From the IMG/VR virus record IMGVR_UViG_3300034138_000045, positions 1 through 39,308 of that record: a stretch of 39,308 bases of DNA; one strand, given 5' to 3'. The stretch comes from a virus. Position 1 is the first letter of the stretch, and each line of letters starts with the position of its first letter. The notes beneath the pieces are model-generated. The model had not been told where the DNA came from and did no database searches. It was given only the letters and a program-made list of their open reading frames with translations. A program made the position numbers and the translations under genes. Shown here in pieces: positions 1 through 39,308 of the stretch.

Positions 1-127
1 CAGCGTGGTGATGACCTCGAACCTGAGCAAACAAGCCTTCGAGGAGCGCTACGGGAGCGACGACCGGCTTACGAATCGCTCGGGTGCGTCGGTGGAGGTG
101 TACGACATCCCCGGCAAGAGCAAGCGC
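1..127. repeat. Terminal direct repeat, left copy (contig closure overlap)
   Basis: These 127 bases are identical to the last 127 bases of the window (39182-39308). The reading frame of the helicase loader continues without a break if the two copies are merged. A 127-base overlap is also the size of a common assembler k-mer, so the simplest reading is a circular assembly graph rather than a real terminal repeat on packaged DNA. Circularity or circular permutation follows; a true short terminal repeat cannot be excluded. Confidence 0.9.
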
Positions 128-148
128 AAGCCGCTCGAGTACGGGTGA
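2..148 (+). CDS. Helicase loader, 3' end (continuation of the gene at the window end)
   Basis: This is the C-terminal 48 codons of the AAA+ loader that begins near 38.6 kb. It includes the sensor-I and arginine-containing segments. Only the last six codons and the stop lie outside the terminal duplicate. The fragment has no start of its own because the contig was cut inside the gene. The next gene begins at the base after its stop. Confidence 0.85.
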   Translation, partial: SVVMTSNLSKQAFEERYGSDDRLTNRSGASVEVYDIPGKSKRKPLEYG

Positions 149-457
149 GTGGAAATGCGCAGCAGCGGCGCGGTAGCATCCCCGGTCATGGGGGACTTTT
201 TGCGTTTCCTCGGGCAGGCGCTGCTCGGGCTGGACCACCTGCAGCAGCAGGTGGAGGCGCTCAGTACGCGGCAGAAGCTCGTGGAGACCGAGCTTCGGGA
301 GCTGCGCATCGAGCTGCTCACGCAGGAGGAGCAGAAGCCGCGCACCCGCACGCTGCGCGCCATGCCGCCCCCGCCGCCTGCGCCGGTCGCACGCATCGAC
401 ACGCGCCGCGACAAGCTCGGGCCGCCTGGCCGCAAGACGCCGCGGGGGGCGCGATGA
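149..457 (+). CDS. Small coiled-coil protein of unknown function
   Basis: 102 residues from a GTG that directly follows the helicase-loader stop; ATG codons two and thirteen codons later are alternative starts. The middle (roughly residues 24-65) is a heptad-like stretch rich in Leu, Gln and Glu that should form a coiled coil. The C-terminal third is a Pro-rich, basic, probably disordered tail. It overlaps the next gene at its stop (ATGATG junction). Its position between replication and packaging genes suggests a DNA-associated or regulatory role, but no family is recognised. Confidence 0.6.
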   Translation: MEMRSSGAVASPVMGDFLRFLGQALLGLDHLQQQVEALSTRQKLVETELRELRIELLTQEEQKPRTRTLRAMPPPPPAPVARIDTRRDKLGPPGRKTPRGAR

Positions 458-948
458 TGGCCGCCGCCATGCCTTGGGCGCCGTCTCTGCTGACGTCGTA
501 CCGGCACTACAAAGGCGGCTCTTACACGCTGCTGCACATCGCCGAGAACAGCGAGGACCGCAGCGAGCTGATGGCGGTCTACGTCTCGCACCTCAAGGGG
601 AAAGTGCTGGTCCGCCCGCTCGCGATGTTCAACGAGATCGTGCCGTGGCCTGACGGTCAGATGCGCCCGCGCTTCGCCCCGCTCGTCGGCGCCCCCGATC
701 AGCAGCCAGATTCCGCAGAAAAAGCCACGCAACGCAACGAAACCCCGGCAAACACGGGAGTCCCGATCAGCAAGCTGTCTGAGCTCGTTTCCCGCTGGGT
801 CGGCTGGGTCCGCGTGCATGCGTCCATGAAGGGGGGCGACGGCGAACGCCTCCCCTTTCACGACGGCCTAGCGCTCGCGCTCGAGATCTCGGCGACCGAA
901 CTTGCCGTGAGCGCCGGCCTTCCGCTGCCCCCGAGGATCGCACGATGA
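454..948 (+). CDS. DUF1653-domain protein
   Basis: 164 residues. The N-terminal part matches the DUF1653 pattern: a YRHYKGG segment at about residues 16-22, an acidic strand pair, and a conserved VRPLAMF near residues 53-59. DUF1653 is a small domain of unknown function common in bacteria and phages. The rest of the protein (after about residue 95) is helical and unlike the domain. The ATG overlaps the preceding stop; the second codon is also ATG, so the start could be one codon later. The stop overlaps the next start by 4 bases. Function is not known. Confidence 0.7.
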   Translation: MMAAAMPWAPSLLTSYRHYKGGSYTLLHIAENSEDRSELMAVYVSHLKGKVLVRPLAMFNEIVPWPDGQMRPRFAPLVGAPDQQPDSAEKATQRNETPANTGVPISKLSELVSRWVGWVRVHASMKGGDGERLPFHDGLALALEISATELAVSAGLPLPPRIAR

Positions 949-1337
949 CCGGGCGCGCAAGCCGCACGAAGGGCCGCCGCGGCGAGCAGCAGGTCGCTAC
1001 CCGCATCCGCGAGGCGATGCCCGAGATTGCCGAGCACGTGCGGCGTGGCTGGCAGTCGCGCGTCGGATGCGACGACGCCGACGTGTGCGGCCTGCCGGGA
1101 TTCTGGCTGGAGGTGAAGACCGGCAAGCAGCCGAACATCCGCGCTGCCTACAAGCAGGCGCTACGCGATGCGAAGGGCCGCGCGATGCCGTGCGCGGTGA
1201 TTCAGGACGACCACGCACGCGATCGTATGGTCGTCCTGACTCTGACCGACTTCTTGCGCATCCTGCGCAGCGCCTACGGGTACATGCCGCCGCTCCGCTA
1301 CGGGGTGCAGGGCGAGCTCTTCGAGGTGGCCGAATGA
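945..1337 (+). CDS. Holliday-junction-resolvase-like PD-(D/E)XK nuclease
   Basis: 130 residues, the usual size for phage Hjc-like resolvases. It shows the PD-(D/E)XK layout: an early Glu in GRRGEQQ (residues 10-16), the metal-binding Asp in DDADVCGL (43-50), the E-x-K pair at E56/K58 in WLEVKTG, and a basic helix with Q71. These enzymes cleave branched DNA, for example to clear junctions before packaging. It starts with an ATGA overlap on the previous stop and shares an overlap with the next gene, and it sits just upstream of the terminase genes, which suits this role. Substrate specificity is inferred from the family. Confidence 0.75.
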   Translation: MTGRASRTKGRRGEQQVATRIREAMPEIAEHVRRGWQSRVGCDDADVCGLPGFWLEVKTGKQPNIRAAYKQALRDAKGRAMPCAVIQDDHARDRMVVLTLTDFLRILRSAYGYMPPLRYGVQGELFEVAE

Positions 1338-1666
1338 TCGAGTGCAACGCCGACGCGCTGCCGCCTGGGCTCGTGTGCCAGTGCGAGAAGTGCCAGACCA
1401 CGTGCCTCAAAGACTGGCGCGTGTGCCCGTGTACGAAGTGCACGCGCAGCCGGCTGCAGGAGGCCCGCAGGAAGGACACCACGCCGCTCGATGTGAACTG
1501 GCCCCTCGAAGCGAACCTTCTGCAACAGCTCGAGCCGCCCGCGAAGGCGACGGTTCCCCTGCAGCGCCCCATGTGCAAGCGCATCGTCGGGCATGCGCGC
1601 ATCCGCAAGGGCGTGACCGTGGACATGCGCTGCGCCGGCTGCGAAGCGGAGGGGCGCACGCTGTGA
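1334..1666 (+). CDS. Cysteine-rich zinc-ribbon-like small protein
   Basis: 110 residues starting at an ATG inside the stop of the resolvase-like gene. The N-terminal half holds seven cysteines in close CxC and CxxC pairs (residues 15-36), and a further CxxC lies near the C-terminus, so metal binding is likely. A Lys/Arg segment follows the first cluster. No family is recognised. Placement between a nuclease and the small terminase suggests a DNA-binding accessory role, which is inference only. Confidence 0.6.
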   Translation: MIECNADALPPGLVCQCEKCQTTCLKDWRVCPCTKCTRSRLQEARRKDTTPLDVNWPLEANLLQQLEPPAKATVPLQRPMCKRIVGHARIRKGVTVDMRCAGCEAEGRTL

Positions 1667-2178
1667 GCAATCGGCCCGACCCGTTCCGCCGCGACCCTGG
1701 TGCGCCGTTCGATAACCTCGAGCGCGAGCAGTACGCCCAGGCGCGTGCGAAGGGCGCGAGCATCAAAGCTGCGTGCGCGGCAGCGGGCCTGAGCCCTGAG
1801 ACCGGCACGAAGCTCGAGCGGCACGAAGCCATCCGCAAGCGCATCAGCGAGCTACGGCAGGGCGCCGAGACCTACGTCGGCGTGTCGAAGGCTTGGATTC
1901 TGCAGCAGCTACAGCGCAACGCCGAGGAGGCGCGCGACAACGGGGCGTACAAGGCAAGCAACGAAGCGCTCATCAGCATCTACAAGATCATCAGCGAGGA
2001 CCGCGGCGTCGGCCACGACATGGCGCGCGCGCTGCCGCCCAACGTGTCGCCCGCCGAGCTGCAGAAGCGCCTGAAGGAGAGCTTCAAGGCACCTCGGCTG
2101 ACGGCTGGGCGTGAGCGCATCGAGCAGCCGGCATTCGACTCGGAGCCCGATGCGGCCGAGGCGGAGACCTTGCAGTGA
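1663..2178 (+). CDS. terS: Terminase small subunit
   Basis: 171 residues from a GTG overlapping the upstream stop by 4 bases. The gene directly precedes and overlaps the large terminase, the standard position for the DNA-recognition subunit. The N-terminal part contains a helix-turn-helix-like stretch (an alanine-rich helix, AAGLSPETGTKLERH, near residues 42-56) that resembles small-terminase DNA-binding domains. A long helical middle, probably for oligomerisation, and an acidic C-terminal tail follow. It would select phage DNA and start headful packaging. The call rests on position and fold pattern rather than strong sequence identity. Confidence 0.75.
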   Translation: MSNRPDPFRRDPGAPFDNLEREQYAQARAKGASIKAACAAAGLSPETGTKLERHEAIRKRISELRQGAETYVGVSKAWILQQLQRNAEEARDNGAYKASNEALISIYKIISEDRGVGHDMARALPPNVSPAELQKRLKESFKAPRLTAGRERIEQPAFDSEPDAAEAETLQ

Positions 2179-3710
2179 GCAAGAAGCGCCGCGAGAAGTG
2201 GGTCAACCCCGTCGTTCCGTGGGTAAGCGCCACGGTCGAGCAGCGCGTTTTGCTCGATGCTGCCTGGCGCGGCGGACACCTCGCGTTCCTACTCACGCCG
2301 TCGCAGCAGGACAGCTACAGCAAGATCCGCAAGTGGGAGAGCAAGGGCGAGGGGCGCGTGTTCGCGCTCGACACCAGCCGCCGCTGGGGCAAGTCCGTGC
2401 TGTGCCTCGTACTCGCCATCGAGGACGCGCTCAGGTATCCCGGTTGGCGCATCGTCTACTGCGCGCCGACGCATGACCAGGTCAAAAAGATCACGCTACC
2501 ACTCGTCGCACAGTTGACGCAGACGTGCCCGCCGCAACTCATCCCCGACTGGGTCAAGAGTGACGGCACGTTCGTGTTCGGCAATGGTTCTCGAATCGAG
2601 ATCGTCGGCCTCGACGTGCGGCCTGACGGTGCGCGCGGCACGGGCGTCGACAAGGTCATCTTGGACGAGGCCGGTTTCTTCGACAATCTCGAGTACCTGA
2701 TGGTTTCTATCATCTACCCGCAGATGCTTGGCCGCGACCATGCGCGCGTCATCGGAGCGAGCACGCCGCCGATCACGCCGATGCACTACTGGTCCAAGGA
2801 CGTCGTCGCCGACTGCATCAACAAGAACGCGCACGACCGTAAGACCCTCGACGACGCCGACCAGTACAGCCACGAAGAAATCGAGGCAGAGTATGCGCGC
2901 ATGCCGGGCGGGCGGGGCGGCGTCGCTGCAAGACGAGAGTACGGCGCCGAGCACATCGCTGACGAGTCGATGCAGATCGTGCCGGAGTTCAAGGATGCGG
3001 AAGAAAGCATCGTGCGCGCGGTGGAGCCGCCCGTGTGGCGCGACTGCTACGTAGCGCTCGACCCAGGCTTCCACGACCTCTCCGCGGTGCTGTTCGGGTA
3101 CTGGGATTTTCTCGAGCAGAAGCTGGTGGTGGAGGATGAGATCGCCGAGCCGCGCTTGAACTCGAAAGAGCTGGCGACCGCGATCAAAGCGAAGGAAGCG
3201 AAACTCTGGGGCAACGTGCGGCGGCGTGGCTCGGGCAGCAGCTACGACACCAAGCCCCAACCCTACCTGCGCATCAGTGACAACGACCTGCGGCTGATTG
3301 CCGACCTGCACCACGACCATGGCCTCGCGTTCATCCCCACGCAAAAGGACAACCTCGTGGCGCAGGTAGACCAGGTGCGCGTCGCCATGCAGAACGGGCA
3401 GATCCTCATCAACCCACGCTGCCGCAAGCTCGTGCTGCATCTGAAGCACGGCGTGTGGAAGAAGGTCGGCAGCATGTTCGGCCGCGAGGGTGGCGAGCTC
3501 GGGCACTTCGATACGATCGCCGCGCTCGTGTACCTCTGGCGCAACGTCCAGAAGCGACGCAACCCGACGCCCGCGCTCGAGCGGTTCGTCTGCGGCGACA
3601 TGCGCGTGCCGGGGTCCGCAGCTCAGACGCCGAGCAAGTGGGCCGCCGAGGGACCGCGGCTCAAGCGCCTCGGCCAGAAATACTACGTCAAGACAGGGAG
3701 GACCGCGTGA
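2175..3710 (+). CDS. terL: Terminase large subunit
   Basis: 511 residues; the packaging motor and nuclease. The ATPase half has a Walker A-type DTSRRWGKS at residues 66-74 and Walker B VILDEAGFF at 161-169, followed by a coupling motif ASTPP near 195-199. The nuclease half begins with ALDPGFHD at 294-301, with the catalytic Asp at 296, and ends with GHFDTIAALVYLW, which supplies a further metal ligand. Length and motif order match headful-type terminases. The GTG start overlaps the small-subunit stop by 4 bases. Confidence is high. Confidence 0.95.
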   Translation: MSKKRREKWVNPVVPWVSATVEQRVLLDAAWRGGHLAFLLTPSQQDSYSKIRKWESKGEGRVFALDTSRRWGKSVLCLVLAIEDALRYPGWRIVYCAPTHDQVKKITLPLVAQLTQTCPPQLIPDWVKSDGTFVFGNGSRIEIVGLDVRPDGARGTGVDKVILDEAGFFDNLEYLMVSIIYPQMLGRDHARVIGASTPPITPMHYWSKDVVADCINKNAHDRKTLDDADQYSHEEIEAEYARMPGGRGGVAARREYGAEHIADESMQIVPEFKDAEESIVRAVEPPVWRDCYVALDPGFHDLSAVLFGYWDFLEQKLVVEDEIAEPRLNSKELATAIKAKEAKLWGNVRRRGSGSSYDTKPQPYLRISDNDLRLIADLHHDHGLAFIPTQKDNLVAQVDQVRVAMQNGQILINPRCRKLVLHLKHGVWKKVGSMFGREGGELGHFDTIAALVYLWRNVQKRRNPTPALERFVCGDMRVPGSAAQTPSKWAAEGPRLKRLGQKYYVKTGRTA

Positions 3711-3985
3711 GCGCTCCACAGACCAAAAAGAAGACCGATGCGCCGCTGGCGGTAGACCCGCTGCTCGCCGTGCCCGTGCCGCATGCGTACGCGCTGATCC
3801 CCGACCCCGCGCACCGGGGCAGGTTCTTTGCGGTGCACCTGACGAACGTCGTCGCGGGCGGCATCGAGCACCTTGAGCCAAGCGCTCGCAGCGACGTCGC
3901 GCCGCGGGGCCTCATGCGCATGAGCGTGGCGATGGAGAAGCGGCACCAGCGTAAGACCTGGGGCTCAGAGGGGGAGGTGGCGTGA
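3707..3985 (+). CDS. Small protein between terminase and portal, unknown
   Basis: 92 residues from a GTG that overlaps the terminase stop by 4 bases. The first 12 residues are basic and disordered. The middle is a mixed strand/helix segment (HAYALIPDPAHRGRFFAVHL). The C-terminus is basic with an RKTWGSEG tail. No family is recognised. Tight coupling to the terminase and portal suggests a packaging or head-assembly accessory protein, but this is not shown by the sequence. Confidence 0.6.
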   Translation: MSAPQTKKKTDAPLAVDPLLAVPVPHAYALIPDPAHRGRFFAVHLTNVVAGGIEHLEPSARSDVAPRGLMRMSVAMEKRHQRKTWGSEGEVA

Positions 3986-4212
3986 TGGCATACGTGATTC
4001 TGACACTCGGCGTGTTGCTCATCGCAGCGGCCTGGGACGCGTGGCGCCGGCACGTCGTTGCCCGCGCCTACAACCTGGCGACCCTCGACCGCATCACCAA
4101 GCAAGAGCAGGAGCTTGAGAAGCTGCACCAGCAGGTGCAGAACGTGCTCGGCAAGCTCAACGCGGCAACCGCTGCGACCGCCAACCGCATCCCGCGCGCG
4201 ATCGGCCGATAA
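3985..4212 (+). CDS. Small membrane-anchored coiled-coil protein
   Basis: 75 residues. Residues 3-16 (YVILTLGVLLIAAA) form one membrane-spanning segment, followed by a WRRH positive flank and then a charged helix with heptad-like spacing (residues 32-60). An in-frame GTG one codon upstream is an alternative start. A single N-terminal anchor with a helical cytoplasmic or periplasmic tail is seen in small accessory lysis or superinfection proteins, but its place between terminase and portal does not point to one role. Confidence 0.6.
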   Translation: MAYVILTLGVLLIAAAWDAWRRHVVARAYNLATLDRITKQEQELEKLHQQVQNVLGKLNAATAATANRIPRAIGR

Positions 4213-4215
4213 GAC

Positions 4216-6408
4216 ATGGCCATCCCCGCAACCAGCCCACTCATCGACGAACTCGCCGCGCGCGCGCTCGACGAAGATCCGAGCCTGCTCGGCGACCCCG
4301 AGAACGACAACGGCGAGGAGGAGCCCGAGCCCTACGACTACGCCGAAGATTTTTGGCTGATGAAGCCGTACTTCTCCGAAGAGTTCGCCTCGGACGTCGT
4401 CGAGCGCTTCTCGCGGCATCTGGACGCATGGAGCAACGGCAGCCTCGGTAGCACCGTCTGGTCTGCATATCGGGCGTACCACAATTTGAGCGGCGTCGAT
4501 GGTGACCCCATCACGCAGCTGCAGGCGACGGGCGAGGTCGGCGAGCTCTTGGCGATGGCCATCCCGCACTACCGCTCACTCGTGCGCCATCAGATCGCCC
4601 TGTTCACGGCCGAGCGCCCAGCATGGGACCCGCAGGCGCGTACAGCCGATGCAGACAGCGCGCGGCAGGTGCCCATGGCCAGCAACCTGCTCGACTTCGT
4701 GGCGAGCGTCGGACATCTCGACGCGCGGCTCGCGGAGCAGTGCGAGCTGATGATGGTTGCGGGCGAAGGCTACATGATCGTCGGGTGGGACGAGAACACC
4801 GGGCTCGGTGGGCGCGGCTGGTTCACGCAGCGCGTGTACGCTCCGTGGGAGGTCGCCCACGAGCGCGTGCGGACGTATGATGACACTACCTGGTGGATCC
4901 ACCGCGCGTTTGAGAACCGCTGGGACTGGGTCGCTAGGTTCGCGACCGACGACCCCGAGAAGGCCGAGCGCATCGCGAAGATCGACGCGGACAAGGGCGA
5001 GTTCGCAACGGCGTTCAGGGAGTACGAGCAGCACACCGTCACCGACGACGGCGACCGCATTGCGGTGCTCTACGTGATCGCCAAGCCCACCATCGCCTGC
5101 CCGCAGGGGCGTCTGAGCATTGTGGCCGCAGACGATCTGGTGCTGTTCGACGGTCCTTACCCATACGGCGAGGATGTCACCGTAAGCCGCCTGTGCGCGA
5201 GCGAGTTCCTGGGCACCAGCATCCCGTTCTCGGACTCCTGGGGCGTGCTCGCAGCTGCAGAAGCCAGCAACGCCATCCTGAGCATGATCCTGACGCGCAT
5301 CGACACGTGCGGCGTGCCGAACTTCTGCGTGCCCGAGGGCAGTGAGATCGAGTTCAGTGACGTCGCGGGTGGCAATGCCGTGTGGAAGCTGCCGCCTGGG
5401 ATGGAGAAGCCGTCTGTCGTGGACCTCTTGCAGATCCCCGACGTGCTGCCGGCCATCTACCAGATGCTGTCAGGCGAGATGGAGAAGACCGTCGGCGTCA
5501 ACAGCGTCACGCGCGGACAGCCGCAGGAGAACGTCTCGAGCGGCTCCATGGCGGCGCTGCTGCAGAGCATGGCGATCCAGTTCAACTCGAACCTCGAGCG
5601 CGCATGGGTGCTCAACCTCGAGCGCATCGGCACGCATCACATTCGCGTGTTCCAGCGCATGGCGACCGAGGAGCACGCCGTGTCGGTCGTCGGTGCAGAC
5701 CAGCGCTGGACGGTGAGTTCGTTCAAGGGCGAAGACCTCGGCGGCATCCTGCGCGTGTCCGTAAAGACCGCGAACGCGCTCAGTAAGACGACGGCCGGGC
5801 GTGCGGAGATCGGCGACAAGCTCTTGCAGCGAAGTGCCATCACTCCGCAGGAGTACCTGCGCATCATTCAAACCGGCCAGCTCGAGCCCACCTTCCACGG
5901 ACCCGTCGGCGAACTGACCTCGATCAAGTCGCGCGGCGAGAAGCTGCAGCGCGGACAGCCGGCGCCCGCGCTCGTGTGGGACAACCACAGCCTATGCATC
6001 AGGGAGTTCAAAGGGCTGCTCAACACCGAGGCCAGGAACGACCCGGCGATTGCTGGGGTCATCAATCAGGCCATCCAAGAACACTTCGACCTGTGGGGCA
6101 AGCTGTCGCGAGAAGCGCCCGACATGCTCGCCGCCATCGGCTGCCCGCCCTTGCCTGAGGCCCTCAGCACGGGCGCCCAGGCGCGCGCCATGCAGGCGCA
6201 GGCGATGGGCCCAGGAGCGCCTCCAGGGGGCGTAGGCGCCCAGGGACCGGGCCCACAGCAGGTCAAGCAGCCCGAGACCGACGCGCCCCGCGGTAGGCCA
6301 GGACCGACGCCTGGGCCGAGCGGCTCGCCGCCGTCACGCGCGGCGCCCACGCAGCCGTCGATGCCCAAGCCCGCCGTGAACCCGATGAACGGCGAGCCCG
6401 TCGTCTGA
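4216..6408 (+). CDS. Portal protein (P22-like size)
   Basis: 730 residues, close to the length of the P22 portal. The gene lies between terminase and scaffold. The acidic N-terminus leads into the usual portal core: a long helical stem region, a mixed crown/wing region (ADDLVLFDGPYPYG near residue 310), and a segment SVTRGQPQENVSSGSMAALL near 430-450 that resembles a conserved portal stretch. The last 80 residues are rich in Pro, Gly and Gln and probably disordered. It forms the dodecameric vertex through which DNA is packaged and ejected. The stop is followed by a good Shine-Dalgarno for the scaffold gene. Confidence 0.9.
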   Translation: MAIPATSPLIDELAARALDEDPSLLGDPENDNGEEEPEPYDYAEDFWLMKPYFSEEFASDVVERFSRHLDAWSNGSLGSTVWSAYRAYHNLSGVDGDPITQLQATGEVGELLAMAIPHYRSLVRHQIALFTAERPAWDPQARTADADSARQVPMASNLLDFVASVGHLDARLAEQCELMMVAGEGYMIVGWDENTGLGGRGWFTQRVYAPWEVAHERVRTYDDTTWWIHRAFENRWDWVARFATDDPEKAERIAKIDADKGEFATAFREYEQHTVTDDGDRIAVLYVIAKPTIACPQGRLSIVAADDLVLFDGPYPYGEDVTVSRLCASEFLGTSIPFSDSWGVLAAAEASNAILSMILTRIDTCGVPNFCVPEGSEIEFSDVAGGNAVWKLPPGMEKPSVVDLLQIPDVLPAIYQMLSGEMEKTVGVNSVTRGQPQENVSSGSMAALLQSMAIQFNSNLERAWVLNLERIGTHHIRVFQRMATEEHAVSVVGADQRWTVSSFKGEDLGGILRVSVKTANALSKTTAGRAEIGDKLLQRSAITPQEYLRIIQTGQLEPTFHGPVGELTSIKSRGEKLQRGQPAPALVWDNHSLCIREFKGLLNTEARNDPAIAGVINQAIQEHFDLWGKLSREAPDMLAAIGCPPLPEALSTGAQARAMQAQAMGPGAPPGGVGAQGPGPQQVKQPETDAPRGRPGPTPGPSGSPPSRAAPTQPSMPKPAVNPMNGEPVV

Positions 6409-6424
6409 ACCGAGGAGACTCAGC

Positions 6425-7552
6425 ATGCCAGAAGCCCAGACGATCGACATCGAGCCCGAGGGACCACGCCCTGAGCGCGTCCCGAGCCCCTCGCGAAGGA
6501 ACACGACCGACTCACTCATCGAGTCGGTCCTCGACTCGCTCGGTCCTGACAACGACAACGGGACCAAACCAGCCGAGGAGCCACGCGCCAAGCGTGGCGC
6601 ACCAGAGCGCGACGAGCAGCAGAGCGAGGTCGAGCAGCCGGTCCCCTCGGAGACCGAACCCGACGACGCCGAAGGCGAGCCAAAGAGCGCTGAAGAACCG
6701 GAGGAGAGCGACGGGCATGGAAAGCTAGGGTCCAAGGAAGACCCGTTCACGGTCAAAGACCTGCCGAAAGATGCCTTCATCGAGCTGAAGGTCGACGGCG
6801 AGAAGCTGACCGTATCCATGGACGAGCTCGCCGCGGGCTACATCCGCGAAGCCACGTTCAATCAGCGGATCAACAAGACGAAACAGCTCGCCGACGAGGC
6901 GCAGGCCGCACTCGGCAAGGCGAAGGAGACGCAGCAGAAGACGCGCGACGCGTTCCGCGAGTTCGTCTCGGACCCGGAGCAGCTCTACGAGTTCTTCCTC
7001 GCGAGCGAAGACCGAGAACAGATTCTGCAGGACGTCGCGGTGCGGTACGCGGCGCTCGTCCGCAAGTTCAGGGAGAACCCGGCCGAGAAGCTCGCGTTTC
7101 AGCGCCAGCGCGACGTGCAGCGGCTCAACGCCGAACGCGAGCACTTCGAAGCTCAGAAGCGCGCCGAGATGGAAGAAAAGCAGCGCAATGAGATGGTGCA
7201 GCGCGCGCAGTCTATCTTCCGTCCGGGCTGGGAAGCGGGGCTCAGAAAGGCCGGGTTTCCGCAGCCTACCAAGGAGCTGTACGAAGAGGTCATGGTGCGC
7301 TGCAACCAGCGTGCAGCGACCGGCGCTCCTGTCACGAGCGACGACGTGACCGACTTCGTGGTGCGTGCGGCGAAGCTGCTCGAGCTGCCGCCAGCGAGCG
7401 CACGCGGCAAGCCGAAGCCCGCGCCCGCTGCGCCTCCGAAGCCCAAGCCCGAAGCTGCACGCAAGAGCGCGTGGGCCGACGTGCCGGTCAGCAAGAAGCG
7501 TCGGGACCCGGAATTTTTCCTGCAGAACCTCAAGAGTCGCGACTTCAGGTAG
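6425..7552 (+). CDS. Scaffolding protein
   Basis: 375 residues directly after the portal with a GAGGAG ribosome site. The first 110 residues are acidic, Pro/Glu-rich and disordered. A compact segment with FTVKDLPKDAFIELKVDGEKLTV-like strands follows, then a long Lys/Glu/Gln helical region (roughly residues 150-270) that should form coiled coils. The C-terminus is Pro/Lys-rich and basic, as in P22 scaffold, where the basic tail binds coat protein. Position and composition support an internal scaffold that leaves the procapsid. Unusually, the capsid gene is not next but about 4.5 kb downstream. Confidence 0.8.
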   Translation: MPEAQTIDIEPEGPRPERVPSPSRRNTTDSLIESVLDSLGPDNDNGTKPAEEPRAKRGAPERDEQQSEVEQPVPSETEPDDAEGEPKSAEEPEESDGHGKLGSKEDPFTVKDLPKDAFIELKVDGEKLTVSMDELAAGYIREATFNQRINKTKQLADEAQAALGKAKETQQKTRDAFREFVSDPEQLYEFFLASEDREQILQDVAVRYAALVRKFRENPAEKLAFQRQRDVQRLNAEREHFEAQKRAEMEEKQRNEMVQRAQSIFRPGWEAGLRKAGFPQPTKELYEEVMVRCNQRAATGAPVTSDDVTDFVVRAAKLLELPPASARGKPKPAPAAPPKPKPEAARKSAWADVPVSKKRRDPEFFLQNLKSRDFR

Positions 7553-7654
7553 TCTCAGGTTTGCCGGCGTTGTGGTGCGCGAGGAGATCTCGCGTCAAGG
7601 GAAACGGCGGGCTGTTGCTGGCCCGAGCCACCTCATGAATCAGAGCCGGCTGTT
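7553..7654. other. Gap between convergent genes with two small hairpins
   Basis: This 102-base stretch separates the scaffold gene from a minus-strand operon that runs toward it. A 6-bp stem with a 5-base loop lies at 7578-7594 (CGCGAG paired to CTCGCG) and a 5-bp GC stem at 7608-7625. Neither is followed by a T-run, so if they end transcription they do so weakly or with Rho. Confidence 0.4.
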
Positions 7655-7810
7655 TTACCCGAACCTCGCGCCGCCGAACACGCCGAGCAGCGCCAGCAGC
7701 ATGAGCAGCAGCACCACGCCGAACAGCACGAGCGCGAGGCGCGACGGCAGCCCGAGGCGCTCACCGAGCAGCACGCACAGCGCGAAGAACACGAGCCACG
7801 CGAAAATCAT
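7655..7810 (-). CDS. Two-segment small membrane protein
   Basis: 51 residues, too short for many gene callers. It reads as two hydrophobic helices (residues 2-15 and 25-46) joined by a short GERLGLPSR turn with positive charge, ending in GGARFG. Its ATG overlaps the stop of the upstream minus-strand gene by 4 bases, which supports real translation. The layout resembles small class II holins or membrane-targeting inhibitors, but it is far from the lysis genes. It is the last gene of the short minus operon. Confidence 0.6.
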   Translation of the reverse strand: MIFAWLVFFALCVLLGERLGLPSRLALVLFGVVLLLMLLALLGVFGGARFG

Positions 7811-8022
7811 GGTTCACCTCTGGCGGTTTGAATCAGACGCGTCAGGTGCAGCGTCACACGGTCGTCGCGCAGCGCCTGGTAGTCGACGAGCATCTCGGCG
7901 AACGGCGCGAGAATCTCCTCCCTGTAATGGGCCAGGATGCGCGCGAAGCGGTCGCGCGAAGCTTCATCTTGGCCCATGACCCACAGCGCGAGATCCTGCT
8001 CGCGCGCATTCGGCTCAGGCAC
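7807..8022 (-). CDS. Small helical protein of unknown function
   Basis: 71 residues from a GTG. Almost all of it is predicted helix with many charged residues (EASRDRFARILAHYREEI and a second similar helix). No family is recognised. Bases 8009-8026 around its start are shared exactly with 27818-27835 in another minus-strand gene; both copies encode a VPEPN peptide, though here the Val codon is the proposed start. The gene is translationally coupled to the downstream membrane protein. Confidence 0.6.
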   Translation of the reverse strand: MPEPNAREQDLALWVMGQDEASRDRFARILAHYREEILAPFAEMLVDYQALRDDRVTLHLTRLIQTARGEP

Positions 8023-8036
8023 GTCGATGCACCCTA

Positions 8037-8474
8037 CTACGGGCGCCGGTCTTCTCCCGACTGAACCTCAACGCCGGGGGTCTCCGAGTGGTCCTGCGCG
8101 CCGACGATCTGATCGAACTCCTCCCAGTCGGCCTGCCGCGGGCCACCAAGACGCGTACGCGACTGCCAGCCGCGGAGCTTCTCGAGCCGCTCCTCTGCGC
8201 TCATCGTGTCGAGAGACCCGACGCTCTGGGTCTGCGCGGTGTCGCCGCGCTGGCTGTCGGGCGTGGTCGTGGTCGATGCGCCCTGGTTGAGCTGCGAGAC
8301 GGGCAGGCTCTCGCCGGTCACGCCCTGCTGGCCGCCCTGGCTCGGCTCGGTCGATGCCGTGTCCTGGGGCTCGCTACCCGGCCGCTGTGCGGCGGCCTCG
8401 TTGTGGGGATTGGACTCCGCTGCCGCGTCGTCCGTCTCGCGGTTGCTCCCGCCCAGCCAGCTCTTCTTGCTCAT
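8037..8474 (-). CDS. Disordered Ser/Thr/Gln-rich protein
   Basis: 145 residues. The first 90 residues are low-complexity, rich in Ser, Thr, Gln, Gly and Asn, and should be disordered. The last 55 hold a short helix (MSAEERLEKLRGW) and an acidic tail. The ATG has an AGAGGAG site 6 bases upstream. Its first 101 bases overlap the end of the HNH-like gene in another frame, an unusually long overlap, so one of the two genes may be degenerate or its end mis-called. No function can be given. Confidence 0.5.
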   Translation of the reverse strand: MSKKSWLGGSNRETDDAAAESNPHNEAAAQRPGSEPQDTASTEPSQGGQQGVTGESLPVSQLNQGASTTTTPDSQRGDTAQTQSVGSLDTMSAEERLEKLRGWQSRTRLGGPRQADWEEFDQIVGAQDHSETPGVEVQSGEDRRP

Positions 8475-8967
8475 GGAGTCTCCTCTTGGCCCGCTCCACC
8501 ATCTGGTTGCTGACCAGGCTGTGGGCTTCGGCTACGCAGGATAGATTCCCACAGGTGCGCACGAGAAAACATCCATGAGGCAGGGGCTTCTTGTGTGTCA
8601 GCGACCACACGACCACGTCCGCCCGCGCGCTGCCGTAGGCGCCGGCTCGAACGCGCGGATAGACGTCTGTCCCGTACATGAGCATGTAGGAGCCAGTCCA
8701 GACCCAGCAGCCGTCGGGGCGCTTGTCGACGTTAGGCTCGATGCGCGCCCAGTCGTAGCAGCGGGCGTCGTCCTTCACGCGGCGCGCGGCGCGCTGCTCC
8801 TTGCCCATCTTGGCGCGGTGCGCGCGCTGGTAGGCGGCGTACTGCGCGCGCTTGTGCGCCAGGCGCTCCTCGGGGCTCATCGCCTCGAGCGCTTCTCTCG
8901 CGCGCTTCTGCGCGGCCCACTCTTCGATGGTCGTTGGCTCGGTCGCCCTTCGGCTCCGCTTGGGCAT
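8374..8967 (-). CDS. HNH-like endonuclease, possibly degenerate
   Basis: 197 residues. The N-terminal half is a basic helix-rich region with an MSPEERLAHKRAQYAAY stretch. The second half has the phage HNH framework: a GCWVWTG motif and a CxxxCGNLSCVAEAH cluster. The residue normally His before the first cysteine pair (VCH-R-C-D-N in active relatives) is Arg here (LVRTCGN), so the first catalytic His of HNH may be lost. The last 34 residues overlap the next gene and are Arg-rich, suggesting a drifted C-terminus. It heads a minus-strand operon diverging from the XRE genes by only 31 bases. It may be a relic homing nuclease. Confidence 0.65.
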   Translation of the reverse strand: MPKRSRRATEPTTIEEWAAQKRAREALEAMSPEERLAHKRAQYAAYQRAHRAKMGKEQRAARRVKDDARCYDWARIEPNVDKRPDGCWVWTGSYMLMYGTDVYPRVRAGAYGSARADVVVWSLTHKKPLPHGCFLVRTCGNLSCVAEAHSLVSNQMVERAKRRLHEQEELAGREQPRDGRRGSGVQSPQRGRRTAAG

Positions 8968-8998
8968 GGGGGCCTCCCTCTGAGACTATGTACGTCCG
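8968..8998. promoter_or_regulatory. Very short divergent intergenic region
   Basis: Only 31 bases separate the HNH-like gene (leftward) from the first XRE regulator (rightward). A GAGGG Shine-Dalgarno for the leftward gene takes part of it. No convincing -35/-10 pair fits for either direction, so promoters probably reach into the coding sequences, or the rightward transcript is close to leaderless. An operator for one of the XRE proteins would be expected here; no clear inverted repeat is visible. Confidence 0.4.
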
Positions 8999-9289
8999 AT
9001 GCCGCGAATCGCGCCAGAGCCTGACCACGTTCTCTACGAGCTGGGCAAGCTCATCAAGCGCCAGCGCATCGCGCGCGGCACGCACCAGTACGACTTCGCG
9101 GCGCTTATCGGCGTGCATATCTCGACGCTCCGGCTCTACGAACACGGTCAGCGGAATCCTCCGATCGACACGCTGGTGCGCATGGCACACGGCTGCGATC
9201 TCGCACTGAGCCAGTTTCTTTCGCCGCTCGATCACATCGAGGTGCCCGTGAGGGAGCCGCGCAAGAACAAGCCGAAGGCTCCGAAGTGA
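8999..9289 (+). CDS. XRE-family helix-turn-helix regulator
   Basis: 96 residues. Residues 10-75 form a Cro/CI-type HTH: LGKLIKRQRIARGTHQYDFA, then AALIGVHISTLRLYEHGQRN as recognition helix and following turn, then the PPIDTLVRMAHGCDLALSQF closing helices. The C-terminus is short and basic, with no peptidase or dimerisation domain, so it is Cro-like in size. It is the first gene of the plus-strand accessory operon and overlaps the next regulator by 4 bases. It probably controls the divergent junction upstream. Confidence 0.85.
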   Translation: MPRIAPEPDHVLYELGKLIKRQRIARGTHQYDFAALIGVHISTLRLYEHGQRNPPIDTLVRMAHGCDLALSQFLSPLDHIEVPVREPRKNKPKAPK

Positions 9290-9768
9290 CGCTCGAGGAG
9301 GTGCGGAAGTTGCTGGAAGAGGCGATGGACTTCCACAGCGAGCACTGGCTCGAGGAGGCGGTCAGGCGTCTCGAGTCGCAGCGGCACTCGCAGCAGTTTC
9401 GCCGCATCTACGACATCACCACCGTGGGGGCGCGCATCAGGACCGCGCGCGAGACGGTCGGGCTCACGCAGCACCAGCTCGCCCGCCGCATGGGGTGGCA
9501 CCCGTGGGCGGTCAGCAACCTCGAGACGGGCCGCAGGAACCTCGACGCCCAGAAGCTCCCAGGGCTCGCCACGTGCCTCATGGTGAGCCGCGCGTGGCTG
9601 CTCATGGAGTCGGACGAGGGCGGGCCTCCCCTGCCCACCAAGGTGCTGCGGAAGCAAAAGCGGGTGAACTGGCAGCAGGCGACCGCGAAGCAGAAGAAGA
9701 AGGCGCGCGCCAAGGCCGAGCTCGAGCGGCTCAGGGGGCTGAGGCCGCCGAAGGAAACAAAGCCATGA
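9286..9768 (+). CDS. Second XRE-family helix-turn-helix regulator
   Basis: 160 residues from a GTG overlapping the previous stop. A helical N-terminal arm (residues 1-45) precedes an HTH at about 47-105: GARIRTARETVGLTQHQLAR followed by RMGWHPWAVSNLETGRRNL. The C-terminal 50 residues are Lys/Arg-rich and helical. No LexA-type autocleavage site is visible. Two XRE proteins in series could be a repressor/antirepressor pair that sets the lysis versus maintenance choice; the sequence does not say which is which. The gene ends inside the first octamer repeat upstream of parA. Confidence 0.8.
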   Translation: MTLEEVRKLLEEAMDFHSEHWLEEAVRRLESQRHSQQFRRIYDITTVGARIRTARETVGLTQHQLARRMGWHPWAVSNLETGRRNLDAQKLPGLATCLMVSRAWLLMESDEGGPPLPTKVLRKQKRVNWQQATAKQKKKARAKAELERLRGLRPPKETKP

Positions 9769-9789
9769 CGTCATGACGTCTTGACGCCG
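9766..9789 (+). repeat. Three tandem 8-bp repeats upstream of parA (candidate centromere/operator, site 1)
   Basis: Three contiguous octamers: TGACGTCA, TGACGTCT and TGACGCCG. The first is a perfect palindrome. They lie between the stop of the XRE gene and the parA start. In type Ib partition systems (ParA with a ribbon-helix-helix partner) the centromere is a set of short direct repeats upstream of parA that also acts as operator. A related copy with two octamers is at 10576-10591. The match of position and repeat style is good; binding is inferred. Confidence 0.7.
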
Positions 9790-9816
9790 CGAGCTTATTT
9801 CGCCACAACCGCCTAC

Positions 9817-10458
9817 ATGGCAACCATAACTTTTGGCGGGCAAAAAGGGGGCGCGGGCAAGACCGCGCTCACCATGCACCTGGGCGCGGAGTGGCTGCGC
9901 CGGGGAAGGAGCGTGCTGCTGGTCGACGCCGACCCGCAAGCGCACGTGCTCAAGTGGCACGGCATCGGAGTCGCGAAGGACCAGCCCGTGCCGGGCGTGG
10001 TGGGCGTCGGAGACGGGCTCAGGGCGGTCGTAGGGCCGCTCTCGCGCCAGCACGACGTGACCATCGTCGACACGGCCGGGCGGCACAGCCGCCGCCTCGG
10101 TGGGGCGCTGGCCATCACCGACCTGGTGCTCTTGCCGGCCAAGCCCGAGCCCGGCGACGTGTGGTCGCTCGAGGACTCGATCGAGCTCGTGCGCGAGGTG
10201 CAGCACGTGCGCCCCGACATGCGCGCGGCCATCGTCATGTGCTGCACGCGTGCGACCCGCATCGGCAAGGCGGCGCGCGACGCCATCGCCAAGGCCAAGA
10301 TACCGGTCCTCGGCACGAGCCTGCGGTACTTCGTGACCTACAGCGAGGCCCAGGCGGCGGGCAGGGGCGTGTCCCTGTACGCGCCCAAGTCGCAGGCGGC
10401 CGACGAGCTGCGCGCGCTGGCTGATGAGCTTGAGGGGTTGCTCCATGTCGCGGCGTAG
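9817..10458 (+). CDS. parA: ParA/Soj-family partition ATPase (type Ib size)
   Basis: 213 residues. The deviant Walker A KGGAGKT is at residues 10-16, the A' motif LLVDADPQA near 34-42, and Walker B VTIVDTAGR near 84-92. There is no N-terminal HTH, and the length fits type Ib ParA proteins, which work with a small ribbon-helix-helix centromere binder. Such a gene follows here with a 14-base overlap. ParA proteins bind DNA non-specifically with ATP and move plasmid copies apart. The ATG at residue 13 of the longer open frame was chosen because the deviant Walker A normally starts about ten residues from the N-terminus. A partition ATPase is a hallmark of extrachromosomal prophages. Confidence 0.9.
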   Translation: MATITFGGQKGGAGKTALTMHLGAEWLRRGRSVLLVDADPQAHVLKWHGIGVAKDQPVPGVVGVGDGLRAVVGPLSRQHDVTIVDTAGRHSRRLGGALAITDLVLLPAKPEPGDVWSLEDSIELVREVQHVRPDMRAAIVMCCTRATRIGKAARDAIAKAKIPVLGTSLRYFVTYSEAQAAGRGVSLYAPKSQAADELRALADELEGLLHVAA

Positions 10459-10786
10459 CCAGGTGGAACTCAACCTTGGGGGGAGCGTCACGCAGCCGGC
10501 GCCCGAGCCCGTGGCCCGCGCCATCGAGGACCTGTTCTCGCGAGACGGGGAACGACGGGCAGGGGAACAACGCCATGACGTCACGACGCCGCAAGCTCGC
10601 GTCGGCAGTTGGGCGCGTCCGCGCGTACGCCGCTCGGATGGGGTCGAGACGCGCGCGACCACGGTGCACCTGCCGATTGACCTGGCCGAGGCGCTCGACG
10701 CTATCCGCATCCGAACCCACCGACGGCTGAGTGACCTGCTGGTGGAAGCGGCGCGCGAGAAGTGGGCCGGAGGGAGGACCAAGTGA
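10445..10786 (+). CDS. Ribbon-helix-helix protein, probable ParB/ParG-type centromere binder
   Basis: 113 residues; the ATG lies 14 bases inside parA. The C-terminal part (about residues 70-108) is a clear RHH/CopG unit: a strand with TRATTVHLPI, then helix DLAEALDAIRI and helix RRLSDLLVEAAREKW. The N-terminal 65 residues are Arg-rich and low in structure, as in ParG and omega-type partners, where a mobile arm stimulates ParA. The second set of octamer repeats lies inside the coding sequence of this arm. Partition partner is inferred from fold, size and position. Confidence 0.75.
   Translation: MSRRSQVELNLGGSVTQPAPEPVARAIEDLFSRDGERRAGEQRHDVTTPQARVGSWARPRVRRSDGVETRATTVHLPIDLAEALDAIRIRTHRRLSDLLVEAAREKWAGGRTK
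10576..10591 (+). repeat. Second octamer site inside the RHH gene (site 2)
   Basis: Two adjacent octamers, TGACGTCA and CGACGCCG. The similarity to site 1 runs wider: 10563-10583 matches 9753-9773 at 19 of 21 bases, and 10584-10597 matches 9782-9795 at 12 of 14. The only large difference is one extra octamer in site 1. Conservation inside coding sequence suggests a DNA-level function or a copy made by duplication. Confidence 0.65.
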
Positions 10787-11007
10787 AGGATTGGAACTAC
10801 TGCGTTCACGACAGCCGCTACAACATCAAAAGCAGCTGGAAGACTTTTATTCAGGCGCAGAAGGAGGCAAAGAAGCTCGCGGGCGACGGCGCCGAACTCG
10901 TGCGCTGGGTCCACGACGGCGCGGGCGGCAAGGTGTTCGTCTACGGCGGCCCCAGAGGCGAGTTTTCGGTGAGCCACGGCGAGCACGTCATGGTGGGGTC
11001 GCTGTGA
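10783..11007 (+). CDS. Small protein of unknown function
   Basis: 74 residues from a GTG overlapping the RHH stop by 4 bases. An aromatic N-terminus (KDWNYCVHDSRYN) is followed by a helix (FIQAQKEAKKLAGDG) and a beta-rich second half (ELVRWVHDGAGGKVFVYGG). It looks like a compact globular domain. No family is recognised. Coupling to the partition genes suggests it belongs to the same accessory operon. Confidence 0.6.
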   Translation: MKDWNYCVHDSRYNIKSSWKTFIQAQKEAKKLAGDGAELVRWVHDGAGGKVFVYGGPRGEFSVSHGEHVMVGSL

Positions 11008-11219
11008 AAGACGCCGAAGCGTACCTAGCCGAGCTGACGCTGCTCTCTCGCAAGCACGGCGTCGAGCTTGTGCTGGCCGTGCTCGACTCGGGCAGCGGCA
11101 TCGTGTTCGCCGGCCCGCACCAGGGCCAGCAGCTGCGCGAGGTGCTTCAGTATCTCTTGCTGGCTCAGTCGACCGACCCCGAGCGCGTGGTGATGCCCAT
11201 CTCGAAGGCGGACGCGTGA
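11004..11219 (+). CDS. Small protein of unknown function
   Basis: 71 residues from a GTG overlapping the upstream stop by 4 bases. The order is helix (AEAYLAELTLLSRKHG), strand (VELVLAVLDSGSGIVFAGP), helix (QQLREVLQYLLLAQ), a simple alpha/beta domain. No family is recognised. It is coupled on both sides within the accessory operon. Confidence 0.6.
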   Translation: MKDAEAYLAELTLLSRKHGVELVLAVLDSGSGIVFAGPHQGQQLREVLQYLLLAQSTDPERVVMPISKADA

Positions 11220-11548
11220 GCCGCGAACGGAAGCGCCAGGAGCTGCGCCGCAAGCTCGGGCCGAAGATGAAGCTTGAGTACCGCCATGCGGGGGCGTCAT
11301 GCCCGGCATGCGGCTACGTCTTCAACCTCGGCTTCTCCACGTACAGCGAGCAGGGCCGTAGCTCGTGCAAGACCGGGGAGACCTTCACCGTCTGCACGCG
11401 CTGCCGCCGCGTCCTGATCGTCGCGGACAGCGGAGCCATCCGCTTGCTCGACGAGACGGGCAAGCTGCTGCTCACCCCAGACGACCTGAAGTCCCTCGAC
11501 ATCATGCGCGAGCTTCTCGAGGTCGCGGGATACGACGACCTCTCGTAG
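11216..11548 (+). CDS. Zinc-ribbon protein
   Basis: 110 residues. CPACGY near residue 25 and CTRCRR near residue 60 make a two-knuckle zinc ribbon, with a basic N-terminal helix before it (RERKRQELRRKLG) and a helical C-terminus (DDLKSLDIMRELLEVAG). Zinc ribbons of this size often bind nucleic acid or proteins of the transcription machinery. It is the last gene of the accessory operon and is followed by a hairpin. Confidence 0.65.
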   Translation: MSRERKRQELRRKLGPKMKLEYRHAGASCPACGYVFNLGFSTYSEQGRSSCKTGETFTVCTRCRRVLIVADSGAIRLLDETGKLLLTPDDLKSLDIMRELLEVAGYDDLS

Positions 11549-11628
11549 CTCTCGCCAGCGAGAGTTGACGCCCACGCCCACTCGGGGCGAACATGGCGTG
11601 GCCTTTCCAGGACACCATAGTGGCTGAG

Positions 11629-11665
11629 AGCCCGACGCGTTTTGCCTACCGTGGCGCGTCGGGCT
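11629..11665 (+). terminator. Strong 11-bp hairpin at the end of the accessory operon
   Basis: AGCCCGACGCG (11629-11639) pairs perfectly with CGCGTCGGGCT (11655-11665) around a 15-base loop and is followed by TTCGCTTTG. It lies about 80 bases after the zinc-ribbon gene and could end that operon. Its right arm and loop also contain the last codons and stop of the minus-strand gene, so it may serve both strands. The T-run is weak. Confidence 0.55.
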
Positions 11666-11891
11666 TTCGCTTTGCGCGCTTGGGCTCGAACAGCGCGATG
11701 AGCCTGGTCGGCAAGATCCAGTGGTCGGGCTTGTCGGGGCGCCGGTTGCAGAGCGCGCCGCAGTCCTCGCACCAGAGCCAGGACGCGTGGTCCTTTGTGC
11801 CCTCGCCGCCCGTGTAGGACAGCATGCGCTGCTTCACGTGCTCGCGGCAGCGCCGGATGGCGTCGGTACGTGCCTTAACGCTTGCGCCCAT
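11646..11891 (-). CDS. Lone minus-strand small protein with CxxC motif
   Basis: 81 residues. The N-terminal half is a basic helix (KARTDAIRRCREHVKQRML). The middle has WLWCEDCGALC, a possible zinc knuckle, and the C-terminus is basic (KRAKRKPDAPR). No ribosome site stands out before the ATG; a later ATG (residue 23) is possible. It is the only minus-strand gene between the accessory operon and the capsid gene. Codon use fits its neighbours, which supports it being real, but no function can be named. Confidence 0.55.
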   Translation of the reverse strand: MGASVKARTDAIRRCREHVKQRMLSYTGGEGTKDHASWLWCEDCGALCNRRPDKPDHWILPTRLIALFEPKRAKRKPDAPR

Positions 11892-12083
11892 CGGCTGAGT
11901 TGACGGCCTACACGCGGCACGCGCAAGATTTACGGCGAATCAGCACTCAAGACATTCCCGCGACGAAGTCCGAGGAGCTCGCTGCACCGCCCCGTGAGGG
12001 CGTCTGGTCCAAGCGAGTAAGCCCGGTAGGTCTGACCGTGAGCCGTCGAGAGTCACCACACCCTGCACCGTGGAGACGCTCCG
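11892..12083 (+). promoter_or_regulatory. Leader of the capsid operon, candidate promoter
   Basis: 192 bases without a gene. A TTGACG box at 11900-11905 is followed 18 bases later by CAAGAT, a weak -35/-10 pair reading toward the capsid gene. TTGACG also occurs at 11565 and 9781, each in intergenic DNA. A GGAGAC ribosome site precedes the capsid ATG. A strong late promoter is expected here because the capsid gene is separated from the upstream morphogenesis genes by an accessory module. Confidence 0.4.
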
Positions 12084-13391
12084 ATGACTACTGGCACAGG
12101 CACGAATACTGATTATGCAAGAGGCTTTGAACTACTGAAGCGTGTATACGCTGATAAGGTAGAAGACCTCGTCCCCGAGAGCGACCGGCTAGCGAAGGAC
12201 ATTCCTTTCATCGCAGCCGATAAGCAGCCCGGTCAGGACTATTATCAAACCGTTACGCTCACCAGGGAAGGCGGCATAACCTGGTGGAATGATGGCAGTA
12301 TTAAGACTTTGAACCAGCCGCTTTCGACGGCAGAGCTCTCGGCGAGTATCAGAGGTTCTGAAATCGCTATCAGAGCAGCTTTATCGTACAAGTTCATGCA
12401 CTCGGCGCTCAAGCAGCTCGACGGCACGCGAGCGGGTGCGCGGGCGTTCGTCAACGCCACGAAGGACCGCTTCGAGAAGCTCACCAAGGGCGCGAGCTAC
12501 GCGCGTGAGTGCATGCTGCTGTACGGCGGCGGCACGGGCGCAGTCAGCAACCTCGGCGTCGTCGCCAACACCACTGGCAGCGCGACCACGAACCTCGTGG
12601 TGCAGATGGCGGCAGCAGACTACGCGACGGCCATCTGGTCGGGCAGCGAGGGTCTCGAGTTCGACATCTACTCGACGGCCGGCGCCAAGCGGAACACGGC
12701 GGGCACCACCAGTGACACGGTCTTCAAGCTGACCGGCACCGATCCGACGAACTACCGCGTCACCTTCACCAGCCACGCGACCAACGTGGCTGCGGTCGTC
12801 GCGACGGATCAGATCTTCTTCGCGGGCGCACGCGGCAACGACGCCCTCGGGTTCGTGGGCGCAGGGCTCACGCAAACGGGTTCTTTATGGGGAATTTCTA
12901 CCACCACTTATGGATTGTGGAAGCCCACGGTGATCAACGTCGGCGGCGCGCTCACCTTCGCCGCGGTCTCTGAAGCGGGCGCTACCGTCGCGTCGGTAGG
13001 GCACTACGGTGACTACGATTTGTACCTAAATCCGGCTACTTTTGCAGACGTCTGCGACGACCAGACGGCCCTCATCAGCCACACGACCAAGTCGAGCGGC
13101 AAGCTGACGATCGGCTTCGACGACGTCGCGTTCAAGTCGCAGGCGGGCACGGTGTACCTCAAGCCGCATCCCTACATGAAGCGCGGCATCGCGCTCGGGC
13201 TGCCGCGTGACCTGTGCATGCGCGTCGGCGCCACCGACCTCACCCACACGATGCCGGGGTTCGGCAAGATGTTCAGGGAGCTCGAGAACGCGGCGGGCGT
13301 CGAGATGCGTCTGTACACCGACCAGGCGCCTTTCTGCCAGAACCCGAAGTTCGTCACCGTCTTCACCGGCATCACCAACACCACCGACTGA
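12084..13391 (+). CDS. Major capsid protein
   Basis: 435 residues. The size, the position before the adaptor and nozzle genes, and the coat-like pattern support this: an N-terminal helix (GFELLKRVYADKVEDLVP), an extended loop region (QPLSTAELSASIRGSEIAI), a long helical spine (KFMHSALKQLDGTRAGARAFV), and strand-rich domains to a C-terminal GITNTTD tail. It likely adopts the HK97 fold with an inserted domain, as in P22-like coats. Codon use is unusual: roughly 12100-12400, 12880-12920 and 13010-13045 are AT-richer with rare codons (AGA, TTA, ATA, AAT) compared with the GC-rich remainder. Confidence 0.85.
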   Translation: MTTGTGTNTDYARGFELLKRVYADKVEDLVPESDRLAKDIPFIAADKQPGQDYYQTVTLTREGGITWWNDGSIKTLNQPLSTAELSASIRGSEIAIRAALSYKFMHSALKQLDGTRAGARAFVNATKDRFEKLTKGASYARECMLLYGGGTGAVSNLGVVANTTGSATTNLVVQMAAADYATAIWSGSEGLEFDIYSTAGAKRNTAGTTSDTVFKLTGTDPTNYRVTFTSHATNVAAVVATDQIFFAGARGNDALGFVGAGLTQTGSLWGISTTTYGLWKPTVINVGGALTFAAVSEAGATVASVGHYGDYDLYLNPATFADVCDDQTALISHTTKSSGKLTIGFDDVAFKSQAGTVYLKPHPYMKRGIALGLPRDLCMRVGATDLTHTMPGFGKMFRELENAAGVEMRLYTDQAPFCQNPKFVTVFTGITNTTD

Positions 13392-13403
13392 TAGGAGCCG
13401 CCG

Positions 13404-13583
13404 ATGGCGACCAAGCCAGGAATCCTGATGGCGCTCGCGCCAGACGATGAGTCAGAGGAGAGTCTGCTCGAGGACGAGGACAGCGAGGGCGCTGCGCGTC
13501 CGAAGCGCGACCCGTCCGCGCTCATCGCCAGCATCGAGAGTCAGCTGCTCGACCTGCGTCGCGCCATCGCCGAGCTCGACTGA
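13404..13583 (+). CDS. Small acidic coiled-coil protein after the capsid gene
   Basis: 59 residues, too short for many gene callers. An AGGAG site lies 7 bases before the ATG. The middle is strongly acidic (DDESEESLLEDEDSEG) and the C-terminus a helix with heptad leucines and isoleucines (ALIASIESQLLDLRRAIAEL). Its stop abuts the start of the adaptor gene. It may be a minor head or assembly protein; that is based only on position. Confidence 0.65.
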   Translation: MATKPGILMALAPDDESEESLLEDEDSEGAARPKRDPSALIASIESQLLDLRRAIAELD

Positions 13584-14582
13584 GTGCCGTCAGAACGCAA
13601 CGCCCTGCGGTGGACGAGCGCCGACGTCCTGAGCGACGTCCGCCGCAAGGCGTCGCTGCCTGCGACCAGTACCGACTGGACCGACGCGGTCATCCTGCGT
13701 GAAGCCACGGACGTGCTCTGGTCCTTCGCCGGCTGGGCGCTGTCGCAAGCGGGCGACGGGCGGCTGCTGTCGAGCATCGATCGGCCCATCACCACGGCGC
13801 TGATGCTCACGGGCACGTACGGCGCGGCGAACGAGGTGCCCGTGCCGCCGCTCGCCATCGCCTCGACCATCGAGGGCGTCTCCTACGTCGACAGCAGCGG
13901 GCAGGCGCACACCAGGCTTACGCGCATCGACCAGGCCGAGGAAGCCACCTGGGCGCAGCCGACCCGCACGGGCACGCCCGCTTGCTACGCGCTGGTGGGC
14001 GAGCGGATTCGCCTCTACCCGACGCCGAACCAGGGCGGCACGCTGCGCGTCACCTACCAGCGCAGGCACCCGGAGCTGCTCATCGACGGCGTCGCCTACG
14101 GCATCAACAACGTCTCCGCGGCGACCGCGGCAACCAGCACCACGACCACGCTCACCGAGAGCTACCCGCACTCGACCTACTACGGCTTTGGCGACCTGAT
14201 GGACGTGATCAGCGGCTACTACCCCTACGCGCCCATTGCCAGCGGCCTCGAGATCCTCGCCTTCCCCACGGGCTCGAGCGTCACCGTCAACGCGCCGGTG
14301 AGCGTGTTCGGCGCGACGCTCGAGTACGGCGCGCGTCTCGTGCGCGCGGGACAGAGCCCATACGTGTCCTATCCGCTGGAGCTCAGGACCTGCATCAGCG
14401 AGAAGATCGCCGCCAACATCCTGCGGACCATGGGGGACATGGCGGGCATGCAGGCGGCCGAGCAGTCGGCGTCCATCGAGCTCTCGCGTGTGATCCAGAT
14501 GCTGACCCCGCGCAGCAAGCGCGATAAGCCGCGCGCCGTGAACCCCTACAGCCATCTGCGCCTCAAGCTCGGTCGGTGGTGA
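13584..14582 (+). CDS. Head-tail adaptor / head completion protein
   Basis: 332 residues from a GTG placed directly after the previous stop. The N-terminus has a helical opening typical of podophage adaptors (TSADVLSDVRRKASLPATSTDWTD-like). A beta-rich centre with a Thr-rich loop follows (residues 180-190), and the C-terminus is basic. The gene sits between capsid and nozzle, where the ring that joins portal to tail is usually encoded. The assignment is by position and general pattern. Confidence 0.65.
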   Translation: MPSERNALRWTSADVLSDVRRKASLPATSTDWTDAVILREATDVLWSFAGWALSQAGDGRLLSSIDRPITTALMLTGTYGAANEVPVPPLAIASTIEGVSYVDSSGQAHTRLTRIDQAEEATWAQPTRTGTPACYALVGERIRLYPTPNQGGTLRVTYQRRHPELLIDGVAYGINNVSAATAATSTTTTLTESYPHSTYYGFGDLMDVISGYYPYAPIASGLEILAFPTGSSVTVNAPVSVFGATLEYGARLVRAGQSPYVSYPLELRTCISEKIAANILRTMGDMAGMQAAEQSASIELSRVIQMLTPRSKRDKPRAVNPYSHLRLKLGRW

Positions 14583-14586
14583 GCTG

Positions 14587-17046
14587 ATGCCGATGGACAC
14601 GAAAGCCGGGTTCATCGGCCTGGTGACGGCGACGGGCGAGGCTGCGTCCGCGCAGGGCGCGCTGCGCGTCGCGGACAACGTGACGCTTCGGAAAGAGGGC
14701 GCGCTCGAGTGTCGGCCGACGTTCACCAGCACAGCGCTGGCGCGAAGCTACCTCGGGGCGTTCCCCTTCAGGGGGTCGCTCTACTACCTCGGCACGAGCA
14801 ACGTCGTGTACTCGCCGACCGAGGCAACCGTTGCCTATCCGATTGCGACGCCCGCCGTGCGCGCCGACATCGTCAGCGCGAAGGAGGCGCGCGGCAACCT
14901 CTACGTCGCCAGCAAGCAGGGCGTCTACAAGGTCACGAGCACGAGCGACACGGCCCTGCGCCCGACGGGTCTGCTCCCGAACCAGGCGCCCATCTACGTC
15001 AAGCCCTCGATGGTCACGACCGGCACGCCGCTGTTGCTCGCAGCAAACCAGCAAGTGGCCTACCGTGTTGTCGCGAAGTACACGGACCCCAACGGCCTCA
15101 TCATCCGCAGCCGCCCCTCGGGCGCCGTGATCGCGAACAGCGCCGGAGTTGCCGCGACGCCGATGGTCACTCTCGTGCTGCGCAACCTCGGCGCCTACTT
15201 CCCGACGCCGGACGAGGTCGAGATTTATCGAACGCGCGTCTTCCCGACGACCAGCGCGGTTGACGATGAGATGCAGCTGGTCGCCACGGTCAAGGCGTCT
15301 CAGTTCACGCTGACGAGCGGCATCCTCTTTTACTACTTCACCGACCGTGTGCTCGACTCGGCGCGCGGCGTGACGCTGTACACGAGCCCGAGCCGTGGCG
15401 GCATCGAGAACGCTGCCGACCGCCCGCCTGGCGCCGCGTGCCTCGAGCGCTACCGGGGCTCTTTGTTCTTTGGCAACACCTACGGCCCCCACCGCATCAT
15501 TGTGAGTTGGAAGTGGTCAGCGACGGCCGACCGCACAGGCTCGGCGACCGGCCTCGGGATGCGCTCGGCGACGGGCAGCATCACGAACGGTGGCACGAGC
15601 ATCACGAGCGTCAGCAGTACGACCGGCCTACAAGTCGGCATGACCGTCCAGGGAACGGGCGTCGGGGGCAGGGTGACGGCCATCGTCGGCTCTACGGTCA
15701 CCATCGGCACGCCAGCGACGGCCACCGCTGCGGGCGTCGCGCTGACGTTCTACGACTCCATCTTCTACACCGAGCCCACGACGGGGACCGACTATGGCCT
15801 GAGCCCCTCGTACGTCGCGACCGACTCGCCGCCTTCCTATCAGGCGGGCAGCGGGCAGATCACCGCCTACGAGCTGACGCCGGCCGCGCCTGGCTACGAC
15901 GTGACGATGGTGCTCGAGACTGCGCACCGGGGCACGGGGCCGCTCCTGCTGCGCGCGACGCACCCCGAGGAATACAGCCCTGTGCTGGCGGCCGGCAACG
16001 CCGCGACGCCCACGTCGAGCACGCAGGACGTCATTCCGAATGGCCTCGCCTGGTCTGAGCCCGACGAGCCCGAGCACGTGCCGCCGAAGAACTTCGCGCG
16101 CGTCGGCGACACGGGCCGCGCCATCCTCGGCCTCGTGGCCACGCGCGACCGGCTGTTGATCTTCAAGGAAGACGGCCTCTTCATGCTGACCGGGGACACC
16201 GCGAAGAACTTCGCCATCTACCCGCTCGACACGACGTGCGTCTGCATCCTGCCGGGCTCCATTCGGCGCCTCAAGAACACGGTCTTCGCGCTGACGAACC
16301 TCGGGCTCGTTGCAGTCGACGAGAACGGCGGCGTCACCGTCGTCAGCCGCCCGATCCAGACCGAAGTCGCGCCCATCGTCAATCAGATCCGCACCGCCGC
16401 GAAGGCGAGCGGCCTGTACCTGATGCCCGGTCTCTCGGGGACCACGGGCGCCGCTGACGACGCCAACGGGGAATACTGGCTGCTGCTTGGCACCACGGCC
16501 CCGAGCTTTGGCGGTCAGGTGCTCATCTACTCGATGCCGCGCGAGGGCTTCACCACCTACAGCTTCGGCTTCTCGACGCCCGTGGCGCTGACGACCGATG
16601 GCGAGGGCCAGCCGCTTGCGCTCACCTCAGACAGCCTGCTGACGCCCAGCACCACGAGGGGGTTCGTGATGGCGCGGATCAGCCCCCACGCGTTCAGCGA
16701 TCCGGCGCTTGTGGGCAAACTGTGGTCACACATTGTGGTTGGACTGTCCCAACTGACCGGAATCTCGGGAACGGGGGCGATTACGGCGACGTTCTCGAGC
16801 TCCGAAGCCATGGTGACAAGTACGATCGCCGAGACCATCGAGGCGCCCGTTCCCTCCACGGTGCAGCTGCCGCTCGGGACGCTGCTCAGGCATCCCATCC
16901 CCCGCGCGATGGCCCGATCGTTCATGCTGTTTGTGGAGCTCGGCCTCAACGTCACCAGCGGCTCGTTCGTGCTCGAGTTGATGGGCGCCGAGTCCCGCGA
17001 GAACGTCACCAACAAGCGGCCGACGCACGGAACGGGGGCGACCTGA
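14587..17046 (+). CDS. Tail nozzle / stabilisation protein (P22 gp10-like, beta-propeller type)
   Basis: 819 residues, the longest gene. The C-terminal half has repeated four-strand blades, for example ILGLVATRDRLLIFKEDGLF near residue 520 and NTVFALTNLGLVAVDENGG, as in podophage nozzle proteins. The N-terminal part contains the typical opening in which variables are assigned to a target (FIGLVTATGEAASAQGAL). A Gly/Thr-rich Ig-like or knob insertion with GTSITSVSSTTGLQVGMTV lies near residue 335-355. It likely forms the hexameric tube at the end of the short tail. Confidence 0.75.
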   Translation: MPMDTKAGFIGLVTATGEAASAQGALRVADNVTLRKEGALECRPTFTSTALARSYLGAFPFRGSLYYLGTSNVVYSPTEATVAYPIATPAVRADIVSAKEARGNLYVASKQGVYKVTSTSDTALRPTGLLPNQAPIYVKPSMVTTGTPLLLAANQQVAYRVVAKYTDPNGLIIRSRPSGAVIANSAGVAATPMVTLVLRNLGAYFPTPDEVEIYRTRVFPTTSAVDDEMQLVATVKASQFTLTSGILFYYFTDRVLDSARGVTLYTSPSRGGIENAADRPPGAACLERYRGSLFFGNTYGPHRIIVSWKWSATADRTGSATGLGMRSATGSITNGGTSITSVSSTTGLQVGMTVQGTGVGGRVTAIVGSTVTIGTPATATAAGVALTFYDSIFYTEPTTGTDYGLSPSYVATDSPPSYQAGSGQITAYELTPAAPGYDVTMVLETAHRGTGPLLLRATHPEEYSPVLAAGNAATPTSSTQDVIPNGLAWSEPDEPEHVPPKNFARVGDTGRAILGLVATRDRLLIFKEDGLFMLTGDTAKNFAIYPLDTTCVCILPGSIRRLKNTVFALTNLGLVAVDENGGVTVVSRPIQTEVAPIVNQIRTAAKASGLYLMPGLSGTTGAADDANGEYWLLLGTTAPSFGGQVLIYSMPREGFTTYSFGFSTPVALTTDGEGQPLALTSDSLLTPSTTRGFVMARISPHAFSDPALVGKLWSHIVVGLSQLTGISGTGAITATFSSSEAMVTSTIAETIEAPVPSTVQLPLGTLLRHPIPRAMARSFMLFVELGLNVTSGSFVLELMGAESRENVTNKRPTHGTGAT

Positions 17047-17420
17047 TGGCTACAACGCTGCCGTTCATCACCTTCAACGTGAACAACCTCGGGCAGCTCG
17101 CCCCGATGCTGACCACGAACGCCGAGGCCACCAACCGGGCGCTCGGTGAGCGCGTAGTCGGGCACCGCGCGAGCGTGACGCGCTACGCCGCGACCGGCGC
17201 CACCACCAACAAGATCCCCGTGGGCTCGACGTCGCCGCAGGGCTCGACCCCGTACGGCGTGTTGCTGGTGCGCGTGCGCGAGACATCAGACCCGGGCAAG
17301 GATCTGAGCGTCGTGACGCGCCTGAACTTCACGCAGGACACGGGCACGCTCTACGTCTACGAGCCGAGCGGGCTCACGGCGAACACGTTCTACGATCTCG
17401 ACTTTTTAGTGCTGGAGTGA
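17046..17420 (+). CDS. Beta-rich virion protein, unknown
   Basis: 124 residues whose ATG overlaps the nozzle stop by one base. It is rich in Thr, Val and Gly with alternating strands (YGVLLVRVRETSD, VVTRLNFTQDTGTLYVYEP). The composition fits a small structural or tail-associated beta-sandwich. No specific family is recognised. Its place between the nozzle and ejection genes supports a virion role. Confidence 0.6.
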   Translation: MATTLPFITFNVNNLGQLAPMLTTNAEATNRALGERVVGHRASVTRYAATGATTNKIPVGSTSPQGSTPYGVLLVRVRETSDPGKDLSVVTRLNFTQDTGTLYVYEPSGLTANTFYDLDFLVLE

Positions 17421-17423
17421 GCC

Positions 17424-18062
17424 ATGGGAAACTCGGGAAATATTGTTGGCGACGTTTTCGGAGCCTGGGGCGAAGGCGAGAGGACCAAAAAGAACATCAA
17501 GGCGACCGAGCGGCAGCGTAAGGCGAATCTCGCCCTGTTCGACAGCCTCGACTACGAGCCGATGTACGCAAGCCAGCTCGTGCCGCCCATGCAGCGCACG
17601 CAGAGCCCCGTGGCGCGCAGCTACCTCGAGAGCATGCTGATGGGGAGCAACCCCGACAGCACGATGAGCACGCGCCCGAACGCCGCCGCGACCAAGGCGC
17701 TTCAGCAGCGGCAGCAAAACGCGATGTTCGGCACGCCCGAGGCCCGCGTTGCGCAGCAGCGCGCGCTCGAGCAAAGGCCGATGTATGAGGTCGCGACGCC
17801 AACGCGTAAGGTGGGAGGCGACGACGCGCAGCGGAAGAAGCAGTCCTACATCGCGGGGCACCCAGAGGCGGCCGGCATCGGGGTCACCGCCGAGCTCGAA
17901 AGGGCGTGGATCGACAAGTTCGGCGGCAAGGGTCTGCAGGACGACCCGTTCGCGTACGCCTCGTTCCAGAAGGCGATCGGCAACGGCTGGACGCCCGAAG
18001 ATCTGACCGCGTCGATCAACCGGGGCGAGGGACTCAAGTTCTACGCCCGGAACAAGAAGTAA
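17424..18062 (+). CDS. Putative internal virion (ejection) protein, small
   Basis: 212 residues. The first 70 residues are helical and basic. The centre is Gln/Arg/Ala-rich (KALQQRQQNAMFG), and the C-terminus has a compact motif (GKGLQDDPFAYASFQKAIGNGW). The gene heads a run of three larger low-complexity helical proteins between the nozzle and the fibre, the usual place for podophage ejection proteins. Role is by position and composition. Confidence 0.55.
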   Translation: MGNSGNIVGDVFGAWGEGERTKKNIKATERQRKANLALFDSLDYEPMYASQLVPPMQRTQSPVARSYLESMLMGSNPDSTMSTRPNAAATKALQQRQQNAMFGTPEARVAQQRALEQRPMYEVATPTRKVGGDDAQRKKQSYIAGHPEAAGIGVTAELERAWIDKFGGKGLQDDPFAYASFQKAIGNGWTPEDLTASINRGEGLKFYARNKK

Positions 18063-18074
18063 GGAGGGGCAGCC

Positions 18075-20006
18075 ATGGCCGGTTTCAAGAAGGGTTTTAG
18101 CGCGCCGCCTGTCGGCCCGACGCCCGAGGAGCTGGCGCTCCAGGAGCAGGCGGCGGCGGCGTTCGGCGCGCTGTCGGGCGGCAACCTGTTCGAGACGGCT
18201 GGGCAGATGGCCGAGCAGCAGCGCGCAGCGGCCGATCCGACGTACGGCATGAGCCCTGAGCAGCTGGCGACGTTCCAGCAGAACGCCGCGCGCGATACGC
18301 GCTTCGGCAATGACATGGCGTGGCTCGACCCGGCGTTCCAGCAGCAGGCGGCGCTGCTCGGGTTGTCGGCCGGCAGCCAGGCGCAGAGCGACCCCATGGC
18401 GCAGGTCGCGCAGTACGGCGCGATGAACTCGGCGGCGGGCCTTGCGAACTCGCCGCTGCAGTTTCAGGGCTCGGGCGCGCAGCAAGCGCTCTCGAACCAG
18501 TGGGCCGGGGTGCAAGCGGGGCAGGGTGCGCCCCAGTTCATGGGGGGCGCGCAGCAAGACGCGATGATGCGGCAGCTTCTCGGCGTGCAGGCGCCGCAGT
18601 TCTCGGGCGACGCTGACCAGCGCGCCGTGATGAACCAGGCGATGGCGTTCGGGAGCAACACTGGACCCAACTCCCTCACGTTCGACACGAGCGGGCGCCA
18701 GGGCGAACAATACGGCAACCTGCAGGGAATCATCGCGGGCGGCGGCGCCGACACGATGGAGCGCGCCGCGCGTCAGGCCCAGCGTGCGGACCAGGAAAGC
18801 TGGCTGCGTGGGCAGCGTGAAGCCGATATGAGCGACTACGCCGAGCGCGGGCTGACCGGTAGCGGCATGGAGCTGCTCGCGCTCTCGGGCGACCGGCAAG
18901 CAGCAGCGGGACGCAACAGCCTCGCCGACCTGCAGACGGCTGCGGCGCTCGAGGAGCGCAGGCTCGGCGCCATCAACTCGGCCGCTGGGCTCGCGAGCAA
19001 CATGCGCGGGCAGACCACCGACGAGCAGTCGCTTTTGAACCAGCGCGCCACCACGGGTCTCGGGGCGGCCTCGAGCGTCGCCAACGCGATGCGCGGCGCC
19101 AACATTCAGGAGCAGACGTTCCTGAACGAGTCGGCACGCGAGCAAGCGCTGCAGGCGGCCGGAATTGCCTCGACGTCGCGCGGGCAGGGGATGCAGGAGC
19201 AGAGCTACCTCGACCAGCGCATGCTCAACGCACTCTCGCAGCAGACGGACTTGCAGACCCAGATGCGCAACCAGCAGTACCAGGAGCAGATGGGCGGACG
19301 CGAAGCGACGCAGTCGGCGCTCGGGCTGCAGGCGCAGATTGCGAACCAGGCGCGGACGAGCTCGGCCCAGGAAGACCAGTTCCGGGCGGGCTCGGCCGAC
19401 CAGTTCTCGGTTCTCAACCAGGCGGCAGTGAACGCGGCGACCGGCGCCAACACCAGCTTTAGGCAGAACGCCTACCAGCAGGCGATGAACAATCGAACGA
19501 CCGTGGGGATCAACGACGCGAACCGGAACGCGAGCGCTGCCAGCACGCTGTTCGGCGGCGACGTCGCCGACAACGCGGCAGCGGCGAGGCAGGCGTATCA
19601 GACCGGCGCAACCACGAGCGACCAGTTCAACGGCGCGCAGGCCAACTACAACGCGGGGCTGACGGGCATGGCCACCGACGCGAACAACCAGGCGCTGCAG
19701 GCGCAGGCAGCGCGCAACGCGCAGCAGGCAGAGGCGCTTCGCACAGGCGGCAACGCCGTCGGCAGCTTCGCAATGTTCGGCCTTGGCGCATCGGGCGGCG
19801 GCGCGGGCGCTGCCGGTGGTGCCGCTGGGGCAGCGGGCGGCGCGGCGGCAGCTGGCGGCGGCAGCGCCTACAACCTCGGCAACTTCGCTTCGCAGCTCAA
19901 CCTGGGCGGGGCTGGTGCGAGCGCCGGCACGCCGCAGAACACGGGAGCCGTGGGCGGCTTCAACCTCGGCAACTACAGCGAACAGCTCAGACGCGGGAGT
20001 TACTGA
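18075..20006 (+). CDS. Internal virion / ejection protein (Gln/Ala/Asn-rich)
   Basis: 643 residues with a GGAGG ribosome site. It is an almost continuous helical protein rich in Gln, Ala and Asn (residues 20-560), with irregular repeats, for example LLNQRATTGLGAASSVANAM and FLNESAREQALQAAGIAST. A Gly/Ala-only segment follows at about residues 570-590, which could insert in a membrane. The C-terminus has a short repeat, NLGNFASQL near 605 and NLGNYSEQL near 633. Such proteins leave the head with the DNA and line the channel through the cell envelope. Its stop overlaps the next start by one base. Confidence 0.65.
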   Translation: MAGFKKGFSAPPVGPTPEELALQEQAAAAFGALSGGNLFETAGQMAEQQRAAADPTYGMSPEQLATFQQNAARDTRFGNDMAWLDPAFQQQAALLGLSAGSQAQSDPMAQVAQYGAMNSAAGLANSPLQFQGSGAQQALSNQWAGVQAGQGAPQFMGGAQQDAMMRQLLGVQAPQFSGDADQRAVMNQAMAFGSNTGPNSLTFDTSGRQGEQYGNLQGIIAGGGADTMERAARQAQRADQESWLRGQREADMSDYAERGLTGSGMELLALSGDRQAAAGRNSLADLQTAAALEERRLGAINSAAGLASNMRGQTTDEQSLLNQRATTGLGAASSVANAMRGANIQEQTFLNESAREQALQAAGIASTSRGQGMQEQSYLDQRMLNALSQQTDLQTQMRNQQYQEQMGGREATQSALGLQAQIANQARTSSAQEDQFRAGSADQFSVLNQAAVNAATGANTSFRQNAYQQAMNNRTTVGINDANRNASAASTLFGGDVADNAAAARQAYQTGATTSDQFNGAQANYNAGLTGMATDANNQALQAQAARNAQQAEALRTGGNAVGSFAMFGLGASGGGAGAAGGAAGAAGGAAAAGGGSAYNLGNFASQLNLGGAGASAGTPQNTGAVGGFNLGNYSEQLRRGSY

Positions 20007-21820
20007 TGGCTCGGCTTCCGCTCTCTACGTACTACCAGGACCCCGACGAAGAGGAGCGCCGCGCGCTGCTCGAGCAGGAGTTCGGCCCGCCCGTCGCGTA
20101 CCCGAACCTCGGCGTCATGAGCAAGGAGGAGATCACGGCCGCTGACATCGAGGCGGCCCGTGCGCGCGCGGATGAGCCCTGGCCCGAGTCTCCGCGACCT
20201 CCTGGCGGCACCGACTACGTGGAGCCCGAGCTTGTGCAGCGGCAAGAGGCAAGCGCGCTCGACGAGCTGCTGTTGCCCCGCACGGTGGCCACCAACCCGT
20301 ACGAGGACGAGCCCGACCCGCAGGACGTCGCCGCTGACACGGTCGACGAGCGCGAGACGCCGCCCGCGCGCGGCATTCGTGAGAGCGCAGACGAGAACGC
20401 AGCGGGGCTGTCACCCGGCAAGCTCTCTCTGAGCTTTGACCCCGTGGAGGAGCTCTCGCGTCTGCGGCAAGAGGGGCCGCGCGACTGGCGCAACGTCGCC
20501 GACGTGACGATGAACGAGGGCGGCCCCAATCCCGACCTGATGGGGTACAAGCACCCGCTGAGTGAGCGCGACACGGCCAGCGCTCGCGCCGCGGAGCTCT
20601 ACGGCGAGGCGACGCCCACCTCGCGGTGGGAAGACGACTTTCTCGCCAACCACGAGCGCGCGCCCGACAGCGACATCCGCATGCGTTCGGCGATCGCCAC
20701 GCTGCTCGGCGGACCCGAGGAGGGGCGGCGGTTCTCGGACCACGAGCGCAAGCTCAGCGAGGGCTACGAGAAGAGTCTCTACGAGGCGCGCGAGCGCGAC
20801 CGCAGCGAGCAGCGCGTGAGCAAGGGCCTCGCTCAGGCCATCGCCGCGAGCGACCTCGGCATCTCGCCGGAAGAGGCCGTGCAGCTGCGCATGAACGACC
20901 CGATCGTCAAAGCGTTTCAGAACGGCGGCTACTCGCAGGGGCTGCGCGGCGAGGGCCAGCAGATGGGCCTCACGAAGAAGGTGTGGGACATCAACGCGGG
21001 CGCGGCGACTGCCGAGATGCGCGACAAGGGCATGACCGAGCGCGGCCTGATGAACAACGCGAACCAGCTGCAGATCGCGCAGACCTACGCGAACGCGCGG
21101 AGCAAGCTGCCTGACCCGGCTGACCCTGTCGCGCAGGCGAAGGAACTAGAGCTGCAGGGCTCAGTCCTTGCGCGCTCGATGCAGGGCATCAGCAAAGAGC
21201 AGGGCATGCGCATCGTGCAGGGAGACCTGAGCGGCCTGACGCCCGAGCAGAAGGACCACGTCGGCAAGTTCTTGCCGGGTATGCTCGCGGGGCTCGGGAA
21301 CCAGAGGACGCGCGATTCCATCATCCGCGGGTTCACGACGTTTGAGACGCAGAAGGAAGCCAAGCGCGAGAACGCGGTGCGGCAGTCTATTGAACTCGCG
21401 CGCAACGACCTCGCCAAGGCCGAGAAGTGGGAGCACAGCTGGAAGGCTTCGGCCATACCGCTCTCGATGGCGATGCAGTCGTGGGGCGAGATGAGCGAGG
21501 ACAGCAAGGCCGCGTTCGCGCAGTGGTCGACGCAGGGGTTCGCAGGCGCCGTGAACAAGTTTCTCACCGACCCCGGCGACCAGCAGCGCGCAGCCAAGGT
21601 GCGCCGCGTGATCAACGCGCTGGTCAAAGACCGCTCGGGCTCGGCTGTCACTGGCAGCGAGTGGGAGCGCATCGCGACGGAGATCGGGCTACCAGAAGGC
21701 TCGTGGGCGCCATTCAACTCGAGCGACACCATCACGCAGCACCTGCAGGACTCAGCGAGTTTGCTCGATGCGCACCGCGCGGACTACGAGACGATCCTGG
21801 GCGGCTGGAAGGGGAACTAG
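20006..21820 (+). CDS. Internal virion / ejection protein, large
   Basis: 604 residues, starting at an ATG that overlaps the previous stop. The first 190 residues are acidic, Pro/Glu-rich and disordered; the remainder is long charged helices (for example QAKELELQGSVLARSMQGI). No lytic transglycosylase or peptidase motif is seen. It belongs with its neighbours in the ejection cluster. Podophages commonly encode three such proteins of decreasing similarity; here the three are adjacent. Confidence 0.55.
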   Translation: MARLPLSTYYQDPDEEERRALLEQEFGPPVAYPNLGVMSKEEITAADIEAARARADEPWPESPRPPGGTDYVEPELVQRQEASALDELLLPRTVATNPYEDEPDPQDVAADTVDERETPPARGIRESADENAAGLSPGKLSLSFDPVEELSRLRQEGPRDWRNVADVTMNEGGPNPDLMGYKHPLSERDTASARAAELYGEATPTSRWEDDFLANHERAPDSDIRMRSAIATLLGGPEEGRRFSDHERKLSEGYEKSLYEARERDRSEQRVSKGLAQAIAASDLGISPEEAVQLRMNDPIVKAFQNGGYSQGLRGEGQQMGLTKKVWDINAGAATAEMRDKGMTERGLMNNANQLQIAQTYANARSKLPDPADPVAQAKELELQGSVLARSMQGISKEQGMRIVQGDLSGLTPEQKDHVGKFLPGMLAGLGNQRTRDSIIRGFTTFETQKEAKRENAVRQSIELARNDLAKAEKWEHSWKASAIPLSMAMQSWGEMSEDSKAAFAQWSTQGFAGAVNKFLTDPGDQQRAAKVRRVINALVKDRSGSAVTGSEWERIATEIGLPEGSWAPFNSSDTITQHLQDSASLLDAHRADYETILGGWKGN

Positions 21821-21823
21821 GCC

Positions 21824-23251
21824 ATGGCCGACAACGACCCGTACGGGATTCGCTCAGGCGGCATCGTGCCGCGTCACGGCCCCGCTGCCGATGACCCGTA
21901 CGGCATTCGTTCGGGCGCCATCGTGGCCAAGCGGCGCGCGACCAAGCGGCCCGACGAGGACGATGAGGAGACGACGCTCGCCGTCGCCACCGCTGAAGAG
22001 TTGCCGGAGACTCCGGGCCCCAAGCCGACGCCAGGGCGCGAGGAGCGCACGCCGAAGCCGCCGAGCCTCACGGACGAGATCGCCGACAGCGCGACCAGCT
22101 TCGCGCAGGGCTCCACGCTCAACTGGATGGACGAACTCCTCGCGCTCACCAACCACAAGCTCGGCCTGAACGGCGGCGGCTCGCTCGAAGAACAGCGCGA
22201 GATGGCCAAGAGCATGATGGCTGCCAAGACGCGCGCATACCCCGTCGCTCACGGCGCCGGGCAGGCGTCCACGGGGCTGCTTACGAGCGCGATGCTGCCC
22301 GCAGGCGGCGGCGTCGTCGCCCAGGGGCTGCTGCAGGGCGGGCTCCAGGGCGCACAGAGCGCGGCGAGCTCAGTCGGCGACGACATGCCGCTGTCCACCG
22401 TCGCAGCCAACACGGGGATCGGCGCGGCGTCTGGCGTGGCGGGCGGCGTGCTCGGCTCGAGCGTCGGCAAGCTGCTCGCGCGCACCCCCTCGCAGCAGCT
22501 TGAGAAGGAACTCGCCCAGCTCGCCGCCGAAGGCAGGCGTGCAGGCCCGCGCGTGGCGATGCCGCGCCCCGAAGCGCCGCCCCCTCAGCCGCCCGTCGTG
22601 CCGCCCGGTCGCCAGACCGTGCGCAACTACGACCTCGGGGAGCTCGAGGCGCTAGGCGCCCCGAGAGCGCCTCAGCTGCCCCCGGAAGAGGTGGCCAAGG
22701 CGGGCGTGCGCGAGACGGTGGCGCTCGAGCGCCAGGCTGCCGCCGCGCCAAGCAGCGTAAAGGGACGCGTCGGCGACGCGATCCTCGGGGTCGCGCAGTA
22801 CGCGCCCATCCCAGGCATCCCGAGCGCGGCGCGGGCGACACGCGGGCTGCTCCAAGGGTTCCGCGCAGCGCAGGCCGAGGCGCGCGGAGCGCCAGCGAGC
22901 CAGCTCATCCCGAATCTCGACGCAGCGCGCCGGGTGACGGGCGCGACCGAGCTCGCGAGCGAGCTTCTGCCGCCCGGCATCACCGGCAGCAAAGCCAACG
23001 CGCAGGACCGCGAGCTCGCGCGCGATCAGACCGCCTACGCCGACGCCCCGGCGATGAACTACGCGCTGAGTGCGACGCTCTCCACGGGCAACACGGGCCT
23101 GTCTGAAGCCGACGAAGCCGCGCTCACGAAGGCGGTGGTGAGCGGCGACCAGGCGGCCATCAACGCGGCTGATTTTCGGCTGCGGCAGCGCTATCCGGCA
23201 TACGCTCGGCGGGTCGAGCGCGAGCTACGCGGCCTCAACGAGCAAGAGTAG
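21824..23251 (+). CDS. Putative ejection protein with N-terminal duplicated motif and Gly-rich membrane-like core
   Basis: 475 residues. The N-terminus has the motif DPYGIRSGGIV (residues 5-15) repeated as DPYGIRSGAIV (24-34). After an acidic/Pro-rich linker comes a Gly/Ala-rich stretch of about 100 residues (GVVAQGLLQGGLQGAQSAA and GIGAASGVAGGVLGSSVGKLL) that can cross or disturb a membrane. The C-terminus is helical and charged (RRVERELRGLNEQE). Duplicated short N-terminal motifs like this often contact a partner protein in the virion. Function is inferred from position. Confidence 0.55.
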   Translation: MADNDPYGIRSGGIVPRHGPAADDPYGIRSGAIVAKRRATKRPDEDDEETTLAVATAEELPETPGPKPTPGREERTPKPPSLTDEIADSATSFAQGSTLNWMDELLALTNHKLGLNGGGSLEEQREMAKSMMAAKTRAYPVAHGAGQASTGLLTSAMLPAGGGVVAQGLLQGGLQGAQSAASSVGDDMPLSTVAANTGIGAASGVAGGVLGSSVGKLLARTPSQQLEKELAQLAAEGRRAGPRVAMPRPEAPPPQPPVVPPGRQTVRNYDLGELEALGAPRAPQLPPEEVAKAGVRETVALERQAAAAPSSVKGRVGDAILGVAQYAPIPGIPSAARATRGLLQGFRAAQAEARGAPASQLIPNLDAARRVTGATELASELLPPGITGSKANAQDRELARDQTAYADAPAMNYALSATLSTGNTGLSEADEAALTKAVVSGDQAAINAADFRLRQRYPAYARRVERELRGLNEQE

Positions 23252-23262
23252 GGGGAATCATC

Positions 23263-23616
23263 ATGCAAGCTACGACAGCGCGTCCGCTCGGAGACTCAGG
23301 GGTCGCCGGCAACCTCGCCGCGACGCGTATTTTTGGGCCGTTCCCGGTCAAGAGTTCGCGTCTGTCGATCATGGCCAGCTGGACCGGCACGCCGACGGGC
23401 GTGTTTTCGCTCGAGTGCGCGTTCGATGGCGCGACGTGGGTCACGGTGCCGGGGGCCGCGGCCGAGTTCACCGCGAACTCGCAGGCGCAGCCGGCAGGTG
23501 GCGCAGGATCGGCCGTGTGGAACTGGATCAACGTGCCCGGCAACCTCGCGCGCATCCGCTACACGGCGACTTCGGGCACGGGCACGCTGATCATCCGCGC
23601 GGCGCAGGGGGTCTAA
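23263..23616 (+). CDS. Small beta-sandwich virion protein (decoration or fibre-base candidate)
   Basis: 117 residues. It is Gly/Thr/Ala-rich with evenly spaced strands (RLSIMASWTG, GVFSLECAFDGATWVTV, LARIRYTATSGTGTLIIRA). This pattern is common in small phage structural proteins placed just before the receptor-binding gene. Its stop abuts the GTG of the LamG-like gene. No exact family is recognised. Confidence 0.6.
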   Translation: MQATTARPLGDSGVAGNLAATRIFGPFPVKSSRLSIMASWTGTPTGVFSLECAFDGATWVTVPGAAAEFTANSQAQPAGGAGSAVWNWINVPGNLARIRYTATSGTGTLIIRAAQGV

Positions 23617-25161
23617 GTGGTCACGGCGCTCGGCACGCGGCTCGGGACGCGCCTTGGCACCACGGTCGGGTCGCTGACTGACGTGCCGTACGTGCCCACG
23701 TTCGACGCGACCAAGATGTACGCGATCAGCGGGTACACCGCGGCCAACTACTACGCGACGCAGGCGACGGGCGGCGAAGCGGGGGTAGTGCCCTTTGGCA
23801 TCGCGATGCTCGTGCGCATGACGTCGCTGCCGGTCGCCGCGAACATGCTCGCGCACAAGAGCACCACGGCCTACGCGGGCTGGCAGATGTACGTGGGCAG
23901 CACGGCGGTCATGAACTTCTACACGGCGCTGTCGGGCGGCGGGCTTGCCAACTCGCCTTCGCGCACGTGGACCAGCACCGAGATCAACCGCGTCTCGCTG
24001 GTCATCGGCATCAAAGACACGACGGTCGACCGGCTGTGGGTGGACCGAAAGGAGATCGGAACGGGCGCAGCCGCCGCTTCGTACCAGGCGGCAGCGGTCG
24101 CGCAGATGCTCGGCATGAGCTACAGCGCGGCGCCTGCGTCGGCGTTTCAGATCCTTGGGGAGCTGTCGTTTCAGGGCATGCCCACGACGGCGCAGCTCGA
24201 GGCGTTCTACGACGCGGCGCGCACGCTCGGCGACATCCCGACGACCATCGGCGGCGCGACGGTGACCCACCGATGGAGCGTCAAGTCGACGCTGGCTGCG
24301 GCGAACGTGGCGGTCAGCGAGGCGCAGAACGCGCCCGCGACGCTGCCGGACACGGTGACGGCTGCGGCGGCGGACGCGAACACGCGGGTCGGCGCGGGCG
24401 CGTTGCCCGTGCGCATCCTGGATCCCGCGACGCCCAAGCTGTTCAGCTACGAGACCACGCCCGTGTTCCGCGGCGCCGACACGCTCACGAGCGCCAACTA
24501 CTTTGTCTCGGTCGACGATGACGCGAGCAACGCGCTCGGGTGGTGGTTTGCGTGGCTTGGGTACTTGCCGACGCTCACGCAGGCAACCGCCATTATCGCG
24601 GGCGCGGCGTCGGGCAGCACGGGTTGGGACCTGCGCCCGAGCGCCAACAGCGCGACGCTCGCGTGGTTCATGGGCGACGGCACTGCCTACACGACCTCGG
24701 GGACTGCGGTGGTCACACTCGACCGCATCAACCTGATTGTCGGCGTGTGGGACCAGGCGAACCTGAAGCAGCGCACGTACGCAAAGCGGCTCGAGGTGTC
24801 GACGGGCGTCACGCGCACCGCGTACGCGCCGCCGCCTGCAGGCACCAAGATCGGCCTCGGCCGCTCGCCACGCGACCCGGCGAGCGCGGTCGGCACGCGG
24901 ACGCACCTTGGGTTCGCGCAGGGCACGGGCACGCCGACGCTTGCCAACGTCCAAGCGCTGTTCGATGCGGTGGCGACGAACGAGAGCATGCAGGCGATGC
25001 CGGGGGTCACCACGACGTCGCTCATCGACCTGACGGCGGACGTTGCGGGGGGCGGTGGCGCGCTTCCGGCGACGCTCACCAACCGCGCTGGCGGCAATGG
25101 CTTCACGCGCACAGGCTCGCCTGTGCTGTCGAACATCTACTCTCGTGGTTTCGCCTGGTGA
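23617..25161 (+). CDS. Receptor-binding tail protein with two LamG/concanavalin-like domains
   Basis: 514 residues from a GTG. A short N-terminal stretch with a repeated LGTRLGT motif (residues 5-14) could attach to the tail. Two similar beta-jelly-roll domains follow. The first runs about residues 55-210 and ends with LSFQGMPTTAQLEAFYDAAR. The second runs about 285-465 and ends with THLGFAQGTGTPTLANVQALFDAV. The matching ends show they are related LamG-like modules, which bind glycans or proteins. No depolymerase motif is seen. It is the best candidate for host-surface recognition. Confidence 0.7.
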   Translation: MVTALGTRLGTRLGTTVGSLTDVPYVPTFDATKMYAISGYTAANYYATQATGGEAGVVPFGIAMLVRMTSLPVAANMLAHKSTTAYAGWQMYVGSTAVMNFYTALSGGGLANSPSRTWTSTEINRVSLVIGIKDTTVDRLWVDRKEIGTGAAAASYQAAAVAQMLGMSYSAAPASAFQILGELSFQGMPTTAQLEAFYDAARTLGDIPTTIGGATVTHRWSVKSTLAAANVAVSEAQNAPATLPDTVTAAAADANTRVGAGALPVRILDPATPKLFSYETTPVFRGADTLTSANYFVSVDDDASNALGWWFAWLGYLPTLTQATAIIAGAASGSTGWDLRPSANSATLAWFMGDGTAYTTSGTAVVTLDRINLIVGVWDQANLKQRTYAKRLEVSTGVTRTAYAPPPAGTKIGLGRSPRDPASAVGTRTHLGFAQGTGTPTLANVQALFDAVATNESMQAMPGVTTTSLIDLTADVAGGGGALPATLTNRAGGNGFTRTGSPVLSNIYSRGFAW

Positions 25162-25174
25162 ATCGGAGGTCAAC

Positions 25175-25624
25175 ATGGATCGACTGAATGTGAGTCAGAC
25201 GCGCGTGCTCGAGCTGCGCGCCGAGTGCGAGGGCCTCTACCCTGGCTACGACAAGCCGCTGCCGGGCACGGCGCTGCAGCTGGACGATGACGTGATGTGG
25301 CTCGACATGTTCCCGATGCGCGTGGTCTGGGGGCACGATGGCGCCGACGCGTTCAACGGCTACTGCCCGGACTTCTTCGGCGAGGGGTACTGCAACGTGG
25401 AAGGCGTGTACATCACCGACCGCGCGCCCGCGGACCCGAACGAGACGCCGATGCCGGTCTACCCGCAGCAACAACAGCAGCGGCAGACGTCGGGCGGCCT
25501 GAAGCACGATCGCAAGCGCGCGCTTCAGCACGTGCTCAAGCAGCTCGACCCCGAGCAGGCCAAGAAGGTGCGCGAGTACGTGCGCGGCCAACGGCCCGAG
25601 CTGCTCGACGAAGAAAAGCCGTAA
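25175..25624 (+). CDS. Protein of unknown function with Gln-rich linker
   Basis: 149 residues with a GGAGG site upstream. The N-terminal 85 residues look globular (aromatic and acidic: WLDMFPMRVVWGHDGADAF). A Gln-rich linker (PQQQQQRQ) is followed by a charged C-terminal helix (RALQHVLKQLDPEQAKKVREY). It lies between the fibre and the holin and overlaps the holin start by one base. It may be a small tail or lysis-timing protein; neither is shown. Confidence 0.6.
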   Translation: MDRLNVSQTRVLELRAECEGLYPGYDKPLPGTALQLDDDVMWLDMFPMRVVWGHDGADAFNGYCPDFFGEGYCNVEGVYITDRAPADPNETPMPVYPQQQQQRQTSGGLKHDRKRALQHVLKQLDPEQAKKVREYVRGQRPELLDEEKP

Positions 25625-26049
25625 TGGACTGGACCCAGATCATCCACACCGTCGCAGCCGGCGCCGTCACCGTGCTGTCAGGGCTGGTGGCGCGCTGGCT
25701 CAACGTGAAGGTGAGCGAGGACCAGCGCGCGAAAGCGACGTGGGCCATCGAGCAGGGCGTCGCCTACGCAGCCGAGCGCTTCCGAAACGTCAACGTCACG
25801 GGGGTCGCGAAGAAGCAGGTCGCCATCGAAGCAGCCGAGAGCCTCGCGCCGCGCGCGCTCAAGAAGCTCGACGCGAACCAGAAGTCGATGGTGGTGGATG
25901 CGACCTACGCGAAGATGCGTGCGAGCCTGCCCGACAACACGACGTACATCGCGCGCGGCAGCATGCTCGAGCACCAGGTCGAAGAGCTCGGCGGCCTGAA
26001 ACCGCTGCCCAAGCCGACTGCGGTTCCGAAGGTGCCGCCGCAGGGATGA
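25624..26049 (+). CDS. LLH-type holin (Phage_holin_6_1-like)
   Basis: 141 residues. One N-terminal membrane segment (residues 6-22, IIHTVAAGAVTVLSGLV) is followed by a charged helical domain in which KATWAIEQGVAYAAERF and a KKQVAIEAAESLAPRALKKL block match the pattern of LLH-family holins. The C-terminus is Pro/Lys-rich. Holins make the inner-membrane lesion that starts lysis. A second small membrane protein and the amidase follow, which supports a lysis cassette. The family call is based on pattern. Confidence 0.65.
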   Translation: MDWTQIIHTVAAGAVTVLSGLVARWLNVKVSEDQRAKATWAIEQGVAYAAERFRNVNVTGVAKKQVAIEAAESLAPRALKKLDANQKSMVVDATYAKMRASLPDNTTYIARGSMLEHQVEELGGLKPLPKPTAVPKVPPQG

Positions 26050-26153
26050 TGCAGCGCCCTGAGCCCGAGACGCTTTTGGCGCTGACCGCTTCGACCCTAC
26101 TTACCATCGCTCTTGTGCTTGGCATCGCAGGGTATGTGCAGTTCTGCGGCTAG
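26046..26153 (+). CDS. Very small membrane protein of the lysis cassette
   Basis: 35 residues, too short for many gene callers. The ATG overlaps the holin stop; a second ATG follows directly. Residues 10-30 (LLALTASTLLTIALVLGIAGY) are one membrane helix and the C-terminus ends in QFCG. It could be an antiholin, a second holin or a small envelope protein. It lacks an N-terminal lipobox, so it does not look like an Rz1 spanin. Confidence 0.5.
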   Translation: MMQRPEPETLLALTASTLLTIALVLGIAGYVQFCG

Positions 26154-26164
26154 GAGGTGCGGCG

Positions 26165-26365
26165 ATGGGGCTCGAGGACAAAGCGAAGAAGGTGGCGGGC
26201 GTGGTCGCAGGCGTCGCCGTGCTTGTGAACGTGCGGCGCAACGACCTGCACGATGAGGTCGATCTCGTGAGCCTCGCGGGCGTGCCGCTGTTCAGCCGTG
26301 ATGAGAAGGGCAACCCGCGTCTGTTCGGCATTCCCCTGAAGCGCCGCAGAGCGCCGCGTGCGTGA
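26165..26365 (+). CDS. Small protein of the lysis cassette, unknown
   Basis: 66 residues with an AGGAGG site 7 bases upstream. The first 25 residues are weakly hydrophobic and helical (KKVAGVVAGVAVLVNV), and the rest is charged with a basic tail (KRRRAPRA). It sits between the small membrane protein and the amidase, overlapping the latter by 8 bases. Role unknown; an accessory lysis or envelope function is possible. Confidence 0.55.
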   Translation: MGLEDKAKKVAGVVAGVAVLVNVRRNDLHDEVDLVSLAGVPLFSRDEKGNPRLFGIPLKRRRAPRA

Positions 26366-27038
26366 GCCGCAGAAGCCGCGCGAGGGCGGGCACATCATCT
26401 GCCGCGGCTCGCGCGTGCAGGTGCCGTTCCCCGTGCAGACGTGGGAAACCACCGGCTGGCAGTTCCACGGACGCAACCGCACGCACGGACGCGTGATCGT
26501 GCAGCACTGGACCGGCGCGGAGAACGCCCCGGTGAACATGTACGCGAACATGCTCAACCACACGAACGTCTACAAGATCGCGGAGCCTTTGAGCGTCCAC
26601 TTCGCGATCGACCAGATGGGCCTCATCTACCAACTTGCGGACACCGAGCTCAAGTGCGTGCACACGCCTGGCGCGAACGCGTTCTCGATCGGCATCGAGC
26701 ACATTGGACGCGGGTCCGATTTGAGCAAGCCCGCCAAGGGCTGGGAGCGCGAGCGCGTCACCGACACCATCCACGGCCACCGGGTGCGCTACGACAACCT
26801 CTTGCCCGCGCAGATTGAAGCGAGCGTGCGACTCAATGAAGCTCTATGCGCGCTCTATGGGCTTCCTATGCGCGTACCCGAGGACGCTGCCGGCAAGCTC
26901 CTCTCGACCAAGCTGACCGACGAGCAGGCGAGCGTGTTCCGTGGATGCGCCGGGCACCTTCACTTCGGCATCAAGAACGATCCGGGCCTGCGCCTGCTCC
27001 AAGCCATTCAAGAGCGCGGGCGCGAGCTCGCCCGGTAG
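26358..27038 (+). CDS. N-acetylmuramoyl-L-alanine amidase (endolysin, Amidase_2 family)
   Basis: 226 residues from a GTG. The zinc site of the Amidase_2/PGRP fold is visible: His50 in VIVQHWTG, His200 in GHLHFGIKNDPG, and Asp208 of the DPG triad, with the supporting Lys206. The core also holds SVHFAIDQMGLIYQLAD and GANAFSIGIEHIG, standard for the family. There is no separate cell-wall-binding domain and no signal peptide, so holin-dependent release is expected. It cuts the amide bond between muramic acid and the stem peptide. Confidence 0.9.
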   Translation: MREPQKPREGGHIICRGSRVQVPFPVQTWETTGWQFHGRNRTHGRVIVQHWTGAENAPVNMYANMLNHTNVYKIAEPLSVHFAIDQMGLIYQLADTELKCVHTPGANAFSIGIEHIGRGSDLSKPAKGWERERVTDTIHGHRVRYDNLLPAQIEASVRLNEALCALYGLPMRVPEDAAGKLLSTKLTDEQASVFRGCAGHLHFGIKNDPGLRLLQAIQERGRELAR

Positions 27039-27047
27039 GAGGACACG

Positions 27048-27443
27048 ATGAGCCAATTTGCAGGCAATAACCCCTTCATGCAGCGCATGAACGCGAGCGC
27101 GATGCAGAACCGCACGCGCCCTCAGGACGAAGATCCGCGCTTCTCGCAGAACCCCGCCCAGGCTGGGCAATGGGGCCAGATGCAGCAGCCACCTGCAGCC
27201 CCGCCACCGGCTGCGAACCAGTACGCGAGCATGATGAACCAGCAGCGCGCGGCGCAGCCCCCGCAGTCGCCCGTGGGGCCGCAGATGGGCGGCTATGCGA
27301 ACATGATGGCGCAGAACCAGGCGGCGATGGCCCCTGCGCAGCCGCCGCGCCCGGAAGCTGCGACCTCGCCCGGCCGGCAAAGCGCGATGATGGCGGCGCT
27401 TGGAGCGCAGCGGCAGAACCAGCAGCGACGTCGCGCGATGTAG
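27048..27443 (+). CDS. Gln/Met/Pro-rich disordered protein
   Basis: 131 residues with an AGGAGG site. It is built of loose repeats of the type ANQYASMMNQQ and GGYANMMAQNQ, followed by an RQSAMMAALGAQRQ segment. It lacks a globular core and looks disordered. It is the last gene of the rightward late operon. Such proteins may be virion-internal or scaffold-like; nothing more can be said. Confidence 0.55.
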   Translation: MSQFAGNNPFMQRMNASAMQNRTRPQDEDPRFSQNPAQAGQWGQMQQPPAAPPPAANQYASMMNQQRAAQPPQSPVGPQMGGYANMMAQNQAAMAPAQPPRPEAATSPGRQSAMMAALGAQRQNQQRRRAM

Positions 27444-27453
27444 CCCTCGTGCT

Positions 27454-27474
27454 CGCTAAGGGTTTGGGTTAGCG
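27454..27474. terminator. Small hairpin between convergent operons
   Basis: CGCTAA pairs with TTAGCG around a 9-base loop GGGTTTGGG, and the second arm includes the stop of the minus-strand gene. The two large operons converge here with only 25 bases between stops. There is no long T-run, so it is a weak bidirectional terminator at best. Confidence 0.4.
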
Positions 27475-27936
27475 CGCACTAGACTCGAGGCGCGCGCGCA
27501 GCTCGGCGGCGCATACCCCGAACGCCTCGCGCGCATCGCGTCCGCGCCACTCAGGCTGGACCTCGGCGCCTTGCCCCCACTCATCGGCCAGCCCGCGCAC
27601 GGCCGCGAGCTGCGCCTCGAATTCGCGGTACTCGGCTATCACGATAGTCAACTCGGCCTCGCGCGCGGTGACACGCTCGTCGGCGAGGTGACACGCGCGC
27701 TGCCAGCCCTCGGTCTTGAGTCGCTCGGCCGCAAGCTGCGCCTCGAGCTCGGCGATGCGCTCTTGCTGCTGGCGCACCATGCCGGCGTACCCGTCGGCGA
27801 TGACTTCGGCCTGGTCGTTCGGCTCAGGCACGTCGGCGAGGGCCGTCTCGAGAGCGGCGCGCACGTCCTGGCGGAACACAGTGTTGCCGGCGTCCATGAG
27901 GAGCCGGAACACGACGTCGCGCATTTCGTCGGTCAC
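27469..27936 (-). CDS. Coiled-coil protein, paralogue 1 of a three-member family
   Basis: 155 residues. The N-terminal part is globular (MRDVVFRLLMDAG). The middle is a long coiled coil (QQERIAELEAQLAAERL). The C-terminus has a block, AQLAAVRGLADEWGQGA, ending in CAAELRARLE, that is clearly related to two other genes in this operon. The GTG was chosen because it overlaps the upstream stop by 4 bases and lies 9 bases after an AAGGAGG site; another GTG is two codons upstream. It is the last gene of the minus operon. Confidence 0.65.
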   Translation of the reverse strand: MTDEMRDVVFRLLMDAGNTVFRQDVRAALETALADVPEPNDQAEVIADGYAGMVRQQQERIAELEAQLAAERLKTEGWQRACHLADERVTAREAELTIVIAEYREFEAQLAAVRGLADEWGQGAEVQPEWRGRDAREAFGVCAAELRARLESSAR

Positions 27937-28214
27937 TCGCACGTGCCCTCCTTGGCGCGCTCGCGTAGCTCGGCGGCGCATAGGCGAAGCCACTGAGCTT
28001 CGCGTTCTGGCACGAGGCGTGCGTCGGCCCCTTCCTCCCATCTCTCAGCCAACCCGCGCACGGCCTCGAGCTTCGCCTCGAGCTCGGCGATGCGCGCCTC
28101 GGCCTTCTCGGCCCTGGCTAAAGCGTCCTTGAGCGCCGTGAAAAGGCCATGCAGTGGCTCGCCTTTCTTGTCGTGGTTCTGCTCCAACAGCTTCTCAATG
28201 TCGGCGCTCTTCAT
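27933..28214 (-). CDS. Coiled-coil protein, paralogue 2 of a three-member family
   Basis: 93 residues with GGGAGG upstream of the ATG. The N-terminus (MKSADIEKLLEQNHDKKGEP) leads into a helix with ARAEKAEARIAELEAKL heptads. The C-terminal block EAVRGLAERWEEGA to LCAAELRERAKE matches paralogue 1 over about 45 residues. A shared C-terminus with different N-termini suggests a common partner with different specificities. No known family is recognised. Confidence 0.65.
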   Translation of the reverse strand: MKSADIEKLLEQNHDKKGEPLHGLFTALKDALARAEKAEARIAELEAKLEAVRGLAERWEEGADARLVPEREAQWLRLCAAELRERAKEGTCE

Positions 28215-28260
28215 GGCGTTGTCCTCCCGAGTGCGCAAAACATCCATTCTGGTAACCGAG

Positions 28261-28608
28261 CTACTCGCCGGCATGCGCGGCGCGTGCGAGTCGGATTCGC
28301 TCGTGTAGCGCGCGCTCCTCGTCACTCACTTGCGCGCCCGGCCCGAGGCGCCCGCTCACCTTCTCTTTGATCCACGCGCCGGGCGGATCGCCTACGCCGT
28401 CCCACTCGGCGAGTGCGTGGCGCGCGTCGCTGAGGCTCGGGTAGCAGTAGCGCGCGGCATAGTCGCAAGAGAGCGCGTCGATGCTCACCCGCGTGCATAG
28501 ACCCGTTGTGAAGATGAAGCGTCGGAGCACGCAAAGGCCCTGGTCGGGCACGTCGCGGTCTCCGATGATGTCGCCTTCCCACCATTGCCGCATCTGCTCA
28601 TCAAGCAT
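28261..28608 (-). CDS. Protein of unknown function
   Basis: 115 residues from an ATG with GAGGGG upstream. The N-terminus is tryptophan-rich and acidic (QMRQWWEGDIIGDRDVP). A strand-rich middle has several cysteines (CVLRRFIFTTGLCTRV), followed by a helix (SLSDARHALAEWDGVG) and a charged C-terminal helix. No family is recognised. It lies between two of the paralogous coiled-coil genes. Confidence 0.6.
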   Translation of the reverse strand: MLDEQMRQWWEGDIIGDRDVPDQGLCVLRRFIFTTGLCTRVSIDALSCDYAARYCYPSLSDARHALAEWDGVGDPPGAWIKEKVSGRLGPGAQVSDEERALHERIRLARAAHAGE

Positions 28609-28649
28609 GTGTCCCCCCTCGTGTAAGCGCCGACGACTTCGCAGAACCT

Positions 28650-29048
28650 CTAGTATGTCGACTTGGCGCGCTGGCGAAGCTCCCTCGCACACTCTAGTTG
28701 CGCGGCTGCCGCGCGAAGGTCGCAGCGAAGCTTTCCGTGTTCCTCCCACTCCTGCGCCAGCAACTCGAGATTGCCGAGCCGGCCTTCGAGCTCCATGCAG
28801 CGCCGCATCGCATCGTTGAACATCTCTTCGCTCGGCCCCCTGCGCGCCTCCCGGTCGCCAGCCAGCACAAGCAGTGCCGCCTCGAGCGCGCCCTTGCTAT
28901 TGACGCCGTCGACAAACAGCTTGATGCTCTCGCCAACTCGCACCGACCACGCGATCTCTGGCTCGCAGTAGCAGTGCAGCACGGCCTCGGGGCCGTACAC
29001 CAACCGAGCCAGCTCCGTGAGCCTGTCGAGCCGCTCCTGGTCGCTCAC
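28650..29048 (-). CDS. Coiled-coil protein, paralogue 3 of a three-member family (divergent)
   Basis: 132 residues from a GTG overlapping the upstream stop by 4 bases. The N-terminal 70 residues are different from the other two members and look globular (CYCEPEIAWSVRVGESIKLF). The C-terminus keeps the ELEGRLGNLELLAQEWEEHG to LECARELRQRAK layout of the family. Similarity is weaker than between paralogues 1 and 2. Confidence 0.6.
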   Translation of the reverse strand: MSDQERLDRLTELARLVYGPEAVLHCYCEPEIAWSVRVGESIKLFVDGVNSKGALEAALLVLAGDREARRGPSEEMFNDAMRRCMELEGRLGNLELLAQEWEEHGKLRCDLRAAAAQLECARELRQRAKSTY

Positions 29049-29296
29049 TGCTTCGGCCCCTTTTCGGGCACGTAGGCGTGGCGCGAGGCCGAGGCGATGG
29101 AATAGGCGCCAGCGGCGAGCTGGAGGAACTTCTCGGGCGGCATGGGACGGGTGCGCGCGTAGAGCGAGTTAGCAGCAGCGAGCAGCATCAGCGCAGCGGT
29201 GCTCTCCTCGGAGGGCGGTATGTCGGCGTCACGCAGCAGGACGGCAATGCGGTTGCTGAGATCGAGCGCCTGGTCGAGGTCGTCCTGCAAGCTCAT
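29045..29296 (-). CDS. Small helical protein, unknown
   Basis: 83 residues. It is helical throughout (DDLDQALDLSNRIAVLL, then EESTAALMLLAAANSLYA) with a PMPPEKFLQLAAGAY segment. It overlaps its neighbours by 4 bases on both sides, so the operon is tightly coupled here. No family is recognised. Confidence 0.6.
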   Translation of the reverse strand: MSLQDDLDQALDLSNRIAVLLRDADIPPSEESTAALMLLAAANSLYARTRPMPPEKFLQLAAGAYSIASASRHAYVPEKGPKQ

Positions 29297-29436
29297 GGCT
29301 TACCCTCACAAGCTGGCGGGTGCTCGAGCGCGGCAGCGATGCGCTCCAAGCGGTCTACTGCGCGGTGCAGCTCGTGCGCCCCGACGACGGCAGCCATCAT
29401 GAGAAGCAGCAGCGAAGGGAACAGCGGGTGAGTCAT
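29293..29436 (-). CDS. Very small membrane or signal-anchored protein
   Basis: 47 residues, too short for many gene callers. Residues 5-20 (LFPSLLLLMMAAVVGA) make a membrane helix, and the rest is an amphipathic charged helix (HELHRAVDRLERIAAALE). It ends with an ATGA overlap onto the next gene, which supports translation. A role at the membrane, such as exclusion or superinfection immunity, is possible but not shown. Confidence 0.55.
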   Translation of the reverse strand: MTHPLFPSLLLLMMAAVVGAHELHRAVDRLERIAAALEHPPACEGKP

Positions 29437-29481
29437 CCCCAGACCCTAGCGAGCCCCAGAGGGTGCAGGCAAGCTTGGCGG

Positions 29482-29703
29482 CTATCGCCACATGAACCGG
29501 ACCATGTCCGTCAGCCAGCCCTGGTCCTCGGTGCCGCTCATGAAGATGACCGTGTGGTCCTGCTGGACGTCGCTCTCGCTCATGATGACCACGTTGTCCC
29601 GGTCGCCTGGTCGCTCTGCCACGAGCCGCAGGCCGGCAGCCTTGGCGGTCTTGGCCAGGTTGCACCTCGGGTTGTCGCCGTGCCTGAAGCACCAGAGCTT
29701 CAT
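29482..29703 (-). CDS. Small protein of unknown function
   Basis: 73 residues, starting inside the stop of the upstream gene (ATGA). It has a basic N-terminus with two cysteines (KLWCFRHGDNPRCN) and a strand-rich second half (DNVVIMSESDVQQDHTVIF). No family is recognised. Confidence 0.55.
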   Translation of the reverse strand: MKLWCFRHGDNPRCNLAKTAKAAGLRLVAERPGDRDNVVIMSESDVQQDHTVIFMSGTEDQGWLTDMVRFMWR

Positions 29704-29870
29704 CGCAGGCGGGCTATCTCGACCCGTAGCTGCGCGTTCTCCACCTCGAGCGCGGAGATGCGGCGCCCGTGCGTCTGGCAGGTCTCGAGCAGCCGGTTCA
29801 CATCCTTCGTGAGCTGCAGGCCGATCTTCTTGTAGTCGGGCTCCTCGGGAGCCTCTGGCTTGTCCGTCAT
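29700..29870 (-). CDS. Small coiled-coil protein
   Basis: 56 residues, below common length cut-offs. The C-terminal 35 residues are a clear leucine-zipper-like heptad run (RISALEVENAQLRVEIARLR). It overlaps the HNH gene upstream and the next gene downstream by 4 bases each. An in-frame start 12 codons upstream exists but would lie inside the HNH gene and lacks a ribosome site. Confidence 0.55.
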   Translation of the reverse strand: MTDKPEAPEEPDYKKIGLQLTKDVNRLLETCQTHGRRISALEVENAQLRVEIARLR

Positions 29871-30142
29871 GCCCTGACGACTACGAGATGCCCAGGATTC
29901 ACGCAAGCCCGATTGCCACAGGTGTGATCTACCCTGGTCTCGGGTGACAGAGGCCCGTTGTGCAGCACCCAGCTCCAGCGGTGCGCGGGCTGATTCCGAG
30001 GAGCCTTCCCATACCCATCCTCCCGTAGCTCTCCGAGCCAGAGCCAGCAGTCTCCGTCACTCATGGCCCTGACCTGAGCCCGGAAGGTGGGAGGCAGGTG
30101 AGAGAAGAACCTATGGGCTTGCAGGGGGGTCTTCTTCTTCAC
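29867..30142 (-). CDS. HNH endonuclease, compact
   Basis: 91 residues from a GTG. The HNH framework is intact: DCWLWLGELREDGYGKAP, then HRWSWVLHNGPL, then VDHTCGNRACVNPGHLVV, which supplies the cysteine pairs and both His residues. It is shorter than most HNH homing nucleases and lacks a separate DNA-recognition domain. A later ATG (at base 30064) would remove the first 26 residues but keep the motif, so the start is uncertain. It overlaps the preceding gene by 32 bases. Confidence 0.7.
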   Translation of the reverse strand: MKKKTPLQAHRFFSHLPPTFRAQVRAMSDGDCWLWLGELREDGYGKAPRNQPAHRWSWVLHNGPLSPETRVDHTCGNRACVNPGHLVVVRA

Positions 30143-30308
30143 CGTCTGCCCAGCGCTGCAGGTAGACCACGAGTTCCCCTGGCCGGCGTCCGGGGTGCTT
30201 GGCGGTGTACTCGGCAAGCGCAATGGCTGCCTCCCAGCGTCCCTCTCGCTTGCCAGCGGCAAAGGCCCATAGCTCGCGCTCCTTTGGTGTCGGCTGTTCG
30301 TTGCTCAC
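30111..30308 (-). CDS. Small protein, first gene of the minus-strand operon
   Basis: 65 residues from a GTG with a strong TAGGAGG site. A helical core (KERELWAFAAGKREGRWEAAIALAEYTAKH) is followed by a short strand/helix and an acidic Pro-rich tail. No family is recognised. As the promoter-proximal gene it may be expressed early. Confidence 0.6.
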   Translation of the reverse strand: MSNEQPTPKERELWAFAAGKREGRWEAAIALAEYTAKHPGRRPGELVVYLQRWADGEEEDPPASP

Positions 30309-30683
30309 GAGAGCCTCCTAACTATGTTTCCGTGCCATGTAGGAAGAGACTTGCACGTACACAGTGAGAGGAGGCTAAATCTGGGTCTCGCGCGTGCGAT
30401 CCTGCTAGCTAGCCGAGAAGGCCTCCCGGAGGAGAGCGTGCTCCCGCTGGTCGCACCGGAGAGCTTGGGAAGGGAAGAGTTCGGCTAGCCGGAATCTTCC
30501 TACTCGCACACCTTGGGGAGTCGGGCAGCAGGCCCAGACCCACGACCCTGGGGGGACGATGAGAGCGAGGCCCGCCGCCGTGACTCACGGGCTAGCCTAC
30601 CAGCTCGCCCGCTCCGCAGGCAAGCTTGCCTCAAGATCCACAGCCCGAGCACATGGGTCCCCTTCGCCCCCACCGCCTGATGA

Positions 30684-30712
30684 TTGCAAGGGTGTACCCC
30701 CTGGCAGATAAA
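30684..30712 (+). promoter_or_regulatory. Candidate rightward promoter
   Basis: TTGCAA and GATAAA are separated by 17 bases, four of six matches each to the sigma-70 consensus. The candidate lies just upstream of the AT-rich palindrome, so a regulator bound there could control it. It is the best match seen in the region but remains a prediction. Confidence 0.4.
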
Positions 30713-30761
30713 CTATTGCATATATACGGGGTGTATGCTGGTGGTGATTCGTATATAGGCA

Positions 30762-30787
30762 ATAGATTCGACCGCGGTCGATTCTAT
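30762..30787. repeat. AT-flanked 26-bp near-perfect palindrome
   Basis: A perfect 14-bp core, TCGACCGCGGTCGA at 30768-30781, is extended by five more matched pairs after one mismatch on each side. Outside it, GTATATAG (30751-30758) and CTATATATAC (30784-30793) add imperfect pairing, for a total symmetric element of about 43 bases. Size and symmetry suit a dimeric repressor operator or a replication/transcription structure. Confidence 0.65.
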
Positions 30788-31010
30788 ATATACAACACGT
30801 CAGGTCTGCAGACACTCAGACGGCGGCGTCTAGAGAAATAGCGGTGTGTCTAGTGAATGGGTGGCGCACGGCTCAGGGGTGCGGCTCTCCCAGCTCACGG
30901 TGACACGCGCCCTGTCAACCTCGCCTAGCCGAATTCTACCTCCAGCCATAGAGGTGCCAACCGCTGGTTGCGCCCCCCTAACTAGGCTAGGTTCGGTGAG
31001 CTGCGAGGGT

Positions 31011-31026
31011 GTGTCAGTCTTGACAC
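31011..31026. repeat. GTGTCA/TGACAC inverted repeat
   Basis: GTGTCA and TGACAC face each other across four bases. The right half contains TTGACA (31020-31025), a perfect -35 box, though no convincing -10 follows. A related TGACA-N7-TGTCA pair lies at 30901-30917. They may be operator half-sites of the same regulator. Confidence 0.45.
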
Positions 31027-31166
31027 GGCGCTAGCCGCTCGCTGCCTGCGAGCTCGGCCTGAGCCCTGCTGACATTCGCACTACACAGTGTGCTGAACGA
31101 CAGACGCCAAACAGGGCTTTTGCTATTCTTATCTTGTGGTTGGCGAGATGAGCCAGCCACCCCGGA

Positions 31167-31194
31167 CCTAGCCCGCAGCTAGGCAATGACACCG
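31167..31194 (+). promoter_or_regulatory. Repeated leader element, copy A
   Basis: Stem CCTAGC/GCTAGG with a 5-base loop is followed directly by CAATGACACCG. The start codon of the next gene lies 14 bases further, after a GGAG site. The same design, with a different stem sequence, precedes two further genes. Confidence 0.65.
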
Positions 31195-31208
31195 CTGGAG
31201 CTGACACC

Positions 31209-31427
31209 ATGACCACCACGACGAACACCCTCCCGATTGCCGCCGCCGCCCGCATCTGCGCTACCAAGTGGGCTGTCTCTGGCCACCTGCCGAGCCGACC
31301 GAGCATCGCGGACGTGAGCTGGCTGGAGACCAAGGTCCTTGGGCGCATGGTGACCTGTGCCGAGCTGGCCGAATTCGAAGCGAGCTTCGCTGCGCAGATC
31401 AGCTTCAGCCTCGCGAACGAAGTCTGA
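31209..31427 (+). CDS. Small protein under leader copy A
   Basis: 72 residues, first gene of the early block. A Thr-rich N-terminus (MTTTTNTL) leads into a helix-rich domain with a PSRPSIADVSWLETKVL stretch and an acidic helix near the C-terminus. It is separated from the next gene by its own leader, which suggests independently tuned translation. No family is recognised. Confidence 0.6.
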   Translation: MTTTTNTLPIAAAARICATKWAVSGHLPSRPSIADVSWLETKVLGRMVTCAELAEFEASFAAQISFSLANEV

Positions 31428-31470
31428 GCTGAGACTTCGAGGTAGCCCCTCCCTGCCACGGGGGCTTACT

Positions 31471-31497
31471 CGAGCGCTCAAGCTCGCAATGACACCG
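31471..31497 (+). promoter_or_regulatory. Repeated leader element, copy B
   Basis: Stem CGAGC/GCTCG with loop GCTCAA is followed by CAATGACACCGATA. The start codon is 17 bases after the conserved 11-mer, the same spacing as in copy C, with a TGGAG ribosome site between. Confidence 0.65.
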
Positions 31498-31514
31498 ATA
31501 CTGGAGTTCCCCCC

Positions 31515-31757
31515 ATGACCCTGCCCACGTTCCACGAAGGTATTCAGCTTGGTCCGATCAACCTTGACGGCATGACCGACTCCGAGCTTGCCGAAGCCGC
31601 TCTGCACCCTGCACTGCACCTGGACGTGCGCGCCTACGCCCGCACGCAGATCGAGGCTCGCAAGGCTCGACTTAGCGGTGACATCGTCAAGGCCATGAAA
31701 CTCGAGAACGTGTGCGAGCGCGTCTACGCCACCATCCCCACGAAGCTTCGGTGGTGA
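31515..31757 (+). CDS. Small protein under leader copy B
   Basis: 80 residues. It has a short strand-rich N-terminus (FHEGIQLGPINLDG) followed by helices (DSELAEAALHPALHLDVRAYARTQ). Basic residues in the last third suggest nucleic-acid contact. It overlaps the following gene by 4 bases. No family is recognised. Confidence 0.6.
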   Translation: MTLPTFHEGIQLGPINLDGMTDSELAEAALHPALHLDVRAYARTQIEARKARLSGDIVKAMKLENVCERVYATIPTKLRW

Positions 31758-32014
31758 ACGACATGGGCAAGCAATACGGCGTGCAACCGGCCGGGTTCGA
31801 GGACGTGTGCAACGCGCTGCACGATGCCAAGGCAGCGGCTCGGGACGTCCTGAAGACCCTCAGCGAAGTCGACGCGGCGCTCGGGTCCGATGCGTTCGGC
31901 GACATGCTGGTCAACCTGCAGGCCGCGCTTGCGGAGCTTGAGTACGCACGCGAGTGCACGGAGAAGTGCGTGGCTCCCATCGACGCCTGGCACCTGTCAC
32001 AGAGCGATTACTGA
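31754..32014 (+). CDS. Small helical protein, unknown
   Basis: 86 residues from a GTG overlapping the upstream stop; an ATG three codons later is an alternative. It is nearly all helix, acidic and Ala-rich (FEDVCNALHDAKAAARDVLKTL), with a CTEKCVAPIDAW C-terminal part. No family is recognised. Confidence 0.6.
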   Translation: MNDMGKQYGVQPAGFEDVCNALHDAKAAARDVLKTLSEVDAALGSDAFGDMLVNLQAALAELEYARECTEKCVAPIDAWHLSQSDY

Positions 32015-32056
32015 CCACTGCCCTCCCGATGCTTCTCACCCTGTGAGCGGCTGAAT

Positions 32057-32082
32057 CGAGCGCTGTGCTCGCAATGACACCG
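32057..32082 (+). promoter_or_regulatory. Repeated leader element, copy C
   Basis: Stem CGAGC/GCTCG with a GCTGT loop is followed by CAATGACACCGATA, then 17 bases to the start of the next gene. It matches copy B in stem, conserved 11-mer and spacing, while the loop differs. Confidence 0.65.
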
Positions 32083-32099
32083 ATATTGAGGCTGTACCC

Positions 32100-32246
32100 A
32101 TGGATGACTCCGATTCGATTCTCGAGTCCCGCGAGCTCGCCTATCACGAGTGGCGAGAAGGCATCGACGACCAACTCCTAGCCGACCAACGGGAAGCTGA
32201 CTGGCAGGCGTTCCAGCAGGCGTGCGACGCCGATTGGAGGCTCTGA
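32100..32246 (+). CDS. Very small acidic protein under leader copy C
   Basis: 48 residues, below common length cut-offs. It is strongly acidic and rich in Asp, Glu and Trp (SILESRELAYHEWREGIDDQ). Its stop shares a base with the start of the membrane protein gene. DNA-mimic or inhibitor proteins of phages often have this composition, but nothing specific is recognised. Confidence 0.55.
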   Translation: MDDSDSILESRELAYHEWREGIDDQLLADQREADWQAFQQACDADWRL

Positions 32247-32563
32247 TGTTCTGGTTGTTCGCTCTGCTGGTTGCCGCCCTCGTTTTCTCTGGAGCATTCG
32301 TCCCCATGTTGCAGCTGTTGTTCACCCTGATTCTCTGGACCGTCGCCGGTTGCCCGGACCCGAACGCGCATCCGCCCAAGGCCGCGCCTGCTGCCCAGGA
32401 GCAGACTGTCGAACAGTGGCTGGAGGATGGTGGCGAGCGCGCGGGCAAGGCGGCTGCCGAGGCTACGCGCGCCGCGAAGAAGGCTGTGCGTAGTGGTAGG
32501 CGTAAGCTTCAGGAGGCTGCTCGTAAGGCTGCCGAGGAGACGCACGAGAATGAGCCCGAGTGA
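32246..32563 (+). CDS. Membrane protein with two N-terminal helices and a basic tail
   Basis: 105 residues. Residues 2-17 and 20-36 are hydrophobic helices (FWLFALLVAALVFSGAF, then MLQLLFTLILWTVAG). The remaining 65 residues are a charged Ala/Lys/Glu/Arg helix. Early expression and a membrane location suggest superinfection exclusion or envelope remodelling, but this is inference. Confidence 0.6.
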   Translation: MFWLFALLVAALVFSGAFVPMLQLLFTLILWTVAGCPDPNAHPPKAAPAAQEQTVEQWLEDGGERAGKAAAEATRAAKKAVRSGRRKLQEAARKAAEETHENEPE

Positions 32564-32786
32564 CTTCGTGCCGCGCGAGTACGTGTCTCCTGACGGCTCT
32601 ATGCGGGTCTACCGAGATGGCGTGCTCTGGTATGCCGACGTGCTCGAGGCTGGCCGATGGAAGCCGGTAGCTCGCCACCACCTCTCGAGCGAGGTTGCGA
32701 TGATCGCGTGCCTCGCGTCGCTTGACCTGCTCACGTTCGACGAACATGAGCCCGATTCAACCCCTGACTTGGACTGGTGGGAGTGA
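32550..32786 (+). CDS. Small protein, unknown
   Basis: 78 residues, overlapping the membrane protein gene by 14 bases. It is a compact strand-rich domain (VSPDGSMRVYRDGVLWYADVL) with an acidic C-terminus (DEHEPDSTPDLDWWE). No family is recognised. Confidence 0.6.
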   Translation: MSPSDFVPREYVSPDGSMRVYRDGVLWYADVLEAGRWKPVARHHLSSEVAMIACLASLDLLTFDEHEPDSTPDLDWWE

Positions 32787-32789
32787 CAG

Positions 32790-33299
32790 ATGACTTGCAA
32801 GCATGAGAGCACGACGGACGGGCAGATCTACGGCTACAACGGCTCCGTCGCGCACCACCCATTCACTTACGAGAACCCCAGGGCTCACGGCGGCGTGCGG
32901 TACACCGAGACGTGCGACGCATGCGGCGCCAAGCGCCTCGTGAACAGCAACGGCCTGCACTACGAGTACGGCACTTGGGGGCCATCCCTTGCCGAACGCG
33001 AGCGCGAGGAACGCGAGAGGCAGCGCCAGCAGGAGATCGCGGACTTCGAGGCTGCAGCCGATCGCGTCAAGGCGCTCCAGCGCGGCGCAGTCTCCTACGC
33101 GAGCGACGACGGCCGCCGCTGGTACGTAGCCGAGGTCGACAAGGAAGGCGTCGTCATTCGCACCGAGCCCGAGCCGCGCCACGTGCGCGTCACTTGGGAA
33201 TACCTCGACCTGGCAGCCGACCAGCCCGAGCCCTTGCTACGCACCGCCTACTCCGCAATCCGCGCCGATGCGCGCCTGCTGCGCCGCTTCAAGCCGTGA
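32790..33299 (+). CDS. Protein with zinc-knuckle N-terminus, unknown
   Basis: 169 residues. Cys3, His5 and a later CDACGA motif could form a zinc site in the first 50 residues. A strongly charged helix (AEREREERERQRQQEIADF) leads to a strand-rich C-terminal domain with RWYVAEVDKEGVVIRTEP. No family is recognised. Confidence 0.6.
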   Translation: MTCKHESTTDGQIYGYNGSVAHHPFTYENPRAHGGVRYTETCDACGAKRLVNSNGLHYEYGTWGPSLAEREREERERQRQQEIADFEAAADRVKALQRGAVSYASDDGRRWYVAEVDKEGVVIRTEPEPRHVRVTWEYLDLAADQPEPLLRTAYSAIRADARLLRRFKP

Positions 33300-33326
33300 G
33301 ACACTGACCTACGGAGGATACAGACC

Positions 33327-33623
33327 ATGCCCAAGAACGCTTCCTACACGCCCACCCCACGCCTTTCCGGCATTGTGGTGCTCGGCAACGGCACCGCCGC
33401 CTACCCCAATCGCCTCGTTCGCTCGTTCGGCATCGCCAACCGCATCAAGCAGCGGTTCTTCGCGCGCTCTGCGGGCAGCGTGACGGCCGTGCTCGTTCCC
33501 GTGCTTGCCGATGGCACCACGAGCGGCAACGCGGCTGCCAAGACGTTCCTGCAGACCCAGAGCATCAAGCAGCTCAAAGGGGGTCGCGTCACCAGCGACG
33601 CTGCCAAGCGCCTACGCACCTAG
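33327..33623 (+). CDS. Small basic protein, possibly nucleic-acid binding
   Basis: 98 residues with a GGAGG site upstream. It is basic, with FGIANRIKQRFFARSAG and a C-terminal KGGRVTSDAAKRLRT tail. Strands alternate with short helices. It precedes the recombination genes. No family is recognised. Confidence 0.6.
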   Translation: MPKNASYTPTPRLSGIVVLGNGTAAYPNRLVRSFGIANRIKQRFFARSAGSVTAVLVPVLADGTTSGNAAAKTFLQTQSIKQLKGGRVTSDAAKRLRT

Positions 33624-33707
33624 ATTCGCGACCTGCTCGAGCCCATGAGACACTTCTCAGGGGCTCTGTGGAGGACACGAGTACGTCTCTCCAGAAGGAC
33701 ACCGTTT

Positions 33708-34517
33708 ATGACCAGTGCCATCACCAAGACCGACATGAGTGGGCTCGAGCAGGTTCTCATCAGCGGAGACCTGAGCAGTCTCTCGCCCGACCAGGCCGTG
33801 CAGTACTACGCGCGTGTTTGCGCGAGCGTCGGGCTGAACCCACTCACGCAGCCGTTCGAGTACCTCAAGCTCAACGGCAAGATGGTGCTGTACGCGCGCC
33901 GCGCCGCTGCCGACCAGCTCCGGCAGATTCACAACGTGTCCATCACCATCGTCTCGCGCGAGAAGGTCGATGGCTGCTACGTCGTCACCGCGCGCGCCAC
34001 GCTGCCGTCAGGCCGCTGCGATGAGTCGGTGGGCGCGGTGCCCATCGAAGGGCTCAAAGGCGAGACGCTAGCCAATGCGGTCATGAAGACCGAGACCAAG
34101 GCCAAGCGCCGCGTGACGCTCGCGATCTGCGGTCTTGCCCTGCTCGACGAGTCCGAGCTCGAAGGCGTGCACGGCGCGCGCTCGGTGAACATGGCCGACG
34201 CCTTCCCCGTCGCTCGCTTGCCAGCTACCCAGGAGCGCGACACCAAGCCCGACAATGTGGTGCCCATCCGCGCCGAGGAGCCGACGACGGTGCTCGACGG
34301 GGACGAGAAGCGAACCGTGTACGAGATGTTCGCCGGCAAGCTTCGGCAGCGCCAGACGGCCGAGGAGCTGGTCGCGTGGCTCAAGCTGTTCATGGCGACC
34401 GAGTACCCGCCCGAGGTGCGTGCGGAGCTTCAGAACCTGTTCAGGCGCCACGCGCGGGCTCTGCGGCTGGACCCCAACATGCTCGTGCTTCAGGCGCAGA
34501 AGGGCGGTTCCAAGTGA
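33708..34517 (+). CDS. Single-strand annealing protein, RecT-like
   Basis: 269 residues. The N-terminal 160 residues match a phage annealing-protein pattern: YYARVCASVGLNPLTQPFEY near 30-49, LYARRAAADQLRQIHNVSI near 60-80, and GETLANAVMKTETKAKRRVT near 118-137. The C-terminal third is linker plus a helical domain. Such proteins anneal complementary single strands during recombination and phage genome circularisation. A RecE-like exonuclease follows after one intervening gene, the usual partner. The precise superfamily is not certain. Confidence 0.7.
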   Translation: MTSAITKTDMSGLEQVLISGDLSSLSPDQAVQYYARVCASVGLNPLTQPFEYLKLNGKMVLYARRAAADQLRQIHNVSITIVSREKVDGCYVVTARATLPSGRCDESVGAVPIEGLKGETLANAVMKTETKAKRRVTLAICGLALLDESELEGVHGARSVNMADAFPVARLPATQERDTKPDNVVPIRAEEPTTVLDGDEKRTVYEMFAGKLRQRQTAEELVAWLKLFMATEYPPEVRAELQNLFRRHARALRLDPNMLVLQAQKGGSK

Positions 34518-35065
34518 CGGCTCCCAAGCCTTTTTGGGACTGGGCCTTCCCCGAGCCGAACACAGGGTGCTGGCTGTGGACCGGGGGCTGCTTCTCCCAC
34601 GGCTACGGCAAGCTCCGCTATGCCGGCAAAACGTCGTACGCCCATCGCGTCGCGTACGAGCTTCACCACGGCGTCACACCCGAGGACGGGTACGTGTGCC
34701 ATCGCTGCGACAACCCCCCATGCATCAACCCGGATCACCTGTTTCTCGGCACAGCTCGAGACAATGCGCTCGACATGTTCCGAAAGGGCCGTGCACGCCA
34801 CAACCCCGTGAAGGGCGATGCGCACTGGGCTAAGACGCACGGCCACGTGCTCTCAGCCGCTCTCAAGGCGCGGTACGCCAAGCACCCGCCCGCAAGGCGC
34901 GGCGTTGCGCATCACGCCCATAGGCTGAGCGAGCATGACGTGCCGATCATCCGCACGTTATCGCTCTGGGGAGTCTCCAACGCGCAACTCGGACGAATGT
35001 ACTCGCTCAACCCCGCCACCATTCGGGCGGTTGTGGTCCGCAGGAACTGGAGACACGTGCCATGA
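34514..35065 (+). CDS. HNH homing-type endonuclease with C-terminal HTH
   Basis: 183 residues from a GTG overlapping the annealing gene by 4 bases. The HNH unit is intact: GCWLWTG near 18-24, HRVAYELHHG, then the cluster VCHRCDNPPCINPDHLFLGT near 61-80 that carries both catalytic His residues and the zinc cysteines. The C-terminal 60 residues include an HTH-like segment (GVSNAQLGRMYSLNPATIRAV). It lies between two functionally linked recombination genes, which suggests insertion of a mobile nuclease. Confidence 0.8.
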   Translation: MTAPKPFWDWAFPEPNTGCWLWTGGCFSHGYGKLRYAGKTSYAHRVAYELHHGVTPEDGYVCHRCDNPPCINPDHLFLGTARDNALDMFRKGRARHNPVKGDAHWAKTHGHVLSAALKARYAKHPPARRGVAHHAHRLSEHDVPIIRTLSLWGVSNAQLGRMYSLNPATIRAVVVRRNWRHVP

Positions 35066-35892
35066 TCGTCAGAGATTTTCCGATTGCCGATTACCACGCC
35101 GATCGCGAGTACACCTCGCACTCCAAGATCCGCGACTTCGTCGAGAAGGGGCCGCGCTTCTACTTCGAGCGCCACATCGCGCACACCATCGAGCGCGAGG
35201 AGACGCAGCCGTTCTGCTTTGGCAACGCGTGCGAGTACCTCGTGCAGCAGGGCGGCGAAGCGTTCTCTCGGAAGTACGCCGTCAAGACGCTGCCCGGCAA
35301 CACCAAGGGCGGCAAGCAGTGGGCAGCGGCCCAGGACGCAGCCGGCAAGACCATTATCTCGCAGGCCGACTACGACGCGATGCTGCACATGGTGGAGGCG
35401 CTGCAGACCGACTGCCAGAAGGGCATGGACCTCATCGAGCACGCCGAGCAGCAGGTGACGCTCCGCGGCGAGCTGCACGGCGTGAAGGTGCAAGCGCGGC
35501 CCGACTGGGTGAACCTCGACGAGTACGCCACCTACTCGGTCGACCACAAGACCACCAAGAACATGCGCGACCTGTTGGTCGACCTCGACACCTGCGGCGC
35601 GTCCATCTGGAAGCTCGGCTATCACAGCCAGGCGGCGCTCGTACGCGAGCTGCTTCGGCAGAACGGCTACCCGCACGTCAGCTGCTATCTGCTCGTTGCC
35701 GAGAAGGTGCAGCCCTATCGCGTCGAGTGCATCGACATCGAGCACCTGTTAGACGCTGGCGATGCGTGGCTCGCGCGCTTTCTGCCGAAGCTCGCGGAGT
35801 GCCAGCAGAGCAACACGTGGCCGCGCTCGAGCGGAGGGATCGTCAAGATCCAAAAGCCCAAGTGGATGGACGAGATTCCGACGCACACCTGA
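35062..35892 (+). CDS. RecE-like PD-(D/E)XK exonuclease
   Basis: 276 residues, similar to the C-terminal nuclease domain of RecE (exonuclease VIII type, DUF3799 pattern). Visible motifs: SHSKIRDFVEKGPRFYFE near 19-36, FGNACEYLV near 53-61, RPDW at 146-149, and the D-x-K pair at D161/K163 in VDHKTT. The segment GYHSQAALVRELL is the Q-helix of the family. The position usually held by a conserved His (FGxAxH) is Glu58 here. With the annealing protein it would form a two-component recombination system. Confidence 0.8.
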   Translation: MIVRDFPIADYHADREYTSHSKIRDFVEKGPRFYFERHIAHTIEREETQPFCFGNACEYLVQQGGEAFSRKYAVKTLPGNTKGGKQWAAAQDAAGKTIISQADYDAMLHMVEALQTDCQKGMDLIEHAEQQVTLRGELHGVKVQARPDWVNLDEYATYSVDHKTTKNMRDLLVDLDTCGASIWKLGYHSQAALVRELLRQNGYPHVSCYLLVAEKVQPYRVECIDIEHLLDAGDAWLARFLPKLAECQQSNTWPRSSGGIVKIQKPKWMDEIPTHT

Positions 35893-35905
35893 AAGGACAC
35901 CGATC

Positions 35906-36478
35906 ATGGCGAATCTGAAACTCAACGTGTTGCACGGACGCCCCTATCAAGCGGACGGCCAAGAGAAAATGTCGTGGACCATCGTGGGCGTCGCCTGGCA
36001 GAACGAGAAGGGCATCGACGCGAAAATCTGGTCCACGCCCGTGCACGTCGAAGCCGATGGCTGCATTCGCCTCGTGCTTCGCGAGCCGATGGTCGAAGGG
36101 CAGCCTCCACGCCCCGCGCAGCCGAGTGGACCGCAGACGCCTGGTCTGCAGCTCGTGATGCTGCACCCGCGCTCTTTCCAGGGACGCGACGGCTCGCAGG
36201 GAACGAGCTGGAACGAGGTCGGCATCGCGTGGATGAACGACCGCGGGGTGGACGCGAAGCTGCACTACATCCCGGTGGGGCCGCATCAGGATGGCGCGTT
36301 TCGGATTCTGTTCCGTGAGCCCAACGAGCAGGACCGGCAGCGCCGCGCTCCACAGCAGCAGGCAGTGCGTCCGCAGCATCGCGACCAGCTTAGCCGGATG
36401 CAGGCGGGCCAGCCGCGCGTGGACCCTGGCCCGCAGCCGCCAACGTACGCCGAGCCCGGCGACGACTTGCCGTTCTGA
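35906..36478 (+). CDS. SSB-like protein with tandem duplicated domain
   Basis: 190 residues. Two related domains are adjacent, residues 4-61 and 81-139: each has an LHxRxxQ opening, a W-x-x-VG-(V/I)-AW-x-N core with G-(I/V)-DAK, and an ending R-(L/I)-x-x-REP. A Gln/Pro/Arg-rich linker follows, and the extreme C-terminus is DDLPF. An acidic tip ending in Pro-Phe is the hallmark of bacterial SSB tails that recruit replication and repair proteins. Location after the recombination pair supports single-strand DNA binding. The domain itself is not a recognised OB fold. Confidence 0.65.
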   Translation: MANLKLNVLHGRPYQADGQEKMSWTIVGVAWQNEKGIDAKIWSTPVHVEADGCIRLVLREPMVEGQPPRPAQPSGPQTPGLQLVMLHPRSFQGRDGSQGTSWNEVGIAWMNDRGVDAKLHYIPVGPHQDGAFRILFREPNEQDRQRRAPQQQAVRPQHRDQLSRMQAGQPRVDPGPQPPTYAEPGDDLPF

Positions 36479-36480
36479 TC

Positions 36481-36666
36481 GTGCCGACCTCCGAGCACTA
36501 CTACTGCGACCGCTGCAGCGCCGACGTCAGCCGGCGTGACGGCGTGCGCCTGATGAGCTCGCACTTTGTCGTGAAGCGCTCGCTGCCCATCGCGGACCTG
36601 TGCCCCGGCTGCTACCGCGATCTGCGGCAGTGGCTTGGCGAAATGCGCCACGTCGTCGAGTCGTGA
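36481..36666 (+). CDS. Small zinc-knuckle protein
   Basis: 61 residues from a GTG two bases after the SSB-like gene stop. A CDRC pair near residues 9-12 and a CPGC pair near 41-44 would make one zinc ribbon. No family is recognised. It may regulate or accompany replication. Confidence 0.6.
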   Translation: MPTSEHYYCDRCSADVSRRDGVRLMSSHFVVKRSLPIADLCPGCYRDLRQWLGEMRHVVES

Positions 36667-36691
36667 GATACTGCCCCGCGAGGGGTGCCAC

Positions 36692-37138
36692 ATGGCGATC
36701 AGCAAGCTGTACTCAAACATCGGCCGACTGGGCACCGAGCTGGCCCAGCAGCACTACGCGACGACAACCGACTTGGACGGCGTCTTGCCCTGGTCGCCAA
36801 CCGACGCCGACCGCCAGAAGCTCGTGGCGCTGCTCGGACGCTCGGCCACGCGCGAGGAGGAGGCGGTGTTCGAAAGCGGTTACCGCGAAAGTATGCTCAG
36901 GCTGGACGGAAACGCTCACACGGTACGGCTCAACCCCGTGTTCGTCACCGAGCTGTTCGCGGCGCTCGGCCGGCACGGCGTGCTGGTGCCGCCCGATGGC
37001 ACGCCCGAGCGGCTCGAGGTCGAGATGGAGCTCTCGCGCCTGGTCGACAACCTCAAGCGCTACATCGCCGAGCGCACGCCAGAGCCGCCTCCTGGGCGCG
37101 ATGAGGGCGAGCAGGCGCAGCAGGCGGCGCAGGTCTAG
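36692..37138 (+). CDS. Protein of unknown function before the replication region
   Basis: 148 residues. Helical N-terminus (KLYSNIGRLGTELAQQHYA), a mixed centre (YRESMLRLDGNAHTVRL), and a charged Gln/Glu-rich C-terminus. It lies directly before the structured non-coding stretch. No family is recognised. Confidence 0.6.
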   Translation: MAISKLYSNIGRLGTELAQQHYATTTDLDGVLPWSPTDADRQKLVALLGRSATREEEAVFESGYRESMLRLDGNAHTVRLNPVFVTELFAALGRHGVLVPPDGTPERLEVEMELSRLVDNLKRYIAERTPEPPPGRDEGEQAQQAAQV

Positions 37139-37648
37139 TTCGGGGCTCCTGGGCGCTCCTCGTGGCGCTCTGGGGGCCTTGCTCGCTTCGGCTGGCCCTC
37201 GCCATGCTCTGTCCCACCCGGACGCAAAGCAGGAGCGCGAAGAGGGCCAGCCGGGGTGGGCGCTTTTGTCACAGCGCCTACTAGCTTGACCGGTGTGAAC
37301 GAGCGGGGAGACGCTTCGAGTTCGCGCGCTCGACACGAGCAGTCCCGGAGCGCGGGTTACGGGTCAGTAGGCAGCCCTTTGAGGGGCGGACGATCTCGCT
37401 GGTTCCGGGGGGAATTACAGCGTGGGGCGTCTTATTGCGCTCGGAGTGTCGAGATGGCGGGAAAAGTGTGTGGGGGCCCAGCAAATGCTGGCCTGGGGGA
37501 ATCCAGCGGAGTTAAAGAAAAAGACCCGGAGCGCTCTACCACTCCGGGCCTGCCTCGAGACGGTGTTTGGAAGCCCGTCGCCGAGGGGTGCATTGCTGCG
37601 CCTTACGCAGGTGAACCTACCCTGGCTTCCAGACAGGCGCAAGCCTCA
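37139..37648. ncRNA. Structured non-coding stretch before the initiator gene
   Basis: 510 bases with no convincing gene; frames here have mixed third-position use unlike true genes around them. It is dense in stems: an 11-bp stem (37190-37200 with 37242-37252), whose loop contains CCCACCC at 37213-37219 that can pair with GGGTGGG at 37254-37260 (a pseudoknot), a 6-bp stem at 37259-37278, a CCAGCA/TGCTGG hairpin at 37478-37491, a 7-bp stem at 37525-37548, and an 8-bp stem (37568-37575 with 37624-37631) enclosing a smaller one (37596-37610). A replication-control RNA or riboregulator is possible. The type label is tentative. Confidence 0.4.
37511..37548 (-). terminator. Intrinsic terminator on the minus strand
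   Basis: On the minus strand, CCCGGAG, a 10-base loop and CTCCGGG are followed by TCTTTTTCTTT, a good Rho-independent layout. No gene on the minus strand ends here, so it would stop an antisense transcript begun to the right, near or inside the initiator gene start. On the minus strand TTGACA (37659-37654) could serve as a -35 for it, but no clear -10 is seen. Confidence 0.5.
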
Positions 37649-38659
37649 ATGCATGTCAAAAGCTCGACACCCGACCGTCAAAGTTTTGACGCTGCGGCCG
37701 CGAACTCCAAGCCCCGTCGTAGCCGCCCCGACCCCTGGTATCCGCAACCCGTCAACCGCGCCGCGGTCTGGGCGCGCATGGACTACCTCGACGCGCTGAT
37801 TGCGTCGGACCTGCTCTCGCTGATGCGCGGCGAGGAGCGCTGGTCGGGCTCGCTCGACGACCTGCTCGCGTGCGCCGCCAAGCGCCTCGGCATCGGCAGC
37901 CGGAACCGGAAGCGCTTCTGGCTCGCCGTGGAGCGCATGCGCGCCCGTGGCCTCCTGTTCGAGGCCGAGGACCACGTGCACCTGCTCTACAGCGAGACTG
38001 CATTCCGCGAGTACAAGGGGCTCGCTCCTGATACTCACCAGATGGTGGCGAAAATCGCGCCGCGTGCGGTGCCCACTGCGCAGTCAGTGAGCAGTCAGCG
38101 AGCAGTCAGTGAGCACTCAGCGAGCACTCAGACAGAGCTAAGTAGCGGGATTTATTCAATACCCATTGCTAGAGAGAGAGAGAGAGAAGAGAAGAGAGAG
38201 AAACCCCCTACGGGGGTAAAGAGCCCCCCGGTGCGCGTGCCGCGAAAGCCGGACGCTCGGAAGCCGCTCTGGGGGAGGCTGCTCGCGGACGCCGCCAAGC
38301 GGCACGGGTTCATCGCCGAGAAGCTACTTACCTCGAAGCAAACGGCCGACGTGATCGCCAAGGCGAGCGCCCACGCAGACGCCGCTGGCGTGCCGCTCGA
38401 AGCCGCCATGGTCCGCCTGCTCGACGAGGGGCACAGGCGCTACCAGGACGAGGGCAAGGAGCTCAAGTGGTGCCTCGTGGACTGGCAGCCCGGAGCGCCC
38501 CCGCGACGCCGCTGGGGTAAGCCGAAGCTCGAGATTGCGCCCTGCTCGCCGGCCGAGGAGTTCGGCACCGAGGAGGAGGCACTCGAGAAGCTTCGCCGCC
38601 GCGAGCTCGAGGTCGCCGCTGACCTCGCACGCCGGGGGGTGCGCCGTGTCGGCACGTGA
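37649..38659 (+). CDS. Phage replication initiator, lambda-O-like, with embedded iterons
   Basis: 336 residues from this ATG. The N-terminal domain (about 30-125) is a winged-helix type (NRAAVWARMDYLDALIASDL, then RNRKRFWLAVERMRARGLLF). A low-complexity linker (about 140-190) is encoded by tandem DNA repeats and a GA tract. The C-terminal domain (about 200-280) is helical and ends in a charged tail. DNA-binding domain, linker carrying the origin repeats, then a partner domain, followed by a helicase loader gene: this is the lambda O-P plan. The start is uncertain: an upstream ATG at 37454 has a good ribosome site but its extra codons look non-coding. Confidence 0.7.
   Translation: MHVKSSTPDRQSFDAAAANSKPRRSRPDPWYPQPVNRAAVWARMDYLDALIASDLLSLMRGEERWSGSLDDLLACAAKRLGIGSRNRKRFWLAVERMRARGLLFEAEDHVHLLYSETAFREYKGLAPDTHQMVAKIAPRAVPTAQSVSSQRAVSEHSASTQTELSSGIYSIPIAREREREEKREKPPTGVKSPPVRVPRKPDARKPLWGRLLADAAKRHGFIAEKLLTSKQTADVIAKASAHADAAGVPLEAAMVRLLDEGHRRYQDEGKELKWCLVDWQPGAPPRRRWGKPKLEIAPCSPAEEFGTEEEALEKLRRRELEVAADLARRGVRRVGT
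37654..37691. promoter_or_regulatory. CGTCAAA operator-like cluster at the initiator start
   Basis: TGTCAAA (37654-37660) and CGTCAAA (37676-37682) are direct repeats 22 bases apart, about two helical turns. The second pairs with TTTGACG (37685-37691) to form a perfect 7+7 palindrome with a 2-base centre. They lie over the first codons of the initiator. Such phased sites suggest autoregulation by the initiator or binding by another regulator. Confidence 0.5.
38080..38134 (+). repeat. Five 11-bp direct repeats (candidate origin iterons)
   Basis: Contiguous units: GCAGTCAGTGA, GCAGTCAGCGA, GCAGTCAGTGA, GCACTCAGCGA and a last, partial GCACTCAGACA. The period of 11 is not a multiple of three, so the repeat is kept at DNA level and not as a peptide repeat. 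The sites fall on roughly the same helix face. Origins of lambdoid phages have the same design inside the O gene. Confidence 0.8.
38171..38203 (+). other. 33-nt all-purine tract (candidate unwinding element)
   Basis: Every base is A or G on this strand, mostly GA repeats. It lies 37 bases after the iterons, with an AT-richer patch (TTTATTCAATA) between. Strand-asymmetric purine or AT tracts next to iterons are where lambda-type origins melt. A hairpin, ACCCCC/GGGGGT with loop TAC (38203-38217), follows directly. Confidence 0.6.
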
Positions 38660-39308
38660 CAAGCCCGACGCGAAGCCGAACCCGTTCCAGCTCATCGCGC
38701 AGAAAGCCATCGCAGACCTCACGCCCGAACAGGGCGCCGACGCCGCGATGCGTGACGCGCGCCGCGCTGCCCAAGAGCACCAGGAGCGCCAGAGCGCCTG
38801 GCTCGATGCGGCGCTTGCGACGGCGCGGCTGCGCGGGGTGCGGTTCATCATGGAAAACCCCGACGCGGACAGCGTCGCGCTGCGGTACATCCGCGGCTGG
38901 TTCACCGCGCCGAAGGGGCCGCATATCCTGCTGCGCGGCCCAACCGGCACCGGCAAGACCGTGGCCGCTGCGTGGCTGGTCCGGCACTGCACCGAGCCGA
39001 ACGAAGCGCGCGGCAGCGTCGCGTGGCTCTACCCCGACGACGTGTGCAGCGCCGTGCTGCACGAGCGCTGGGACGAGAAAGCCCCGAAGCTCGCGCGCTA
39101 CGTCGTGGTCGACGAGGTCGGCACCGAGACGCGACCCGAGTTCACCAAGGCGCTCGCGCGGCTGCTCGACCGCGACTCGTGCAGCGTGGTGATGACCTCG
39201 AACCTGAGCAAACAAGCCTTCGAGGAGCGCTACGGGAGCGACGACCGGCTTACGAATCGCTCGGGTGCGTCGGTGGAGGTGTACGACATCCCCGGCAAGA
39301 GCAAGCGC
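38646..39308 (+). CDS. DnaC/IstB-like AAA+ helicase loader (5' part; continues at the window start)
   Basis: AAA+ ATPase that probably loads the host replicative helicase at the phage origin. Joined to the window start, the protein is 227 residues. Walker A GPTGTGKT is at residues 98-105, Walker B VVVDEVG near 153-159, a sensor-I stretch VVMTSN at 181-186, and an arginine-rich ERYGSDDRL segment at 194-202. The N-terminal 60 residues are helical and carry no zinc-binding cysteines, unlike some DnaC proteins. The GTG start overlaps the end of the initiator gene by 14 bases, so the two are probably translationally coupled, matching the lambda O-P order of initiator followed by loader. Family assignment from motifs is solid; the exact helicase partner is inference. 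Confidence 0.85.
   Translation, partial: MSARDKPDAKPNPFQLIAQKAIADLTPEQGADAAMRDARRAAQEHQERQSAWLDAALATARLRGVRFIMENPDADSVALRYIRGWFTAPKGPHILLRGPTGTGKTVAAAWLVRHCTEPNEARGSVAWLYPDDVCSAVLHERWDEKAPKLARYVVVDEVGTETRPEFTKALARLLDRDSCSVVMTSNLSKQAFEERYGSDDRLTNRSGASVEVYDIPGKSKR
39182..39308. repeat. Terminal direct repeat, right copy (contig closure overlap)
   Basis: Exact copy of the first 127 bases of the window. It lies inside the 3' part of the helicase-loader gene, a coding position that would be unusual for a natural terminal repeat and is expected for an assembly overlap. Removing one copy gives a unit of 39,181 bases. Confidence 0.9.

Follow-up and report, generated by a model that had tools for sequence, protein, structure and literature searches.

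A type Ib-like partition cassette with two tandem octamer sites in a divergent and probably extrachromosomal phage

Genes of the cassette and their surroundings

The window, meaning the whole stretch of DNA analysed here, is an IMG/VR virus record of 39,308 nt (IMGVR_UViG_3300034138_000045), of which 39,181 bases are unique. It contains a parA gene, an overlapping downstream gene for a ribbon-helix-helix (RHH) protein and two sites of tandem octamers (Table 1). Since the first 127 bases of the record are repeated as its last 127 bases, and joining the two ends completes the reading frame of the helicase-loader gene that is cut off at the record end, the assembly represents a complete circle. 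Such an assembly is compatible with any phage that has permuted ends or passes through a circular form, and alone it is no proof of a plasmid.

Genes for the large and small terminase subunits, portal-like, scaffold-like and capsid-like genes and an amidase endolysin gene identified the genome as that of a phage. The phage is unclassified and its lineage is deeply divergent. No DNA-level relative of the genome was found in the phage collection and no DNA match to bases 1-24000 in the plasmid collection. Single-protein scans of viral contigs with the ParA, RHH, capsid and initiator proteins recovered no close relatives, and the scan with TerL detected distant relatives only. The cassette belongs to an island between the scaffold-like and capsid-like genes, which are usually adjacent. 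Elsewhere in the genome, an HNH endonuclease gene is followed by a RecE-like exonuclease gene (34376-35892; phrog_412, 3.1e-42). A row of large genes (17424-25624, up to 643 aa) had no Pfam or PHROG match; they probably encode tail proteins or other components of the virion of a divergent phage.

Table 1. Positions of the cassette, its octamer sites and other features discussed in the text
Feature	Position	Strand	Description
Island	7553-12083		HNH endonuclease gene (8374-8967, minus strand), two XRE genes and par cassette; lies between scaffold-like (6425-7552) and capsid-like (12084-13391) genes
XRE-type HTH regulator 1	8999-9289	+	96 aa; Pfam HTH_3, 4.3e-11
XRE-type HTH regulator 2	9286-9768	+	160 aa; Pfam HTH_31, 2.4e-10; stop codon overlaps first octamer
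Site 1	9766-9789	+	Contiguous octamers TGACGTCA TGACGTCT TGACGCCG directly upstream of parA; putative centromere/operator
parA	9817-10458	+	213 aa; deviant Walker A QKGGAGKT; no N-terminal HTH
RHH protein gene	10445-10786	+	113 aa from ATG 10445; alternative start 10424; putative centromere-binding partner
Site 2	10568-10591	+	In-register octamers CAACGCCA TGACGTCA CGACGCCG inside RHH gene; 802 bp from site 1
Probable replication initiator	37649-38659	+	336 aa; precedes DnaC-like loader; iteron-like repeats inside gene
Iteron-like repeats	38080-38131	+	11-bp direct repeats, 4.7 copies; inside initiator-like gene
DnaC-like helicase loader	38646-39308, continuing over record ends	+	phrog_3277, 1.7e-12; frame closes in joined circle

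The ParA sequence begins almost at its Walker A motif, and family matches start at residue 1-4 (Pfam CbiA, 1.5e-14; PHROG_164 ParA-like, 2.4e-34). The equivalog NCBIfam NF041546 (ParA_partition) matched over the full length of the protein with 154.9 bits, below its curated cut-off of 180. The best solved relatives were ParF of TP228 and another ParA. The original prediction of a small ParA with a deviant Walker A and no HTH, preceded by two XRE regulators, was borne out by these matches and by those of the regulators to Pfam HTH families. No sigma-70-like promoter was found near the cassette.

The start of the RHH gene is best placed at 10445, which corresponds to a nearly invariant methionine in the alignment of relatives, and not at 10424. 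The overlap with parA is 14 bp from the former start and 35 bp from the latter. AlphaFold predicted a beta-alpha-alpha arrangement for the C-terminal half of the protein, and pLDDT exceeded 90 within this fold. A fold search with this model matched mostly ribbon-helix-helix proteins, including CopG, Arc, CdbA, MatP and ParG (1p94), with Z of about 4-6 over about 41-55 residues, as is expected for so small an RHH domain. The RHH protein of plasmid pSa001 was a detectable homologue (43% over 49 residues). As a query on its own, the protein retrieved nothing beyond chance from phages, plasmids or solved structures. The RHH gene predicted to overlap parA downstream is thus upheld by the overlap and the fold matches. 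The HMM searches that had been proposed as a check succeeded for the ParA families CbiA and PHROG_164, but the RHH_1 match of 18.1 bits stayed about 2 bits under the cut-off of 20.5.

Octamer sites and their register

The stop codon of XRE-type regulator 2 contains the start of the first octamer of site 1. Taken singly, TGACGYC occurs in the genome at least as often as expected by chance (23 observed vs. 18.4 expected). As an array, site 1 was the best of period 8 in the genome, its score being reached by only two of 392 tiles, which overlap and both contain site 1. The three contiguous TGACGYCN octamers reported upstream of parA in the original prediction were therefore real and non-random as an array. 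Site 2 had been overlooked. In an ungapped comparison it agreed with site 1 at 24 of 28 positions and was the best match to it in the genome; matches as good were found for 11 of 3000 random 28-mers of the genome. Scored against the consensus YGACGYCR, each site reached 23 of 24, and 200 simulated genomes never exceeded 21. Since this consensus was built from both sites, the simulation is partly circular and the 28-mer test is the independent one. Sites 1 and 2 were the two best such arrays of the genome, both within the cassette, and no further octamer array was found in the genome. Chance as an explanation for the octamers was rejected by the tile scan, the 28-mer null and the simulated genomes.

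A profile of seven ParAs recovered 80 viral contigs, and the loci of 75 of these were inspected together with six reference loci. A small reading frame overlapped or closely followed parA in all inspected loci but one. Pfam RHH families, including ParG and Omega, matched many of the small downstream proteins tested (ParG in 14 of 47). In the 110 bp upstream of parA, self-agreement among 65 non-redundant, mostly viral loci peaked at shifts of 8, 16 and 24 (z of 20, 15.5 and 13), with no excess above z 2 at other shifts from 4 to 30. A weaker period-8 signal (z 6.5) was detected in the 150 bp downstream of parB. The octamer motif varies among these loci and the 8-bp step is common to them; thus the octamer register is a general feature of such cassettes. 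In loci L036 and L037, TGACGTCG-type octamers adjoin TGACGTCT upstream of parA. Plasmid pSa001 (L003, 3500-3990) has a very long AAGCTCAC/GAGCTACC array upstream of parA, far longer than that of the window. In another locus (L028, 5955-6898), an array of TGCGCATT upstream of parA is accompanied by a larger one downstream of parB.

The ParA of the window grouped with those of pSa001, pMF1 and L014-L016, in a loosely supported group. Its nearest relatives include the ParAs of the myxobacterial plasmids pSa001 and pMF1, a kinship that is the sole hint at a myxobacterial host.

Site 2 could have no function, having arisen by accident in the coding sequence or as a recent duplicate, which would be compatible with the function proposed below for site 1. 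The bodies of parA and parB in the relatives showed little period-8 signal (z 2.7 at period 8 for parB), so that second sites inside parB are not general. Even so, we regard a site without function as rather unlikely, in view of the rank of site 2 as the best genome match to site 1, with only 4 mismatches in 28, and of its three in-register octamers.

Integrase search, replication module and lifestyle

No match to Pfam Phage_integrase, Resolvase or Recombinase or to phrog_1 was found in six frames of the complete circle. This agrees with the original prediction, which had noted no recognisable integrase in the genome and had proposed such a search. The ResT-TelK catalytic family was likewise not found in six frames of the genome, and a linear telomere phage of the N15/VP882 type was rejected for lack of a protelomerase.

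The region at 37.6-39.3 kb is a candidate lambda O/P-like replication module with a lambda-type origin, judging from its gene content and repeats. The initiator protein had no match in family searches, and its AlphaFold model was poorly supported (mean pLDDT 49.9). Directly after the iteron-like repeats comes the AT-richest part of the genome (38132-38190), with its AT-richest 40-bp stretches, and an AG tract lies within 38080-38190. Lambda-type origins serve lytic growth too.

The type Ib layout claimed in the original prediction holds in every part that sequence and fold can test: a small ParA with deviant Walker A and without an N-terminal HTH, a downstream, overlapping gene for an RHH protein (by its fold and its pSa001 homologue, with Pfam RHH_1 below cut-off) and a non-random repeat array upstream of parA as putative centromere/operator. 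The same layout occurs in plasmid and phage relatives. We consider it probable that the cassette is a type Ib-like partition system and that the phage is temperate, its genome being kept as a circle outside the chromosome when dormant. Because the genome has a partition cassette and no integrase-family match, the dormant form is probably a free circle passed to both daughters, and we infer a phage-plasmid lifestyle with a likely extrachromosomal prophage.

In the proposed mechanism, each octamer of site 1 and of site 2 in the RHH gene would be occupied by one RHH dimer, and the resulting nucleoprotein complex would form the centromere. Since site 1 directly precedes parA, the complex could also be an operator through which the RHH protein represses the operon that encodes it. 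Nucleoid-bound ParA-ATP would capture the complex, and the flexible N-terminal tail of the RHH protein may stimulate ATP hydrolysis. The circle would thereby be moved and inherited by both daughters, with copies supplied by the putative lambda-type initiator/loader module.

The cassette alone is no proof of a plasmid prophage, because tyrosine recombinases are present in 14 of the 48 related contigs from viruses, the closest (L014-L016) among them. A working partition system might thus not be the basis of plasmid life: the phage could integrate by an unrecognised enzyme or a host recombinase, or be virulent, with the cassette as cargo or an aid to infection. The recombinases beside related cassettes are in keeping with this, as are the several large proteins without a family match and the island at 7.55-12.08 kb, which includes an HNH endonuclease gene and separates the scaffold-like from the capsid-like gene as inserted cargo would. 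However, the recombinases of the relatives may be plasmid resolvases and not integrases, no tyrosine or serine recombinase family was found in six frames of the complete circle, and two XRE regulators lie directly upstream of the cassette. We judge this explanation improbable.

It is more doubtful still that the octamers, of which site 1 has only three and which directly precede parA, serve solely as an autoregulatory operator of the parA-RHH operon of the kind exemplified by the MetJ met boxes (the octamer presumably resembles the met box AGACGTCT), with the true centromere elsewhere or absent, since the genome has no other octamer array, site 2 lies inside the RHH gene away from any obvious promoter position, and the ParB of pMF1 binds similar octamers before its par operon and elsewhere.

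Returning to the partition reading, its boldest form is a myxobacterial phage-plasmid in which half of the centromere is embedded in the coding sequence of the protein that binds it. The complex at site 2 would then act on the transcription of that gene and tie the supply of the partner to segregation. We put this forward as a speculation that is unlikely to hold.

Significance and comparison with known systems

With this genome, phages that rely on a type Ib-like partition system in place of an integrase would gain a deeply divergent lineage, linked through its ParA to plasmids of myxobacteria, which are rare. Whatever the motif, cassettes of viruses and plasmids have in common a strict 8-bp register upstream of parA. 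It offers a simple way to find candidate centromeres in uncultured phage-plasmids, and it leads to the prediction that each RHH dimer occupies 8 bp. Provided that the cassette is functional, it may also supply a maintenance module for myxobacterial vectors.

The layout is common to the window, the plasmids pSa001 and pMF1 and the phage relatives. The parCAB locus of pMF1 from Myxococcus fulvus is of type Ib (PMC3235114, PMC7843461). Its RHH-like ParB represses the par operon; the AGATGTCT octamers that ParB binds flank this operon on either side and also lie at other positions, some of them within ORFs, and the par region stabilises plasmids in Myxococcus (PMC3235114). Like the window, pMF1 has a small ParA, a small RHH-like partner downstream and tandem 8-bp repeats. 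Unlike the window, it has parC as a third gene in the place before parA that two XRE genes take in the window, its second iteron block lies downstream of parB and not inside the partner gene, and it is recorded as a plasmid and not as a phage.

Sequence identity to the parFGH system of TP228 is low, although, among solved structures, ParF is the best relative of the window's ParA and ParG was among the RHH fold matches. In the parH array, AT-rich spacers separate the tetramer boxes, whereas the octamers of the window are contiguous and GC-rich. In the RHH system of pSM19035, at least four contiguous 7-bp repeats are needed for full ParA activation (PMC9499535), and the three repeats of site 1 therefore call for caution.

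Among phages, Vibrio phage VP882 and Halomonas phage phiHAP-1 have a type Ib-like parA as the window does, and in VP882 a small downstream gene likewise overlaps parA. Unlike in the window, where none was found, a protelomerase gene adjoins parA in VP882. Mycobacteriophage RedRock and other cluster A phages with parABS are temperate, lack an integrase and maintain an extrachromosomal prophage; their two parS loci consist of directly repeated 8-bp motifs (PMC7157519). The window shares with RedRock a parABS-type cassette, two sites of 8-bp direct repeats and the absence of a detected integrase. The RedRock-type sites have eight repeats each and those of the window three, the phage lineages differ, and replication depends on RepA or an RNA-based origin in RedRock-type phages, compared with a lambda-type candidate in the window. 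The design of the cassette is therefore already known, RedRock having the same, and its main peculiarity here is the second site inside the RHH gene.

What the first reader, a model, noticed from the sequence alone, without database searches (positions are those of the whole stretch)
31167..32082. Three-copy 5' leader with covarying stem and invariant 11-mer
Three early genes are preceded by a short hairpin followed immediately by CAATGACACCG and then 14, 17 and 17 bases to the start codon. In copy A the stem is CCTAGC/GCTAGG; in copies B and C it is CGAGC/GCTCG, with three different loops. Pairing is kept while sequence changes, which points to a structured RNA or a looped protein site, not simple duplication. 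It could be a shared translational operator or a processing site that tunes these small early genes together.
Basis: seen in the sequence. Interest (0 to 1): 0.8.

Follow-up and report, generated by a model that had tools for sequence, protein, structure and literature searches.

The report
Repeated start-site element in phage leaders
In one otherwise unrelated phage genome, each of the first three independent gene starts of the early operon carries the same 12-letter sequence just after a small inverted repeat, probably a shared control site for starting protein synthesis, similar in layout to start-associated elements known from other phages but with a different sequence and found nowhere else so far.

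Summary
Three copies of a 12-mer, GCAATGACACCG, lie 14, 17 and 17 nt before genes g1, g2 and g4. Each directly follows an inverted repeat: CCTAGC/GCTAGG, CGAGC/GCTCG, CGAGC/GCTCG. It is the only start-associated 11-mer present three or more times in the genome, and a ≥5-bp stem ending exactly there is expected at about 1.3% of positions. "Covarying stem" is too strong. B and C are near-duplicates (81% over 36 nt) with identical stems, so the evidence is one compensatory pair (T-A to G-C), plus one extra pair in A. As RNA the stems are ordinary, and in B the stem is predicted not to form in longer transcripts. No homologous copy turned up: the pattern hits examined look like chance, and 0 of 67 start-placed viral copies have a ≥5-bp stem. 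The early genes have no homologs found, so covariation cannot be tested. Best reading: a start-associated cis element governing translation initiation of uncoupled early starts, analogous to but not a member of SAS/ESAS in cluster K mycobacteriophages. Whether a regulator exists, or this is a reused ribosome-binding cassette or DNA operator, is open.

The parts
31167..31183 (+). copy A inverted repeat: CCTAGC (31167-31172), loop CCGCA, GCTAGG (31178-31183)
   Evidence: sequence; perfect stem of >=6 bp ending at an exact position is 0.35% of the genome
31184..31194 (+). copy A tag CAATGACACCG (12-mer with the preceding G)
31197..31200 (+). GGAG Shine-Dalgarno of g1, 8 nt before ATG 31209
   Evidence: sequence
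31209..31427 (+). g1, 72 aa, no homolog found
31471..31486 (+). copy B inverted repeat: CGAGC, loop GCTCAA, GCTCG
   Evidence: sequence
31487..31497 (+). copy B tag CAATGACACCG
31503..31506 (+). GGAG Shine-Dalgarno of g2, 8 nt before ATG 31515
   Evidence: sequence
31515..31757 (+). g2, 80 aa, followed by g3 (31763-32014) without a gap large enough for a leader
   Evidence: no relative found
32057..32071 (+). copy C inverted repeat: CGAGC, loop GCTGT, GCTCG
   Evidence: sequence
32072..32082 (+). copy C tag CAATGACACCG
32088..32091 (+). GAGG Shine-Dalgarno of g4, 8 nt before ATG 32100
   Evidence: sequence
32100..32246 (+). g4, 48 aa, overlapping or abutting g5-g7 downstream
31136..31160 (+). 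second, stronger hairpin 6 nt upstream of copy A's stem (GTGGTTGGC/GCCAGCCAC); B has one at 31444-31466 and C a weaker one at 32031-32051
   Evidence: A and B in the top 3-4% of 30-nt segments, C not unusual; joint p about 0.03, so only suggestive
33694..33704 (+). possible weaker relative of the tag, GAAGGACACCG, 3 nt before ATG of g9 (33708)
   Evidence: post hoc, weak
35892..35902 (+). possible weaker relative of the tag, AAAGGACACCG, 3 nt before ATG of g12 (35906)
   Evidence: post hoc, weak

Best explanation
It is a start-associated cis element that acts in the early mRNA at the level of translation initiation. The early operon is presumably transcribed rightward from the AT-richer stretch just before copy A (inferred). 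Each uncoupled translation start in its first 1.1 kb (g1, g2-g3, g4-g7) carries the same cassette: short inverted repeat, 12-nt tag GCAAUGACACCG, then an SD 2-5 nt later, then exactly 8 nt to AUG (shown). The invariant, asymmetric tag is the recognised part; the stem positions it and keeps it single-stranded (inferred). The reader of the tag is either the 30S subunit, as a standby or enhancer site, or a phage or host RNA-binding factor that sets these starts together (inferred; not distinguished here).
For: 12 of 12 tag positions are identical in three copies although the leaders upstream of A's stem do not align with those of B and C. All are on the coding strand, with SD-ATG spacing 8/8/8 and tag-ATG spacing 14/17/17. 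The tag occurs nowhere else in a genome closed by a 127-bp end repeat, and no other start-associated 11-mer reaches three copies. Two independent stems sit at the same position. Loop length varies (5, 6, 5) with one compensated pair, which suits RNA better than a rigid DNA dimer site. Copies occur only at starts not coupled to an upstream gene in this part of the operon. No sigma-70-like + strand promoter was found in 30500-32700, so B and C probably lie inside a transcript. GACACCG occurs seven times in the genome, five of them just before early starts.
Against: No relative carries it, so conservation across genomes is untested. RNA stability is ordinary (z from -0.94 to +0.29 for the short leaders). 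B's stem is predicted at about 0.02 probability once 40 nt of upstream RNA is included, and C's varies between 0.04 and 0.6. No RNA-binding regulator was identified. Larger gaps before g9 and g15 lack the full cassette. Transcription start sites are unknown.
Confidence: 0.42

Rival explanations
1. A copied ribosome-binding cassette without a dedicated regulator: a start region was duplicated within the early operon (C from B, and A related to them) and kept because it is an efficient RBS with an insulating hairpin.
For: B and C share 81% over 36 nt up to and including the ATG and 88% over the 16 nt before. A and B share CTGGAG and ATGACC around the start. Early phage genes often need strong RBSs (general knowledge).
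Against: The tag, which lies upstream of the SD and has no notable 16S complementarity (6 Watson-Crick bases, equal to shuffles, against E. coli 16S), is the best conserved part, rather than the SD (GGAG/GGAG/GAGG). The A stem differs but remains paired.
Confidence: 0.25
2. A DNA-level site: the inverted repeat plus the directional tag bind a transcription factor (operator or promoter-associated site), as proposed for ESAS elements.
For: The ESAS elements of Adephagia contain putative SigA-like promoters plus an inverted repeat (PMC11373665). Copy A lies in a control region with a cluster of CTAGCC sites, 12 of the genome's 31 CTAG tetramers lying in 30405-31179. The B and C RNA stems are weak in context.
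Against: Spacing between the half-repeats varies (5, 6, 5). B and C lack CTAG. No + strand promoter-like site was found. The tag lies 15-27 nt before ATG and upstream of an SD, so a promoter core there would give a transcript starting at or after the SD.
Confidence: 0.18
3. A leader-peptide element: the ATG inside the tag opens a short ORF (MTP...) whose translation couples to the gene.
For: The ATG in the tag has the same frame relation to the gene start in all three (23, 26, 26 nt), and in A and B its TGA overlaps the gene ATG (MTPLELTP*, MTPILEFPP*). A and B differ by an in-frame 3-nt ATA.
Against: There is no SD before that ATG, which abuts the stem. In C the frame runs on for 35 codons past the start. 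The shared frame has a chance of 1 in 9.
Confidence: 0.08
4. An RNA-processing, termination or antitermination signal in the early transcript (RNase site, put-like or nut-like element).
For: Hairpins sit between early genes. A and B have a second strong hairpin 4-6 nt upstream.
Against: Stems of 5-6 bp are short for RNase III (general knowledge). There is no U-tract, no Rfam match up to E=1, the loops are not conserved, and the fixed distance to the start codon is unexplained.
Confidence: 0.07

Closest known systems
[quoted passage not shown]
   Same: A short, asymmetric, invariant sequence just upstream of start codons of several non-structural genes, in one orientation, mainly at genes with large upstream gaps; a subset has an inverted repeat with variable spacer directly upstream.
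   Different: SAS is GGGATAGGAGCCC in 11-19 copies, contains the SD itself and lies 3-7 nt from the start; ESAS repeats are 17 bp, and their variation does not support RNA pairing. Here the tag is GCAATGACACCG in 3 copies, lies upstream of a separate SD, 14-17 nt from the start, and the repeats are 5-6 bp with one compensated pair.
SAS/ESAS-like motifs of Microbacterium cluster EF phages (GGGAAAGGACCCC) and the repeated start-upstream motifs of clusters EC and EG (PMC7302621)
   Same: Repeated motifs at or upstream of start codons (EC: 22-30 bp upstream; EG: two short inverted motifs), function unknown.
   Different: Different sequences and copy numbers (10-12); no relationship between the phages was detected.
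Lambdoid nut (boxA/boxB) and HK022 put elements (from memory)
   Same: Short hairpins with conserved single-stranded flanks in early transcripts.
   Different: Not start-codon-associated; nut loops are conserved, here they are not; no boxA-like sequence; no Rfam match.

Membership tests
SAS (cluster K start-associated sequence) | 13-bp GGGATAGGAGCCC, up to two mismatches | tested here: not met
   The invariant block is GCAATGACACCG (consensus from PMC3203893).
SAS (cluster K start-associated sequence) | motif covers the ribosome-binding site, 3-7 nt from the start | tested here: not met
   The tag ends 14-17 nt before ATG, with a separate SD between.
SAS (cluster K start-associated sequence) | asymmetric, one orientation, immediately upstream of starts of several non-structural genes | tested here: met
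   3 of 3 copies on +, before g1, g2 and g4.
ESAS | 17-bp imperfect inverted repeats with variable spacer directly upstream of the SAS | tested here: not met
   The repeats are 5-6 bp, spacer 5-6 nt; location is analogous only.
Structured cis-regulatory RNA | covariation across independent homologs | tested here: inconclusive
   One compensated pair between A and B/C; no homologs found.
Structured cis-regulatory RNA | stability beyond shuffled sequence and formation in context | tested here: not met
   z from -0.94 to +0.29 for the short leaders; B probability about 0.02 in longer context.
Structured cis-regulatory RNA | match to a described RNA family | tested here: not met
   No Rfam match up to E=1 in 30500-33000.
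Promoter of a phage-encoded single-subunit or N4-type virion RNA polymerase | the phage encodes such a polymerase | tested here: inconclusive
   The record is closed by a 127-bp repeat and its largest ORF is 819 aa, too short for an N4-type vRNAP of about 3,500 aa (size from memory); the PF00940 search gave nothing, but its control did not ring either.

The most novel reading that the evidence does not exclude
The stem plus GCAAUGACACCG tag is an RNA operator for an undescribed phage- or host-encoded factor that sets translation of the first three early units together, a new class of start-associated control element convergent with SAS/ESAS.
Probability: 0.2. Interest if true: 0.55.

Novelty: new variant of a known kind. 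Interest (0 to 1): 0.3.

Why it matters
Start-associated repeated elements in phages have been described since 2011, but their role in gene expression is still reported as unresolved (PMC3203893, PMC12699233). An unrelated phage with the same layout but a different sequence, and a tag separated from its SD, would suggest convergent evolution of such control. It is also a compact three-copy system in which tag, stem and SD can be mutated separately.

Tried and rejected
Exact stem-arm+tag pattern in viral contigs: 8 hits, none with a similar hairpin before a start. Tag+SD+ATG patterns in viral contigs and genome contigs: all hits examined look like chance. The Streptomyces group reads as the coding end of an upstream gene (by hand), and the 8-bp stem in a Dactylosporangium contig lies at the coding end of a gene; 0 of 67 viral tags have a >=5-bp stem. 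Relatives through terminase (4, about 35% identity), the 33714 gene (9), the 12084 protein (0), g2 (0) and the 35762 gene (0): none shares the early genes or the tag. Tag pairing with 16S rRNA: no better than shuffles, with E. coli 16S as proxy because the host is unknown. In-frame N-terminal extension through the tag (NDTD/NDTA): no usable start codon. SD-sequestering switch using the 3' arm: seen for A and B in some contexts, not for C. Conserved second upstream hairpin: A and B unusual, C not, joint p about 0.03. SD/tag relation to g9 and g12 leaders (AAGGACACCG) is post hoc, roughly p 0.01 by hand estimate. The sequence-only model R1 finds just the three copies it was built from.

Full report
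OBSERVATION. The finding is accurate at base level. CAATGACACCG occurs exactly three times, at 31184, 31487 and 32072, all on +. With the preceding G the shared block is 12 nt. Directly before it stand CCTAGC-CCGCA-GCTAGG (A), CGAGC-GCTCAA-GCTCG (B) and CGAGC-GCTGT-GCTCG (C); after it come 14, 17 and 17 nt to the ATG of g1, g2 and g4. The record ends in a 127-bp exact direct repeat, so it looks like a closed genome of about 39,181 bp, and these are all its copies.

CHANCE. Many 11-mers recur in this GC-rich genome, but in 100 simulated genomes per Markov order (1-4) only 2 to 10 had any 11-mer three times within 1 kb. In the real genome the tag is the only one besides a GA run, and the only 11-mer found three or more times in the 45 nt before SD-bearing starts; the same scan on 13 loci of distant relatives found essentially nothing comparable. 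Perfect stems (loop 3-8) ending exactly at a given base occur at 1.3% (at least 5 bp) and 0.35% (at least 6 bp) of positions. Taking A and B as independent, the joint chance is about 4e-5, or a few e-4 with freedom of offset.

COVARIATION CLAIM. Read outward from the loop, A and B/C share C-G, G-C and A-T, then have T-A in A against G-C in B/C, then C-G in both; A has one further C-G. So there is one compensated pair and one extra pair. B and C have identical stems and are 81% identical over 36 nt through the ATG, and 88% over the preceding 16 nt, so they are best seen as a duplication.

ANATOMY. The SD (GGAG, GGAG, GAGG) lies exactly 8 nt before each ATG. The tag ends 2 nt (A) or 5 nt (B, C) before the SD. 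In the first 1.1 kb of the early operon the copies head g1, g2(-g3) and g4(-g5-g6-g7), the starts that follow a real gap, while the other genes abut or overlap. Later gaps before g9 and g15 lack the cassette. GACACCG occurs seven times in the genome: the three tags, two in AAGGACACCG 3 nt before the ATGs of g9 and g12, and two elsewhere, apparently in coding sequence. This hints at a looser family, but it was noticed after the fact.

STRUCTURE. Folding the short leaders gives z-scores of -0.38, -0.94 and +0.29; the longer leaders give -1.97, -1.71 and +0.44. With 40 nt or more of upstream RNA the B hairpin falls to about 0.02 probability because its arms join a larger stem; C varies from 0.04 to 0.6; A stays at 0.58 or more. 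An RNA hairpin is therefore plausible for A but not robust for B and C without help from translation, kinetics or a protein. A and B have a stronger second hairpin 4-6 nt upstream, C only a weak one; jointly p is about 0.03.

RELATIVES. The phage collection has no DNA match to the two stretches tried. Terminase finds four distant relatives and the gene at 33714 finds nine, but none carries the early genes or the tag. g2 and the 12084 protein find nothing. Pattern scans for stem-arm+tag and for tag+SD+ATG in viral contigs and genome contigs gave chance-like hits: 0 of 67 viral tags with a >=5-bp stem, and no locus of that set with two tags. Absence of close relatives means that the key prediction, conservation with covariation, remains untested. 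The tools also warn that records very near the window's own genome may be left out.

MECHANISM. The conserved, directional tag upstream of a fixed SD-ATG unit, at uncoupled starts only, points to translation initiation in the mRNA (about 0.42). A copied RBS cassette without a regulator (0.25) explains B and C well but not why the tag, rather than the SD, is invariant. A DNA site (0.18) is supported by the ESAS precedent (PMC11373665) and by the CTAGCC cluster around A, but is weakened by variable half-site spacing and by the position relative to the SD. A leader ORF starting in the tag keeps frame in all three but has no SD and overruns in C (0.08).

COMPARISON. The nearest known kind is SAS/ESAS of cluster K mycobacteriophages (PMC3203893), with a look-alike in Microbacterium cluster EF (PMC7302621). 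The layout is shared; the sequence, position relative to the SD and length of repeats are not, so this is not a member. In cluster K the inverted repeats do not support RNA pairing (PMC3203893); here one compensated pair exists. The function of SAS/ESAS itself is still reported as unproven (PMC12699233).

VERDICT. The element is real and start-associated, with modest evidence for pairing and no evidence yet for a regulator or a family. It is a new variant of a known kind, of modest interest until relatives or an assay are available.

Noticed in passing
window 1-127 and 39182-39308: Exact 127-bp terminal direct repeat: the record is most likely a circularly closed assembly, with a DnaC-like ATPase gene running across the junction.
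   Followed up: yes
window 30405-31179: CTAG is rare in the genome (31 copies) but 12 copies lie in this 775-bp non-coding control region, many as CTAGCC/GGCTAG: a possible operator cluster.
   Followed up: partly
window 30762-30787: Near-perfect palindrome ATAGATTCGACCG/CGGTCGATTCTAT in AT-rich flanks with TATATA repeats: possible operator or origin feature.
   Followed up: no
window 30880-31060: 180-nt stretch of nested inverted repeats that folds better than shuffles on both strands (z -2.45 each).
   Followed up: no
window 33694-33710 and 35892-35908: g9 and g12 share AAGGACACCG-N3-ATG, an SD plus CACCG that resembles the tag.
   Followed up: partly
L025 and L061: Two AT-rich viral contigs share a similar leader AATGTCAARGCAATGACACCGAAG...GGAG...ATG without a hairpin, perhaps the end of an upstream gene.
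   Followed up: no

Follow-up and report, generated by a model that had tools for sequence, protein, structure and literature searches.

The gap at positions 37139-37648, just before a probable replication initiator gene, is tentatively read here as controlling a replication module of the lambda (O/P-like) type, with an OOP-like minus-strand unit facing the initiator leader and, ahead of that unit, a hairpin for termination or processing. This is the reading toward which we lean, short of calling it probable. As far as the analogy carries, the arrangement of the gap resembles the lambda antisense OOP unit more than a pseudoknot switch. In the proposed mechanism, a strong plus-strand hairpin (37181-37261) would end or process the RNA read from the recombination genes upstream, and a short minus-strand unit opposite the initiator leader would stop at about 37521, with the position and orientation of a lambdoid OOP. 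That unit would most likely lower initiator expression or set origin firing, through antisense pairing, opposing transcription, or both.

Coding content of the gap and the probable replication genes

The window, meaning the whole stretch of DNA analyzed, is 39,308 bases long, comes from a virus record, and has a GC content of 0.67. Its two ends carry a 127-bp exact direct repeat (1-127 = 39182-39308), which leaves about 39,181 bp unique and marks the genome as circular or terminally redundant. The genes and sites to which the analysis refers are as follows.

9286-9768: HTH repressor-like gene
9781-10458: ParA-like gene
36692-37138, plus strand: upstream gene, 148 aa, function unassigned
37139-37700: non-coding region between the upstream gene and the recognizably coding part of the initiator gene (codon score, six frames)
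37649-38659, plus strand: probable replication initiator, beginning at either 37649 or 37454
37655-37690: pair of palindrome-like sites of 14 bp, GTCAAAAGCTCGAC and GTCAAAGTTTTGAC, spaced 22 bp apart where the initiator gene begins
38080-38134, plus strand: tandem iterons of 11 bp within the initiator gene (TRF score 76-90; 4.7 copies at 38080-38131)
38135-38210, plus strand: AT-rich and GA-repeat tract beside the iterons (GC minimum 0.49; TRF AG array at 38171-38201)
38646-39308, plus strand: DnaC-like helicase loader, overlapping the end of the initiator and running on across the circular junction

The first-pass annotation had described the gap as free of genes, and codon statistics confirmed this. 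With codon usage modeled on 19 confidently called genes of the same genome, all six frames were non-coding from about 37139 to 37700. Coding alternatives in the gap, including an ORF at 37422-37799, were ruled out by the same statistics. The accompanying statement that the genes of this genome are tightly packed mostly held, except that a second stretch of about 750 nt at 30480-31200 had no coding signal in any frame; it contains a near-perfect 26-nt palindrome at 30762-30787. Both genes flanking the gap run on the plus strand, and the upstream one (36692-37138) had no family match.

The gene at 37649 is probably a lambda-O-type replication initiator, a reading drawn from its winged-helix-like N-terminus, the 11-bp iterons and AT/GA tract within the gene, and the DnaC-like loader that follows. 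The model of the N-terminal domain had four helices and a two-strand wing (H-H-H-H-E-E) at a pLDDT of 70. Its Foldseek matches were weak, the best at an E value of 0.16, and many of them were winged-helix domains (RuvB, MarR-type, linker histone, ORC). The full-length model was too poor to use (pLDDT 50). The initiator sequence had no PHROG or PDB match, no significant Pfam match, and no tblastn match, and O-like profiles were among those left unmatched. The loader gene matched two profiles, both DnaC-like helicase loaders (PHROG 3277, E 1.7e-12; PHROG 50, E 3e-11), and by tblastn it also matched loaders of Streptococcus phages. Going by base composition and repeats, the iterons and the AT-rich/GA tract (38080-38205) are the probable replication origin. 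The palindrome-like sites at 37655-37690 are a possible operator pair; a genome-wide operator matching GTCAAA-TTTGAC palindromes was not found, and the sites were not enriched elsewhere in the window.

Folding of the gap and the plus-strand hairpins

Dense RNA structure had been claimed for the whole gap. The signal was instead confined to two strand-specific parts, with the middle close to shuffled sequence. Folded as a whole, the 510 nt gave z scores against shuffles of -2.76 on the plus strand and -1.78 on the minus strand. When the plus strand of the genome was scanned in 140-nt windows, 37131-37270 had the lowest z of all (-5.05), the next lowest elsewhere being -3.5. Between the two structured parts, 37271-37515 was near zero in 140-nt windows and reached -2.15 when folded as a single 245-nt piece. 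The strand bias was opposite in the two structured segments: 37181-37262 had a z of -5.35 on the plus strand (0/300 shuffles) versus -2.35 on the minus strand, and 37516-37660 had a z of -4.0 on the minus strand (0/300 shuffles) versus -2.2 on the plus strand. These opposite biases are part of the case for the OOP-like reading. A search with Rfam covariance models returned no match at the gathering threshold and otherwise chance-level matches, and a tRNA/tmRNA search returned none. The plus-strand elements were the following.

37142-37180, plus strand: first hairpin, right after the upstream stop codon (MFE fold; z -2.2 for 37142-37178)
37181-37261, plus strand: extended 20-bp hairpin, then GCUUUUGUC (MFE -56.1 kcal/mol, ViennaRNA)
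37189-37200 with 37242-37253, plus strand: perfect 12-bp stem
37213-37219 (CCCACCC) with 37254-37260 (GGGTGGG), plus strand: possible pseudoknot helix, competing with the basal hairpin arm

The hairpin at 37181-37261 is a candidate terminator or RNase III site. Within it, the stem that had been credited with 11 perfect pairs is present and perfect, with a length of 12 bp rather than 11. The CCCACCC/GGGTGGG complement is there as claimed and abuts the stem, with no base between the helices. A stem of at least 11 bp with a 7-nt outward complement occurred in 0/400 shuffles of the region, and shuffles of the whole window averaged 0.33. GGGTGGG can alternatively pair with 37181-37188, which lengthens the hairpin to 20 bp. 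For the pseudoknot form, the stem with its compatible inner pairs would contribute about -36.8 kcal/mol and the second helix -17.5, before any penalty. Inclusion of the textbook pseudoknot penalty of +7 to +10 kcal/mol and of some coaxial stacking gave a total of about -47 to -50 kcal/mol. The comparison went against the pseudoknot, with the nested 20-bp hairpin favored by an estimated 6-9 kcal/mol. On these nearest-neighbor estimates, the pseudoknot is a possible pairing, yet would not be the expected ground state.

Two further features lie elsewhere in the window. A strong plus-strand terminator-like hairpin with 11 perfect pairs lies at 11629-11665, in the gap before a capsid-type gene, and a 17-nt exact complement of the hairpin 5' arm and loop (37189-37205) lies in a structural gene at 16598-16614, probably by chance.

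Minus-strand terminator and comparison with lambda OOP

The second structured segment contains a feature that the first-pass annotation missed and that is stronger than the pseudoknot, namely a unique minus-strand terminator that points to an antisense unit nearer the start codon.

37513-37551, minus strand: intrinsic terminator, with a 12-pair stem (37551-37522), a loop of 6, then a T-rich tail, TTTTCTTTA
37517-37660, minus strand: putative antisense RNA, ending at the terminator (minus-strand fold z as given above for 37516-37660)

Directly after the minus-strand stem the letters read TTTTCTTTAA. With stringent settings, no other intrinsic terminator turned up on either strand of the 39-kb window, against 0.2 expected per shuffled genome. 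Since both flanking genes are on the plus strand, it would stop a minus-strand transcript opposite the initiator leader; its uniqueness and its place in a gap flanked by plus-strand genes argue for the OOP-like reading. Most of the minus-strand folding signal came from the terminator hairpin itself, as 37552-37648 alone had a z of -1.5, and minus-strand structure without that hairpin exceeded that of shuffled sequence only slightly (z -1.5 to -2.5). No sigma-70-type promoter was recognized on either strand from 36500 to 38200. We infer that a minus-strand RNA is produced, and likewise its start and its function.

As a control, the same terminator detector was run on lambda and on O-bearing phages, 14 of which were sampled down the similarity ranking. 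In lambda it placed a minus-strand terminator 84 nt ahead of O, which matches tO, the end of OOP (PMC3985674). Minus-strand terminators lay upstream of O in 7 of the 14 O-type modules, within 300 nt in 5 of them. Six of these seven were at the 3' end of cII, several being close copies of one another; the seventh belonged to Pseudomonas phage MPK9, where the terminator is in a gap, 27-47 nt before O (1448-1468 of L017). The lambda result (-84 nt) and the 7/14 modules count toward the OOP-like reading. The MPK9 terminator looks like an OOP-like unit, apparently without cII. MPK9 is like the window in having a minus-strand terminator in a non-coding gap directly before O, and is unlike it in that the initiators are unrelated in sequence and the gap is about 70 nt in MPK9 versus about 500 nt here.

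Lambda has iterons in the initiator gene, an adjacent AT/purine-rich tract, and an adjoining helicase loader (O-ori-P plan; PMC3985674 and lambda annotation). The window shares the iterons and AT/purine-rich tract within the initiator gene, and its loader gene overlaps the initiator end. With the winged-helix N-terminus, for which matches were weak, this makes up the anatomy of the O family, and it is a further argument for the OOP-like reading; unlike in lambda, the initiator has no detectable sequence similarity to O. An opposite-strand intrinsic terminator shortly upstream of the initiator, as in OOP, is present here as well (37551-37522, minus strand), at about -128 from ATG 37649 compared to -84 in lambda. 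The terminator differs from that of lambda in lying in a non-coding gap rather than at a cII 3' end; there is no cII-like gene, and about 380 nt lie between the end of the upstream gene (37138) and the terminator. Also unlike in lambda, no promoter was recognized and there is an extra plus-strand hairpin region upstream. By analogy, then, the control among O-type phages supports a unit that works like OOP, and strict membership in the OOP class fails on the cII overlap.

Several observations were counted against the OOP-like reading. In lambda, oop RNA acts on cII, and it is pO activity rather than the RNA that affects replication, the oop RNA itself having little effect (PMC3985674). To this are added the lack of a cII-like gene at the terminator, of a recognized promoter, and of any relatives found, and the weak minus-strand structure beyond the terminator. 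The terminator could also do no more than stop transcription that begins at spurious promoters on the minus strand. If there is a real minus-strand unit, antisense transcription of the OOP kind at O-type origins would not be tied to cII silencing or to enteric lambdoids, and an opposing transcript would be a recurring device at phage replication genes.

Competing readings of the gap and relatives

The gap could instead be an ordinary spacer holding a terminator for the upstream operon, a promoter for the replication operon, and a stop for stray transcripts on the minus strand, with no regulatory RNA. Strong plus-strand hairpins beginning 3 nt past the stop codon of the upstream gene, with UUUU after them, fit such a spacer, as do the similar hairpin before the major capsid-type gene (11629-11665) and the existence of another, longer gap (30480-31200). 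About 500 nt exceeds what a simple terminator plus promoter needs, however, and the one strong terminator of the genome is oriented against the flanking genes; we consider a plain spacer somewhat unlikely. Another scenario would have the initiator start at ATG 37454, in which case part of the gap would be coding, the hairpins near 37522-37551 would fall inside coding sequence, and the true gap would shrink to about 315 nt. The frame is open from 37256, and ATG 37454 has GGAG 7 nt upstream, with an SD duplex of -6.4 kcal/mol versus -2.5 at ATG 37649, which has no Shine-Dalgarno sequence; most other genes of the genome have one. SD-like energies of -6.4 were nevertheless found at about 10% of random sites. 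The GC3 of 37454-37648 was 0.54, level with the lowest of 190 true-frame gene windows, and 65-codon segments of the initiator frame within the gap, including 37454-37648, had codon scores below all 190, although the iteron stretch inside the initiator gene scored equally low, which shows that real coding sequence under another constraint can lose its codon signature. On balance, the upstream start is unlikely.

The first-pass annotation had proposed that a leader-RNA pseudoknot switches translation of the initiator, as in IncI/IncB/IncL/M plasmids. What stood of that proposal was a non-coding, RNA-structured region before a probable initiator in a phage with a ParA-like gene; pseudoknot control of translation did not stand. 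The pairing is perfect, coaxial, and rare among shuffles of the region, and the phage has ParA along with a probable initiator and its loader. The gap is also like the IncI-alpha/IncB/IncL/M leaders in having an H-type pseudoknot-capable stem before the initiator gene and a possible antisense RNA. In IncI-type plasmids, the pseudoknot sits at the ribosome-binding site of the initiator (references in PMC10724649). Here, GGGTGGG ends at 37260, which leaves about 390 nt to ATG 37649 or about 190 nt to ATG 37454, and the pseudoknot is outcompeted by the nested hairpin. No coding-like leader peptide was found in the gap by codon score in any frame, a measure that a very short peptide would escape. 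Neither the pseudoknot at the ribosome-binding site nor the translated overlapping leader peptide of IncI/IncB was seen. The antisense-type terminator, moreover, does not face the pseudoknot loop and its unit does not overlap the pseudoknot stem-loop, and 0.33 such pairings are expected across the whole window. We therefore give the pseudoknot switch little credence. Two-RNA control, in which a plus-strand element switching between the 20-bp hairpin and the pseudoknot and a minus-strand RNA antisense to the initiator leader together set phage-plasmid copy number, would be similarly improbable. An RNA-based (primer or countertranscript) origin like that of ColE1 or of non-RepA mycobacterial prophage plasmids appears more doubtful still. 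Such origins do occur in phages, as a non-coding RNA beside parABS in mycobacteriophages (PMC7157519), and the window likewise combines a ParA-like gene with about 500 nt of non-coding, RNA-structured sequence. The mycobacterial RNA adjoins parABS, though, and ParA here (9781-10458) is far from the gap; an initiator gene is present, and with its internal iterons and the helicase loader it already gives a protein-dependent origin.

Relatives of the phage were sought as well. The viral contig collection, queried with the initiator, TerL, portal, loader, exonuclease, capsid-type gene, upstream gene, and stem pattern, yielded only partial TerL matches at 35-36%, and the genome contig collection yielded none. 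Comparison of the region and the initiator with phage and plasmid records (blastn/tblastn) found no relatives. A Silvanigrella-associated phage (CP017838), from which the replication module of the window phage is absent, had a distantly related terminase, portal, capsid-type protein, and another structural protein, at about 24-35% identity.

Follow-up and report, generated by a model that had tools for sequence, protein, structure and literature searches.

Does the gene at 37649-38659 of this viral genome carry, within its own coding sequence, the origin from which the phage replicates? The window, by which we mean the whole stretch of DNA that was analysed, corresponds to a 39,308-bp virus record whose two ends have 127 identical bases in common; given this exact overlap, the record closes to a circle of 39,181 bp (GC content 66.9%). 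We infer, with a probability of roughly 85%, that the segment 38080-38217 is a phage replication origin lying within its initiator gene, since the strongest repeat array of the genome is found there, followed immediately downstream by the least stable 50 bp and accompanied by the sole long purine run and an adjoining helicase-loader gene. For a phage that is otherwise unplaced, this would narrow the origin to about 140 bp and pair it with its initiator and loader, a combination that can be tested as a minimal replicon.

A candidate initiator next to a helicase loader

The downstream gene encodes a DnaC-like AAA+ helicase loader of 227 amino acids (38646..39308, + strand), which runs across the circle junction to window position 148; its 3' end is accordingly found at 1..148 (+ strand), where positions 1-127 are a copy of the last 127 bases. 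The assignment follows from an AAA+ domain, a Walker A motif (GPTGTGKT) and matches to loader profiles (phrog_3277, E=1.7e-12; phrog_50, E=3e-11), and a single-sequence search for relatives of the loader returned none. The loader gene overlaps the end of the gene upstream by 14 nt. It is this upstream position that marks the product of 37649..38659 (+ strand, 336 amino acids) as a candidate replication initiator. The reading frame is open from a GTG at 37256, and the ATG at 37649 is the best, albeit uncertain, start.

The candidate has no match in Pfam or PHROG at credible E-values nor among PDB sequences, does not match the sequence of any known family of phage initiators, lambda O included, and yielded no relatives in viral contigs, genome contigs or sequenced phages. 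Because it is an orphan by sequence, its identity is argued from position and architecture. The N-terminal domain (37730..38053, + strand), which we propose as the iteron binder, is predicted to form a winged helix of the order helix-helix-helix-strand-strand; when modelled alone from the single sequence, it shows three helices and two strands at moderate confidence (mean pLDDT 68.8, pTM 0.60). A fold search of the PDB with this model gave no match at E<=0.001, and the best non-significant matches include winged helices of the MarR and linker-histone types. In the full-length model, which is poor, two parts are helical and the linker that spans the repeats is unstructured; support for a two-domain protein with a disordered linker comes from low-confidence models. 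An alignment of the candidate with two comparators (MAFFT) looked spurious and was discarded.

Elsewhere the genome encodes a terminase large subunit (2175-3710), a portal protein (4216-6408) for which a search found no relatives, a scaffold protein (6425-7552), an amidase endolysin (26358-27038) and a RecE-like exonuclease (35062-35892). The reading frame 9781-10458 encodes a ParA ATPase (phrog_164, E=1.5e-34), and next comes the gene for a small ribbon-helix-helix protein (10445-10786), which matches PF01402 weakly. Two direct repeats of 28 bp, 86% identical and both containing ATGACGTC, flank parA at 9768-9795 and 10570-10597, and the region 9768-10786 looks like a plasmid-type partition cassette of the ParA/RHH kind. 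Since, in addition, neither a tyrosine nor a serine integrase was detected in the genome, the virus is likely a phage-plasmid. Upstream of parA lie two adjoining, repressor-like regulators of the XRE/HTH type (8999-9289 and 9286-9768). Just upstream of the initiator gene, a strong leftward hairpin with a T-rich tail resembles an intrinsic terminator (37522-37551, - strand) and could mark the end of an antisense transcript; in lambda, the OOP RNA ends near the origin.

Repeats, unstable DNA and purine tract within the gene

The sequence-only reading had described five direct repeats of 11 bp between the two domains of the protein, and these are indeed present at 38080-38134, on the + strand and with an exact 11-bp spacing. 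Iterons 1 (38080..38090) and 3 (38102..38112) both read GCAGTCAGTGA, and are joined by iteron 2 (GCAGTCAGCGA, 38091..38101), iteron 4 (GCACTCAGCGA, 38113..38123) and the degenerate iteron 5 (GCACTCAGACA, 38124..38134). The dyad contained in iterons 1 and 3 comprises only a 3-bp half-site (TCANTGA). The array is the top one of the window in Tandem Repeats Finder (score 90; next best 68) and ranks first in the genome for period matching as well (4.02 against 2.52 for the next window). It encodes residues 144-162 of the initiator and, as the period of 11 bp is not a multiple of three, its copies fall into three different reading frames and yield no peptide repeat (QSVSSQRAVSEHSASTQTEL). Selection on the DNA itself, which had been proposed from this non-triplet period, is in line with the finding that the array goes beyond what protein sequence and codon usage account for: the observed periodicity was reached by none of 20,000 synonymous recodings, which kept the protein unchanged and sampled codons at the frequencies of the phage itself, by one of 5,000 local codon permutations and by none of 10,000 codon-order shuffles. 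The copies may also bear traces of the reading frame. Iterons 1 and 3 end in a common TGA, which would be an in-frame stop in iterons 2 and 5, and these read CGA and ACA instead; this stop avoidance is suggestive only, because iteron 4 likewise reads CGA even though TGA would be no stop there.

Downstream of the repeats, the AT-richer patch noted earlier coincides with the minimum-stability 50 bp of the entire 39,181-bp genome as calculated from nearest-neighbour energies (38150..38199), which we regard as a putative DNA-unwinding element. It overlaps an all-purine tract of 33 nt (38171..38203, + strand). No other run of purines or of pyrimidines in the window reaches 18 nt, and similar tracts occur in other phage initiators. 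All four arginine codons within the tract are AGA, a codon that accounts for 2.1% of arginine codons genome-wide, and codon adaptation in the 50-codon stretch over iterons and tract falls below that of all 611 coding windows in other genes. As the same DNA must also encode a tolerant, disordered linker, codon choice at this place would be dictated by the function of the DNA.

The small hairpin described after the purine tract is likewise present (38203..38217, ACCCCC-TAC-GGGGGT, ACCCCCTACGGGGGT), with a C5/G5 stem of 6 bp in total, a 3-nt loop and an energy of -10.5 kcal/mol. By itself it is not significant, for perfect 6-bp hairpins are no commoner in this genome (49) than in shuffled sequences (57-60), and what speaks for it is its recurrence at this place in other phages. 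The GC-skew profile, which had been suggested as a check, proved uninformative, with its minimum at 17.3 kb, its maximum at 26.4 kb, a block-shuffle P of 0.085 and no pointer to 38.1 kb. A second low-stability region at 30.7 kb was considered as a rival origin and rejected, as it has no iteron array and is promoter- or operator-like. This region (30700-30810) is among the least stable of the genome, rich in TATATA, palindromic and poor in convincing reading frames, and looks like a divergent promoter/operator region.

Arrays upstream of DnaC-type loaders in other phages

Close relatives that could show conservation of the iterons were not found, and the array is known from one metagenomic record. 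A search of viral contigs for the exact iteron pattern gave nine matches, all of which fall in a single protein-coding segment that is conserved and in whose surroundings no loader was seen; they were judged unrelated. In these matches (L006-L014), GAGCACTCAGTGAGCACTCAGTGA lies in a segment that is conserved in many phages and apparently codes on the other strand (...LTECSLTECS...), a trap for iteron pattern searches that has no relation to the candidate origin. A search for the purine-hairpin pattern in viral contigs found none.

As the initiator is an orphan, genes for comparison were chosen by position, namely as viral-contig reading frames directly upstream of DnaC-type loaders (55 clusters after removal of near-duplicates). 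Other reading frames of the same loci served as controls, 144 for the array score and 196 for the counts of non-triplet arrays, of the recurring motif and of hairpins. Tandem arrays, defined by a score >2.4, occur in 71% of the 55 upstream genes and in 1.4% of the 144 controls (Mann-Whitney P=3e-23); score and threshold were picked after the window had been seen and initiators were assigned by position, so that the exact percentages are soft, and the contrast holds. The array score of the window initiator (4.09) would rank third among these genes. The arrays sit mid-gene (array centre at a median of 0.50 of the gene), and in 31 of 39 genes the least stable 50 bp lie no more than 150 nt from the array (uniform expectation 39%, P=4e-7), downstream in 18 cases as opposed to upstream in 5. 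Furthermore, 33-nt windows with at least 28 purines are found in 25% of the survey genes and in 1% of controls. An initiator-embedded array upstream of a DnaC-type loader is a general layout that is present in many unrelated phages, and this suggests a simple rule by which origins in uncultured phages might be located: to look mid-gene, upstream of a DnaC-like loader, for a tandem array.

Beyond the arrays, parts of the downstream DNA recur as well. The motif AGAGAAGAGA is contained in 6 of the 55 initiators and in 0 of 196 other reading frames, and several of these initiators read CTAGAGAAGAG, which is near the CTAGAGAGAGAGAGAGAGAAGAGAAGAG of the window. Hairpins of a C-run and a G-run occur in 7 of 55 initiators compared with 2 of 196 controls (P=4e-4). 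In L036, L042, L048, L080 and L098, a C5/G5 hairpin lies in the linker right after an A- or purine-rich stretch, just as in the window, and the iterons differ. This recurrence of tract and hairpin beside differing iterons hints at a shared downstream module and poses the question of what reads it; since the peptides encoded there are partly similar too, selection may also act on the protein. Specialists may find use in the breadth with which the layout occurs among the surveyed genes and in the tract that recurs.

Three other explanations of the repeats have to be weighed against an origin. The array could be an operator from which a DNA-binding regulator represses or activates transcription from inside its own gene, while replication starts elsewhere. 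The predicted winged-helix domain would fit a regulator equally well, and iteron initiators often autoregulate. A sigma-70 scan of the region found no promoter-like site, with the reservation that a sigma-70 model may not suit the host, and an origin accounts better for the adjoining least stable DNA, the purine tract, the loader gene and the recurrence of this set in other phages; we therefore consider an operator very unlikely. The array might also have arisen by neutral slippage and have no function as DNA, in a disordered linker where tandem duplications and an AG microsatellite would be tolerated. In favour of this, linkers are permissive regions, the AG tract is a simple repeat and the iteron copies vary, and yet the account seems highly improbable: the five copies have a non-triplet period and an exactly kept spacing, their point changes avoid stop codons in the copies at risk, and the genome contains no second array like it; in addition, non-triplet arrays are found in 25 of 55 initiators versus 2 of 196 neighbouring reading frames.

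Selection may finally have acted on the linker peptide, a basic and acidic, RE-rich stretch suited to protein contacts, with the DNA features as by-products. Peptides of a similar REEKREE type do appear at the purine tracts of some other initiators, which speaks for such an explanation, whereas others encode partly different peptides at similar tracts. The iterons encode no peptide repeat, and a need for arginine would hardly account for four AGA codons out of four, given the rarity of this codon in the genome. Selection on the peptide is in our view barely credible, and a replication origin is the reading that we retain.

Proposed mechanism and comparison with known origins

In the mechanism that we propose for this origin, the N-terminal winged-helix domain would bind the helically phased 11-bp iterons, and the assembled complex, aided by negative supercoiling, would open the adjoining 50-bp segment, whose instability and purine asymmetry are apparent from calculation and sequence. 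The order of the genes and the family of the loader suggest that the C-terminal domain may then recruit the neighbouring DnaC-like protein, and that this protein would load the replicative helicase of the host onto the exposed strand. We speculate, as a rather doubtful extension, that such origins, across unrelated phages, consist of two parts, in which iterons private to each initiator are combined with a common, interchangeable module (a CTAGAGAAGAG-like tract, sometimes with a C5/G5 hairpin) that is read by host or loader machinery and fixes strand and direction of helicase loading, and that in this phage the origin is used in a plasmid-like prophage state as well.

The sequence-only reading had called the locus a lambda-type origin with the O-ori-P layout and a different sequence. 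In lambda and the Stx phages, the origin is embedded midway along O (PMC7466680), and binding of O opens, on negatively supercoiled DNA, a neighbouring A+T-rich region of 40 bp that consists nearly entirely of purines on one strand (PMC5043065). The window likewise has repeated sites in the middle of the gene of an initiator recognised by position and predicted fold, then an easily unwound region with purines on one strand, and the loader gene directly downstream (PMC5043065; PMC7466680). When lambda O, in a record with annotated iterons (L028), was measured in the same way, the order recovered was iterons, then the least stable 50 bp and then an 18-nt purine run. It is thus the layout that stands, also in view of the survey, and not homology to lambda O and P. 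Lambda P is not known to be of the DnaC-like AAA+ type to which the loader of the window belongs, and the window initiator has no match to the lambda O family. In addition, lambda carries four imperfect inverted-repeat sites of 18-19 bp that are spaced 20-24 bp apart, in contrast to the five 11-bp direct repeats seen here.

In their short length, direct orientation and near-helical phase, the iterons are closer to those of plasmids such as P1, F, RK2 and R6K, which likewise lie beside an AT-rich opening site (PMC5043065). The ParA-type partition cassette is a further feature that the window genome has in common with iteron plasmids. Plasmid iterons are usually located outside the rep gene; those of the window, by contrast, lie inside the initiator gene, and the initiator matches no plasmid Rep family.

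The nearest counterparts in arrangement are survey loci such as L021, L060, L073, L049, L093 and L098, in which the array sits mid-gene, the least stable DNA is close to it and a purine tract is frequent, with a C5/G5 hairpin in some cases. Their iteron sequences and periods (9-25 nt) differ from those of the window, whose initiator has no sequence relative among viral contigs. Altogether, the layout of this putative origin is already known, and the window appears to carry, with no detected homology to O or P, a further case that has its own iterons and would work like ori-lambda.
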